Assembly (NCBI RefSeq): GCF_963576675.1
Contig: NC_088918.1
Location: 30,537,501-30,601,500, forward strand
Length of the DNA stretch: 64,000 nucleotides
Direction: 5' to 3'
Source: Euphorbia lathyris
Lineage: Eukaryota > Streptophyta > Magnoliopsida > Malpighiales > Euphorbiaceae
The translations under genes and the position numbers were made by a program. Below are positions 1 through 64,000 of the stretch, piece by piece. Under the pieces are notes generated by a model. That model searched no databases and was not told the origin of the DNA. It saw nothing but the letters and a program-made list of their open reading frames with translations. Each line of letters begins with the position of its first letter. The stretch's first letter is position 1.

Positions 1-959
1 ACGCAACCCCAATGTTCCCACCATTGTTGGAACCAAAGAGGAAATTTTTCTGGATTACAAGCGGTATCAAAAAAGATAAGCCAAGAATGTTTTCTCCCAA
101 CATTATTAATCAGGAGGGCATTCCACCAGGCCTGTTGGTATTCCCAGTAATTAAAAGGAGTCTCATAAAATTCTTCTTCTTTGTATTCCACAGGAAAATA
201 CACAGGTTCAGACAGTGGGTGTTTCCAGTCTATCGGAGAAATAATCTTGTGAATTTTTACTGTGGAATATGCTGGGTCTGAGTGTTCAGATTTCCAGTAA
301 AAGTGTTTGAAAGAAGCAGAATTTGTGACAGTAAGAATCATTTCATAATATCGTGAAGTCTTGTTTAAGTCCCATGATTTGAAAAACCAATTTTTACCAA
401 AAGCTTTTTCAATTGAAACTTGAGGATCTTCATGATAAAAGCCTTTTTCTACAGAAAGAACATTTTGAAATGAATTCTTGACAATAAAATCACTTGGAAA
501 AGTTGAAGGAATTGGAGAAGGGACAACATGTGTGAAAGCCACTTGGGAATTTTGAAAATTGGAATTGGAGATTGTTTTTTGGGTATCATGAAAATATTTT
601 TGGGAAGTTGAGATTTGGGAACTTAAAACATTTTTAGAAATTTCATGAGAAAGGGCTTTTGTTGAAGAAGATTCTCCTTTCTCAGGTTTTTGAACAATTG
701 GAATCTCTTCTTTTGGAGTCTGATACTTGACTAGAGCTTGTTGAAGCTCCGGGGATTTTGCAAATGTTTCTGCCAACCATTTTTGGATTTTAGGGTCCAA
801 ACCTGATTGGCTGGTATCTTCAAGAGTTGATTCTTTCTTTAGAGCGGCATCTCTCCATGTTTTTATTTTTGAATCTTCATCAGAATTTTTGTTGGAATCT
901 CTCCCAGTGATTGTGGAATCTCTCCCAGTGATTTCTTTTCCTTTATTTTTCTTCGGCAT
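1..959 (-). CDS. Caulimovirid ORF2, N-terminal part (runs off window)
   Basis: An open frame of about 319 codons starts with ATG at 959 and stays open to base 1, so it is cut by the window edge. It follows the polymerase ORF with a 17-base overlap (ORF1 ends at 943), as expected for a compact viral genome. The N-terminus is polar and Ser/Lys/Gln-rich with a short duplicated TGRDS motif; the C-terminal part is rich in Trp (WNALL, WLIFFDTAC, WFQQWWEHWG). The missing remainder is represented in copy 2 at 8079-8739, giving an expected full length near 505 residues. I do not recognise a functional domain; a second ORF of unknown function after the polymerase is known from florendoviruses. Function unknown. 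Confidence 0.8.
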   Translation of the reverse strand, partial: MPKKNKGKEITGRDSTITGRDSNKNSDEDSKIKTWRDAALKKESTLEDTSQSGLDPKIQKWLAETFAKSPELQQALVKYQTPKEEIPIVQKPEKGESSSTKALSHEISKNVLSSQISTSQKYFHDTQKTISNSNFQNSQVAFTHVVPSPIPSTFPSDFIVKNSFQNVLSVEKGFYHEDPQVSIEKAFGKNWFFKSWDLNKTSRYYEMILTVTNSASFKHFYWKSEHSDPAYSTVKIHKIISPIDWKHPLSEPVYFPVEYKEEEFYETPFNYWEYQQAWWNALLINNVGRKHSWLIFFDTACNPEKFPLWFQQWWEHWGC

Positions 960-3900
960 GGCTGGAATTTTGAAGGAATTCACGGGTTAGGAAGTCAGGA
1001 GTGGAATTTGTATCTCCTTTTATAAACTCAATATCAAAATCATAAATGCTTAAAATTGCTTGCCATCGTGCAAAAATCTGTTTTGATGCAAGGTTTTTAA
1101 CATCCTTTTGTAAAACTTCTTTTGCACTTTTGCAATCAATTCTTAAAAGAAATTTTTGATTTAGTAAATCACTTTGAAATTTGTTTATACATAAAACAAT
1201 ACTCAAAATTTCTTTTTTAATTGTTGAGTAATTTCTTTGGCATTCATTCCAATGTCCAGAGGTGTATTGAACTATGTGTTCTTTACCCTCGGAAACTTGT
1301 TTAAGAATTCCACCATAACCTAGGTCTGAGGCATCTGTTTCTACAACCTTAGGTAGGGAAGGATCAGCTAGATGAAGACAAGGAATCTCTAAGACATGTT
1401 GTTTGATTTTTCTAACAAGAGCAGTTTGCTCTTCAGTCCATGGGACAGGATTCTTCTTGAGTCTATCATGTAATGGCTTAGCCATTCTGTTGATATTGGG
1501 ACAAAAATCAAGAACATAATTAAGGCTTCCTAAAAACCTCTGTAATTGATTTTTATCAAGAATCCTATCGGGAAATTTTTGTACAAATTGAAGGGATCTT
1601 TCAATTGGTGTGATAGTTCCTTTGGATATGTAGTGTCCTAAGAACCTGATGCGAGTTTGGAACAAGGAAATTTTCGATTTCGACACAACCAAACCATTTT
1701 TCTTAACAACATAGAAAAAGGTTTTAAGGTGTTTGAAATGTTCTTGAATAGAATTTGAAAAGATAAGAACATCATCGATGTACACAATACAGAATTTTGA
1801 ATAATCATTGAAAATGTCATTCATAATTCTTTGGAATTCAGAAGGGGCATTTTTCAAACCAAAAGGCATTACATTCCACTCATACTGACCAAAAGGAACA
1901 GTAAAAGCAGTTTTGTACCTATGAGATTTTGAAATTTGAATTTGCCAAAATCCTGATTTCATGTCAAATTTCGAAAAAACATAAGCAGAATGAAGTTTTT
2001 GCAAAAGATCTTTTTTATTTGGAATAGGGTACCTAATCCATCTCAACGCCTTATTCAAAGGTTTGTAATTTATTACTAACCTAGGCGTTCCTCTCTCTAT
2101 TTCAGAATTTTTATTGACATAAAATGCAGCACAACTCCAAGGGGACCTTGATTTTGAAATTAGACCCTTTTGTTCTAATTCCTGAATTTCTTTTCTACAG
2201 TATTGCTCAAGTTCTTGGTTCATTTGAATTGGCCTAGCCTTGGTTGGAATTTGTTTCTCATCAAAATCAATTTCGTAAGGCAAGTCAATAATATGTTGTT
2301 TTCTGTCCCAAACGGCAGTTGGAAGATCAGAACAAATTTCTTTTTCAATCAAGTTTTGAAATTCAGAAATTTTCTGTTGGATTGAAGGATTATTTATCTG
2401 TTCTTCAAACCGTTTGAAAACAACATCTTTTTGGAGAGATTGAAGATGGTAAGTTTTCCCTTTGATTAAAACATTTAAGGAATTTTCATGAATCGAACAA
2501 GCTTTGATTAAATCGAGATTCCTTGTTTGAGGTTTTTCGATAAATTCAAAATTTAATTTTCCATTTTCTGTTCTTGAGGAAATTGAATCTGCTTTCACCT
2601 TATAAGGAGTAATCAGATTCATGAAAGGAGTTCCCAAAATGACACTGTGTTGAATAGCACTGACAGAAACGAACCAAGTTTTTAGGAGAATATCATTATT
2701 TAAAATCGAGGCTTCCGTTTTTGAATCAACAATCAATTTGGAATTATTTGCAGCAGAAAGCCTTTCATTTGTTTTCTCTAAAAACTCTTTTGGAACAATT
2801 CCTGATTTTATACAATTTAAATCAGCACCAGTGTCAAAAAGTGCGATGGTATCGATTTGGAAATCTTTTGAAAAAACAAGAGTTATTTTGATAACATATT
2901 TTCGGGTAGTGATTTCCCGTAAAACAAAGAGAAAATCAGTTGGAATCTTTTCAACATTTTGAACATTTTGAATTTCATGGGAAGAGGTTTGACCAATCTC
3001 AGTTTCTTCAGGAAAATCAGAAGAATCAGAGGTATCTTGAAGAAGTTTCGAAATTAATTCAGAATCCTTTCTTTGCTTTTCTTTAAGTTCTCTAAGCTCA
3101 GATTTTATTTCCTTGATTTCCTTTTGTAGTTCTTGAATGCTTGTTTTTTCATTTAAGATGGGTTTTTTCCTTTTATTTAGAATTTTGGTGAGATCGTAGG
3201 CTCCTTTACTGGTATTGGGTAAAATGGAAGTTTTCTCTACCTTTTTATCTTCTTTTCTCTCTTCTTGGTTGTCTAAGGATCTTAAAAGTTTATTTAAAAA
3301 TTCTCTTTTGAGTTCTGGGTCTCCTATGTTGTTAATGATATCTAAAGTCGTACTTTGTTCCCTAGTTAAAACATTAATTTCAAAAGAGCTCGTAGAGCTA
3401 GTTGCAACGATTTCATCTAATTGAAGGTCTTGGTTGTTTTCAGAGGATATTGAAGAAAGGTTTTCAGAATCAGAACTAGAGGTATCGGAAGAGGAATCAA
3501 GAAGTAGATTGGAGATTTTGTTGGTTATTTCATCATCTAGTTGTAGTTCATGTAATTTTTTATTGAATTTACAGAATTTCGATGTATGTCCCTTTCTATG
3601 GCATCTATAACATGTAATATCTCTAAATTTATTTTCTTTGTTCTTAATTTCAGTTTTCTTTTGTTTGTATTTTCTCGGTTTCCTATAGTGAGATTTTCTA
3701 TAATAATCATCTTGGGACTTTTGATATTTTTTCATGGATTTCTTGGGTTTCCTATAAGCATTTCTCCTAGAATTTTTGCTACAATTTCCTGGGCAAGTTG
3801 ATGTTGAGGGTTTATTTATGTTGATGTCAAACTGATTACAAAAAGTTCCTAATTCGGACCTAGTTTTCTTAAGTTCCCATTTTAGATGTTTTTGTAATTT

Positions 3901-6285
3901 CATTTCTTGGCAAATTTTTAATCCTTCCTGTTGGGTTAGACTAATCAGCTCACCGTAAGTGAATTTGTTATAAGGAATTTGGTGTCCATGTGTTTCTCTA
4001 ATTTTGTTTCTAACTTTCTCACCTAATTGGGTTGGTAAGCCAGCCAAAAACTTTTCTTTCCAAAAGGGTTGATTTGAGTCTTCTCTAAGCATTACTCTAG
4101 TTAAAAACGTATTTTTGTACCATTGGAAATCGCTAAGTTTTTTACACTTCAAATTTGATAAAAGTTCAGCATTTTTATCTTTTAAATGGGAGGGATCTCC
4201 TATGAAATGAAGAGAAATTGTAAGAATTAGAGTGGCTACGGCATCTTGAATCGGGTCACCATCATCATCAAAGATTGGTTCATCATTTTCATCTATCTTA
4301 ATGGCATCTAAAATTGCTTCTTGCTGTTGTTGTGTGAGATAGTAATCCCACCAACCTTTCAGTTGCCCTGAAAATCCTGCTATGAGGAGTTCAGCAACTG
4401 TCCTATCCTGGGTACCAGGTTGAGTCTTATAAGCATTGGCAGCCATGGTCATCTGTTGTAGAAGACCAAGAATTTCATACTCAGAGAGTCCATCTATGTT
4501 CCAATCATAGACAGAGGTGGCATTGAAACGAGATTGAGATAAAGGTTTAGCTGTATTGATATCAGGGGCAGGGATGATTTGCAAACGGTCTTGTGGAATC
4601 CTAGACCAATGAAGTTTATTAATTTCAGGAGTGACTTCTTGGAATTGTTCAATGAGACTTTCAGTTTCAGAGTCTTGAGTTATGACATTAACTTTACTGG
4701 CCGAATGGGGAGGAGTATCAGGGATAATTTGAGCGGAATCTTGGTTGGAGTTGGTACTCGTAGGAGTCATCCTACTTAATTGATCACGAATGGCTTTAAT
4801 GTATTCAGATTTGCTATCTTGGATATTTTTTGAACTTTGATTTGTCATTTGATATGGTTTAAAAATGGGATTTTGGATCTTAGGTTTGGTAATGGGTTTG
4901 GAGGAATCAAAAACTATAGGTTGTTTATCAAGGTGTTTTTCTATCCTATCTAGTTGTCTTCCTATTGTATTCAAATTTGTATTGGTATAGTTATTTTGGA
5001 GAATTATATTTTTAACATTGGTTTTGTCATCATTACTGGGTGTCTTATAAGGAATCGCTTCTACCTTTTGGTTATTGTGATCTAGCCTTATACCCCTAAG
5101 TGGTGGATGAGTCGATTGAACTTTCCTATTATCTAACATTTCCCACTCAGGTGCCTTATTTCTAAGGGTAATTGGGCTAACACAATTTCTAAAAGGATAA
5201 TCAATGGAATTTTTTGAAGCATAAATTTCAAACCAATCAAAAAACAAAATATGAACTTGATTTTGATTTACAAATTCATAAAATTCATTTTGAATTGCTT
5301 TTCTGGAATCCATAAAATTTTTAAAAAACCATGACCTTTTTTCAATGTTATTTTCTGAATAAAAGTCATCATGAAGAAGTTGTTTGTTGATATTAAATTC
5401 TCTTGAAATCACATTCAATTCATTAAAAACATTTTCTGTGACGGCTGAAAACGTTGGGCTTGTAGGCAAGTCCGTTTCAGGAATGTGAGATTGATCATGT
5501 TGGTTTTGGGTATTATGGGTCTCCTCAATACGAGCTTGAGTTCCAGAACTCTCTGCTCTATTAGGATTGTCATAAACTACCCTGGGTATCACTGAGGTGA
5601 AATTTACACCTCTTAAAATAGAATCGGGAATCTCAGAAGTTGAATGTCTTGCCATATTTGAGTATGGCAAATTTATAACAGATGGCAAATTAGTAACTCT
5701 TCCTAGGTCTATGGTATCTGAGACCGAGGAATTATCTGAATATCTACTACTGGTAGAATGTCGATGGAATGAAAGTTTAACTTTCCCATCTTGGTACTGA
5801 GTTATATGTTTCAACTCGGAGTTTGGTTTGGGAGTCTCTAATGGTCTAACTGGTCGAGGTTCATTTACCCCTTCCAATATCCATTCTTCAGGAAGCGTAA
5901 CTTCCTTCCAAAGTATAGATCTGGGTATCACAGTGTTTGACTTGGTTAAGTCTGTTTGTAGAAGGATGGTTTCACCCTTCTTACTATGGAATTTTACCTT
6001 AGTGGCAAAGGCGGACATCATGGCCTTATAGTGAATTCTATAGATTAAAGCAACTGGAATTGACCCTTCAAGCATTCTATAATTGTGAGTTTTGATTTGT
6101 AAAACCAAAGACTTCAAAATATTTTTATCATTTAAGGAGATAGTAAAATTGGGATAACATTCAAAAGATATTGGACCTGTACAGAGACTAGACTCTACGG
6201 AACTTAATAGGGAATCGCCAAAGTTCGTGAATCTAGCATCTCTTAGGATGGCAAGGATGGAGGTATCTAGTCCTTCTTTGGTCAA
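943..6285 (-). CDS. Caulimovirid polyprotein: MP C-part, coat, protease, RT, RNase H
   Basis: A 1780-residue frame. The first ~130 residues continue the 30K-type movement protein begun at 6623. A variable Ser/Asn/Gln-rich region follows; a coat-protein-like block lies near residues 570-760 (WWDYYLTQ, LAGLPTQLGEKV), then a basic stretch and a CCHC knuckle (C-x2-C-x4-H-x4-C, CYRCHRKGHTSKFC) near 890. A retropepsin site with DTGAD lies near 1150. Reverse transcriptase follows, with YIDD near 1500 and the upstream FDMKSGFWQI block, then RNase H with an ETDAS Asp near 1650 and DCKSAKEV. No integrase is present. The ATG at 6285 is probably not the natural start: it results from a frame break just inside the movement protein (see 6282-6623). 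The remaining long frame is open throughout. Role in the family: one polyprotein for movement, encapsidation and reverse transcription. Confidence 0.88.
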   Translation of the reverse strand: MTKEGLDTSILAILRDARFTNFGDSLLSSVESSLCTGPISFECYPNFTISLNDKNILKSLVLQIKTHNYRMLEGSIPVALIYRIHYKAMMSAFATKVKFHSKKGETILLQTDLTKSNTVIPRSILWKEVTLPEEWILEGVNEPRPVRPLETPKPNSELKHITQYQDGKVKLSFHRHSTSSRYSDNSSVSDTIDLGRVTNLPSVINLPYSNMARHSTSEIPDSILRGVNFTSVIPRVVYDNPNRAESSGTQARIEETHNTQNQHDQSHIPETDLPTSPTFSAVTENVFNELNVISREFNINKQLLHDDFYSENNIEKRSWFFKNFMDSRKAIQNEFYEFVNQNQVHILFFDWFEIYASKNSIDYPFRNCVSPITLRNKAPEWEMLDNRKVQSTHPPLRGIRLDHNNQKVEAIPYKTPSNDDKTNVKNIILQNNYTNTNLNTIGRQLDRIEKHLDKQPIVFDSSKPITKPKIQNPIFKPYQMTNQSSKNIQDSKSEYIKAIRDQLSRMTPTSTNSNQDSAQIIPDTPPHSASKVNVITQDSETESLIEQFQEVTPEINKLHWSRIPQDRLQIIPAPDINTAKPLSQSRFNATSVYDWNIDGLSEYEILGLLQQMTMAANAYKTQPGTQDRTVAELLIAGFSGQLKGWWDYYLTQQQQEAILDAIKIDENDEPIFDDDGDPIQDAVATLILTISLHFIGDPSHLKDKNAELLSNLKCKKLSDFQWYKNTFLTRVMLREDSNQPFWKEKFLAGLPTQLGEKVRNKIRETHGHQIPYNKFTYGELISLTQQEGLKICQEMKLQKHLKWELKKTRSELGTFCNQFDININKPSTSTCPGNCSKNSRRNAYRKPKKSMKKYQKSQDDYYRKSHYRKPRKYKQKKTEIKNKENKFRDITCYRCHRKGHTSKFCKFNKKLHELQLDDEITNKISNLLLDSSSDTSSSDSENLSSISSENNQDLQLDEIVATSSTSSFEINVLTREQSTTLDIINNIGDPELKREFLNKLLRSLDNQEERKEDKKVEKTSILPNTSKGAYDLTKILNKRKKPILNEKTSIQELQKEIKEIKSELRELKEKQRKDSELISKLLQDTSDSSDFPEETEIGQTSSHEIQNVQNVEKIPTDFLFVLREITTRKYVIKITLVFSKDFQIDTIALFDTGADLNCIKSGIVPKEFLEKTNERLSAANNSKLIVDSKTEASILNNDILLKTWFVSVSAIQHSVILGTPFMNLITPYKVKADSISSRTENGKLNFEFIEKPQTRNLDLIKACSIHENSLNVLIKGKTYHLQSLQKDVVFKRFEEQINNPSIQQKISEFQNLIEKEICSDLPTAVWDRKQHIIDLPYEIDFDEKQIPTKARPIQMNQELEQYCRKEIQELEQKGLISKSRSPWSCAAFYVNKNSEIERGTPRLVINYKPLNKALRWIRYPIPNKKDLLQKLHSAYVFSKFDMKSGFWQIQISKSHRYKTAFTVPFGQYEWNVMPFGLKNAPSEFQRIMNDIFNDYSKFCIVYIDDVLIFSNSIQEHFKHLKTFFYVVKKNGLVVSKSKISLFQTRIRFLGHYISKGTITPIERSLQFVQKFPDRILDKNQLQRFLGSLNYVLDFCPNINRMAKPLHDRLKKNPVPWTEEQTALVRKIKQHVLEIPCLHLADPSLPKVVETDASDLGYGGILKQVSEGKEHIVQYTSGHWNECQRNYSTIKKEILSIVLCINKFQSDLLNQKFLLRIDCKSAKEVLQKDVKNLASKQIFARWQAILSIYDFDIEFIKGDTNSTPDFLTREFLQNSSHAEEK

Positions 6286-6623
6286 GGTTTAATTCCGACT
6301 TGGATTAAACCTATATGGATATATTTAAAAAATTTATCCCGATGTTTTTTCAAAGACTGTTGAGAAAGTAGATTTATTGTTTCAAAAGGTTTTGTTAACT
6401 GAAGGTCTCTTTCTTCAGTCTTAATTGTAAAATTTGTTTTCAAAAAATGAAATTTAGAAGTTTCATAAATTTCATCCTTTTCTTTCTTTGGAATTTGCCA
6501 ATTTTCTATTGATTTTTGAAAATCTTCTATTACTATTTCTTCACTGTTTATTATTTTCTTGGAATCAGAAGAAGTGGTTGATACAGAATTTGTAGAGGTA
6601 GTTCTACAGAAAAATGCATCCAT
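6282..6623 (-). pseudogene. Caulimovirid movement protein, N-terminal part, frame-broken
   Basis: This 113-residue frame starts with ATG at 6623, about 190 bases downstream of the primer-binding site. Its end (HIGLIQVGIKP) is typical of the N-terminal side of 30K-superfamily movement proteins of plant pararetroviruses. It stops at 6282, overlapping the next frame by ATGA. Copy 2 (8737-9120) is nearly identical but has one more A in the same A-run (about 8777-8779 against 6283-6284) and reads through, so the overlap here is best explained as a one-base deletion rather than a designed ORF junction. Movement proteins form or gate plasmodesmal tubules; that role is from family knowledge only. Confidence 0.8.
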
Positions 6624-6809
6624 TTTAAAAAGATTGTTTGCAATAATAAATTATTTTCCTTACAATCCAAAGCACTTTCTAGGTTTCACAGCCTTTCCAC
6701 TGGCTTACTAACCAGACACAAGCTTAGGCAAAAACACTCAGGAAAATAAATTATTCTTACAAAAGATCTTTCCAAAATAAACACGAATTTTCTATAAATA
6801 TACCCCCCA

Positions 6810-6822
6810 GGCTCTGATACCA
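6810..6822 (-). promoter_or_regulatory. tRNA-Met primer-binding site, copy 1
   Basis: On the minus strand this reads TGGTATCAGAGCC, complementary to the 3' end of initiator tRNA-Met, the minus-strand DNA primer of Caulimoviridae and conventionally map position 1. It sits between the promoter region and the movement-protein start, where the family places it. Confidence 0.9.
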
Positions 6823-6959
6823 GACACGCCCACAGATCCAAGGGGTCTAATAAACAACACGGAAATATTAATAGACTATATTCTAAAAACCAATAAATAG
6901 AAAAAACAAAGATAATAATGGGAATATGAAAAAAAAAACAGGAAAAGACAAAAATGATG

Positions 6960-7180
6960 ATGAGAATATTGAAATGAAATATAAATATAGATATATATGT
7001 ATATGTATATATATATAATATATAATATATAATATAATATATAGATAATATGTATATAATATATATATATATATATGTAATATATATATATATATAATAT
7101 AATATATAATATATATATAATATAATATATGTATATATATTTAATATAATACTAATAGATAAATATATATATATATATAT
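6960..7180. repeat. AT-dinucleotide microsatellite in viral leader
   Basis: About 220 bases of interrupted (TA)n/(ATATAA)n lie within the viral leader. Such tracts are common at endogenous pararetrovirus borders and expand by slippage. Confidence 0.85.
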
Positions 7181-7483
7181 AGGTAAGAAAATGAAATAAA
7201 CAAAATAGTAACTTTCAAACTTGAGCGTCCCCCAGTTTCTGTCTACTTATGATCATAGACCATAAGCTTGCATACTTTTGTAAGGGATCCCACAAAATTT
7301 GAAAGGATCTAGATAAATAAACTTGAAATATGAAATTTATTAAAAGTAGGTGGCGTAGCCAACCATCAAAAACTTACAAATTTGGAATCAAAAACTGGAG
7401 ATACAACTTCCTTCGTAAAAGGAATTACAAATTATTCTTGAAATTGATTACAAGAGAGAAATTTAAGGTTTGGGGTGGAAAAT

Positions 7484-7561
7484 GTGGTGTATATGGATGA
7501 AAGAGGAAGGTGGTGTATATGGATGAAGGAGGAAGGTGGTGTATATGGATGAAGGTAGAAG
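7484..7561. repeat. Three tandem 26-bp units in viral leader
   Basis: Units at 7484-7509, 7510-7535 and 7536-7561 share GTGGTGTATATGGATGAA followed by a variable purine tail. They are downstream of the predicted transcript start, so they would be in the RNA leader. Confidence 0.85.
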
Positions 7562-7715
7562 GTAGGGATGGAAGTGGAAGAGATGATGGAGAGAAGAGAG
7601 AGAGTGTTGGAAGGAGAGAGAAGGTGTATGGAGAGTAGAATGAATGCTTGGAAATGGATGTATGAAAATGGATGGATGTAGTGTTGGAGGGTACCTCCTT
7701 ATATAGGCAAACCAA

Positions 7716-7806
7716 AGGGCATTTTTGGAATCATAAATAGTAACCAGGGGTATTTTTGGAATCATGAATAGTAACCAAGGGCAATTTTGTCTTTGTGAAT
7801 AGTACT
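7716..7806 (-). promoter_or_regulatory. Three ~30-bp direct repeats just upstream of viral TATA box
   Basis: Units at about 7716-7745, 7746-7776 and 7777-7806 share a core ending GAATAGTAAC (third copy more diverged). They begin about 10 bases upstream of the minus-strand TATA box, an enhancer-like position. Inference only. Confidence 0.55.
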
Positions 7807-8078
7807 GGTACAGTATATCCACATGCCAGCCGCAATGTCTGTCTGCAAAATTGTCAGTGGTCACGTGTTGGAATCTTCAAATAATTTCATTGGAACACAG
7901 TTTTCTGGAATCTTAAAAAATCTTCAGAAATCTTCAAAAATCTTCAATCTTTGGAATCTTCAAAATCTGCAATCTTCAAAATTTGGATTTTGGGGAGTAA
8001 TTGTCCCTTAAGTTTTGCCTAAGTACCATTTAAGGTAACTTAGCGGGATCTTTTTTTTTTTTTTTTTTTATTTTTTTT

Positions 8079-8739
8079 TTAGAAACCAGAATTACCAAAC
8101 ATGCTAAAGTGATCATAGTCGGAATCATTATCACTCAAGTTAATTGCTGGTTCATCCTGGTCCGAGTCTGACTGGGATTGGGGAAGGTATTTTCTGAACA
8201 AAGCAGTCATCTCTTCAGGGGTTTTTGCTGCAGCTAATTTTGAGGCTAAGTGGGATTTCTTGGCCAAAAATTGTGCTTGTCCCAAAGAAATGGTTTTTTC
8301 AGGTATTTGTTTGGAAAGTGGAAGGAATCGATTCTCAGTGAACTGTATTTCTCCAGATTTTCTAGTAGGATTTTTCAACCATATATCCATTTTCTCAACA
8401 GTGAGACTAGGAGGAATCTTGAATTTGTCCCACCATCTTACTAGAAATCTCCTTTGAATCAGTGAATTTCTATAATTTTCTGCATATTGTACCTTCGAAG
8501 CACCTACCCAAGCAAAGTAAAATTTCATGCAAAATAAAGCCAAGGGAGAGAACCTTTTTTCCTCCTCATTGGGTTTGTAACCCGCCTTAAATTTTTTATA
8601 ACAAGTAAGAATTCTGTCTTGGAGGATTTGCTCAACGCAACCCCAATGTTCCCACCATTGTTGGAACCAAAGAGGAAATTTTTCTGGATTACAAGCGGTA
8701 TCAAAAAAGATAAGCCAAGAATGTTTTCTCCCAACATCA
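8079..8739 (-). pseudogene. Caulimovirid ORF2, C-terminal part, copy 2
   Basis: The minus-strand frame is open from the deletion junction near 8735 to the stop at 8079. Its first ~35 codons repeat the end of the ORF2 fragment at 1-104, so it supplies the missing C-terminal ~185 residues. Features: basic aromatic middle section (FYFAWVGASKVQYAENYR, LVRWWDKF), an Ala/Lys-rich helix, and an acidic Ser/Asp tail. No catalytic motif is recognised. It has lost its own start because an internal deletion fuses it to movement-protein sequence. Confidence 0.75.
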
Positions 8740-9120
8740 TTTAAGGAGATATATGGAGGTATCTAGTCCTTCTTTGGTCAAAGGTTTAATTCCGACTTGG
8801 ATTAAACCTATATGGATATATTTAAAATTTTTATCCCGATGTTTTTTCAAAGACTGTTGAGAAAGTAGATTTATTGTTTCAAAAGGTTTTGTTAACTGAA
8901 GGTCTCTTTCTTCAGTCTTAATTGTAAAATTTGTTTTGAAAAAATGAAATTTAGAAGTTTCATAAATTTCATCCTTTTCTTTCTTTGGAATTTGCCAATT
9001 ATCTATTGATTTTTGAAAATCTTCTATTACTATTTCTTCACTGTTTATTATTTTCTTGGAATCAGAAGAAGTGGTTGATACAGAATTTGTAGAGGTAGTT
9101 CTACAGAAAAATGCATCCAT
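8737..9120 (-). pseudogene. Caulimovirid movement protein N-terminus, copy 2, truncated
   Basis: A 127-codon frame starting at 9120 matches 6282-6623 almost base for base but continues past the position of the copy-1 frame break. It ends shortly afterwards because the genome jumps, first by about 100 bases within the movement-protein gene and then into the middle of ORF2 (junctions near 8735 and 8752). Coat, protease and polymerase are absent from this copy. Confidence 0.8.
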
Positions 9121-9307
9121 TTTAAAAAGATTGTTTGCAATAATAAATTATTTTCCTTACAATCCAAAGCACTTTCTAGGTTTCACAGTCTTTCCACTAG
9201 CTTACTACCCAGACACAAGCTTAGACAAAAACACTCAGGAAAATAAATTATTCTTACAAAAGATCTTTCCAAAATAAACACGAATTTTCTATAAATATAC
9301 CCCCCAG

Positions 9308-9319
9308 GCTCTGATACCA
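9308..9319 (-). promoter_or_regulatory. tRNA-Met primer-binding site, copy 2
   Basis: Second copy of the minus-strand TGGTATCAGAGC site, in the same context as the one at 6810. Similarity to copy 1 ends within about 15 bases upstream (near 9330), just before the AT tract that borders the Mutator-like element. Confidence 0.85.
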
Positions 9320-9358
9320 GACACGCCCACGGGCTTTCTATATATATATATATATATA

Positions 9359-9435
9359 GGGGAGGGATCAAGTGAGAACCCTCCCCTAAGTGAGAACTCA
9401 CCTTAGGTGAGAACCAACCAAAACTACGTAGTTTT
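9359..9435 (+). repeat. MULE left terminal inverted repeat
   Basis: Starts GGGGAGGGATCAAGTGAGAA directly after (TA)n and ends in the palindrome AAAACTACGTAGTTTT (last 16 bases). Pairs with 19906-19981. Three GTGAGAAC words at ~18-bp spacing could be transposase contacts. Confidence 0.9.
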
Positions 9436-9906
9436 ATACATTAAAAAACCAACAGCTATTCCAATTACACAATCACGCCATTCACTCTTGCAAAATCACC
9501 ATAAAAAATCGCAAATCATTCTTCATCATTCAACAATCGCAAAAACATGATCAACAATCGCAGATCCTCCATCACTTCGATCTTCATCATTCTTCTGTCA
9601 TTCAACCTCAGATCTTCCTCATCATCGTTCATCCTTCCTTAATTAGATCAGCCTCCTTCCTCATCATCGTTCATCCATCCTCATGGCTCTGTCATTCAAA
9701 AATACAGATCGCAAATCAGATTAACAAAGACGATCTAGAATCAAAGAAAAAGATTCAAAACAATTGATCTCAATTGCATCAATCAGGTAATGTAATATCC
9801 AACAACTATAAATGAATATTAATTTTTGTTCTGTTTTTGATGTTTATAATTATTCAGAAATTGGTTAAATCTGAAACAAATTGGAAATAATTCAGATTCT
9901 ATTCAG

Positions 9907-12900
9907 ATGGAAACAATGGAATTGCATGAAACAATATACAATGATCTACAAGAGAATGATGATCACCATGAAATTTCTCTGTCTTCAACTATTGAAAGAG
10001 GTACATTCGCAATTAACTTTCTTCATAATCTAAAAAAGCTAGTTCTAAATAATTGTTCATGTGTTCTATAGATAATAGTACATATTATTTGTTTCTTATT
10101 TATAATTAGTTCTAAAAATTGTTGAAAAAATAAAATTGAGTATATTGAAATATATAGTTCAATACATTCTTCAAACTGTACCTAATGTTCTAAACATTTG
10201 TTCATATGTTCTATATATTATCACATATGTTCAAAAATTCCACTTAAATGCAGTGTCAAATGAAGAGCAGCCTAATGATTCTTCTACTGCAATTATATCC
10301 TACACTCAACAAGTAGAATTTGGGCTGACTCCTGAAGGAACAAAAGAATGGAAGCCATGTTGCTCTCCAGAAAAAATACCTACTGTAGGAACAGAATTTA
10401 ATACTATTGATGAGGGTATTCAATTTTACAAAGCATATGCCACTGAAGCATGATTTAATATTAGAAATCTGCAGTTAAAAAAAGAAAAAACTCAAATGTT
10501 GTGATTTTTCAATACTGTTTGTGCAATAAAGCAGGCCATAAGCAGAAAAAAATTGTTGAACATACTGAAGGACAAACACCAAGAAGAAGATTAATCACAC
10601 GTGTTGGATGTCAAGCATAAATTGTTTTAAAGTACTGAAATGATGGAAAATATATTGTCTTTCGTTTAAAAGAGGAACATTACAGTCCACGCTGTATGAA
10701 ATTTCAAAAACAGGGAAGAAATCTGATAATACTACACAAGAAGATGATTGTTGATAATTCTAAGGTGAGTCATATTCTAAATTTAAAATGTTTACAAACA
10801 TCTTTACTTGTACATTTCTAACAGTTCATAGTGAAACATAGAACATAACATCTACAATTTTTCAAATTGTATTTACTTTCCTTATAAAATCTCTTAATGT
10901 GTTTTGTGTAGATGAATGTTGGACCCGTAAGAACATATAGACAAATAAAAGAAAATGTTGGAGGATACTACAATGTAGGTGCATCTAAGCAGGATTTCAA
11001 AAACTTCCATAGAGATTTAAAGGCTTACATTTATGAGTCAGATGCCCAAATGTTTATTGACATTTTCAACAAGAAAAAACTTCTATGGTCTGCATTCTTT
11101 TTCGACTTTGATATGGATGAAGACGATCATTTGTGTAGAGCTTTATGGGCAGACCCAATTTGTAGAAAGAATTGTGCTCTATTTGGTGATATGGTATCTT
11201 TTGACACAACATACCAAACAAACAGGTATTATATTATATGTACTCATTTCTTATTGCAATGTTCTAAATATTTATTAATGAATTTCAATATCTTATTGGC
11301 ATGTTCTAAAATCTTATTCTTATATTCTTAATAAGTTTTCTTATTTGCAAATTTTTTTATATTATTTCCACAAATATAACATGATATTTGGCCCCTTTAC
11401 TGGAGTAGACCACCACAAAAAATGTGTTACGTTCGCTGCTTGTTTCATTGCTAAAGAAGATATTACATCATTTGAGTGGGTTTTCAAAACGTTTCTTAAC
11501 GCAATGGGAAGCAATGAACCTACGTGCTTAATAACAGATCAAGACCCAGCAATGAAGATTGCAATCAAAAATGTTTTCAAAAAAACAGAACATAGATTCT
11601 GCATGTGGCACATTATGAAAAAGATGAATGATAAATTAGGTAAGCCTTCTAAAACTTTGTTTACAATTAAATTTTTTAATGCTTGACTGTTCTAATATAT
11701 GTTTTGACCAGGTATTACATTGTATGTTCCAATATATTATTGGCATGTTCAAAATATTTGTATATTATGAAGATACTAACTCCTTTTTTTAATAGGTCGT
11801 GCAATTATGCAAGAAACCAATTTCTTAAAAAGGATTCAACCAATTGTTTGGAGTGTTGAGATTGAACCTGCAGAATTTGATGAAAAATGGAAAGCAATCA
11901 TTTCAGAGTTTAATTTGGAGAAACATGAATGGCTATGTCAAATATTTGAAATCAGAAAAATGTGGATTCCAGCGTATTTCAGGGACTTATTCCTAGGAGG
12001 AATTATGAGAACTACATCAAGGTCAGAGAGTGAGAACAACTTTTTCACTGCTTTTACAAATTCTCATCTAAGTCTTGTAGAATTTTATTTGAGATTTGAT
12101 AGTGCAATGGATGCACAAAGGCATAACCAAGCTCACAATGACAATGATGCCAAACATAAAAGACCTGTATGTAAAACACCAATGGGTATTGAAACACATG
12201 GAGCTGATGTTTATACAACCACTGTCTTTTATGAGTTTCAGGAAGAGGTTTATAATGGTTCTTTTTTTGTGTGGAATAGACGGATTCTATAAACAACCTC
12301 CTTTCGAAATTTACACTATCAAAGAGCAAAGGACATCAAAAAACTTTCAGGTTATGTACAGCAACATTGAAGATGAAACAAAATGTTCGTGCAAGAAGTT
12401 TGAGAGACAGGGCTTACCATGTAGACACATGGTGTGGGTTTGGAAGGCAAAAATGCTTGAATCAATTCCTAATAGGTATGTGCTTAACAGATGGACTACA
12501 TTAGCAACAAGTTAAAAAAATATAAATCTGCAAGGAAATCTTATAGAAGAATGTGCTGCTACAATTGATAAGAAAACATTGTTGAATCAACTATGGTCAG
12601 AGATTAATGTTTGTGTCTATTTAGCTCAAGGTAGTGAGGAAAATATAAAGGATCTTGTGAAGAAGTTTCAAGGAATCAGAATGGATTTAGAAGCTAAAAA
12701 CACTCAAAAAGACACTGAGAAAACAGAACTCTTTCAAAAAAATCAAGACATTGAAATATTGATTGGAACTAGTGTACCAACTGAAATTAATGTCAAAGCA
12801 CCGAAAATATCAAAGAACAACGGTACAGGTGTACATATTCCAAAAGGAAACACTGATAAAAGATTGAAGGGTGAAAGAGAGAAAGCTGTTGAGGAAAACA

Positions 12901-12980
12901 AGAAAAAAAAGAGGTTATGCAGAGTCTGTAAACAGCTTGCTAACCATGATAGCAGAAACTGTCCAGAAAAAGAGAACTGA
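9907..12980 (+). pseudogene. FAR1/FHY3-type MULE transposase, decayed
   Basis: Likely start ATG 9907, with an intron to about 10252. A FAR1-type DNA-binding domain follows (KIPTVGTEFNTIDEGIQFYKAYA, then a GCQA..IVLKY block) but is broken by in-frame stops near 10451, 10618 and 10637. The MULE catalytic region spans the exon from 10912 (GDMVSFDTTYQTN, first Asp) and the exon from about 11385 (CLITDQDPAM, second Asp; FCMWHIM), ending at a GT donor near 11640. A further exon from about 11797 contains the RTTSRSESEN block. A frame shift near 12275 precedes the SWIM zinc finger (CSCKKFERQGLPCRHM, C-x-C-xn-C-x-H) and a basic C-terminus with CRVCKQLANHDSRNC. Domain order equals FAR1/MURA proteins. 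It would bind the TIRs and cut DNA; as read it is inactive. Confidence 0.85.
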
Positions 12981-12991
12981 TCTCATATATT

Positions 12992-13090
12992 GTTTAGAAC
13001 ATATGATATAAGGTTTAGAACATATGATATAAGGTTTAGAACATATGATACATGTTTTAGAACATACGATATTTTTTTAGAACATACAAT
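12992..13090 (+). repeat. Tandem TTTAGAACATA units between convergent MULE genes
   Basis: Three near-exact ~21-bp units (GGTTTAGAACATATGATATA) plus two degraded ones lie just after the transposase stop. The same word recurs in introns and flanks across the element. Confidence 0.75.
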
Positions 13091-13639
13091 AATTTTTTTT
13101 CTATGTAAGAAGCTAAAACATAAATATTTTCTTATATGGTACACTATTTTGATGACAAAGTGGATATAACATGTTTTTTTTAGAACATACAATAAATTTT
13201 TTACTATGTAAGAAGCTGAACATACTGCTGTCATTTGGTTCTCCTTATATCCTTCATTCTCAACACTGAGATATGACATCCAGAAAAAGAAACCACTATT
13301 TCATCCAATCTAATTCAAAATATGTGTTTCAAACACTTCATTACTGATATCAAAATCGTGTATGTTCCAAAAAATATGTTTCATGTTCCAAAATAATATG
13401 TCTTACGTTCTAACATATATAATTACAACAATTACAGAATATACAATTATTTTAAATGTTCATTCTTCCATTTTAATGCCTTCTCATTTACACCAGCAAC
13501 TTCTTTGTTTCCAGAATTTGACAGAATCTTCCAACAGTACTCAATTCTAAAATTCTTCAACTAATCAACCTGCAATATCTCATTCATTATTACTAACATT
13601 ATCAAAATAATAACAACAGCCTATAATAAAAAAGATTTA

Positions 13640-16600
13640 AAAAAAACTCACATTGTTCTTTCGAACTCCAATATCCCATTTAGCCTCATCTTGTCCAAAA
13701 TAGGATTCCATATGTTTCAAAAGGAAAACACCACAATCATCATTGTTGGTTGAGTCTTTCCACTTCAACTTCAAATGTCTTGAAGCATAAGCACTGATAT
13801 CATTCAAGCAATTAGGGCTTTCTCTTTTCATATAAAGATAATATGATTTCACCTGAAAAACATAGAACAACATCTTATCAATATTAAAACATATCATCAA
13901 CTACTCAGAACATACACTTAGATTTTTTGAACGTGACAGTAAATATATAGAACACAATAACAAAACTAAAAAACAGTTGAGTAATCTTACCAAAGCCTTT
14001 GCAAAACCCTTATATTTACTATGAACTGTTACACATTTATCAAGAGCCTTGTTATCAATAACATCTATCTTTCCAGTAAAATGGTTGATAACGAAAAGAT
14101 AGAAATGTGCAGCATAAACAACCGGAAAGAACACCTACAAAAATAAACCATTAGCAATCATAATAATTACAAACAACAATTAAAATAAAACACAATTTAC
14201 TTTTAATATAATTACCAAGTGATAATTCTGTAAACTATCTACTTTAGCCTCACGAAGTTCATAACTAATCCTCTCAAAAAAAGCATTGTGTCTGTCGCTG
14301 TACTTAATACTTCCAGGAACTCCCTTATCAGTACACAGTATCACCTATACAAAAAAACAACATTGATATTAATATAATCCAATTTCTTTTCCACAAAAAA
14401 AAATATCAAAATGTAAAAACACATACAAATGGTACAGTAGAGAAGAAGAATCTATGCACAGAAGTTGGACCCTTGCTCTTCTCTTCAGAATTCAATATTC
14501 GAGACCACGCATCAACCACATTACTAACCAAATGATTGCTTCCTGACAAGCTCATAATCTCCTCTCTATTGATTGTGGACAAACAATCACTATACAATAA
14601 CTCACTTCAAAAAAAACAAACAGAATAAAATAAAAACAATAAGTATATCTTAAAGAAAATTCAAATTAACACAAACAACATTCAATTAAGATCTTACTGT
14701 GGGTCTTCATTACAAAAAGCATATTCAACCAACATTCTTCGCGAACTAAGCATATTATTTAGTAAATGCTGAGACTCGAGCAAAAATGGAGACTGTAAAT
14801 ATCTAGGCAACTTTGAAATCCTTTTTGAACGATTTCCAACACCAACTTCTTGCACTTCCTCAACTACATCTTTGTGTACTCTCCTATTAACAACAGAAAG
14901 AAAATAACAAAAGGGGACAAAATTAACCAGGTTCAAAAACAGAAACCACATAATCTTAAATTCTATTCTCATGTTCTAAAATATAAACCATATGTTCCAA
15001 ACACACATACACATGATCTAAATTAGAAAAATTCTTAAATCACTTACATTGTATTACTATCAGAAACATCATCAGCAAAACTTTCATCAAGCCCAACAAC
15101 TCCTACTCTCAACACTTCTTCAACAAACTCTTCTCGAACTTCATCCAAATCAAATTGACTATATTTCATACCACACCTACTTTTCCACTATAAAATATAA
15201 AAAAATTAAAACCATAAAACAAACTATAATTTCAAAATAATGCAACAAAACCTTTATTATAAATGCACTATACCTTTTCAGCAAACTTCAAATCTTTGTC
15301 CATCACAATATCTCTCATGAACCGCATTACAAAAAAACCACATGTTTTGTGATCTTTTTGCTCCGGCACACCCTACAACACAACAAGCACAAAATTAAAA
15401 TAATGTACATCAACCTAACCATTACGTTCTAAAAAATTTCACACATGTACAAAACAAATATACAAGTTAAGAATTACCAAAAGTGCAGTCCATTTGACTT
15501 TAACTTCATCATTCTCAGAGTATAATTGAAGAGCCCTGTTAAAATAAAAATCATTAAAATCAGGTACATCATCTTAATCTTCAAACATAGTTATATATCA
15601 AATAAACTATAAAAAAAAAACATACTCATTCACAACATCAATCCATACATCTCCCTTTGGCAAACGCCTTCTCAAGGGATCCAACCAATAAGCTCTAAAA
15701 TTCTTCAAATCGATAATTGACAACGTCCAATGTCCACTGAAAATAATACTATTATTATTTCAAAATAAAGAAAATTACTTAAAAAAATATTAAATAAAAT
15801 AACTAAAACAATCATACCCTATATTATATGGACACAAAAAGATAGACTTATCCATCGTGGACATCTTCAATCGATTCATCAACTCATCTGAGCGCTGACT
15901 TACTGTTTTAGAACTTCCAATGGAATAAGTGTAATAAGGATCAACAAAATAAAACAAATTCTCCATTCCTCTTTTCTTCAACAAATTAAACAAGTAGCTA
16001 CATAAAAACAAAAAAGAACATAGTAAGAATCAACTACAACTAATATAAATAAAACTATAACATTTCAAAAACAAAATACCTCATATAGAAAATTATAACG
16101 TTGCAAGTTATCTCTTCCATATGAACCATAGAATATATATCCTGCCTCAACAATAATGCTTTAGCAGAATGTCCAAACAACTCTTCACCAACAACATAGC
16201 TAACAAAATTCCCTTTCACCAACTCCGCATTTGCCCATTTGCACAACATCCGTAACTTATCTGGAATATTTCTAGGCAAAGATTGAAAATTTACATCCAC
16301 CGCATCTTCTATCACCACGTTATCAACTTCATCATCAACAACAAACCTGTTGACAAAACAAACAAACTTAAAAAATCAAATAGGAATAACATAACAAGAA
16401 GCATAAAACGTATGTTCTGAACAATAAAGCATACGTTCTAAACAATAAAGCATATGTTCTAAAATATAACAAACATTAAAAAACATAAACAAAATATAAA
16501 ATAATTATTTTCACATACATTACTTCAGGATCAGAATTATTCTTCATATCTGCACCATCCGATTTCTCAACAATTTTTTTGCTTGTGTAGATCCACCTTC

Positions 16601-18791
16601 AGTTCCAACAAAATCAGGCAACTCTTGACTCAACAAATTAAAATTCGGACAAGAATATTTTTCTTCAGATTTATTCATTAGAGTTTTACTCTCTCTATGA
16701 TCTTTCTTCTCTCTTTTAATTCTTTCAACCAACGCATCTATCTCATCAAAAAATTCAGAATTAAAATAAGGATGGCTATCTTGACTAGACAAATCACAAT
16801 CAACATCTCCAGTCATTCCTGAATCTTTTTTACTTTCCGCTTTGTTCTCATTAACTACTTCTTCTTTCGCTCCTTCACTTTGAGAAACCAGATCTTCATT
16901 GCCTCGAGTATATTTACTCCACAAGGTGTTGATCAGATTAGACATCTCAACACTTGTACCATCTTCACCAAAAACAACATTAGCTTCTTTCAACATACAG
17001 TACATTTCATTAACTTTAGAACCCAATTCTTTAGCTAATGATTGGAACTTAGCAAGAAATTCCTGCATATACAAATCCATAATAAAAAAACAGGGCATGT
17101 TATAAATAATATTAAGCATGTTCTAAAATCTAATAAGCATGTTCTAAAATTTAAAAACAAAGATAAAGATGTAATAACGTACAAAAATTTGAGCAGGTCC
17201 ACTCGAAGAAGCTTCTCCACATTCCTTCCTATTGGCTCCTTCAGCATCTTGATTATCTTCTCTTGGCACATTTCCTTCATCCATATCCATATTTTCTCTT
17301 ACCAAATTTTCTCCCACCACTATTCTGTCTAACACAATCCCACTTCCAAATCCCCTCATCTTTTTCAAAACCATCCTCTTTTGTATTCGTTCTTTATTCC
17401 AAACAGATATCAGTGGAAAATCTCTTGGATTAACAACATTAGCTCGTTGAAGCCTATCAAAATAACTTATCTACAAAAAAATAACAAAAATGAACAAGTT
17501 ATACACAAATTTAAAAATAAACAACAAACAAATATTATCAAACACATAATCAAAAAAAGAAAATTACACTTACCAACAAGAAAGGAAGGGGACCTGTAAA
17601 AAAAGTAGGACTCCTTTTCCATTCACTGACAGAATCCAACAAATGCTTATATGCAAAAGAACACCAATCCAAATTTGCAATTTCCTTAACATTCCTATAA
17701 CTATAAAGAAACTTATAGTTCATAGCCTGGTTCTTGGTAGAACGAATACAACAATTCACAACATAGAATACAAAATGCAACAAAAACTCATCACACAATG
17801 GTTTCGTCTTCAGATCATTCAGCTTAGCAATCACAGTACTATTAATTGGATTTCCAATCTCAAGTCCAAAATATGACCTCCATTGAGCAAAAAAATCTGA
17901 AGACTCATCTTCCCCAACATCTTGTGGCTCCTCAATTTCTACACCTCCACAAGGCAAGCCATAAACAGCCTTAAAATCATCCTTAACAAACTTCAATTCT
18001 TCACTATTATCCAGCATAAGGCTACACCTATCAACATTAAAACTATTCACAAGTTTTTCACAAAAAGTAGCATTATGAACATCTAAACTTAGATGCAAAA
18101 ACCCACCAAATCCAATCCGCTTAATTGCATCCTTATGAGTCTCCGGAATATCATGAAGAATACCCATAAACTGTTTAGGAGGTATTCTTTGACCAAGAGC
18201 AACCTTATTCCGTTTAAAAACATTTTCATCATCACCTACACTAACAACCTTCTTCCTCTTCTTTAAAAACCTAGAAGCAACATACAAGTTTCTGGCAAAC
18301 TTCACTTTCTTTACCTTCTTAGCATCAACATCTTCCTTTAAAGCATCAACATCTTCCTTTAACGCATCAACTGAAGCTTCAGAAACTTGAGAAGAATCAA
18401 AACCTTTACTAGATAGACTCCTTGTTTGCCGCCTAAATGTACCTTTCCTAGATTGACTACTAGTTTGCCGAATCAACTCACCTTTCATAGATTGACTCCT
18501 GGTTTTCCGCCTCAACAAACTATTAGACGGAACGATGTAACTAGACAACAAATCATTGTCAGCAGGAATGGCTGGCATTGAAGGTCTTTTCGAAATTGAA
18601 GCTCTTTTAGAAGTCCTTTTAAATCTTCTAGAAGAATGTGTTTTTTCAGTTCTAACTTCAACAGGAACAACAGTTTCACCTTTCTTCTTATTTTTCTTAT
18701 CTTCATCAGAACAATATTTTTCCATAATATCATCCAGCAAATTCTGATCAATAACATTCTTTGGAAAAATCTCTTCTCCATTGCCGCCCAT
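13640..18791 (-). CDS. MULE-borne multi-exon protein with two Ulp1/C48 protease domains
   Basis: Start ATG 18791. Exon 1 (18791-17574) has a basic Ser/Arg-rich N-terminus, then a domain with FGGFLHLSL, CSLMLDNSEEL and AVYGLPCGG, typical of plant transposon Ulp1 proteins. Exon 2 is 17470-17183; later exons are near 17063-16550 (acidic linker), 16346-16080, 15997-15818, 15736-15625 and onward. C48 domain 1: catalytic His in GHWTLSII, Asp in YWLDPL, Cys in HKTCGFFVMRF (about 15330-15350). Domain 2: a KLPRYLQSPF block (14694-14880), VVDAWSRILN, His in HFYLFVIN, Asp in IDVIDN, Cys in NNDDCGVFLLKH (about 13725). A one-base slip in an A7 run near 16580 probably breaks exon 3. The two domains are connected through open exons, so a single product is likely but needs transcript support. 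C48 enzymes cleave SUMO-type conjugates. Confidence 0.7.
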
Positions 18792-18799
18792 TTTCTAAA

Positions 18800-19420
18800 A
18801 AAACAGAACATATACTCAACATTTTAGAACAAACAAATGCAAATATAAAACAAATATACAACGAAACATAAAACAAATGGAATAACTCATCAACCAAACA
18901 TAAAGTAATTTAACAAAGCAATAACTCAACAACAGAACATATGATCAATATTTTAGAACAAAAAATGCAAAAACATAAAACAAAAATAGAACAAACTCAA
19001 AAACGTTCTAAAACTAACTACATTTGAATACAAAAAACATACAAAATCATACCGCAACAAACTTTGAAAGTTCAAACGAATGAAAACACCAAACAAACCA
19101 ATATTGTTTTAACAGAACAATTGTTCAATATTCTAGAACAAAACAAATGCAAATATAGAACAAACATAGAACAATTTTGAAACTCATTAAATTGGAAAAT
19201 AAAACCATAACAAAATATCAAAGTTAACACAAATGAAAAACTTAAAAGACAAAAAGCTACAGAAATTAGGCCTCAAAACTTAAAAATAAAGAACAAACAT
19301 AAAAAAAACAATATCTCATTAACAAAACATACGTTCATAATTTTAGAACAACAAATACAAAATATAAAACAATAACAGAACAACATAACAACATTCTCAA
19401 ACTGAATACATTTGAATACA
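18800..19420. repeat. Degenerate tandem repeat upstream of the MULE protease gene
   Basis: At least four copies (starting near 18802, 18935, 19120 and 19325) of a ~50-60-bp block of the form AGAACAT..TTCA.TATTTTAGAACAAA..AAATGCAAA..ATAAAAC, separated by variable spacers. It lies between the ATG of the protease gene and the right TIR, in its promoter region. Confidence 0.65.
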
Positions 19421-19905
19421 AAAATCAAAGAAAAACATACAGAAACTTCTTTATAAACATCAAACAAACGAAAACCTAGAAAATCAAAAAACTGTACAAA
19501 ATCGAACTCAAAATCAACAAATAATATAAAACAACAAAATAAACGAAACACATAAAGCAACAAAACCTCATTCAGAAGAATAAATTCACAGAAAAAAACC
19601 AAAAAACGAAAAAATGCAAGCAAAAACAATGAATAGAAAAAACGAAAAAGATAAGCAACTAACCAGATTTAAGAGGAACAAATACACGGTAGAATCAATG
19701 AAATACAGATCGCAAATCTTCTATAAAAACCAAAGTTGATCGACGCTAGATTAGAAGAGAAATGACAGAAGATAGAAATGAGGAAGAAGAAGAGCAGTAA
19801 GTCGAGGAACGAAGTCGAGGAACGAAGAGACTCAACTCTTCAACTTCAGAGACGCGCGCAATTAATTAACCAAAACACAGCGTTTTGGTTAATGAAAAAC
19901 CCCCC

Positions 19906-19976
19906 AAAACTACGTAGTTTTGGGTGGTTCTCACCTAAGGTGAGTTCTCACCTAGGAAAGGGTTCTCACAAGAGCC

Positions 19977-19981
<5 letters not shown>
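19906..19981 (-). repeat. MULE right terminal inverted repeat
   Basis: Inverse of 9359-9435, beginning with AAAACTACGTAGTTTT and ending GAGCCCTCTC against an (AT)n tract (19982-20010). The next 140 bases (20011-20150) are AT-rich with no feature seen. Confidence 0.9.
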
Positions 19982-20012
<31 letters not shown>

Positions 20013-20150
20013 TGGTATTTTGGAAAAGTCACAAAAATATAGTCTAGATAGGCAATGAGTTTTTAAATGGTCTAAATATGTAAATAAGTCTCCCATTTGA
20101 TCCAATTTTGTAATTTCTCTAAGTAATATATATATTATATTAAGTATATA

Positions 20151-20771
20151 CAGTAAAACCTCTATATAACCTCTATTTTGTTATAAAAAAACTCGGTCCC
20201 AATTTGGGCCAATTATAAATAGGAATAATCTCCCAAACGTTATTTGTTATACACTTTTCAAGTCTCACCTTTAGAAACTATACCTCTATATAGTAATAAT
20301 TATATATTTATATGTATATATATTAAGAATTCAAACTAAATTATAAAATATTAAAAAAACTATTCATTATCTATGAGTTGGAAACACAAACTACAACCTG
20401 AAATTATAAATATTTAGTATTCTCATTGATGTTTACATTTTTTTCCATAAAACTCTTCCAATTATCTACATATTGGAAACCTAAGCTCTAAATTGAAATA
20501 CTTATCGAGGTCTGTGGTTTGCAAGTGAGTTATTAAGTACTCGCAAGTTCAAAGATTTAGTAGCAAATATAAAAACTAAATCAATGTGTCAAACAACTTT
20601 ACATAAATATTTTCTTAATAATAATAATTAGAGAGTTCTTGTTATTCTTAAAAATTTAAAATTTTATATGTTAGAGAAATTTTATTATACCAAACTCTAT
20701 TTAGTAATAACTTCTCAATTGTTATACAAATAGCCCGGTGCCAAGTGTATTCCTATATAGAAGTTTTACTG
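20151..20771. mobile_element. Pogo/Emigrant-type MITE
   Basis: Ends CAGTAAAACCTCTATATA at left and the inverse CTATATAGAAGTTTTACTG at right (one mismatch in ~18), flanked by TA on both sides (20149-20150 and 20772-20773). The TIR start CAGTAAAACCTCTATA and TA target duplication match the Emigrant/Lemi group of pogo-like Tc1/mariner elements. The 621-bp interior has no coding frame, so it is non-autonomous. Confidence 0.85.
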
Positions 20772-20881
20772 TATTAGTATATTATTAGATAGAGATAAAT
20801 AACTAATAATTTTATAAGGATATATTTAATAGTAGAAATACTATATCGACGCTTTTAACTGTCACTACCGTTAAAACTGGT

Positions 20882-21011
20882 CACTAACAATATTATTAGT
20901 CATTAACTTGGTGAGAATTCACTACAAAAAAAGCAGAGCTTTTACCGACGAAATTTATCTTCTATAGTGACTAAAAATATTCTGACCAAGTTAATGACTA
21001 ATAATATTGTT
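20882..21011. repeat. Inverted repeat around a CACTA-like terminus
   Basis: About 30 bases at 20882-20914 reappear inverted at 20979-21011 (ACCAAGTTAATGACTAATAA core). Between them is CACTACAAAAAAAGCAGAGC at 20929, resembling an En/Spm (CACTA) end. After the hAT insertion the sequence continues at 43803 and reaches ..CATGTAGT near 43880, a possible degraded opposite end, so this may be a ~160-bp CACTA-type or foldback MITE that received the hAT element. Weakly supported. Confidence 0.45.
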
Positions 21012-21588
21012 TAGCGGTGTTCATCGGTCGGTTCGGTCTGAAAACCGAACCGAACCGAAATAACCAAAAATCAAATAGCCTCAAAAATAAAAACCGAACC
21101 TAACCAAATAATAATAAATAACCGAACCGAACCGACCAAATTATTTCAGTTGGTTCGGTTCGGTTATTCGGTTTTCTTATATTAAAAAATTTCATTAACA
21201 ATTATTTTTATATAAGGTTAATATTACACCGTTAATGATGTTGTTGGGTATTTACTTATATATACAATAATTTTTATTTTTATTTTTATTTTTGGATTGA
21301 AAGAAAAAAAAAGAATAGAAAGAAAAAAACGTAGAAATTTTATATAGAAATGAAATCAATCTTAATTCCAAATATGAATTAGTGTATAATTGCACTAAAT
21401 TGGTAGATAAACATTAAATAGACCAAAAATATAATCAGTTACAGGCAATCCAAAAACTATCATGCTTAACAAAGATTCTAATAATATAATTCTAAATCAA
21501 ATATAACTTAGAACAATAAATGACATACACTAATTATTATTATTTTTTGGTAGGAACAGGAAAGAAAAAACAAAAAACAAAAAAACAA

Positions 21589-22778
21589 TTAACCTGAGAT
21601 TAGCCTAGGGAAGCTAACCCCCACTACATCTTCCAAAAGAAGAGAAGATAAATAATCAGGAGGAAAAGATAAGGTTGTGACGTCCAACATCCGCTCATGC
21701 GCATCAGCCGCCAAACGATCCGCTACCCGATTTTGCTCTCTAAAGACATGGCTGAAGCTGATGAAGTCAAAGGAAGAACAAAGCCTTCTAATACCTTTGA
21801 TTAAATTTTGGCTATTTAAACAAATAGCTTTCTTATCGGAGATCATTTTAATGGCCTCGAGGTTGTCAGATTCTACAAGCACCTTTTTCAACCCTAGACT
21901 CTTGGCCAGTCTTAGGCCAGAAAAAATCCCCCAAAGTTCAGCCGAAAAGGATGAACCCATGCCTAGATTATGAACAAACCCAGACAGCCAAGCACCCCCA
22001 TCATCCCTTAGAACACCTCCTGCAGAAATTTTACCGTTATTAAGGCAAGAACCATCCGTGTTTAATTTTACCATCCATTCCCTAGGCCTACAACAGCCAA
22101 GGAGGTGAAAATTTTCTTTTGGGTAGAACTAGCAAGTGCATCTCCTTTGAAGCTGTCAATAATATTGGATAATTTTCCCGAGAAGAACTCTCTCAAATTA
22201 GGAAGAATAACAGTTTTCCTTTCAAAAATCTCCTCATTCCTCCAATACCAAATCTGGTGACAGACAATAGCAAAGAAAATATCACCATGCTCAAGGTCAG
22301 CCAACAACTTCCCACTAACTCCATCTGCAAATCAGTCAAGATCAGAGTGGGCCAAGAAAGTCGAAAGCAAGTGGTGAGGGAGAACTTTCTTCCACACTTC
22401 CTTACTCCTAGTACAATCCCTAAGAGCATGGAAAATAGTTTCCACATGTCATCTGCATCTGCTCCAAGCACCAGAATCCACCAGATGCCATCTATTTCTA
22501 TCTTAATTAGTGAGCAACCTATCCTTAACACCAAGCCATAGAAAGCTCCTGATACGGTAGGGAATCTTTAAACCCCAAATAAGCTTCCAGACATCAGAGT
22601 TGGAACCCGCCCCATTTTGATTGAAGGCCTCAAAGGCAGATTTACAGGTATATGCCCCGTTATTTGTCAACGCCCAACAATGACTATCCTTATCTTCCTC
22701 CTTATTGCTTATCTTAACCCCTCTAATCCTCAAGAGCAAGGAGAACATTGGAGTGGGGCTGCCAATTATCCTGAACAA
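21589..22778 (-). pseudogene. LINE A ORF2 C-part: zf-RVT and RNase H
   Basis: The frame from 22778 has the zinc-binding reverse-transcriptase-like region of plant L1s (SAFEAFNQ, VWKLIWGLKIPYRIRSFLWL). After frame changes near 22510 and 22310, the 161-residue RNase H domain (22074-21589) follows with catalytic-type Asp in LNTDGS, Glu in SAELWGI, Asp in VESDNLEA and Asp in RVADRLA. It is joined directly to the endonuclease C-terminus near 22750; the polymerase core with its YADD-type motif is absent. Confidence 0.8.
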
Positions 22779-23571
22779 AGTTTTTAAACTCAGGGTGAGA
22801 TTCCCAGGCCACCTGGTACCTAAAAGGTCTATCCCCTTTAGACCGATGGCTTTTAACCAACTTAACTAAAATAGGACAGTGATTAGAGTGACGGAAAGGA
22901 AGATTTAACACTTTCTATTCGGGAAATCTACAGATAGCTTCAATTTCGCATAAACTTTGTCCAACCGAACAAATACATTATTACGCTTCCAAATAAATTT
23001 ATGACCAGCAGCTCCCAGATCCGAAAGCCCACATAAATCCATATTCTGTTTATGGTTAAGGCACCTGTTAACATAGTGGTTCCCACCCCCTCTTTGATCG
23101 CTCATAAGTGCAATATCGTTAAAATCCCCAGCCACAAACCAAGCATCCAAAATACTTGTACTCATAGTATACAGAACCTCCCACAGCCTTTTACGATTGG
23201 CCATAATAGGATCAGCATAAACAAAGGTGATAAAGAAGGGTTTATTACCAGGAAAACAAACCTTACTATGAATAAATTGTTTATCCATACTGACAATGTC
23301 AATCTGAACAAGATCTGGCTTCCAGAAGAGCCAAATCCCCCCCAGCCCGGCCAGTAGCCTCCGATCTGACACAATTCCAATTACTAAACTTTCTAACCAC
23401 CTCATCTGCTTTACTACCACTGATCTTAGTTTCCAACAAAGCAAAATAAGAAGGGTTAAATTGTTTAATTAAATCTTTAACATGGATACGTTTAGCCTTA
23501 CTAGCCGCACCTCTAACATTCCACACAAAGAAGTCCATCAAAAGGTAGACTACTGACCACAGGCCCAACAC
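22723..23571 (-). pseudogene. LINE A ORF2 N-part: APE-type endonuclease
   Basis: Begins at the Met preceding FFVWNVRGAASKAKR (about 23535), with FALLETKI carrying the catalytic Glu, then a frame change near 23370. The second frame (23444-22905) has FAVAGDFNDI-type sequence (read as WFVAGDFNDIAL) and RLDKVYAKL; a third frame holds the HSNHCPIL block, where the usual catalytic Asp of SDH reads Asn. The domain ends at about 22750 where the deletion to the zf-RVT region occurs. It would nick target DNA in an active L1; this copy is dead. Confidence 0.8.
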
Positions 23572-25783
23572 CCTAAACCAGGTGTAGGTGCTGCAGCCTC
23601 ACCCGGGCGGACCGGGGGGTGGACACCGTTGACGACAGATGATGTGATTGGCGCCGAAAGCAACCAATCGCGGAATCAAGCTGCTCGGCAGGACCGGAGC
23701 CTAGAGTATGGAAGAGTCGCCACCCACGAATGGGAAAATGAACACCGATCCCTTGCGGGAGACCGGTGATGGTTCGGGAAACTTAGGTACGAGCCGAGAA
23801 GGCTAGCTCCTTTCCGGAGAAAGGCTACTAGGCACCCCGACATCGCCCGATTGTGAACCACCGGCCTCCTACTTAGCGTGTTAGGCGATAACGGACTAAT
23901 CGTATATTTCTTTAAGTTTAAAATTCATTTGAAACATTTTCTTTCTCGCTTTGAAAACCGTTTTGAGCATGTTATTGAAAGCCATTTTATTAAAGAATCA
24001 CCCATTTTGCATGAATTTAAAGCATATAGGAGAGAGAGGGGGATAGAAGAAAGAATTGATTTATTTACAGTGTGAGTTATGCTTTATATCATATATTATA
24101 TCTACGCTAATCTCACTCCCAAAAACGAGTTTATTTACATGGCTCGTACCTTAATCACCATTGGAACGACTTAGGTACGTTTCAAAACCCCGTTAGTTTA
24201 TATGATGTTCACTTGAATCGCCGTTGGAACGACTCGAGTGTTTGAAAACGTTGAAATGAGAAGTTTTAACAAGAAAACGTGATTAAGCATACAAGTCCAT
24301 TAATTTTGTACAAAACTGTTTAGTTAGGAAAACGATTTAAAACTCTGTTATTTACAATGAAAACGGTTTTAATTACAAGGTTCGCTTAATTCGTCGTTGG
24401 AACGAATTAAGGTTTCGAAACGTGACATTTTAGAAAACCACTTGGAACCAAAAAGAAATAAAAAACTCTTATTTACATTTTTGAAAGTCTCCAAATGCCT
24501 TTAATTTACACAATTGAATTGGAATCCTTTCGTGGCTTATTTTCCCCATTTTCACTCTCTTTAACCTTCATAATCACAACAATTAACAAATCAAGGCCAA
24601 ATTCATCCAACCAAATACATTTGAAATATACACATATATACAAAAATAGAGTGAAAATGCATATATATATATACATTTTTATCCAAAAATAAGGATATAT
24701 CTATAGATGAAAACGAGTAAAAGATACTATATGGTATAATAAAGAAAATGAAAAATACTAAATATAATGCATTCTTATTCTAATTCAAAACATGTAAAAC
24801 AATGAACAAAGTTCATAAATGTGAAGAATATCATTTGGTTCAAACTAGTTTTAAGTAATAAATATATAGAAAATAACTTCCATCCTAAATAACGACTAAT
24901 ATAACTTGAATGAGCCAAAAACTATATATGTATACAAATATAATACTTTACAAAACCAAATCAAAATGAATTAGGTTCCAAATATGAAATATATAGCTAC
25001 ATAATACGTAATTAATAGTTATAGGACTCAAAAATAATTTTTATAAATATATTACATAATTAAATACCTATGTATACAAGTATAAATATCAAAAAGTTGA
25101 GAAAATGGGGTTAAAAGGGGAATTTTCGGATTCCAGCAGATTACCGACAGAAAATCCGTCGCTAATCTGCTGTTAGTGACAGAAATGGCAGAATATCAAC
25201 AGCAGTCCTTATACTTTCCAGATTCATTAGAAGGCTTTAAATCTACTCTATTCTATCATTTTGGGCCTCCGAACTACCCCAAATCGGGTCATAGTCTACA
25301 ACGGAACCTCCCTAAACGAGATCACGGTTCGTATTGGGACTTAAGACGGGATCACGGTTCGTATTGGGACTTAAGACGAGGTTTTTTATTTCAAAACAAA
25401 ACCAAATGTTTATTTAATGCGTGACGGAATTTTAAATAAATACGGGAAAATAAATAAATGTGATAAATAAATAACTAAATAAATAAATAAAACTACATCC
25501 TAAAAATAAATAAATGAAGAAAATAAATAAAATAAATAAAATAAAACGAGTCTAGTCCTCGGATAATACCTCAAGATCGATATTGACAGCTGAAGTCGGT
25601 TGATTCCACGAATTATGATTTTTCGGTGTTGTTGGTGTTTTGGTAAAATATTTAACTTTTAGGAAATTTGGATTTTGTTGGAAAAAAATGTTTTCTCCCA
25701 AAAAAATTAACTTTCTCTCTCTAAAAATGTCTAGAGTGAGAAGCTCCCAAAAATTCTCCTCCCAAATGCATGGGGATCCGTGC

Positions 25784-25797
25784 CTTTTATAGGCACG
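25784..25797 (-). promoter_or_regulatory. LTR TATA box inside an 11-bp inverted repeat
   Basis: On the minus strand CTATAAAAGG (about 25784-25793) is the core promoter, flanked on both sides by GGATCCGTGCC and its complement, so it would sit at the tip of a hairpin. The other LTR copies keep the arrangement with scattered substitutions (41008-41036 and 62889-62918). Confidence 0.6.
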
Positions 25798-25852
25798 GAT
25801 CCCAAGAAGTTTTGGGCGTCGCCCGACGGGAGTTAGGCGACGCCCAAAACAG

Positions 25853-25935
25853 GTTGGGCGGACGCCCAACCTTAGTTGGGCGAACGCCCAACTTATGTTG
25901 GGCGTTCACCCAACGTCGTTGGGCGTTCACCCAAC
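25853..25935. repeat. Array of four ~18-bp palindromes in LTR U3
   Basis: Palindromes at 25853-25870, 25875-25892, 25897-25914 and 25918-25935 follow GTTGGGCGNNCGCCCAAC with variable centres, at 21-22-bp spacing, about 60-140 bases upstream of the minus-strand TATA box. Equivalent arrays are at 41087-41168 and 62970-63055. More degenerate CGGGC..GCCCG palindromes continue to about 26110. Confidence 0.8.
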
Positions 25936-26384
25936 TTCATCGGGCATCGCCCGACGACGGCCAGGCGATGCCCGACACGACTGGGCGGTCATCGAACGGC
26001 CGTCGAGCGATGTTGACCGTGCGTCGGGCCACGCCCGACGCTCGACGGGCGACGCCCACGCTCCGACGGGCGACGTCCGATGCTCGGCACATCGGACGGG
26101 CGCCCGACGTGCCGCGCACCGTTGTTTACGGAGCGACGATCGCTGCTGGGAGCGTCATTCATCACTCACCGGCCGACGCTCGTTCTCCGGGGCCTTATCG
26201 CTCACTGTCGTAACAGTGAACGTACCCGACCTCACTCAGGAGACGCTGAATTTGTTAGCGGGGCTTTCAAGTGCCGGCTCCCCGATCTTTTCTGTTTATT
26301 TTTAAATTTTCTAATTAATGGAATCAACCGACTTGGCCGTTTATCGTGGGTTTTCGTCACAGGTCCTCCGGCTGGGTGTCTACA

Positions 26385-26400
26385 GTTGCCCCTACTTTTC
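26385..26400 (-). promoter_or_regulatory. Tat polypurine tract
   Basis: On the minus strand GAAAAGTAGGGGCAAC directly abuts the 3' LTR; this purine-rich segment is the expected plus-strand DNA primer. The same sequence abuts the LTR at 63507. Confidence 0.7.
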
Positions 26401-26631
26401 TATTTTGACAGTGATGTGTGTGTTTTTGAAAACATTTTCCGTGAATGCAACACATGCAATGGAAATATATTAAAGTAAAAGACACATATAGAGTTGGAGG
26501 AGGAATACATGATCTCCGCGTCGCACGCTCCTGCCTTGTCTCCGATCTCTGCCTTGTCTGTCCCGTCTTTGCCTTTGAATCGGCTGCCGACGGACGCTTC
26601 TCGTGGGGACTCTGGCCTAGATCGATCGTAA

Positions 26632-27064
26632 GTAAATGGCTCTCTCTAGTAACCTAGGTCACCGATCGCGGGTAAAGTGGCTCTCTATAGCAACCTCGGT
26701 CATCGACCGTAGGTAAAATGACTCTCTCTAGCAACCCTGGTCATCGACCTTGGGTAAAATGGCTCTCTATAGCAACCTCGGTCATCGACCGTAGGTAAAA
26801 TGGCTCTCTATAGCAACCCTGGTCATCGACCGTGGGTAAAATGGCTCTCTATAGCAACCTCGGTCATCGACCGCGGGTAAAATGGCTCTCCCTAGCAACC
26901 TCGGTCATCGACCGTAGGTAAAAATGGCTCTCTATAGCAACCTCGGTCATCGACCGTAGGTAAAAAATGGCTCTCTATAGCAACCTCGGTCATCGACCAT
27001 AGGTAAAAATGGCTCTCTATAGCAACCTCGGTCATCGACCGTAGGTAAAATGGCTCTAACTAGC
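26632..27064. repeat. Ten-copy 41-bp tandem array in Tat 3' region
   Basis: Units begin GTAAAATGGCTCTCTATAGC and end with a GGTCATCGACCGTAG-type segment; about ten full copies and one partial, differing at a few sites and by one or two A insertions. Hypervariable tandem repeats in this position are known from Tat/Ogre elements. A related array is at 63735-64000. Confidence 0.92.
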
Positions 27065-27418
27065 AATTCGGAATTTCAAGACACTATCGTCTGCATTTTG
27101 ACTGGGGTTACTGTCTCGTGTACTGGAGTAATTGATGGGAGTGTCCTTATCCTTTCGTCTGGAACACTTTAGACTGAAAAAATCATTTTTTTTTGTTTTG
27201 TTGACTGTTGTCTGTATTTTAACTGGCGCCACTGTTCTGTAAATTTTGGCTGTCATCTGGAGTCTTCTCCTAGGGGTATTGGCCACCGCCTGGTAGAAAC
27301 ACAGGTTGAAACGGACTGCAAATCGGAGGTCTGTGCACCCGGTAATTAATTATTTACTTTTTACCTTTATGTCACGTCGTACCTTTTTCATTATTACGGA
27401 TATGACATTTCCTCTTCC

Positions 27419-27428
27419 TATAAAAGGT
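27419..27428 (+). promoter_or_regulatory. TATA box of the antisense plant-mobile-domain gene
   Basis: CTATAAAAGG lies 76 bases upstream of the ATG at 27504, followed by a CT-rich leader (27457-27480). Position, strand and leader composition fit a plant core promoter. Confidence 0.65.
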
Positions 27429-27503
27429 GGTGGGGTTCATTTCCAACCCCACACCTTCTCTCTCTTCTTCTCTCTCTCTTACTAAAATTAGAGTATTCTC
27501 GTG

Positions 27504-30500
27504 ATGGGGTCGGATAGATACGATGGCACGAAGTGTATGGAGGCGGGTTTCGAGGACTTGATTAGAGTGGCTCCCTTTCAGAATCCTGATTCTCACCTGA
27601 GCCGGACCAACGTCCATCCGGTAAGTACCCCCTTGTTTTTTATCATTTGTCAAGACCCCTAGGTTTTAGCAACTCCATCTTGAACGTCATTTGCATGCTA
27701 ACCTTTAATCTGCTTAGAAGCCTTTTAGTTAGAAAACGCGAATTTTTATGCACGTGAGCAATGCTTTATGTTTTTTTTTGTTTTTTTTATTTGTTGAAAG
27801 AATGTGAACTTTGCATATGTGAATAGTAAGAATGCGAACAATGCATGCGATTAGGAAACGTGAATAGTGTACGTAAAAAATGTGAATAGTGCACGTGAAT
27901 AGTAAAAATGTGAATAGTGCACGTGAATAGTAAAAACATGAATAGTGCATGTGAATAGTAAAACGTAAAAATGTACGTGAATAGTGCAAGCGAATAGTAA
28001 AACGTGAATAGTGCACGTGAATAGTAAAACGTCAAACTGTACGTGAATAGTAAAAACGTAAAAATATACGTGAATAGTAAAAACGTGAATAGTGCACATG
28101 AATAGTAAAAAATACTAAATGCTTTTAACCCAAGCTTGAATTGGATTAATCTCCTCGCAAGCACGCGGGAGAGTGGAACACCAAAGAATAATGAATTAAA
28201 TCAAATCCTATACAAATGATCCTACAAATGAAATCTCAAAGAGTAACGATCCTAATCGAAAGGAATTTCTAAGTTAGATTTAAACACAACCAAAAGAATA
28301 ACGGAATTCTTATTAGATGTACGTATAGAAGTGAGGCTATTGAGAAATAATGACTTTAGTTTAGCCTCTTGCCTTACCCGTACTGTTCCTTCCAGGTCAT
28401 TGGCATTACTGGGACCACCGTGGATATACATACCTGGTATGCTATGCTTAGCCCAGCGGCTAAAGCCCGCGTTCGAGAGTTGGGCTTCGAGCCCTTTATT
28501 CTGGCGCTGCCTCGTGCCAATGGTGTGTGTGACCGACACGGCTTGAGTGCTTTATGTGAGAGGTGGGTAGACTCGACTCACACCTTTCACCTTTCGTTTG
28601 GGGAGATGACGATCTCGCCCCACGACTTCTCGCTATTGACTGGATTGCGGGGTAGCGGCATTTCGGTCCCCCTTTGCTTCGATATGGTGCGTCCTCGGGT
28701 CGACCCTACCGAGATATCTAATTTGATTGGACCCGGAGTCTACATGTGTTCCGGGGCCACTCCGGTGAAGTTCGTCACTACCTTCGGGCTACTGAGCCGC
28801 AGGGACTTCTGCGACCGAGATGACATGGATCGGGCCACCCGTAGCTTCCTCCTGTATGCTTTAGGCGAGACGATCTTCCGCACTAAGAGCGGAACCATAC
28901 ACGCAGGTCTCATCCAGGCTTTCCATGATTTGGACGTAGTGTCGTCCTATGATTGGGCTGGAGCTGGCTTGGCCTTTCTATACAAGTTTTTGGACTTGAC
29001 TTGCCGGAAGCGCAAGGATTTCGGCGGTTACACCTTTGCCCTCCTGGTGCGTTTTCTATCATCGGCTTGTCTCTTTATTCTTTTCACGATTTCTGCTTTT
29101 GACGTCGGTTTTTACGAATAGGTTTGGGCCTATGAGAGGAGGATTCTCCCGAGCGCCCGCAGGATTAGACCGCACGTAGCTACGCTTCCACTTATGGCGA
29201 GGTGGAGTGACTTTGACTTGCGCATCGAGAGGAGGCGGACGATGGCACGATTCCTATCATGGATTGACACACGGTGCCTGGGACAGGTGAACGTCTCCTG
29301 ACTATGCTGGATTTTCATTCGTTCTTGTCTGACTTTTCTTATTTTTCAGATCTCCTTCAGATGGGACGACCTCGACTTCGGTCCCGATTACGCCTATGTC
29401 ACCTGCATCCAGGGGCAGCAGTGTGTGCTCACCGGCCCGTGCGTACGAGCGTGGTATTTGGGCGACAGGAGTTTTACCGGGGTTGACGCCACACATTGGA
29501 CTCCAGGCGAGATCCATGTGTCTATGTTCGCGGTGAGGATCATGCCCCTGCAGGAGATACGTTGTGATTTGACTCGCCAATTTGCGCCTCGGGACGTGTG
29601 GGACCACGCGGGGGGTCGCACCCACTATTTATCGACACTGTTGACTCCGATGGACCCTCTTGAGGTTGTGATGGACGTGGATCCTGCGGATGACGTGTTC
29701 TCGGCGGCGGCCGTCGCTGAGGTCTTCGGCCTAGAGGAGGTTCCGGTAAGTGCTTGACTTATTTATTCTTTATTTGTGAGATAGTTAGGTGTATTCATTT
29801 TGTCTTTGCTTGCAGGAGGGTTCCTTAAGGAGCGCTCGGACGTCGGACTTTTTCGATGGTACCCGAGCCCGGACATCTGTGAGCGAGCCTTCATATCATG
29901 CGGGTGAGTCCTCCGACGCCGCCCGACCAGAGCAGCTCTACCTTAGCGCACCCTTCCCGACCTCAGGGAGAGAGTATTCGGTGGTTCGTTATGGCGAGGC
30001 GGGCGTGGCCTACTCCGGCGTTGAGACAGCCCCTCCGGTTTTCACCTCGATGGTGTCGTTCGATCCCCCTGATGCCCTCCATACCTCGATGGAGACATGC
30101 ACCGACTTCATGGGATTATCCGATTATTTTCGAGAGCGGCTCAACCTGCGTTGCGCCAGCCACCTGGTAAGTATTCTTATTTTGTCATAGTGTAGTGAAA
30201 TGTATGCATGTGATGCGCTTATGTATGTATAACTTCCGTTGTTATCTATTTTGGTGTTTTTTTTCTTTTCTTTTTTTTATTTGCAGAGCGATCTTCATGC
30301 TAATGATCAGCGGTTCAGCGAGTCGCAGCGGGATACCGATGCTAGGGTCGGACGCGTCTACCGAGAGAGAGATGCTTATTGGGCGGAGATGATCCGAGTG
30401 GAGACCGAGGGGCGCCTTGCCGCGGAGGAGGGTCGTCGGGTTGTCGAGGAGGCCTTAGCCGGGGAGCGGGCTTCACATTTGAGGGACTTCGAGGACTTCT

Positions 30501-30517
30501 GGGATTTTCCTCCTTGA
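27504..30517 (+). CDS. Antisense plant-mobile-domain (PMD) gene in the Tat element, six exons
   Basis: Exons 27504-27620, 28396-29046, 29122-29286, 29350-29745, 29816-30166 and 30287-30517; every intron is GT-AG and every junction is phase 0, giving about 636 residues with no stop. Exon 2 contains the aminotransferase-like plant mobile domain (PF10536 type): ALCERWVDSTHTFHLSFGEM, TISPHDFSLLTGLRGSG, then SYDWAGAGLAFLYKFLD and in exon 3 VWAYERRILP. Exon 4 carries the WDDLDFGPDYAYVTC and RAWYLGDR block; exon 5 is low-complexity; exon 6 is an acidic coiled-coil-like tail. It converges with integrase (ends 247 bases apart). PMD proteins are found in host genes (MAIL1/MAIN, linked to silencing) and as passenger genes of transposons; antisense extra ORFs are known in Tat elements. 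Function here unknown. Confidence 0.82.
27870..28115. repeat. Degenerate GTGAATAGT repeats in intron 1 of the PMD gene
   Basis: About fifteen GTGAATAGT words separated by AAAAACGT or GCAC linkers fill the middle of the 775-base first intron. Minus-strand frames here are artefacts of the repeat. Confidence 0.8.
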
Positions 30518-30763
30518 TAGGCCCATTATTTGTAGTTTTCTCATTAGTATTACCCCGATGTATAGCTTGTATATAGGGAGAGGGGTGGATAGGTTGTAGG
30601 CTTTTTATGTGAAGGAGGTAGGAAATGTATAACTCATGATTCATAATACAATGCATTCAGTAGATTATAATGATTCCAATCATTCTCTTCAAATATATTC
30701 ATGCCTTTATTTATTTACAAACAACAGAAATACTTAGTCGCTTATACATTATTTCGTAATTGT

Positions 30764-31351
30764 TCAAGATATAACTACTGTTACCAGGATTATGCCGTCC
30801 ATAGTAGTTAGCTTCACCGCCCCTTTGCTTAGGATCTTCTTCACGAGGAACGGTCCTTCCCAGTTTGGCCTAAACTTTCCCCTAGGGTCGGTGTGCGTCA
30901 TTCGGATCTGTTTCAGCACCATATCTCCTTCTTTGATAGGGCTGGCCTTGACCTTTTTATTGAAGGCTCGGGCCATCCTTCTCTGATATAACTGCACATG
31001 GTAAAGAGCCTCCATCCTTTTCTCGTCCACCAATGCCAACTGTTCATATCTCTTCTTCACCGATTCCGTCTCGGGAATCTCTGCTTCTACTGCGATTCTC
31101 AACGATCGCTTTTCAATCTCAATTGGGAGAACGGCTTCTGCCCCATATACTAAGGAGAATGGCGTTGCCCCAGTTGACGTTCTAACCATCGTGCGATAAG
31201 CCCATAAAGCGAGCGGAAGCTGCTTATGCCAATTCCGATGCGATTCCACCGTCTTTACGAGAATCCTCTTAAGGTTCTTATTTGCGGCCTCCACTACACC
31301 GTTAGCTTGCGGGCGATATGGAGAAGACTTATGATGCTCGATACCGTATTC
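30764..31351 (-). pseudogene. Tat integrase, C-terminal part
   Basis: Continues the integrase frame after an in-frame TAG at 31352-31354. The catalytic Glu lies in VVEAANKNLKR; the LALWAYRTMVRTSTGATPFSLVYG block and a C-terminal DPRGKFRPNWEGPF module are typical of Ty3 integrases. The last ~10 codons (after TTMDG) depart from the usual ending, suggesting a small indel. Confidence 0.85.
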
Positions 31352-32950
31352 CTAGAGGATACTTCTCACTTCCCCCTGAAACTGGACCCCATTATCCATG
31401 ATCATGTGATGAGGCACTCCGAACCTGATGATTAGGTGCTTTTCAATGAACTTCCTCATCTGCTTAGATCCCAACTTGCTAAACGATTCTGCCTCTACCC
31501 ACTTGGTGAAGTAATCAATGGTAACGGCAATGAATTTGTGCCCATTTGATGCATTAGGCCTCACTTCTCTAATGATATCAATGCCCCAAGCTGCGAACGG
31601 CCAAACGGGTGCCAACACGTGCAGTTCCATAGCCGGCAAGTGATTATAATCTCCGTGGATTTGACAATCATGGCATTTCTTCGCATATTCATTGCAATCT
31701 CTTTCCATGGTGAGCCAATAGAAGCCTTGCCTTATAATTTTCTTTGCCAACACTGTTCCTCCCATATGGGCTCCACAAATTCCTGAGTGCACTGACTCCA
31801 TTGCCTCACGGGCTTCTCCCTCGTCTAAAGATCTCAATTGTAACCCATCGGTGTGCCTTTTGTAAAGCAGATCGTTGTGGATGACAAATTGCTGAGCTAA
31901 CCTTCTGATCACAGCCTGATCCCTAAGTTCTGATTCTGCCGGGTACGTTCCACTTTTCATGAAGTTCACGATATCGAAATACCAAGGCTTTTCATCCGCT
32001 CCCAACAACATTACGTCTTCATAGCACGGTTTGTGGGATCTCCTCAACACCAAAGGCTTCGAGGCAAGGTTCCGAGGATTATCCCATACTGACACTAATG
32101 TGGCCAAAGCATCAGCCGCTTGGTTCTGCGCTCGAGGAATATGATAAAAGAGACACTCACCGAACCTCTGTGCTAACCCCCCTAGCTGGTCTAGGTACGG
32201 GCGCAATCTCTCTTCTCTTACTTCCCAATTTCCCTGGGCTTGCTCGATAATTAACTTTGAGTCGCCCCAGATTTCAACATATGATGCTCCCAGCGCTGCT
32301 AACGACTCTAACCCGTAGATGCACGCTTCGTACTCGGCCATATTATTGGCGAGAGGGAAGGATAACTTCTTCGCCATAGGGATCATTTCTCCTTCCGATG
32401 AGATAAGTAGCACTCCTACCCCGGCTCCATTCGAGTTAACCGCTCCGTCAAAGAACATTTTCCACGGTATAACTTCTATTGCGTTCAAGTGCTCATCGGG
32501 GAAAACATAGTTTATCTCCTCCTCTTCTGCATTTAGAGGCTGATTGGCCAGGAATTCCGCTACGGCTCTCCCCTTAATAACCTTTTTCGTTACATATTCG
32601 ATGTCGAATTCGGACCAGAGCAACAACCATCGGGCTAGCTTCCCTGTTAGAGACGGAGTTCGGTACAGATACTTCACGGGATCCATCCGGGAGATAATGA
32701 TTACTTTGTAAGATTGAAAATAGTGCCACAGTTTCTTTGTTAGCCATACTACTGCCACGCACGTCTTTTCGATCATGTTATACTTAAGCTCATATTCCAG
32801 GAACTTCTTACTCAGATAATACACTGCATGCTCCACACCTGTGTCCCCTTCCTGGGCCAGCATTGCCCCAATTGATCGCTCCTCGATCGCTACATAGAGG
32901 AGAAGCGGTTTTCCGAGTTTAGGCAGTCTCAAAACAGGTGGATTAGACAA
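31352..32950 (-). CDS. Tat RNase H, archaeal-type RNase H and integrase N-part
   Basis: A 532-residue frame. Residues ~5-140: Ty3-type RNase H fold (LLYVAIEERSIGAMLAQ, YYLSKKF, LTGKLARW), in which the usual first catalytic Asp of the TDAS motif reads Ala. Residues ~160-290: second, archaeal-type RNase H with a full DEDD set (FFDGAVNSNGAGVG, NNMAEYEACIYGL, IWGDSKLI, NQAADALA); this domain defines the Tat clade. Residues ~385-530: integrase zinc region (H..H, KKCHDCQIHG), then catalytic Asp in WGIDII and Asp in MDNGVQF. It is bounded by in-frame TAG codons at 32957-32959 and 31352-31354, so the polyprotein is split only by nonsense changes. Confidence 0.9.
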   Translation of the reverse strand: MSNPPVLRLPKLGKPLLLYVAIEERSIGAMLAQEGDTGVEHAVYYLSKKFLEYELKYNMIEKTCVAVVWLTKKLWHYFQSYKVIIISRMDPVKYLYRTPSLTGKLARWLLLWSEFDIEYVTKKVIKGRAVAEFLANQPLNAEEEEINYVFPDEHLNAIEVIPWKMFFDGAVNSNGAGVGVLLISSEGEMIPMAKKLSFPLANNMAEYEACIYGLESLAALGASYVEIWGDSKLIIEQAQGNWEVREERLRPYLDQLGGLAQRFGECLFYHIPRAQNQAADALATLVSVWDNPRNLASKPLVLRRSHKPCYEDVMLLGADEKPWYFDIVNFMKSGTYPAESELRDQAVIRRLAQQFVIHNDLLYKRHTDGLQLRSLDEGEAREAMESVHSGICGAHMGGTVLAKKIIRQGFYWLTMERDCNEYAKKCHDCQIHGDYNHLPAMELHVLAPVWPFAAWGIDIIREVRPNASNGHKFIAVTIDYFTKWVEAESFSKLGSKQMRKFIEKHLIIRFGVPHHMIMDNGVQFQGEVRSIL

Positions 32951-32956
32951 GTAGTT

Positions 32957-34687
32957 CTAGACACTCTCCAATGCTTGCTGGCACTTATCATTCCAAACCG
33001 TGGGTTGATCTTTCCATAGCAGCTTAAAGACCGGCTCGCAGATCGCAGTGAGTCGTGCTATGAACCGACTGATATACTGAACCTGCCCCAGAAATCCTCT
33101 CACTTCTTTCTCATTTCTTGGTGCCGAAATTTCCTGTATGGCCTTTACCTTATCGGGATCCACCTCGATCCCCTTGTTACTGATCACGTAGCCTAAGATT
33201 TTCCCCGATGAAACACCAAAGAAGCACTTCTTCGGGTTCAACCTTAGCTTGAATTCTGCAATTCGGGCCAAAAACTTCTCAAGTGCAGCAAAATGCCCCT
33301 CTCTTGTCTCCGATTTGACCATCATGTCATCCACATAGACTTCCACTTCCTTGTGTATCACATCGTGGAACAGTGCCGTGGCCATTCGCTGGTAAGTTGC
33401 CCCAGTGTTTTTCAAACCAAATTGCATTACTCTATAGCAGTACGTTCCCCACTCAGTTGTGAATGAGGTCTTTGCTTTGTGCTTCTCGGCCATCTGAACT
33501 TGCATGTAGCCCATGAAACCATCCACGTTCGTGTGTAAGACGATTGATGTTGCACTATCAATCAATACATCGATGTGAGGCAATGCAAACTCATCTTTGG
33601 GGCACGCCTTGTTGAGATCTCTATAATCAACGCACATTCTCACTTTACCGTCCTTCTTCGCGATTGGCACTACATTTGTGACCCAAGGGGGATAGTCGAT
33701 TACTTCGATGAAACCTGCTTCTAACTGTTTCTTCACTTCCTCTCTGATCTTATCTGCCCATTCTGGCCTCATGCGTCGGAGTTTCTGTTTCACAGGCTTA
33801 GCATCAGGGTATGTCGGAATACGGTGAGTTACGATTGATTGATCGATCCCCGGCATGTCTTCGTACGTCCAAGCAAACACTATTTCGTATTTTTTAATTA
33901 TTCTCTCAAATTCTTTTCTATCTTCAATAGTTAATTCTTGAGCAATTTGTATAAGTTTAGGATTTTCATCTGTGCCAAGATTGAAAGTTGACATTTCTAT
34001 TGCATTGATTTCAAATGTAGGCATGTTATATGAATGAGAATGCATGGAATGATCAGAATCAACATCAAGCAAGTAAGCAAAATCAGAATTCATTTCATTG
34101 ATAGCATTGGCGAGTACATCATCAGATTCAAACAAAGCGGTAATACAATTGTCATCAACAGGGTTCTCGGGTTTCTCATAGGCCTTGGAGGTGTCGGGCT
34201 CATCCACCGCTCCCACAGTGGCTTCCATTGTGATGACCTGCTCCTCGGCATTAAGATCTAACATCATGATCTCCTCGATGAAGCAGCTTGCTTCTCCTTT
34301 GCCCCAGCTGGTGACATCGTTGAAAATCTCAAAGCCTGGCAGAATTTTTCCTTCGATCCCCCCAGCCATTTCTAGCTCATCATCAGACTCATCCCAGATA
34401 TTGATCGGAGCTCTCTGATTGATACCTTCCTCGTCCGAGGAACTTCCCCAAATATCCACGACCATTAGGTCCATCATATGAGGGACATTCGGATTCACAT
34501 AAGAGGGGTCTGACGATCCATACAAAGCCCAGCCTATCAGCTCGTCGTAGTCCCTGAGGAACACCCCGTTCATTCTTCTAGCCACGAGCGGAATAGCACC
34601 CTTTCGGATGCACATGAGTTGCTCCTGATCGCTCAAGGTGACCCGACATGAGGCATACTTGAACCTCCATCTTCTTGCATATTCCAT
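32957..34687 (-). CDS. Tat pol: fourth gag repeat C-part, acidic linker, reverse transcriptase
   Basis: A 576-residue frame. Residues 1-45 finish the fourth gag-like repeat (MEYARRWRF, SDQEQL). Residues ~60-240 are an acidic linker (WGSSSDEEG, DESDDELE); no DTG/DSG protease motif is visible, although protease is expected here in the family. Residues ~270-560 are reverse transcriptase: PVKQKLRRMRPEW, CVDYRDLNKACPKDEF, first Asp in NVDGFMGYMQ, and YVDDMMV for the second and third. Following TAG at 32957, RNase H continues in the same frame. Confidence 0.88.
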   Translation of the reverse strand: MEYARRWRFKYASCRVTLSDQEQLMCIRKGAIPLVARRMNGVFLRDYDELIGWALYGSSDPSYVNPNVPHMMDLMVVDIWGSSSDEEGINQRAPINIWDESDDELEMAGGIEGKILPGFEIFNDVTSWGKGEASCFIEEIMMLDLNAEEQVITMEATVGAVDEPDTSKAYEKPENPVDDNCITALFESDDVLANAINEMNSDFAYLLDVDSDHSMHSHSYNMPTFEINAIEMSTFNLGTDENPKLIQIAQELTIEDRKEFERIIKKYEIVFAWTYEDMPGIDQSIVTHRIPTYPDAKPVKQKLRRMRPEWADKIREEVKKQLEAGFIEVIDYPPWVTNVVPIAKKDGKVRMCVDYRDLNKACPKDEFALPHIDVLIDSATSIVLHTNVDGFMGYMQVQMAEKHKAKTSFTTEWGTYCYRVMQFGLKNTGATYQRMATALFHDVIHKEVEVYVDDMMVKSETREGHFAALEKFLARIAEFKLRLNPKKCFFGVSSGKILGYVISNKGIEVDPDKVKAIQEISAPRNEKEVRGFLGQVQYISRFIARLTAICEPVFKLLWKDQPTVWNDKCQQALESV

Positions 34688-36661
34688 GAATGCTTCCTCG
34701 GGAAACTATTTGATCATTTCCAAATCTTCCAACGACCCTGTCCACAGAATGTATATCTCATATCTCCGTACAAAGGCCTCCATGAGGGATCCCCAGTCCC
34801 CCTTGGTCTTCCCCGAGAGCATTCGGTACCATATCAAAGCTTACCTCGTAAGCGTCTTTGGAAAGTGTTGGATCAATTCACTTCGATAGAGTCCCGCATC
34901 AAACATGTGGGTTCGGAAACGGTTTACGTGGTCGATGGGGTTCTCATCTCCCCTGTACTTAGCCATGGTTAATACCGCCTCTGGTGTCTCCTCATCGGGT
35001 GACTCAGGCATTTTCTCTAGGCGTCCCCATGCAGTGTACTTCTTGATGAACCTCTTAGTCATTTCTGCCCAATCTGCTTTAACATGCATTGGAAGAGACA
35101 TGTACCACACCAGTGACTCTCCTGCCAATGAGTTGCAAAACAAGCTCATAATCTCCTCCTCTTTGAAGCCTAGAGGACCCATAGCCGACAGATAAAAATG
35201 CAGGTGCTCCATGGGGTCCTTCCCTTCATTATACTTACTGACGGCAGGTAACGGGCGCCTGATAGGCCCAATTTGCATTGCGCTATGTTTCGCCACCCGT
35301 GCTTTGGCTCTCCTATACTCCATTAAAAACAAGCTCGACATCAGTGACCAATCATGCTTAGTCGAGTCAGGTAATGCTTGAAACCACTTCAAAGGCACCC
35401 CCACCAGCGAAAGATAGAACCATGGAGCGACTTCTTCTATTTTGTATGGCTCCCCAAATATAGCACACACGTATCCGTATAAATGAGCTTCGGGGTCTTC
35501 TACCCCACTGAACAATTTCAGCACAGGCATGATCCTCCGAGATGATACCCCCTCGGTTTCGTCAGTTTTAGTTCTATCATCCATCACTTCTTCCGTTGGC
35601 TCTTCCTCCAAAACAGACACATACAAACCATTTCCCACGTTCCTCTTCTCATCGGAGTCCAACAACTCCTCCTTAAATTCACAGAATGATCCCACCACAA
35701 AATTTTCCTCCAGCCCAGATCTACTTGCGCTCACCCCATGGCTAGTTTTCTTGATGGCATTGAGTTCAAGAACTCCTATTATGACGGGTTCTACGTGAGC
35801 ACTCGGCCCTCCAGCACCGTTCCCCAACTTCCTCCGCTTAGCATGAGATATTTTCGGCTCTTCATCAACTGTCAAGGTGTAGCTGTGCATTTGATTGAAA
35901 TTGGTGAAAGGCATATACCGTAGCTCCTCCTTAATATACGGCAAAGTGTTGCCAATTACCATTCGGATCTGGTCCTGCTCCAGCGGTTTCTGTTTCATAA
36001 CTTCCGCCTTGGCTCTCCACCTGCTCATGAAGTCAAACAAGGACTCCCCAGCCTGCTGCTTGGTGCTTTCTAGCTCCTTCAGAGTCACCTCCGACATAGT
36101 GTTGAAGCTATATCGGGTAATGAATGCCTTTGTCAGTTCCTTCCAATCCCTCTTTGTCACTAGCGGTAACGCATGGAACCATATGAGGGCAGCACCCTCC
36201 AGATAAGTATTAAACAGTCTCAAGACTTGCTCCTCAGTTAAGATCGTGTGTTTCATCACAGCAACATACTGATTCATGTGAGCGGTAGGATCCCCCGTTC
36301 CATCGAACTTCTTCATGTCCGGGAGCCGGAATTTCAAAGGCAAAGCAGTTGCCGATAAACAATTCTTCAAATTATAAAAATCCTGACTCCCGGAGCTTCC
36401 TCCACACAAATCATGCACCCCCTGAGTGATGTGCTGCTTCCATTCTTCTTCTTTAACTTTCTCCTTCTCAAGCTGTTTCTGGATGTAATCCTGATAGTCA
36501 TCCTCGTTCCCGAAGCGGGGACCAGTGTTCACGTCATTCTTAGTGCGCTTACTCCCACTCTTGTTATCCTTCAGTGCCAGCCCAGTTAGCTGGTCTAAAA
36601 TTGCAGTCAATTGATCGCTGATATTGTTTACGACTCTTTCTAACCCCTGCAATCCTCTCAT
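34640..36661 (-). CDS. Tat gag with four gag-like repeats
   Basis: Residues 1-100 are helical and charged (VNNISDQLTAILDQL). Residues 108-250 are a complete gag capsid-like domain (MKKFDGTGDPTAHMNQY, LFNTYLEGAALIWF, RDWKELTKAFITRY, then FMSRWRAKAE). Similar motif sets recur at ~377-450 (FSGVEDPEAHLYGY, LKWFQALP, HDWSLM), ~468-543 (YNEGKDPMEHLHFY, LVWYMSLP, ADWAEMTKRFIKKY) and from ~562 (YRGDENPIDHVNRF), continuing past an in-frame TAA at 34841-34843 to a WY..LSG..KGDWGSL block and a second stop at 34706-34708. The upstream frame 36833-36564 overlaps and ends with MSTPDER just before this start, suggesting a one-base shift removed the true N-terminus. No zinc knuckle seen. Confidence 0.85.
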
Positions 36662-36834
36662 CTGGCGTAGACATACTGACAGAATACCGAGCTGACTTGA
36701 ACAAAGATGATTCAGAAGACACTACTCTCGATTCGGAATTGACAAACTGTAGCTGGTCGAACTGCCTGACTAGCCGACTACTTTCGCGGAACCACAACCC
36801 CTTAATGATGACGTCTGCGTGAGCGATATCCATT

Positions 36835-38750
36835 AGTATGTATGCATGATTTTATATGCATGATTCGTGGTGTGTGCGTTTATTTATTTACGGATATATA
36901 AGATAAGAAGAACAAACGTCAGTCTAATTACACGTATCACAACATCTCTCTTCCACCCTTATTCCTCCACACACTCGATGGTCCAAGTCTCTTTCCTAGG
37001 ATTTTGGTTTGGGGCTCACATTGCGGTCCAGGGGACGCGTGATGCCGTCGATTATTGCGGAAAAATAAATCATTCACTAGAAAATACAGTTCGTTTTGAC
37101 GTATCAACGTTCAGTGATTAAGATATCGACCAAATTGGATTGTCCTTTCGGAATAACTCGTCTTTTGTCATTTTGCGAGATACATTAGTCCGGGTTTTAA
37201 CTCCCTTCTGAGCGTATCTCGGATTTTAGACGTGGCGTGAGTTACTCTTTTGGTTCAATCGTTCGTTATTGACAATGACTCGTTCCCCTTTATTCGCGTG
37301 GGTTCGTATCTCAATTTTTGGATTACGATGGGATCTTTTGGATCTATCGAGAGACGCAACCACGTGTTTATTTAGTGATGAAATCACTTTTTGGATTTTA
37401 TTTTAGGGAACGGACTCATCGCGTAACGTGTTTGTTTTTAGCGTCAAGAATCCGTTTGCTCGTTTTGGCTACGTGAAAAGACGGCGAGTCTTACTCGAGC
37501 GCACGATAATCTTTCGGCTATTAACAACTCTTTATTTCTTCCAATTTACGGGATATATCATCCTAACGTGGTTATAGGAAATCAACGTTTCGTTTAATCT
37601 CAAGCTTATTCGAAGCAAGGCTATTACCGTTCTCCTCATTTAGACACGAATCGAGCAAACACGCAAATCGGGCCATATTTCTTGTGGTTTTGGTAACGGT
37701 CGAAATGATCGAGCCATTAGTCAAATCCACAGTCTCGTCCATATGGTGCAATCATGCGGTTTCTTAGCTTGATTCGGCTTCGTGATTTTAAACGGCGTAT
37801 ATACCAGTTCGAGGCACATATTTAACGGAATTGGTTCATTTTCTTTAACTACTCTCGGGATTGACATATATCGTAGATACAGAATGATTTTGGTCGTTTG
37901 TTTATTTTTGCTTTTCTTTCATTTAGTCACTTTTGCGGATACGTCCATTTCTCCTTAGAACAACGCAAGGTGTAACGTAAGAGTTTGTCTTTTATTTGGA
38001 AGGGACGGGCCAAGTTTATGAAACTCTTTACGTTACAACGGGGTCGTTCTAAACAGAAATGTTCTTCTTTTTCGTTTTGTCATAATCTCGCTTTATCCCA
38101 ACGTATTAAAGAATGTGAACAACGATTATCGTTAATATAGTCTTTTGAATTGAGATATAACCATCCTTAATACCAAACCGATTTGTACTAATACGTGCTT
38201 ACGTCATAACGCATTTCCTGAACATGTGCCTTCTTCGGGACACGAAAAGGGACTAGGCGGGCCGCACAAGTTCATTCATACGAGATGACTAAGTCGTCTT
38301 TAGTTCGAATCGTTTCAATGTTTTGGGGTAGTTTATATATCGGTTCAAGAGTATATATTAACGTATCGTTTCATTTTCTTTACATAGTTTAGGATTAGAC
38401 ACGTATCATGGCAATTTGAAAACACGAATTGATTCATTTATCACATCAAAAATGGTAACAGGTAATCCTATGGCAACTTCTAAGGCTACTATATGCTGAC
38501 ACGGCTGATCGCGGGACCTCACAGGACCGCACAAATTCGCCCCTAACGAATGGATGGGGACCCTTTGGCGCCTTACTGTAAGGGAGAACTTACACTAGCC
38601 TCTTTCGAGCGACGAATGGACTCTCGCTAGAGGTTTCACGGAAATTACCCAAAAGGTTTGCAATAATGCTTATGAATGCATATGAAAAGAAATAATACGA
38701 TCCGTCCCCATTAAGGGCTTAATACACGCCTTCTGGAATCAAATTTCTCG
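36835..38750 (-). other. Tat 5' leader, no ORF
   Basis: About 1.9 kb between PBS and gag with no convincing frame on the minus strand. Ogre elements often have an extra ORF here; none is visible. Nothing else recognised. Confidence 0.6.
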
Positions 38751-38770
38751 CTTCCCCAGCAGAGTCGCCA
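38751..38770 (-). promoter_or_regulatory. Tat primer-binding site
   Basis: Minus strand TGGCGACTCTGCTGGGGAAG starts two bases inside the 5' LTR. It resembles the tRNA-Arg-type PBS reported for Ogre elements; the tRNA identity was not checked. Confidence 0.75.
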
Positions 38771-38772
38771 CT

Positions 38773-41617
38773 TGTAGGTGCCGTGGCCTCGCCCGGGAGG
38801 ACCGGGGGGTGGACACCATTGACGACAGATGCTGTGATTTGCGCCGAAAGCAACCAATCGCGGAATCAAGCTGCTCGGCAGGACCGGAGCCTGGAGTATG
38901 GAAGAGTCGCCACCCACGAATGGGAAAATGAACACCGATCCCTTGCGGGAGACCGGTGAGGGTTCGGGAAACTTAGGTACGAGCCGAGAAGGCTAGCTCC
39001 TTTCCGGAGAAAGGCTACTAGGCACCCCGACATCGCCCGGTTATGAACCACCGGCCTCCTACTTAGCGTGTTAGGCGATAACGGACTAATCGTATATTTC
39101 TTTAAGTTTAAAATTCATTTGAAACCTTTTCTTTCTCGCTTTGAAACCGTTTTGAGCATGTTATTGAAAGCCATTTTATTAAAGAATCACCCATTTTGCA
39201 TGAATTTAAAGCGTATAGGAGAGAGAGGGGGATAGAAGAAAGAATTGATTTATTTACAGTGTGAGTTATGCTTTATATCATATATTACATCTACGCTAAT
39301 CTCACTCCCAAAAACGAGTTTATTTACATGGCTCGTACCTTAATCACTGTTGGAACGACTTAGGTACGTTTCAAAACCCCGTTAGTTTATATGATGTTCA
39401 CTTGAATCGCCGTTGGAACAACTCGAGTGTTTGAAAACGTTGAAATGAGAAGTTTTAACAAGAAAACGTGATTAAGCATACAAGTCCATTAATTTTGTAC
39501 AAAACTGTTTAGTTAGGAAAACGATTTAAAACTCTGTTATTTACAATGAAAACGGTTTTAATTACAAGGTTTGCTTAATTCGTCGTTGGAACGAATTAAG
39601 GTTTCGAGACGTGACATTTTAGAAAACCACTTGGAACCAAAAAGAAATAAAAAACTCTTATTTACATTTTTCAAAGTCTCCAAATGCCTTTAATTTACAC
39701 AATTGAATTGAAATCCTTTCGTGGCTTATTTTCCCCATTTTCACTCTATTTAACCTTCATAATCACAACAATTAATAAATCAAGGCCAAATTCATCCAAC
39801 CAAATACATTTGAAATATACACATATATACAAAAATAGAGTGAAAATACATATATATATACATTTTTATCCAAAAATAGAGATATATCTATAGATGAAAA
39901 CGAGTAAAAGATACTATATGGTATGATAAAGAAAATGAAAAATACTAAATATAATGCATTCTTATTCTAATTCAAAACATGTAAAACAATGAACAAAGTT
40001 CATAAATGTGAAGAATATCATTTGGTTCAAACTAGTTTTAAGTAATAAATATATAGAAAATAACTTTCATCCTAAATAACGACTAATATAACTTGAATGA
40101 GCCAAAAACTATATATGTATACAAATATAATACTTTACAAAACCAAATCAAAATGAATTAGGTTCCAAATATGAAATATATAGCTACATAATACGTAATT
40201 AATAGTTATAGGACTCAAAAATAATTTTTATAAATATAGTACATAATTAAATACCTATGTATACAAGTATAAATATCAAAAAGTTGAGAAAAGGGGGTTA
40301 AAAGGGGAATTTTCGGATTCCAGTAGATTACCGACGGAAAATCCGTCGCTAATCTGCTGTTAGTGACAGAAATGGCAGAATATTAACAGCAGTCCTTATA
40401 CTTTCCAGATTCATTAGATGGCTTTAAATCTACTCTATTCTATCATTTTGGGCCTCCGAACTACCCCAAATCGGGTCATAGTCTACAACGGAACCTCCCT
40501 AAACGATGTTTTATTTTAAAACGTTAATTAAAAAGGATTTTTCTAAAATTTATATGTATACAACGTTTTAATCCCGAACTACCCTCAAACGGGATCACGG
40601 TTCGTATTGGGACTTAAGACGAGGTTTTTTATTTCAAAACAAAACTAAACGTTTATTTATTGCGTGACGGAATTTTAAATAAATACGGGAAAATAAATAA
40701 ATGTGATAAATAAATAACTAAATAAATAAATAAAACTACATCCTAAAAATAAATAAATGAAGAAAATAAATAACATAAATAAAATAAAACGAGTCTAGTC
40801 CTCGGATAATACTTCAAGATCGGTATTGACAGCTGAAGTCGATTGATTCCACGAATTATGATTTTTCGGTGTTTTGGTAAAATATTTAACTTTTACGAAA
40901 TTTGGATTGTTTAGGAAAAAAATGTTTTCTCCCAAAAAAATTAACTTTCTCTCTCTAAAAATGTCTAGAGTAAGAAGCTCCCAAAAATCCTCCTTCCAAA
41001 TGCATGGGGATCCGTGCCATTTATAGGCACGGATCGCAAGAAGTTTTGGACGTCGCCCGACGGGAGTTAGGCGACGCCCAAAACAGGTTGGGCGAACGCC
41101 CAACTTGAGTTGGGCGACGCCCCACTTCAGTTGGTCGATCGCCCCACGTCGTTGGGCGTCCGCCCAACGTCGTCGGGCATCGTCCGACGATGGCCAGGCG
41201 ATGCCCGACACGGCCGGGCGGTTGTCGAACGGCCGTCGAGCGACGTTGACCATGCGTCGGGCTGTGCCCGACGCTCGACGGTCGACGCCCACTCTCCGAC
41301 GGGCGACGTCCGACGCTCGGCACGTCGGACGGGCGCCCGATGTCCCGCGCACCGTTGTTTACGGAGCGACGATCGCTGCTGGGAGCGTCATTCGTCACTC
41401 ACCGGCCGACGCTCGGCCTCCGGGGCCTTATCGCTCACTATCGTAACAATGAACGTGCCCGACCTCACTCAGGAGACGCTGAATTTGTTAGCAGGGCTTT
41501 CAAGTACTGGCTCCCCGAGCTTTTCTGTTTATTTTTAAATTTTCTAATTAATGGAATCAACCGACTTGGCCGTTTATCGTGGGTTTTCGTCACAGGTCCT
41601 CCGACTCGGTGTCTACA
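38773..41617 (-). repeat. Tat element 5' LTR
   Basis: Promoter-bearing LTR for the minus-strand transcript. TATA region at about 41017-41026 has a substitution relative to the other copies (minus strand CTATAAATGG). Palindrome array at 41087-41168. Bounded by CCAGG at 41618-41622. Confidence 0.92.
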
Positions 41618-43063
41618 CCAGGTACTTATTCGGGGCTCCTGAGAGCCTTGAAGAGGTACCAACAGGCCCCCTTTTATCCCAAATATCCAAAGAGCTATGG
41701 TTATTTTTCTGATTACCCTTAGGTTTTTTCATATTTGTTTTATTGACCCCCATAACCTTTCCATTTGAATTATCAACATAGGTTTTCGGGATACTAACCT
41801 CATTATGCTTCTTTTTCCCAAATGAGGCATGATTCTGGGAGCTCCCCAAGGCAACAACTTTGGACTCAAACAGAGGGTTAACAGTCTCTACTTTATTGGC
41901 CTCCGGCTCAGCAGATTCTAACCTTAGCATGCTTAGCTCCATATGCTCGTTTGCGTGATCAGATTCATGAGCATCCTCAATAGATATGACCTCAAATCTA
42001 GATCCAGAACTGAGGGCTGTTTCATCACCAGAACCAAGTGTCTTATTAGGGGGCTTTTCCTTGATCTCAGGGGCAATCTGGAGAGAATTCATCTCCTTTC
42101 TAATGTCAGGAGGATGATTCTGAACAACAGTTGCCCGAGTCCTTCATCCAACCGACCTCTTAGCTAACATCCAGGGGCCAAAGTTCCTCCTTTCACCTTG
42201 AATCCCCTCTTCTCTTTCTTTATCAGCCACCATAACCTCTTCGACCAGCTTCTCTTTCTTTGGACACCCTTCATAAGTATGGCCAAACATACCACACTCA
42301 TAGTAAATATTATGAATGCCTTTATATTCAATATAGTAAACTGAATTCTGAATACAGAATTTAGACAAAAGAGGTTTAGCTAGATCGATATCAATACAGA
42401 CCTGACAAATTTACCTCTCACTGCCCCAATGGTGGTTTTATCCACATGGTGAACTTTCCCAACAAGACCACCAACTTTATTAAGAAAGCTTTCATTATAG
42501 TATTCAATAGGTAAACCCGGGAATCTTACCCAAGTAAGAATCCTATTAACCGAACAGTCATGAGGATTAAAATTAGGGACCCATGGCCTTAATGCCAGAA
42601 CATGATTAGCAATGATATAAGGGCCACCATTAATGACAGCATTAAAGTCCTCCGCCCTAGTAAATTTGATCATAGAATAGTCATTCTCTAAGTCAGTAAT
42701 GGTGACTTTCCCTTTTTTAGCCCACTGCGCCTGGATTCTCTGAGCAAAATAATTAAAACTAATCCTTTTACCAAGCACAGTAACTATTAGAGCTAACTTC
42801 CATTTAGACCTGAGGGCGCGTTTATCCGCTGAGGATAGCCGAATCACAGGACATAACGGGTCATCCTGTTCTCCATCCGCAACATCAGAGTCAAAATAGG
42901 CCTCCTCAGACTCATCTTCTACAATTTCTTCATCTAACACGGGTTCTTCCTCGACCACCCCCATCACTATATCTCTCCAGGAGTTTTTCCCCAAGCCTTG
43001 CTCGTTAGATTTACTATTTAAAGCATCAACAAATGTCCTAGAACCCAAATTCAAATTGGACAT
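41618..43063 (-). pseudogene. LINE A ORF1, DUF4283 and zinc knuckle, frame-broken
   Basis: The first frame (43063-42380) has an acidic N-terminus and a DUF4283-type domain (ALIVTVLGKRISFNYFAQRI, LTWVRFPGLPIEYY, VDKTTIGAVRGKFVR). A shift near 42400 leads to a frame (42368-42144) with YYECGMFGHTYEGCPKKE, a C-x2/4-C knuckle missing the ideal first Cys spacing, and another break leads to a Ser/Glu/Lys-rich tail (42092-41618). ORF1 proteins of plant L1s bind the element RNA. The frame runs into the Tat insertion. Confidence 0.8.
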
Positions 43064-43802
43064 TGACCTGACGTGAACCGCAGCCCCCTAGACTGTCGGC
43101 CCGCCCTCCTGGACTGCCGGCCCGCCCTCCTGGACTGCCGGCCTCGCCTCCCCCTTCTCCCTTGGAAGGGATACGAAATCCCCGCCTGCCCCATGCCTCG
43201 CCTCCCCTTTCTCCCCTGAAACAGAACCGGAAACCTCGCCTGCCCCTTGCCTCGCCTCCCCCTTCTCCCCTGGAACAGATCCAAAATCCCCGCCTGACCC
43301 CAACCCTGTCGGCCCCTTACCGCCCATCTCCCTCTCCCCTTCCGCACCCAGATCTGCCCCGCAGATACCCCCAGCCGGCAGATCCGGTCTCCCCACACCC
43401 AGCCGCGGCACCCCACCACCAACCGCCGGCCTCTCCCTCTCCCTCGATCTATCCCGCTACCTCTCGCCCTCATTGCCATTTCTCTCGCCTTTCTCTCGCT
43501 CTCTCGACCTCATCCTTTTCCTTCTTTTTTTTTCTTTTCTATTCTATAAATGACATACACTAATTATATACACTAATTATATAATAAATCTAATTTCTAA
43601 TTATATTTAATTTATTTTGGTCTGTTCGGTTAATTCGGTAATTTTGATTTAAAAACCGAACCGACCGAAATTACCGAAATATTATAAAAATAAAACCGAA
43701 ACCGAACCTAATAGACCAAAAACCGAACTGAACAAACCGAAATTCATCGGGTCGGTCGGTTATTTCGGTCCATTTCGGTTTTTGAACACCCCTAATATTG
43801 TT

Positions 43803-44672
43803 AGTTTAGACATTAAGACCAATTTTGTGTTTAGTCTCTAAAATCAGTCTCTGGCTATTGTTTCCATGTAGTATTATAGAGTAATAACATTAAATTTGAT
43901 GGAATTCAGAAAGAAAAATAAATAAAGGAAAAAAGATTAGGAAATTTATTTTTGGAAAAAAAACCAAAAAGAACAACAATAAAGCCCAAAATTGTATTAT
44001 GTGCCGCAACAAAATTAGTTAATTCATGATGGAATTAAGTAACATAACATTCAATCTAATGCAACAGATAATTCATGATAATGTACATTCTAGTGCTGTA
44101 ATTTTGGATATAATTTTCTGAACTTCATAATCATGAGTTGTATCATAAAGAGTAAAAATTAATTAATTATATCAAAATACTAATCTATATATCTGTATAA
44201 AATTATTAAAATTTATTTAATAAAAATAAATTTGATGATTAATATAGTACAAAATATTAATCAAACATATATCAGAAATAATAGAAATTCTTTGTTAAAT
44301 TATATTATATAACAATAATATATGGTTACATAAATATATCTATCATAATAATAATAATATATAAAAAAATCATTACCATTATTTATATGTTACGACTTAT
44401 TTAAAAAAATCAATTATCCAAATGTTATACTTAAAAACATATACACATACTATATAATGAAGGAAAAGTCTACTTGGAAAATCTAAATAAAATGGAAGGA
44501 ACAAAGAAACGTAAGCAAATAGTATATACCATTATCCACTCTACCTATCTTTATAACAACTCTGATTACTTTACTACCATTAAAGACCACCTCTTAGTTA
44601 AAGATGTTATTGAAAAGTTGAAACTTGATCTTAGTGATATGAGGGGAAGGTTATAATAGTGGTTCTAATATG
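43803..44672. other. AT-rich host flank with a germin-promoter-like segment
   Basis: No gene seen. A segment at about 44474-44605 (TATATACCATTATCCACTCT.. TATAACAACTCTGATTACTT, CTACCATTAAAGACCACCTC) resembles two segments directly upstream of the germin-like gene (55430-55510 and 55556-55645). Confidence 0.6.
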
Positions 44673-44833
44673 AAAGGACAAAACAAAGATTTTTTATTGG
44701 AAGTAGGGAGGGAGATAAAAGATAGAACATCCCAACTATGTTGGAACCCCCTATAAACTCTTATCCCGACCCAATTTATTAAAGAAGAGAAAGAAAACGT
44801 TCATACAAGAGTAAAGCAAAGTAAAGCACGAAA

Positions 44834-47800
44834 TTAATTAAAACGGAAACAAGCTCGTCCCCAAGCGTTGTCCCTAATTAAAAGCTGACAGAATTCCGGA
44901 GGCGAATCCCACCAATGGTTATCAGTGCTGACGTGGCGGTGGTTGGTAAGATGATCCGCCACTTGGTTTCCCTCGCGATATATATGCGAAGCCGTGAATT
45001 GCATATGCTGCAGGATCCGGAGGCAGTTCGACCACTCTGTTCTTAAATGCCAAGGGACCAGGCGAGTCTTCGACTTTAATGTATTTACCACGTACAGAGA
45101 ATCACTTTCCAACCAAAGACTGTGCCATCCTCGTGTGTCGGCGTGTTTAATTGCTGCCATCGCTGCCTCAAGCTCAGCCATGTGCGGGAAAGGCGAGTTC
45201 GAAGGAAAAGCGAACGCCCCAAGCTCTCTTCCCTGATGATTTCTGAATATTCCACCGCATCTAGTGGTCGAGCTGACAACCGAGGCATCGGTGTTTGCTT
45301 TAACCCAACCTCGGGGCGGCAGTTGCCAATGAATAGTGAGTAGACGAGGAGCCTTCTGAAGCCGAGGCTGGAGATCAAGTGATTGGAGAATCTGTCTTTC
45401 CACGATAGAATTCCAAACACTACCCTTTCCCGCCCAATCCGTTTGCCTGATCTGCCTCCATAGTAGTCTAAGAGAGACATGGATATTCGGATTAACATTT
45501 TCAAACAAACAATCATTCCTAGTTCTCCAGACGACCCAGATTACATTCACAACTGCACTCAGCCATAGTATTCTTATCTGCGAACTAAATTTCATTGTAA
45601 GTGTCTGAGCAACTAGCTCCTGAATTCCATTTCTAAAATTCACCTACCTTCCAAAAAGCCCCTCAATGCTAATCCATAGTTGTGATGTAAAGCTACAATT
45701 TAGTAACAAATGATCAAAAGTTTCCTCCTGATTCAAACACAGACAGCATCGCGAAACAATGGTCATTCTGTGGGTTTTTAGCCTGTCATGTGTGGGCAAT
45801 CGACCCAAATGAGCACGCCAAAAGATTAAAGAGTGCGACGGAGGGATGCCAGGCTGCCATATATGTCTGATAGGGTGTAAGACGGGCCTGTTTAGGAGCC
45901 ATTTATAGAACAACGACACCGAAAATCGTCCGTCCATTGCAGGTCTCCATAAACAGACGTCCCGATCCTCACCGCTTCCTTTAATTGCAGTTATCTCGTC
46001 TACGACTGCTTGATCCGAAATAGGAAGACTTTGCCAGTTTTCATGAAATCTGAAGTCCCTTGTACTATCCCAGAATTTAGCCCTCTCGCTCCTTGATAAA
46101 CCCAATCTATCTGCCAAAGTCGGTAAGATCCATTCAGAATTCCAAAAAGACAGATTTGTGTCCTTACCGATCAACCATTTGCAATTATCACGAAGGAAAA
46201 TGTATGGTCCTTTAATCGAAGACCAAATAGACGAGAGAGAGAGGGGATGTTCCGCATCAGCCCCGATATGCCTTGGAAACGAGAACGAAGGGTCTTAATG
46301 CAAAAAGCCTCATCAGCCAGAACACCCCATGCGATCTTCCCCAAAAGAGCTTGATTCCACAAACCAAGATCCTTGATACCAAGACCCCCTTCCTTTACTG
46401 ATTGCGTGCAAGAAAACCAAGCCGGCGTGATCAGTTTCCTCCCAGTAACAGATCCCGACCAAAGGAATTTTCTCATTTGTCGTGTTAGCTTTTTAATTAA
46501 GCTGATAGGCCATTTATAAATCATGAAGGAGTGGGTTAGAGAACCAGTTATAACTGCTTTAATAAGAATTAGCCTTCCCACCATAGATAGAGCACTGCCC
46601 TTCCAGTGAGTAAATTTCCCAGAAACTTTATCAGCTACAAAGGATAGAAAACATGCTCTCGGTGCCCCAACAAAAAACGGTACCCCCAAGTATTGAAACG
46701 GGAGCTTACCAATTCTGATACCCATGATCTCTGCAAGCCTCTTTTGCCGGCGTAGGGTAAGGTGCTTACCGAAGAAAATTTTCGATTTTTCCCAACTTAC
46801 TTTCTGACCAGACAGGCTACCATATAGCTCAAAAACCGAAGCGAGTGCCTGAACATTTGCTACAGAAGCTTTATAGAAAAGCATAATGTCATCCACGTAA
46901 AGGAGGTGGGATGGCATGTTACAAGAGCTAGTGTAGGTTGAAGGTATAAGCTTCCCACTGTCAACAAGCTGTGTCAGTAACATGCTTAAAAAGTCTTCGG
47001 CAAGGCTAAAAAGAATGGGCGATAGTGGATCCCCTTGCCTTACCCCTCTAGAGCACGCAAAATAGCCCTTAGTACCATCAGCTGTCATGATAGAGATACG
47101 AGCTGATGACAGAATGTTCAGGATCCAATCCCAGAACTGAAGAGAAAAGCCAAACGCCTCCAAAACTGACAATAGGAAGTTCCAGTCAAGCGTGTCAAAC
47201 GCTTTTGCGATATCAATTTTAAGGCTCATATTACCACCAAAGGTTTTCTTCTGTAAATTTTTTACCCCTTCTGAAGCCAAAGCAATTGAATGGTGAATGC
47301 TTCTTCCCTTTATAAAGCCGAATTGGTTCTGGGAGGTGATAAGATCCGCTACCTTAGCCAGCCTGTCAGCCAGTAATTTTGAGATAATTTTAAATCCAAA
47401 ATTACTAATCACAATGGGTCTATACTGCTCAATTCGCATGGCGTCCTTGGTCTTGGGCAAAAGTGTCATAATATTAGAGTTCAGCCCCGTAGTGATGATT
47501 CTTGTACGAAAAAACCACTTAACCATTTGACAGATATCAAGCGCAACAATGTCCCAAAAGGACTGAAAAAAATTCCCAGTAAAACCATCCGGGCCTGGCG
47601 CGCTTCCTGGATTCATGCTGAAAACTAAGTGCTTGATCTCCTCATCAAGTGGACATTGGAGAAGCTCCTCATTCATATCATTTGTTACTAGGCAGGGAAT
47701 GACCTCCTGAACCCGCGACAGATCAGCAGATATCATGTAGGGGTTAGTAAACAAGCTAGCAAAGTGGTTTGTGATGTGGCCGACGATCAGGTCGACGTCA

Positions 47801-48946
47801 GTAGATAGATCATTCGCAATTAGGAGAGCTGAGATACCAGTCGTTGCCCTCCTCTAGTTAGCCATCCTGTGAAAGAAAACACTATTTCTATCCCCAGCCT
47901 CCAGCCAGGTGATTCTACTCTTCTCTTTCAAGAAATTTTCTTTCTGTAACAAGTGACAGTCAATATTTTCATGAGCAATCTATTTTTGTTGGTGAAGGGC
48001 ATCAGAGAACCCACAATTAGCAAGCTGAAGTTGAATGTCATTTAGCTTCAGTTCGATGTCTGCAATATTCTTGTTGAAGTCTCCAAATATTTCTTTACTC
48101 CACCTACGAAGAATCGGCCTTAGGCCACGCAATTTGTGGCACAACAACTGCATAGGGCCGAGTTTGGGGTGATTACCCTTCTAATAATCATGAACGACAT
48201 CCTTAAGGCTCGGGTGAGACACCCACATAGACTGAAATCGGAAACGCGGTGGCCTGGTGAGGTTGAGATAGAATTTGAACAGCAAGGGGTGATGATCAGA
48301 ATGGTGACGTACCAGAACTGTACCATTATATAGCCAGGAGTCCACAAATTCCCCAGAAACAATGATTCTATCCAGCCTGCTTTCCACACGGGCTTGGTTA
48401 TGCCTGCCGTTGGACCAAGTGTGAAAGGAACCAGACGCTTGCACATCTCGCCATTCCCCGTCATCAATGAAACCCCGAAACTCTCTACAAGGGCGTGTAG
48501 CCGGAGCTCTATCAATTTTTTCATGAGCTCTTAACACTGCATTAAAATCCCCTATCACAAACCAATTTCCCCGAACCACTGTATATTGAGCTATAATTTC
48601 CTCATACATTATTTTCCTCCTGTTGGCCCAAATACTGCCATAAACAAAATAGAAAAACTGAACCGTACCCATGAGTATACACTGGATAAGAATAAATTGA
48701 TCACTGCAGGATATAACAGACATCGGATAATTTACTTTGATAGATTTAAAAAGCCACATGGATGATGGGTCCCTTTGATTTTGAGCAACAAAAACCATTC
48801 CCAGCTTTGCCCAGAAACGATTGTCAATAGCATCTTGGTTCAGCAATACAGAGCCAGTCAGGTTTATAAGTGACACATAAATTATAAACGTACCTCTGAG
48901 TATCCATGTTGAGGATACCCCTGCAGTTCCAGAAGATAACGCTCAT
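44834..48946 (-). pseudogene. LINE B ORF2: endonuclease, RT, zf-RVT, RNase H
   Basis: Start ATG 48946 (MSVIFWNCRG, endonuclease Asn), with a stop near 48823. The endonuclease frame resumes to 48181 with NWFVIGDFNAVL, ESRLDRIIVS and HHSDHHPLLF. After shifts, the RT frame (47754-46171) has NPGSAPGPDGFTGNFF, LKIDIAKAFDTLDW, SRGVRQGDPLSPILF and YVDDIMLF. The YVDD form replaces the more common YADD. A shift near 46173 leads to the zf-RVT region (WRAHLGRLPTHDRL, CCLCLNQEETFDHLLLNC). The RNase H frame (45643-44834) has ANTDASVV, AELEAAM, LESDSLYV and NQVADHL. It would mediate target-primed reverse transcription; here it is inactive through frame breaks. Confidence 0.88.
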
Positions 48947-50247
48947 TTAAAACGAGCCGGGGGCTTGATAGCCCGTTTAGTATGAGCTGGAGTTCTGTCT
49001 GTCATTGGGGGCTTGGGTATGCTCTTCTTGCTTTTTGACGTTACCGTTTCCCATTCCTGCGATTCCATTTCCTCCTGATCTGCCTAGCTGACCGAGGAGG
49101 GAGAGTGCCCCTTTTTGCCGGATGAGTTCGTAGAGAGGCTAGGAGAGGCAATCTCATTTGATAATTCAATGTTCGAGTTACTCGGTGAATCGACCCTCTC
49201 ACAGTCATCGTCCCATTGTTCCTCCTCCTCGGGGAGGTTGCTTTGTGATTTATCAATTAAACATCCAGTTCCCTCGACGACTGTAGGATGAACCTGCGGA
49301 GCTAGTGCTGTGATAATTCTGCATGTGGCTACTGTGATAGGCACCGAAGTGTTTTCATTGCCAACCCTCTTTTCTATCCATCCCAACTTTGATGTCGGTT
49401 TATCTTTTATGTCTTGTTTTCCCTTTTTTGGCTCCGACGGCTTCAGATTACGTTTGCATTCTTATGCCATGTGACCAATATTAGAGCAAATTTTATAAAA
49501 ACTTGGTAAGTTTTCATATAAGACATCTATCCAGAACTGTTTCCCTTCTCTTTCAATTCCCAGCTGTGTCGGAATCTCCGAAGCAAGATCAATGTCGACA
49601 AGAAGGCGAGCAAAGTGACCGAAATCACCATCAAGGGTTGCTCTGTCGAGTCTGATTAGGCCTCCTAGCCCCTTTGCGATATCTGACAGGATTTGAATGT
49701 CCCAATACTCCCAAAGTAAGGTATAGAGACGGACCCAGACTTACACGTGAGTTGATTTCTCAGCATAAGGATCGAAATCCGCCTTCCAAAGAAACTTGCC
49801 AGGCTGTAAATTGAGAACCCCCTTGCTTAACGCAAGGTCTTTCGATTCTCTTGAATTAAGAACAACTTGGAAGAAGCCTTTTCCAATTGAGATTAATCTC
49901 CAGGTCTCCCGTAATCCCCACTCGGAACTGAGCTTTTCCTTTAAATCTGCTACTTTCCAAGGTTTTTCTCCTTTCGCTAAGATAAGTCGTCCAATCAGGG
50001 AGTGAGCACACATATCGATTCGTTTTTCATATGCGGAATGAGAAATTTTCACTGAGCGAAAACCCCTAATTTCATAGACTGAAGCCGTGGAGATTGGTGA
50101 TGTCGCGATGTTGCGTTGAAGTATCTTCGAAAACGTCGGAGCGGGTCCTGGAGGATTTTCCACGGTGGTTTTGAACCGGAGATTTGGATTGAAGAGAACT
50201 CTGATACCCACATGGTCTTCGAATGTCGAATCGTGTTGTGTTGCCAT
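48943..50247 (-). pseudogene. LINE B ORF1, DUF4283-type RNA-binding protein
   Basis: ATG 50247. Residues ~60-170 are a DUF4283-type domain (KRIDMCAHSLIGRLI, SSEWGLRETWRLISIGKGFFQV). An in-frame TAA at 49741-49743 stands before VWVRLYTLLWEYWD, a second TAA near 49463 lies inside the zinc-knuckle block (C-x4-H of SNIGHMA..ECKRN), whose first Cys reads Tyr. The frame continues to TGA at 48943. Likely RNA-binding nucleoprotein of the element; dead as read. Confidence 0.8.
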
Positions 50248-50711
50248 GAATCGAGGTGTTTGACTGCGGCAGCGGAACAGGGGCGGCGCAGCTAGGTCAT
50301 CGTCAATCCTGCTTCACTATACCAGTAATATGCTGCAAATCACCTGCTGCGCCAGTAGTCACCTCAAGCTCACCAAAGCTAACTTCTTGGTCATCTTACC
50401 ACCAAGTCCACCAATTATTCTTGCAAACTGATAGTAGGATCATCTAAAGACAAACTCGAAGAAGAAGGACGTATAGTGTCTTTCCGCAACCAGCCGCAAA
50501 GCTCTAAACCGATGTCTTCAAGAGTTACAATTTTGGAGAAAGAAATTGCAATAGTGTAACAGAGAAATGGAAGGTTCAATCAAGTGTTTAGGATTTGTAG
50601 AAAAAGTGTAGATGAGAAAGAGAGATGGATTGCATAGAGCATGTGATTTGAGGAAGACCCATTATGCGCCGCCCAGAATATTAGGTCAGAGTAAAAGGAC
50701 AAAACAAAGAT

Positions 50712-51160
50712 GTAAGTAATAGGGTATTAAAAGAGTATGTGAGCATTTTACTCTTCATGTGGTTGTCATTCTCTTAATCTTGCACTTTGTGATATGCCCA
50801 GCACGAGCTCATCGATCCCAACTTCTCATCATTAACTAATGTTTTATATTAATTAAGTATTTTTATTATTTATCAAATATTTATATTATTTAATACTTTC
50901 ACCACTTATAATATTCAACACTTAAAATGTATTACGTAGTTTTTCAGCACTTAATTTTCAGTATGCTAACGTAAAATCAAACCACAAACAATAGCTTCTT
51001 TTTAGTAAAAATAAGGTTACTGATCCCGAGGAATCTCTTCTCATCCTCATAAATAATAGATTAAAAACAAATAAAATCTAATTCAGAAGCTATGCGACAT
51101 ACTAATAAAGAAGAGATGATGATTTTGAAGAAGAATTTGGAGTCTTTTTTTTTCTAAAGT
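50712..51160. other. AT-rich host flank, no gene seen
   Basis: Non-coding by inspection, between LINE B and a LINE fragment. No repeat or motif recognised. Confidence 0.5.
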
Positions 51161-51838
51161 GAGGAGGCGGAAAAAAGGGAACAGGCACCCCAACTAGGTT
51201 GACACCCCTCACAACACTCTAACCCGCAATCCAAATATTATTAATAAAGAATAAAAATCAATACAAACAAATCAAAGAGAACATAGAGAAGCAAACCGAT
51301 ATGAAACTCGGCTGCATTCATTGTCTATAAGGAAACTATGACAGAAATTTGCAAATGATTCCCACTAGCACTCCTTAGAGCTGGTACGTCCGAAGTTGGC
51401 AATGTCATCGATAACTTGGTTCCCTTTGCAGAAGATATGCGAGACTACTGCATGCATCAATTTGAGAAGATGGAGGCATTCCAACCACTCAACATGGAGC
51501 TGCTAAGGTACGAGCTTCGTTCTGGAACGTAGGGACATGGCCACAAAGGATGAGTCATTTTCAATCCATAACCTGTGTCAACCCTTTAAGTGACCATACC
51601 GAATACCAACAATGGCCGCTTGAAGCTCTGCCATGTGGGCAAACTGAAGCTGCGAAAGGAAAGCAAACAAACCCAGTGATTTGTCGTAGCTGTCCCTGAA
51701 GATTCTGCCACAACCTGCTAAAAGACGAAGAAATCATAAGAGAAGAATCAGTGTTTACCTTTACCCAGCCATTAGGTGGCGTCTGCCAATGCACCAGAAT
51801 GATTCGGGGAGCTTTCGTAGGGGTGGTGGAATTTATCT
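51161..51838 (-). pseudogene. 5'-truncated L1 fragment (RNase H tail and 3' UTR)
   Basis: The minus-strand frame 51794-51561 (WQTPPNGWVKVNTDSS) is the start of an L1 RNase H domain; GHCWYSVWSLKG-type sequence follows with shifts, and NQVIDD-type residues are recoverable near 51410. The 3' part resembles the tail of LINE B (CCCAACTA..GTTG..CCCCT). A second, older relative of LINE B. Confidence 0.7.
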
Positions 51839-51839
51839 A

Positions 51840-52659
51840 ATGAAATTAATAGTCAAAAATATATATAACCAATTGATTTACTTTTCAAAAAATTAAAAGG
51901 AGCAATTGCCCCATTTCCTTGCATGTGGCGTCGCCTAGGGCCTCTAAAATGCTAGGATCGTCCATGTTACTAAAATAATATTAACTTTTATATTTGTAAA
52001 AAATATACATAAAATTGCCTAGGGTCTCTAAAATGCTATAGCGGTCCCTAAATTCACATCAATGGACTGATATGGGAAAAACTATTTTTAACATAAAATA
52101 TGCATGCAAAATATACTTGATATCGCTTACATGAAAAAAGGACAAACGTGAGCTAAATATGTGTTATTTATTATGTGTAGACATTTAACAGAACAAAAAA
52201 AATTCATGTGTCTTTGTTGTGCATGATGAGTGGCAAAGCCAAGATTTCAGATTAGTGGAACTAATTTTAGCTCGAAAAAACAATTATCCATGCATATATA
52301 TAAAAAATTAAAATCACTTTGATTTTGGATATGCAAACCTTTAAGAACTTGTTGGAATTTGAATCTGAACTTGTTGATAATAATATTACTGAAATTCACT
52401 ATTTCTTCTCCTAGGTCGTTGACAACATAAGAATAACTAATCCCTTTTTCCTCTTGGATTTCATATCATGTCATCTCTTTATAGGGTTGAATGTCGAAGT
52501 TGGAAACTCCTTGACATTTTGTGGTTTAAGAAGTATAATTTCAATTCTAAAATCTTTTATCTCATATCTCATTTTTACAGATTACTCTTCTCAAGGATCC
52601 GTCGGGTTTAGGGGTGCCAAGATCCGGGTTGCCTCTGCCACTGTTTGTAGGGATGTGTC

Positions 52660-52699
<40 letters not shown>

Positions 52700-52791
52700 C
52701 CTTTTTTTCAAAAAAAAAAAACCCTATTTTTTGGTTTTATATATCAAGATAGGCTTATAGATAAAGCTAAAGAATAGTTTTATATAACAAC
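51840..52791. other. Gene-free AT-rich stretch with short direct repeat
   Basis: GCCTAGGGCCTCTAAAATGC-type words occur at about 51933 and 52018 (85 bases apart). No coding region accepted; the 107-codon plus frame at 52454 spans a microsatellite and has no recognisable domain. Confidence 0.5.
52660..52698. repeat. (AAT)13 microsatellite
   Basis: Thirteen AAT/ATA units without interruption, followed by T7 and A10 runs. Confidence 0.95.
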
Positions 52792-55121
52792 TGATATATC
52801 ATTATTTGAATGGGCCTTAGATGAATGGGCTGTAAATGGGCTTTAGCCGTATTTCGAAGCTAAGATTTAGGGTCCAGACTCAATAAGACCTAAAAACATA
52901 CCTCCCTTCGACTGAACTCGCATTCGGCCATAAGGTATCAAGAGAGGTCTTTTCGAGAGCTTCCTAGGATGACACATGGATCAATGTTCATCCTAGATTT
53001 CAAAGGCACGCTCCCTAAGTTCACATTTACTGCGGAACAGAAATGTAGGGTCCAAAGACCAATTAAACATCGCCATGTGTCTAGGTACACACTGTTTTGC
53101 CTATAAATAGCTTGAGGATCAACAGTTACATATACATAAATTCATAACTCATCTTCTTACTTTATTGCTCTAAAGTTGGTCTAATATTTTCTCAAATATT
53201 CACTGACTTAGCATCGGAAAGGGTTTGCCGGATATTCAGCCCTCTTTTTTGACGGTTGTTACCATCTCTGGTCACTGAATTATAGTTGGAAGGGAAGATT
53301 TCATAAAGATAAACATCATTTGGTGCGGTGAACTTGGATCGCTTTTCGTAAAAAGATGGTTCATGTTTAAAGTTCAATTGTTCATCCTGTAATTCAACCT
53401 ACAGTGCAACTTGTAGTTCAGTCGGTGATTCAGCTTAATCAAAAAGCTAAAGATATTCCTGGTTCTTCAGCTGATTTCCATCATGGCCTAGTTGATTCTC
53501 GTAATCATCTTTTTTCACCACTGATAGTTACACTAACTTTAGACCAAAGGATTGACGCTTGCTTAGGGTCATTAAATCCTGAGCAGCACAGTTTTATGGA
53601 TGTTTTAACGAGACAATTGATATATAATATGGGATCTGTTCAAGAGTCTATGAACATCCTTCTAGCGGAGCATGCTACGAAGATGGAGGTTATGTGTCTG
53701 GAGTTGAAGGAAACAAGGGACATTGGGAGGTATGGTGACGGAAGAGGATCAGTTGCTTATTCTACGGGACATCATATTGCGCAAACATGTCCTGGGAAGT
53801 TGGGATTTTCTGAAGAATCTCAGCCTGAGGTATTTAGATGATGATTGAAGGAAAGACCTAAAAGCCCTTCACATCGAAGGAGTCATCATTCACCTTCACC
53901 TTCACCTAATAGGCATGTTCCGAAGCCGGAAGGATCTAGATCCCTAAAACGGCGTAGGGGCGTTCACTGAATCCTTGATTCATGGTTACGAAACTCATAA
54001 GAAAAAGATAGAGGTTTCTAGATCTCTTGAATATCGTGATCACAGGCAGCCGAAGCTGAAAGAAAATGAATCTTCCTTAAATGAGGAAGTCTATAATCTC
54101 ATCAAAAGTGAAGTTCGGAACATGAAGAAAGGCGAAGGACTAGAGTCGAGGATGCCAGAGACTACAGATGTGGATACTCCTTTGAGTGCTGAAATAATGA
54201 GTCAGTCGATGCCATTGGGTTTCAAGTATCATCTACTCAAATATTACAACGGTATGACAGATCCAACCCTGCACGTGAAGAATTTTCTGAGAGCTCTATA
54301 AACTACTATGACAACTGATGCACTCATGTGTCGTTTATTTTCAACGACACTGAAAAATTCGTCTGCTTACTAGTATGACCAATTCTTGCCAGACTGTATT
54401 AGATCTTTCAAGCAAATGCCTAAGGAGTCTGTGGATCTTTAAAGGAGTGGGTTGCATGTTTCCAGAGAGTGGTTATTCAGATCAATCATCTGAATGTTGA
54501 TGGGCCGCTGGAAGCTATAGCAAGTAATTGTCGAAGCAAAGATTTATCCAAGGAGCTTACCACCTAAAGACCGAAGAACTTTACAAACTTGATGCGTAGA
54601 GCCCATCATTTTGGCATCATGATACAACATTATTTGAATGGGCCTTAGATGAATGGGTTGTAAACGGGCTTTAGCCGTATTCCGAAGCTAACATTTAGGG
54701 CCCAGACTCAATAAGGCCCAAAAACGTACTTTCCTTCCTCTGAACTCGCATTTGGCCATAAGGTATCAACCTAGGATGACACGTCGACCAATGATCATCC
54801 TGGATTCCAAAGGCACGCTCCCCAAGTTCACATTTACTGTGTAACAGAAACGTAGGGTCTGAACACCAATTATACATTGCCTCATGTCCAGGTAAACATT
54901 ATTTTGCCTATAAATAGATTGAGGATCAACAGTTAAATATACATAATACCTCATCTTCTTACTTCATTGCTCTAAAGTTGGTCTAATATTTCCTCAAATA
55001 TTCACTGACTTTAGCATTGGAGAGGCATCGCTGGAACTCTGGCCCCCTTTTCTGACGACTGTTACCATCTCAGGTCACTGAAGTACAGTTGGAAGAGAAG
55101 ATTTCATAAGGATAGACATCA
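52792..55121 (+). mobile_element. Gag-only Ty3 LTR retrotransposon (non-autonomous)
   Basis: LTRs at 52792-53318 (527 bp) and 54620-55121 (502 bp), TG..CA ends, 5-bp duplication ACAAC (52787-52791 and 55122-55126). TATA boxes CTATAAATAG at 53101 and 54910. A possible PBS (TGGTGCGGTGAAC) starts two to three bases after the first LTR. The 1.3-kb interior holds only decayed gag; no pol motif is seen. The LTRs differ at many sites by eye, including a ~25-bp indel, so it is old. Confidence 0.88.
53404..54600 (+). pseudogene. Decayed Ty3 gag
   Basis: Frame 53404-53841 is N-terminal gag-like (long helical, LDQRIDACLG). Frame 53975-54301 has TPLSAEIMSQSMPLGFKYHL and YYNGMTDPTLHVKNF, matching the start of a Ty3/Tat-type gag domain. 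It is cut by a stop at 54301, after which LFSTTLKNSSAY and DCIRSFKQMPKES are readable between stops. No zinc knuckle or protease follows. Confidence 0.7.
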
Positions 55122-55379
55122 ACAACTATAAGATATCAAACATTGCTTAACGAGATAGCTATACATCTCTTTATATGTCACGCAATTCTTCATTTAATGT
55201 ACCTTTAAAGAGGTAAAAGAGGACCTAAACCCTAAACGTAACAAGGAAACCCTAGCATCGCATGATGAAATTACGAAACTATCCTTGCTTATGTGCAGCC
55301 ATTTAATTGGGCACTGGACCGGATGAATTTGAATATGAGGGCCCGGTAAAATGACTAATAAGGAGGAATTAAAAGAATG

Positions 55380-55650
55380 GAGGTTTAATTAGAAAAACTG
55401 GACAAATGAAACAACAAGAATTGTGAGGAAATGGTATATATCATTATCAGCTACTTAGCTTCATAACAACTCTGATTAATTTTACAATTACAAGACCACG
55501 TCTCTAATTATGCTAATTATTCATGGAAAATCTAATAAAGAAACAAGAAATGTCAGCAAATGGTATATAAGATTTTCAATTCTGCCTATGTAATTTATAA
55601 CAACTCTGAGTATTTTACTACCACAGCACAAGACCACCTCTTAATCAATT
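55380..55650 (+). promoter_or_regulatory. Duplicated promoter-distal segments upstream of the germin-like gene
   Basis: Two diverged copies of a ~85-base segment (about 55430-55510 and 55556-55645) share AATGGTATATA, ATAACAACTCTGA and AAGACCAC words. A third copy is 11 kb upstream (44510-44605). They lie 350-600 bases from the germin-like start, in the distal promoter. Confidence 0.6.
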
Positions 55651-55944
55651 TGAGTTTTGTTATAGTTTCCTTCAAGGTGATATGACCTACTTCGATCTTG
55701 ACCCACCAACTGTGCCTATCCTTCAAGGTTTTGAATCTCTCTTGTTTTTGACAAGTCTTTCAAAACTCTCTTCTCACTACATGACTTATTCCATGCAGTG
55801 AGCTAAGCCAATTAGGAATCGGAAGAAAATTACTAAATCAGAGAAAGGTTAAATAGATTGACTTTAAATAATTTAATAACTTGTCTGGTTTCTATCAATT
55901 TATTATGTTGAGTAATTGGCACTGAACATTTCAAACAATTTCAG

Positions 55945-55953
55945 CTATAAATA
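55945..55953 (+). promoter_or_regulatory. TATA box of germin-like gene
   Basis: CTATAAATA, 57 bases before the ATG at 56010; predicts a ~30-base leader. Confidence 0.75.
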
Positions 55954-56009
55954 CTCATTAATTCTCACAATTGAGATATAATTAAGCTTAAGACTTCTCT
56001 TAATTAATT

Positions 56010-56753
56010 ATGACAATGAAATTCTTTGTAGCTTTAGTTATATTAGCACTGGCTTCCTCTTTGGCATCTGCATCTGATCCTAGCCCCCTCCAGGATTTCT
56101 GCGTAGCCATAGCCGAACCCAAGAATGCTGGTATGTATTTTTCAACTTGTCTATATATTTAATTTCTCTCATATATTTTTCTAACAGAACATTATTCTTA
56201 TGCAGTTTTTGTGAATGGAAAGTTCTGCAAGAACCCAAATGAAACCGTAGCAGAAGATTTCTTCTATCGTGGACTGAATGTAGCAACAGATACAAATAAT
56301 GACAATGGAGTAAATGTAACCTTGTTAAATGTTGATCAAATAAAAGGACTCAACACACTTGGTATATCATTAGCTAGGATTGACTATGCCCCAAATGGTG
56401 GATTAAACCCTCCTCATATTCACCCTCGTGCCACTGAAATCCTTGTTGTGATTGAAGGAACTCTCCTTGTTGGTTTCGTCACATCTAATCCTAATAAGCT
56501 CTTCACTAAAACACTTTACCCAGGAGATGTTTTTGTATTCCCAATTGGACTAATTCACTTCCAGTTCAATATTGCTAAGACTAAAGGTGTTGCTTTTGCT
56601 GGTTTAAGCAGCCAAAATCCAGGTGTTATTACTATTGCTAATGCTGTCTTTGGTCCTAATCCACCTATTAATCCAGATGTTCTTGCTAAAGCCTTTATGT
56701 TGGATCAATATGCTGTCAAGGATCTTCAGAACAAGTTTGCCAATGTCAACTAG
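56010..56753 (+). CDS. Germin-like protein (cupin), two exons
   Basis: Exons 56010-56130 and 56206-56753 with a GT-AG intron of 75 bases, giving 222 residues, normal for the family. Residues 1-~22 are a signal peptide ([20 protein letters not shown]), so the product is secreted to the apoplast. A conserved Cys pair (DFCVA and GKFCKN) is expected to form the germin disulfide. Cupin box 1 ([21 protein letters not shown]) supplies two His and Glu, and box 2 ([17 protein letters not shown]) supplies the third His for manganese binding. Possible N-glycosylation sites: NETV and NVTL. The early intron and residues match subfamily-1 germin-like proteins. Family members act as Mn superoxide dismutases or in defence and cell-wall processes; oxalate oxidase activity is not implied. 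No defect seen; probably functional, and the only host gene in the window. Confidence 0.95.
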
Positions 56754-57096
56754 ATTGACTACTTTTTTAACACAATAATCTAATAAGACATAGATGTACT
56801 TCCTCTATGTATTTTTATGTATAATGTCAATTCATTAGGTATTTAACTCCTGCTTCTTCATTTTCAAATAAATGGTAAAACCTTTCAATTTTCTCAATAT
56901 ATTCTCTTCTAGTGTGTTTAAATTTCATTATAAGTCTTACCATTGCAGATTTCATCATCTTTTCATTGATTTAAAACAATAAGGAATATAAATTGTTTGA
57001 GCATGTTCCAAAGATAAAATTAGAGAAGCACAAATAGGAACAATAAGCAACTCAACAGAACATATATAAATTATTTCAGTGCAAGCAACCCTTGGG
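56754..57096 (+). other. 3' flank of germin-like gene
   Basis: AT-rich; ATGTATTTTTATGTATAATG near 56805-56825 may hold the polyadenylation signal. No other feature seen. Confidence 0.4.
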
Positions 57097-57307
57097 TGTT
57101 GAAATAATAAACTTATAATTAATAGTTTTTAATTTGGTTCAGTGTATTGTTGAAGAGTCATTTCAGTATTTATCAAGAGTTGTATTAAAAGTCATGTCTG
57201 TAATCTATAAATACCTATCAATACAGAGAGTTATTTATCAAGAGAATTTTCTTCCAGCAATTATACTCTCATTTGTATCTATGAAAGTTTATTTATTTGA
57301 TCCAACA
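57097..57307 (+). repeat. Possible decayed copia-type solo LTR
   Basis: Starts TGTTGAAATAATAAAC, has CTATAAATACC near 57205, and ends TCCAACA followed by a TTGGGTTCTTAGC stretch resembling a worn tRNA-Met PBS. No partner LTR found. A second PBS-like TTGATATCAGAGC at about 57708 is unexplained. The rest of 57308-58155 has no recognised feature. Confidence 0.4.
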
Positions 57308-58155
57308 TTGGGTTCTTAGCATGAGCAACTGGATTTGTTAAATATATTTGATAATAGTTTTTCATTGAAATATGAAGATATCTTTTATTGAATTAAAGTC
57401 GAATGATCTTGCAATAACTTCTAGGTTAATTTACAGTATCCATATTTCAATAATTAAAGAATTCATATAATATATGGTTTATAATTGTAAGATTGCGGAT
57501 ATAAAATTGTGGTTAGAATTAAAGTTGTAACCAACTACATAATAATATAAATTGAGGATGGGTATGTTTGTAGTATGCAGCAAATCAAAAAATAAAGAAG
57601 AAAGTCTAAGTGAGTGTGTGTCAGATAGTGGTGGGTTAGATTTTGTACAATTTAAGTTTTAATTCGATAAAATAAGTTAGGTTCAATTTAGTCCTCCATA
57701 ATTAATAATTGATATCAGAGCTCCATAATAATCAACATCTTTGGTTCTTATTTAACTTAAACACAAGTTAATATATTAGACATCAAGGATTTGCATCTTG
57801 TTTTTTCTAATACTTAAGTTGCCTTAAAAAAAATGAAGGACAAATTTGAACCATCAACTATTGACTGTGAAATCATGAGCGAAAGAGGCGAACACCATGA
57901 AATAAGGTTTAATCTAATTTATCGGGATTCCGTATATATTCCATTAAACTTAATTAGTGATTTAATTTTCTATAAACCTTAATTTGACGTTAGCTTTCAT
58001 CAATACCATTTGACAGTGTCATTTAAAAAAATGACTTGTAATCGGTGTTCAAGAAATCCCCCGTCTGAATCATTTAATTGTTCAAAATCGAGAATTCATT
58101 TTGATTTTTTTTATTAAGTTCTCTGAGCGTTTTGTGTTCCCTTGGACGTTTTTTT

Positions 58156-58581
58156 TGTTGAGGAAAGAGGGTAATACTAACAATAAAATAGCATTTAGAA
58201 TATATATTTCATAACAATAACAACTTGAATATTACATACAAACATTTATTTCTCTGAACACTCATATGCTAAACTCCATACTTCTCACCATTTTCAAAAC
58301 CTTACACCCTATATAAACTAATCAATTAGAAATATGCACCACATACTTGTAACAATTAAGACCATATATTTTCTTATCATTATTTTGACCATACAACTTG
58401 ATTTCCCATGATATGATTTTTGTTTTTTTCTATACCAACCCATCACATTTAATTGGTCAATATACATCCACGTGATCCATCCATGCATTTTTGTGATCAA
58501 TTTTGTTTTTTTTTTTATTTTAGTTCAATTACTTGGATACTTCACCTTCACATATAAATTAAGTTTATTTATTTTTTAACA
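58156..58581 (-). repeat. Copia 3' LTR
   Basis: Starts (minus) TGTTAAAAAATAAATAAAC and ends TTTCCTCAACA. The RNase H stop codon lies within its first bases. Flanked by TTTTT at 58151-58155, a possible target duplication. Confidence 0.75.
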
Positions 58582-60677
58582 TGCCCCCTTAAACTTAATT
58601 TTTAGTGACTCCCAGTCACTGAAGACATCGTACTTCAGCGGCTTCGTGAAAACATCTGCAATTTGATCTTGTGTTTTTACGTACTTCAGCTTCACCTCTT
58701 TTTGCTCAATGCACTCCCGAATAAAATGATACCTCGTGTCGATGTGCTTACTCCGATCATGAAACACTGGATTTTTTGCTAATGCCAGTGCAGACTTATT
58801 ATCGATAAAAATCTGCGTTGGATCATTTTGCGTCATCTGAAATTCCTTTAGCAATTTTCTGAGCCAAATTGCATGACAGACACACGAGGTTGCAGCAACA
58901 TATTCAGCTTCACAAGTGGACAAAGTCACAATCGCTTGCTTCTTTGAACTCCATGTAAATGCAGTATCACCCAGAAAAAAATACAAAACCAGTTGTACTT
59001 TTTCGGTCATCCTTGTCACCGGCCCAATCACTATCACAAAATCCAACTAATTTGAAATCATCAGTTTTTGAATAAAGTAATCCGAAATTAGTTGTACCTT
59101 TCACGTAACGGAGAATTCTTTTTGCTGCGTTCCAATGTGACACCGTTGGGGCTTCCATGTATCGACTTACTAAGCCGACTGCATAGAGAATATCTGGTCT
59201 CGTACATGTCAAGTATCCGAGACTTCCGATCAAGCTTTGGAATAATGTCGGGTTGAATCTGTCTCCACCTTCATCCTTTGTCAACTTGATTCCACATTCG
59301 ACTGGCGTGCTGACGGAATTGTAATTTTCCATCTTGAACTTCTTTAAGATCTCCTTTGCAAAATCACTTTGAGAAATAAAAATTTCGTCGCCATTCTGCT
59401 TCACTTCAATGCCAAGATAATATGACATTAGACCAGTGTCAGTCATCTCGAACTCACGAGCCATTGTCTTCTTGAACTCTTCAAACATCTTAGGATTGTT
59501 TTCTGTAAAAATGAGATCATCCACATACAAACAAACAAGTAACATATCTCCATTTTTCACCTTTGCATACAGGGCATATTCGTGTGGGCATTTGACAAAA
59601 CCATTTTCTTGAAAATATTTGTCAATGCCACTGTTCCAGGCTCGTGGTGCTTGCTTAAGATCATAAAGTGCCTTTTTCAATTTTAGCACTTTATTTTCTT
59701 GACCTTTCACAACATACCCAGGTGGTTGCAAGATATAAATTTCCTCTTCTAGATATCCATTCAGAAATGCGGATTTCACGTCCATTTGATGGATTCTCCA
59801 CCCGTGTTGAGCAGCTACAGAAATTACCAGTCTGATACTCTCTATTCTGGCAACAGGAGCAAAAACTTCATTGTAGTCAATTCTGGATCGTTGACTGAAC
59901 CTTTTCGCCACCAATCTTGCTTTATGTCGGACAATTTCACCGTTTGCATCTTTCTTTGCTTTGAATACCCATTTAACTCCAATGGGTTTTTAACCGGTCG
60001 GAAGTGACGTCAGCTCCCATGTTTTATTTTTCTCGATCGAATGAATCTCCTCTTCCATGGCTTTTTTCCATTTTTCATCTTTCATTGCTTCTTCTGGATC
60101 TGTTGGTTCATCATTAACAAAATGACAAAAAAGAGTTAATTCATCATCGAGATTTCTTGTTACATCATAGAGATCTTTAATAGGTATGAATTTTTTTGGC
60201 TTTTCGGGCGGATGTTCATCTGAACTGTTTTCATCACTAGAGGACGAACTCGAACTGGATGAGCTTGCTGATGTCGAACTGGTTGCTGGTGTTGTGGCTC
60301 CGACTGTGGCTGGTTCTTCCTGATCATTGTCTTCATCCATGAAAGGATAAAAACTGTAGTTGTTTTCTCTTTTACCGGTCCAGTCCCAAACTGCTTCTTC
60401 ATCAATAGTGACATCTCTACTGATGACGATTTTCTGAGTCTGAGGATCGAACATTTTGTACCCTTTGGAATTTTCTGAATAGCCCACAAACAAATATTTC
60501 TTGCTTTTATCATCTAGCTTCTTGCGTTCTTCATCCGGTACATGGACATGAGCAACACTTCCAAAAACACGCAAATGAGAAATACTGGGTTTTATTCTGC
60601 TCCATGCTTCTTGTGGAATTTGATCCCAAACACTGACAGTTAGCGATATGTTCAACAGGTAGACAGCACAGTCTACT
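58576..60677 (-). pseudogene. Copia integrase C-part, RT and RNase H, frame-broken
   Basis: From 60677: integrase C-terminus (CAVYLLN, HLRVFGSVAHVHVP, DDKSKKYLFVGYS), acidic Ser-rich linker, then a TAA at 59990-59992 just before KPIGVKWVF. RT frame (59914-58967): IHQMDVKSAFLNGYLEEEIY, LYDLKQAPRAW, catalytic YVDDLIF, TRPDILYAVG. A one-base expansion of a T7 run near 58974-58980 shifts into the RNase H frame (59046-58576): LSTCEAEYVAA, IDNKSALALAKNPV, DVFTKPL. All domains recognisable; two breaks make it non-functional. Confidence 0.9.
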
Positions 60678-63506
60678 TGTAGGTGCTGCAGCCTCGCCCG
60701 GGCGGACCGAGGGGTGGACACCGTTGACGACAGATGCTGTGATTGGCGCCGAAAGTAACCAATCGCGGAATCAAGCTACTCGGTAGGGCCGGAGCTCGGA
60801 GTATGGAAGAGTCGCCACCCACGAATGGAAAATGAACATCGATCCCTTGCGGGAGACTGGTGAGGGTTCGGGAAACTTAGGTACGAGCCGAGAAGGCTAG
60901 CTCCTTTCCAGAGAAAGGCTACTAGGCACCCCGACATCGCCCGGTTATGAACCACCGGCCTCCTACTTAGCGTGTTAGGCGATAACGGACTAATCGCACA
61001 TTTCTTTAAGTTTAAAATTCATTTGAAACCTTTTCTTTCTCGCTTTGAAAAACCGTTTTGAGCATGTCATTGAAAGCCATTTTGGTAAGGAATCACCCAT
61101 TTTGCATGAATTTAAAATATATAGGAGAGAGAGGGAGATAGAAGTAAGAATTGATTTGTTTACAGTGTGGTTTTATGCTTCAATTTACATGTTAATTCTA
61201 AGCTAACCTCATTCTCAAAAACAAGTTTTTATTTATGGCTCGTACCTTAATCGTCGTTGGAACGAGTTAGGTACGTTTCAAAACCCCCTTGATTTACATG
61301 ATTTCTACTCGAACCGCCGTTGGAACGGTTTGAGCGTTTGAAAATGCGAGATAAGAAGCTTTTAACAAAAAACATGATTAAGCATACAAGTCCGTTTATT
61401 TTTGTACAAAACCATTTGGATAGGAAAACAATTCAAAACTTCATTATTTACAAATAAAAACGATTTTAATTACAAGGTTCGCTTAATCCGTCATTGGAAC
61501 GGAATAAGTTTTCAACACGTGATATTTTGGAAATCGTTTAAAAATGATAAAAAAACCAAAAACCTTTTATTTACATTTGGAATCTCTAAAAATCTTTAGT
61601 TTAAATAATCAAGTTGAGATCTCTTTTGTGGTTTATTTTTCCCTTTTTCACTCAATTTACTCCTTACTTAAACACAATTACAATAATAAACAAATTAAAT
61701 CCAAACCCTACCCTAAATACATTTGAAATATATATATATATACACAAAAATGAGTAATAATACCCATTAAAACCAAATAGAGAAAATAATACATATTAAT
61801 AGGTAAAAATAGTGGTGAAAATACTATTAGATATAACATACTTTTATTCAAATTAAAATCATGTAAAACAATGTACAAAGTTCATAAATGTAGAAAAACA
61901 ACTTTTAATCCAAAATAGTTTTTACCTAATAAACTCTAAACCAAGGTTTAATACCCCTCAACATCATCTATTAATTAATTATCCCAAAAACCCCAAAAAA
62001 CTATACATATATATATACATATAATTTATCAAAGCTAATTTAGTATAAATGGTATCAAAATAGCGAATGAATAGATGTATAATTGGTATTTAATAGTTAT
62101 ATACCCCAAAAATAATTTTGATAAACATATTACATAGTTACATATATACATACATAAGAATCAATTCCAAAAAGGTAAGAAAAATGTTCAAAAATGGGCT
62201 TTTTAAAGTTCCAGCAGATTCACCGACGGAAAATCCGTCGGTAAACAGTCTTTAGCGACAGAAAATGGCAGAATTACAGAAACAGCACCTAACTTTCCAG
62301 ATTTATTCAAACACTTTAAATCTAATCTATTCTATCGTTTTGGGTCTCCGAACTACCAAAGTTGGATCATAGTCTATAACGGAGACTCCTAAAACGATGT
62401 TTTATTTCAAAACGTTATTTAAAAATATTTTTAAAATCTATATTTACAACGTCTTAATCCCGAACTACCCTTAAATCGGGTCACGGTTCATGTTGGGACT
62501 TTAAGACGAGGTTTTTATTTCAAAACAAAACAAAACGTTTGTTTAATACGAGACGGGAATTAAATAAACGCGGAAAAGTAAATAAACGTGATAAATAAAT
62601 AAATAAAACTATATCCTAAAAATAAATAAATGAATAGAATAATAAAATAAATAAATAAAACGAGTCTAGTCCTCGGATAATACCTCAAGATCGGTATTGA
62701 CAGCTGAAGTCGGTTGATTCCACGAATTATGATTTTTCGGTGTTTTTTGGTGTTTTGGTAAAATATTTGACTTTTAGAAAATTTGGATTTTTTTAGGAAA
62801 AAAATGTTTTCTCCCAAAAAATTGACTTTCTCTCTCTAAAAATGTCTAGAGTGAGAAGCTTCAAAAATCCATCTCCTTTTCAAATGTATGGGAATCCGTG
62901 CCTTTTATAGGCATGGATCCCAAAAAAATTTGGGGCCGCCCGACGGGAGTTGGGCGACGCCCAAATTAGGTTGGGCGAACGCCCAACTTTGGTTAGGCGA
63001 ACGCCCAACTTCTGTTGGGCGCGCGCGCCCAACCAACGTTGGGCGCGCGCCCAACATCCTCGGTCGTCCGCCCAACGAACGTTGGGCGTTCGCCCGACGT
63101 CATTGGGCGTCCGCCCCAACGAGCGTTGGGCGACGTCGATCGTGCATCGGGCCGCGCACAACGCCCGACGGGCGACGCCCACCGTCCGACGGGCGACGCT
63201 CAACGCTCGGCCCGTCGGGCGGGCGCTCGATGCGTCGCGCGCCGTTATTTACGGAGCGACGATCGTTACCGGGAGCGACGTTGGTCATTCACCGGCTGAC
63301 GCTCGACCTCTGGGGCCCTCTCATTTATCGATATGACGATGAACGTGCTCAACCTTACTCAGGAGATGCTGAATTTGTTAGCGGGGCTATCACATGCCGG
63401 CTCTCCAAGTTTCCTTTTGATTTTTAAATTTCCTAACTAATGGAATAAACCGCTTCAGCCGTTTGTCGTGGGTTTTCGTCACAGGTCCTCCGACTCGGTG
63501 TCTACA
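60678..63506 (-). repeat. Second Tat element 3' LTR
   Basis: TG..CA ends. Has the hairpin TATA (62889-62918) and palindromes at 62970-62987, 62992-63009, 63014-63033 and 63038-63055, two of them with extended GCGCGC centres. Confidence 0.9.
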
Positions 63507-63734
63507 GTTGCCCCTACTTTTCTATCTTGACAGTGATGTGTGTGTTTTGAAAACGTTTTTCGTGAACGCAACACACGCAATGGAAATATATTAAAGTAAA
63601 AGACACATATAGAGTAGGAGGAGGAATACCTGATCTCCGCGCCGCACGCTCCTGCCTTGTCTTCAATCTTCACCTTGGCTGTCCCATCTTTGCCTTTGAA
63701 TCGGCTGCCGGCGGACGCTTCTTCTGGGGACTCT

Positions 63735-64000
63735 AGTCTCTAAATCGACTGCAGGTAAAATGGCTCTTTCTAGCAACCCTAGTCTAAATCGACCGCAGGT
63801 AAAATAGCTATTTCTAGCGACCCTAGTCTAAACCGACCGCGGGTAAATAGCTCTTTCTAGTGACCCTGGTCAAAATATCGACCGCAGGTAAATGGCTCTC
63901 TCTAGCAACCCTGGTCATCGACCGCAGGTAAAATGGCTCTCTCTAGCAACCCTGGTCATCGACCACAGGTAAAATGGCTCTCTCTAGCAACCCTGGTCAT
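63735..64000. repeat. Tandem array in second Tat element, 40-45-bp units
   Basis: Six units to the window end. The first three are longer variants (CTAGTCTAAATCGACCGCAG endings, 43-45 bp), the later ones 40-41 bp like the first element but with TCTCTCTAGCAACCCTGG instead of TCTCTATAGCAACCTCGG. Array continues beyond the window. Confidence 0.9.

Follow-up and report, generated by a model that had tools for sequence, protein, structure and literature searches.

The retrotransposon copy described here carries, antisense to its own gag-pol, an intact six-exon gene for a plant mobile domain (PMD) protein, and codon-level comparison of its relatives in the Euphorbia lathyris genome supports maintenance of this gene by selection in replicating elements, at the level of the family rather than of the single copy. 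We consider it likely that the PMD gene serves a Tat-lineage LTR retrotransposon as an accessory gene, equipped with its own antisense promoter, spliced from six exons and kept by selection acting on the elements as they replicate. The copy lies in a 64,000-nucleotide stretch of contig NC_088918.1 (positions 30,537,501 to 30,601,500), hereafter the window, in whose coordinates positions are given, and it is an ordinary ageing member of its family, with PMD still open and pol decayed.

Structure of the antisense gene and its carrier

The PMD gene occupies 27504-30517 on the plus strand, where five GT-AG introns, all in phase 0, separate six exons that join into 636 codons followed by TGA. A sequence-only reading of the window had proposed this structure, and it was exact in its introns, its stop-free codons and its assignment to the PMD family. 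All six exon lengths are divisible by three, the joined exons contain 24 and 31 stops when read in the other two forward frames, and in random sequence of equal composition the openness of the reading frame would arise with P ~1.3e-10. The predicted protein matches PF10536 (E 3.7e-25) with 89.3 bits, above the curated Pfam cut-off of 34.9, which places it in the plant mobile domain family; the domain spans residues 85-307, and a Pfam scan at E up to 1 returned, besides PMD, only a sub-threshold 4HBT_3 match. Upstream, a TATA box (TATAAAA, 27419-27425, +) was found as that reading had claimed, though 78 rather than 76 bases 5' of the ATG.

Exon 1 (27504-27620), with the ATG, is followed by exon 2 (28396-29046; dN/dS 0.11), which encodes the bulk of the PMD, and then by exons 3 (29122-29286; 0.25), 4 (29350-29745; 0.15), 5 (29816-30166; 0.27) and 6 (30287-30517; 0.17), all on the plus strand. 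The last of these carries the stop codon and a charged tail whose helical character comes solely from a low-confidence model of the annotated protein P0003 (mean pLDDT 40). The exon junctions are also crossed by annotated E. lathyris proteins, along the entire length in the case of P0003, and two of them (P0009 and P0010, isoforms X6 and X7) have exon 1 or an upstream exon spliced in frame to exon 3. NCBI isoform labels are as a rule backed by RNA reads. In P0005, P0009 and P0010 a gag domain is fused to exons of the PMD gene, with exon 2 skipped in two of the three; these fusions are possibly read-through out of an adjoining transposon.

The carrier is an 18-kb Ty3/gypsy element (23583-41617) whose sense strand is the minus strand, so that the PMD gene is antisense to it, in the stretch that separates pol from the 3' LTR. 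Its LTRs (3' LTR, 23583-26384; 5' LTR, 38773-41617; both -) are defined by their pairing and by a 5-bp target duplication, CCAGG, on either side of the element. They differ by a K2P distance of 0.041, although a single age may mislead since the differences are unevenly spread, with 30 in the first 1500 aligned sites and 79 in the next 1200. A TGG... stretch follows the 5' LTR; in Ogre elements the primer-binding site is one for tRNA-Arg. A 41-bp tandem array of 10.6 copies (26621-27057; Tandem Repeats Finder) separates the 3' LTR from the PMD promoter. By eye, the ORFs on either side of the element (21589-23468 and 41613-43087, -) resemble two halves of one LINE, as if the element had inserted into it.

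On the minus strand, gag-pol runs as a single frame from 36721 to 30764 without a frameshift, and the four stops counted in the sequence-only reading are present in that frame ahead of the terminal stop. Along it lie gag (34841-36721; PF03732), reverse transcriptase (RT; 32957-34705; PF00078), a segment with a gag-pol-frame stop at each end that encodes RNase H, a second RNase H and integrase (31352-32956; PF17917, PF13456, PF17921 and PF00665), and the integrase end (30764-31351), the last with a weak PF13683 match below cut-off. Within that segment the order is RT_RNaseH (residues 15-117), RVT_3 (169-286), then Integrase_H2C2 and rve, so that the second RNase H stands between RNase H and integrase, the arrangement that defines the Tat lineage; a dual RNase H is given for the Tat family in PMC9289625. 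Gag and RT share one frame, interrupted by stops, and none of the four gag and pol ORFs scanned matched a protease family in Pfam; for Ogre, gag-protease and RT ORFs are reported with a spacer or intron between them averaging 274 bp (PMC6317226). The gag ORF also contains three capsid-like repeats, about 35% identical to one another (residues 128-205, 395-469 and 486-563).

Elsewhere in the window, an open 1781-aa ORF (943-6288, -), whose movement-protein, coat, RT and RNase H matches are of caulimovirus type, is probably an endogenous viral insert. One further ORF (17550-18794, -) has a sub-threshold DUF1985 match, and at 10912-12980 (+) there are ORFs that look transposase-like by eye, of which the two scanned had no Pfam match.

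Copies across the genome

At least 149 other sequences in the genome closely resemble exon 2: the best 150 of 3675 candidates, the window copy included, are 81-100% identical to the window copy, and by hand count 116 of these 150 are free of stops in exon 2 while 34 have one. The element next on the right, L021, carries the same six-exon PMD gene just past the window edge, which answers in the affirmative the question raised in the sequence-only reading of whether the second Tat element has it; so does L023, in opposite orientation and beside or nested in the L021 element. An LTR at window position 60678 is part of this neighbouring PMD-carrying element (L021-L023, C9:30597501-30627500), and the same kind of 41-bp array recurs there (63739-63998), adjoining an LTR and preceding the PMD promoter as in the window element.

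Two samples of copies were compared. The first comprised 23 copies, namely the window copy, L021, L023 and 20 taken down the ranked exon-2 list; all 20 lack an exon-2 stop, against 34 of 150 listed matches with one, so this pick was not blind to stops. The second added eight copies, each with an exon-2 stop. Four copies with unalignable 3' exons were excluded (L034, L041 and L043 from the first sample, L072 from the second), and L023n was omitted from some fits as a divergence outlier. All nine checked splice dinucleotides are canonical in 17 of the 23 copies, and six of the 23 keep every site and have neither stop nor frameshift, a fraction that leans high since the 20 picks are all open in exon 2.

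The promoter region is also retained. A TATA-like box and the ATG are found in 17 of 17 aligned copies and the first donor GT in 15 of the 16 that cover it; L065 gave no promoter match. Among 16 copies, divergence is lowest in the upstream block (0.100), higher in introns 2-5 (0.156) and highest at third codon positions (0.258).

Selection on the coding sequence

The sequence-only reading had asked for dN/dS among PMD copies, and the result is one of constraint. Across 190 pairs of 20 copies, taken in order of similarity to the window copy and with pairs that are not independent, the dN/dS of means falls through rising dS classes from 0.54 through 0.40, 0.30, 0.29, 0.21, 0.19 and 0.16 to 0.13. 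The slope of dN on dS is 0.113 (bootstrap 0.084-0.142, 19 copies). It stays at 0.113 when the stop-bearing copies are added (26 copies; exons 3-6 alone, 0.163) and is 0.116 in the seven stop-bearing copies on their own; retaining L072 raises it to 0.179 (27 copies), and to 0.441 for exons 3-6 alone. As controls in the same 20 copies, the +1 and +2 shifted forward frames give dN/dS of 1.26 and 1.41. In the antisense direction the three frames give 1.25, 0.29 and 1.70, of which the low value is expected where silent positions coincide, making this control not clean.

The sequence-only reading had also suggested selection, from the contrast between an open PMD gene and four stops in gag-pol. Selection at the family level is borne out by dN/dS across copies, but the stop contrast gives it no basis, because chance readily produces that outcome at the age of the LTRs. 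From the LTR divergence of 0.041 and the codons in use, about 1.2 stops are expected in PMD and 4.9 in gag-pol since insertion; the probability is 0.31 that the PMD exons gain none at all, and 0.42 that all four stops fall outside PMD. The contrast within the element was thus rejected as evidence of selection. At three of the four gag-pol stop sites, none of the 12, 4 and 2 aligned relatives has a stop, and at the fourth the one aligned relative has a gap.

Comparison with reverse transcriptase

RT was matched to PMD in 13 elements, the pairing in 10 of these copies resting on distance; in L030 and L039 no match to RT turned up where it was expected. In these elements the slope is 0.109 for PMD and 0.031 for RT, which indicates at the codon level that PMD is under constraint, but looser constraint than RT. 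Stop totals over the 13 copies, whose choice followed the ranking by PMD exon 2, are 8 in PMD against 22 in RT (P 0.0002; exons 3-6, P 0.003). Private nonsense changes in 12 copies number 2 in PMD and 5 in RT (P 0.70), and stops recur at identical codons in different copies.

For the window copy, the intercept corresponds to ~0.042 of divergence free of constraint, near the LTR value of 0.041. Together with the fall of dN/dS with distance, this suggests constraint during replication followed by looser evolution after insertion. Private changes have missense-to-silent counts of 41:55 in PMD and 55:71 in RT, with fewer missense changes than under neutrality in both genes, so the terminal branches are not purely neutral.

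Mean dS in the same elements is 0.70 for PMD and 0.36 for RT. The RT and PMD trees are each rejected by the other's data in AU tests (P <=0.006 in every one of six, with or without L023 and L021), and the simplest reading of this conflict suggests that parts have been exchanged between elements. Given the greater dS of PMD, its presence in L021 and L023 and its many exon-2 relatives, the more recent acquisition that the sequence-only reading had offered as an alternative to selection is not supported.

Kinship with host PMD loci

An unrooted tree of 30 sequences places the element family with a Mercurialis annua protein, P0015 (split support 100), apart from 20 other PMD loci of the genome. 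Two of these, L003 and L004, share by eye the place and phase 0 of the exon 2/3 intron, and in both of them and in the element gene a conserved tryptophan is the second residue past that intron. We call these two loci MAIL-like, a provisional label of our own. The other 18 (L001, L002 and L005-L020) have no intron there and read through. No named MAIN/MAIL or PMD-A sequence appeared in the protein searches, in which candidates were restricted to those sharing short words. The shared intron position fits an old common origin of the element gene and host PMDs, in either direction. Whether PMDs were transferred from transposon to host or the reverse is stated as open in PMC5418596, and an element-borne PMD with an intron position common to a host-type locus bears on that direction.

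Possible roles of the PMD gene

Retrotransposon introns on the sense strand are lost when the element is copied through RNA. In the reading that we favor, PMD would have its own promoter driving transcription antisense to gag-pol, and its protein would be made from the antisense transcripts, while the sense genomic RNA would present the PMD splice sites only in reverse, so that the introns would not be removed and would be reverse-transcribed along with the rest. Antisense placement would thus let introns survive retrotransposition, in line with their retention in copies whose dS from the window copy reaches 1.5. A five-intron gene kept working within a retrotransposon suggests that this placement avoids intron loss.

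What the protein does is a separate matter. MAIN and MAIL1 are required in Arabidopsis to keep transposons silent. With PP7L, they are described as having a role in silencing and gene expression (PMC7156037), and countering or mimicking silencing has already been proposed for PMDs borne by MULEs (PMC5418596). The predicted PMD protein might act in the nucleus and join or block the host PMD (MAIN/MAIL1)-PP7L complex, allowing the element a partial escape from silencing; we offer this step tentatively, as possible and somewhat doubtful. The broader reading, in which an intron-bearing homologue of a host silencing factor would serve as an anti-silencing protein, antisense placement as a device for repeated passage through RNA, and PMD as a separable counter-defence cassette swapped between element lineages, we regard as rather unlikely when taken as a whole. 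Because one sequenced plant holds many diverse copies, the anti-silencing idea lends itself to testing.

A conserved accessory gene could instead serve replication of the element, through nuclear entry, handling of RNA or particles, or LTR transcription, with no part in host silencing. The codon constraint is compatible with any useful role, and the antisense proteins of related elements, one of them nuclear, are discussed as resembling retroviral accessory proteins in PMC7264820 and PMC11963269. Against this, silencing and gene expression are the processes in which the closest studied PMD proteins have their roles (PMC7156037, PMC5418596), and we hold a replication role to be a serious contender whose probability falls a little short of even.

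It is improbable that the importance of the gene lies in the antisense transcript rather than in the protein. A role in antisense regulation or in siRNA production has been proposed for antisense ORFs in general (PMC7264820), and the upstream block is well conserved, but constraint in the PMD gene tracks codons, with divergence of 0.125, 0.104 and 0.280 at first, second and third positions and 0.181 in introns, which weakens a role for the transcript. Recent capture of a host gene, or a neutral passenger useless to the element, would accord with the intron position common to MAIL-like loci; set against many copies, low dN/dS and dS reaching 1.5, it is very unlikely, and at the family level the slope of 0.11 refutes it. 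Domestication of the window copy by the host, suggested by its fully open frame, TATA box and intact checked splice sites, is scarcely credible, since five other copies of the 23 are equally intact across exons 2-6, the absence of stops is expected at its age, and its intercept of ~0.042 lies near the LTR divergence.

Comparison with known systems

PMDs in Tat/Ogre elements are already known, as are accessory genes in antisense orientation. Extra ORFs with PMD occur in Ogre/Tat Ty3/gypsy elements (PMC6317226, PMC5418596, PMC9289625), in 57% of Ogre elements by one account (PMC6317226), and like them the window element combines PF10536 with a Tat-type body; in contrast, the PMD gene here has six exons, lies antisense and has its own promoter, while the available portions of those papers describe no introns or promoter for theirs. 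We found no description of introns in a retrotransposon PMD gene in the open-access literature.

In site, the pol/3' LTR interval, and in orientation, the gene matches the antisense ORFs of Grande (gene23), RIRE2 and Retand (PMC7264820, PMC11963269), and an upstream promoter of its own drives transcription of Grande gene23 (PMC7264820). Tandem repeats are common near the Retand ORFs (PMC11963269), as beside the window PMD. The Retand ORFs usually encode Transposase_28 (PF04195), whereas the window PMD protein has no PF04195 match in Pfam at E up to 1.

With MAIN and MAIL1, which are genic PMD-C proteins, the gene shares the PMD domain, and its exon 2/3 intron matches by eye that of L003 and L004, MAIL-like by our label; it differs in being an element gene that stands apart from L003 and L004 in the tree. 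MULEs with captured PMD-C are likewise mobile and PMD-carrying, and it is for them that an anti-silencing use was suggested, but they are DNA transposons with a PMD-transposase fusion (PMC5418596), unlike the separate gene of an LTR retrotransposon described here. Within the open-access literature, what is apparently new is the six-exon antisense form of the PMD gene, its constraint at the codon level, its intron position common to MAIL-like loci and its history in conflict with that of RT.
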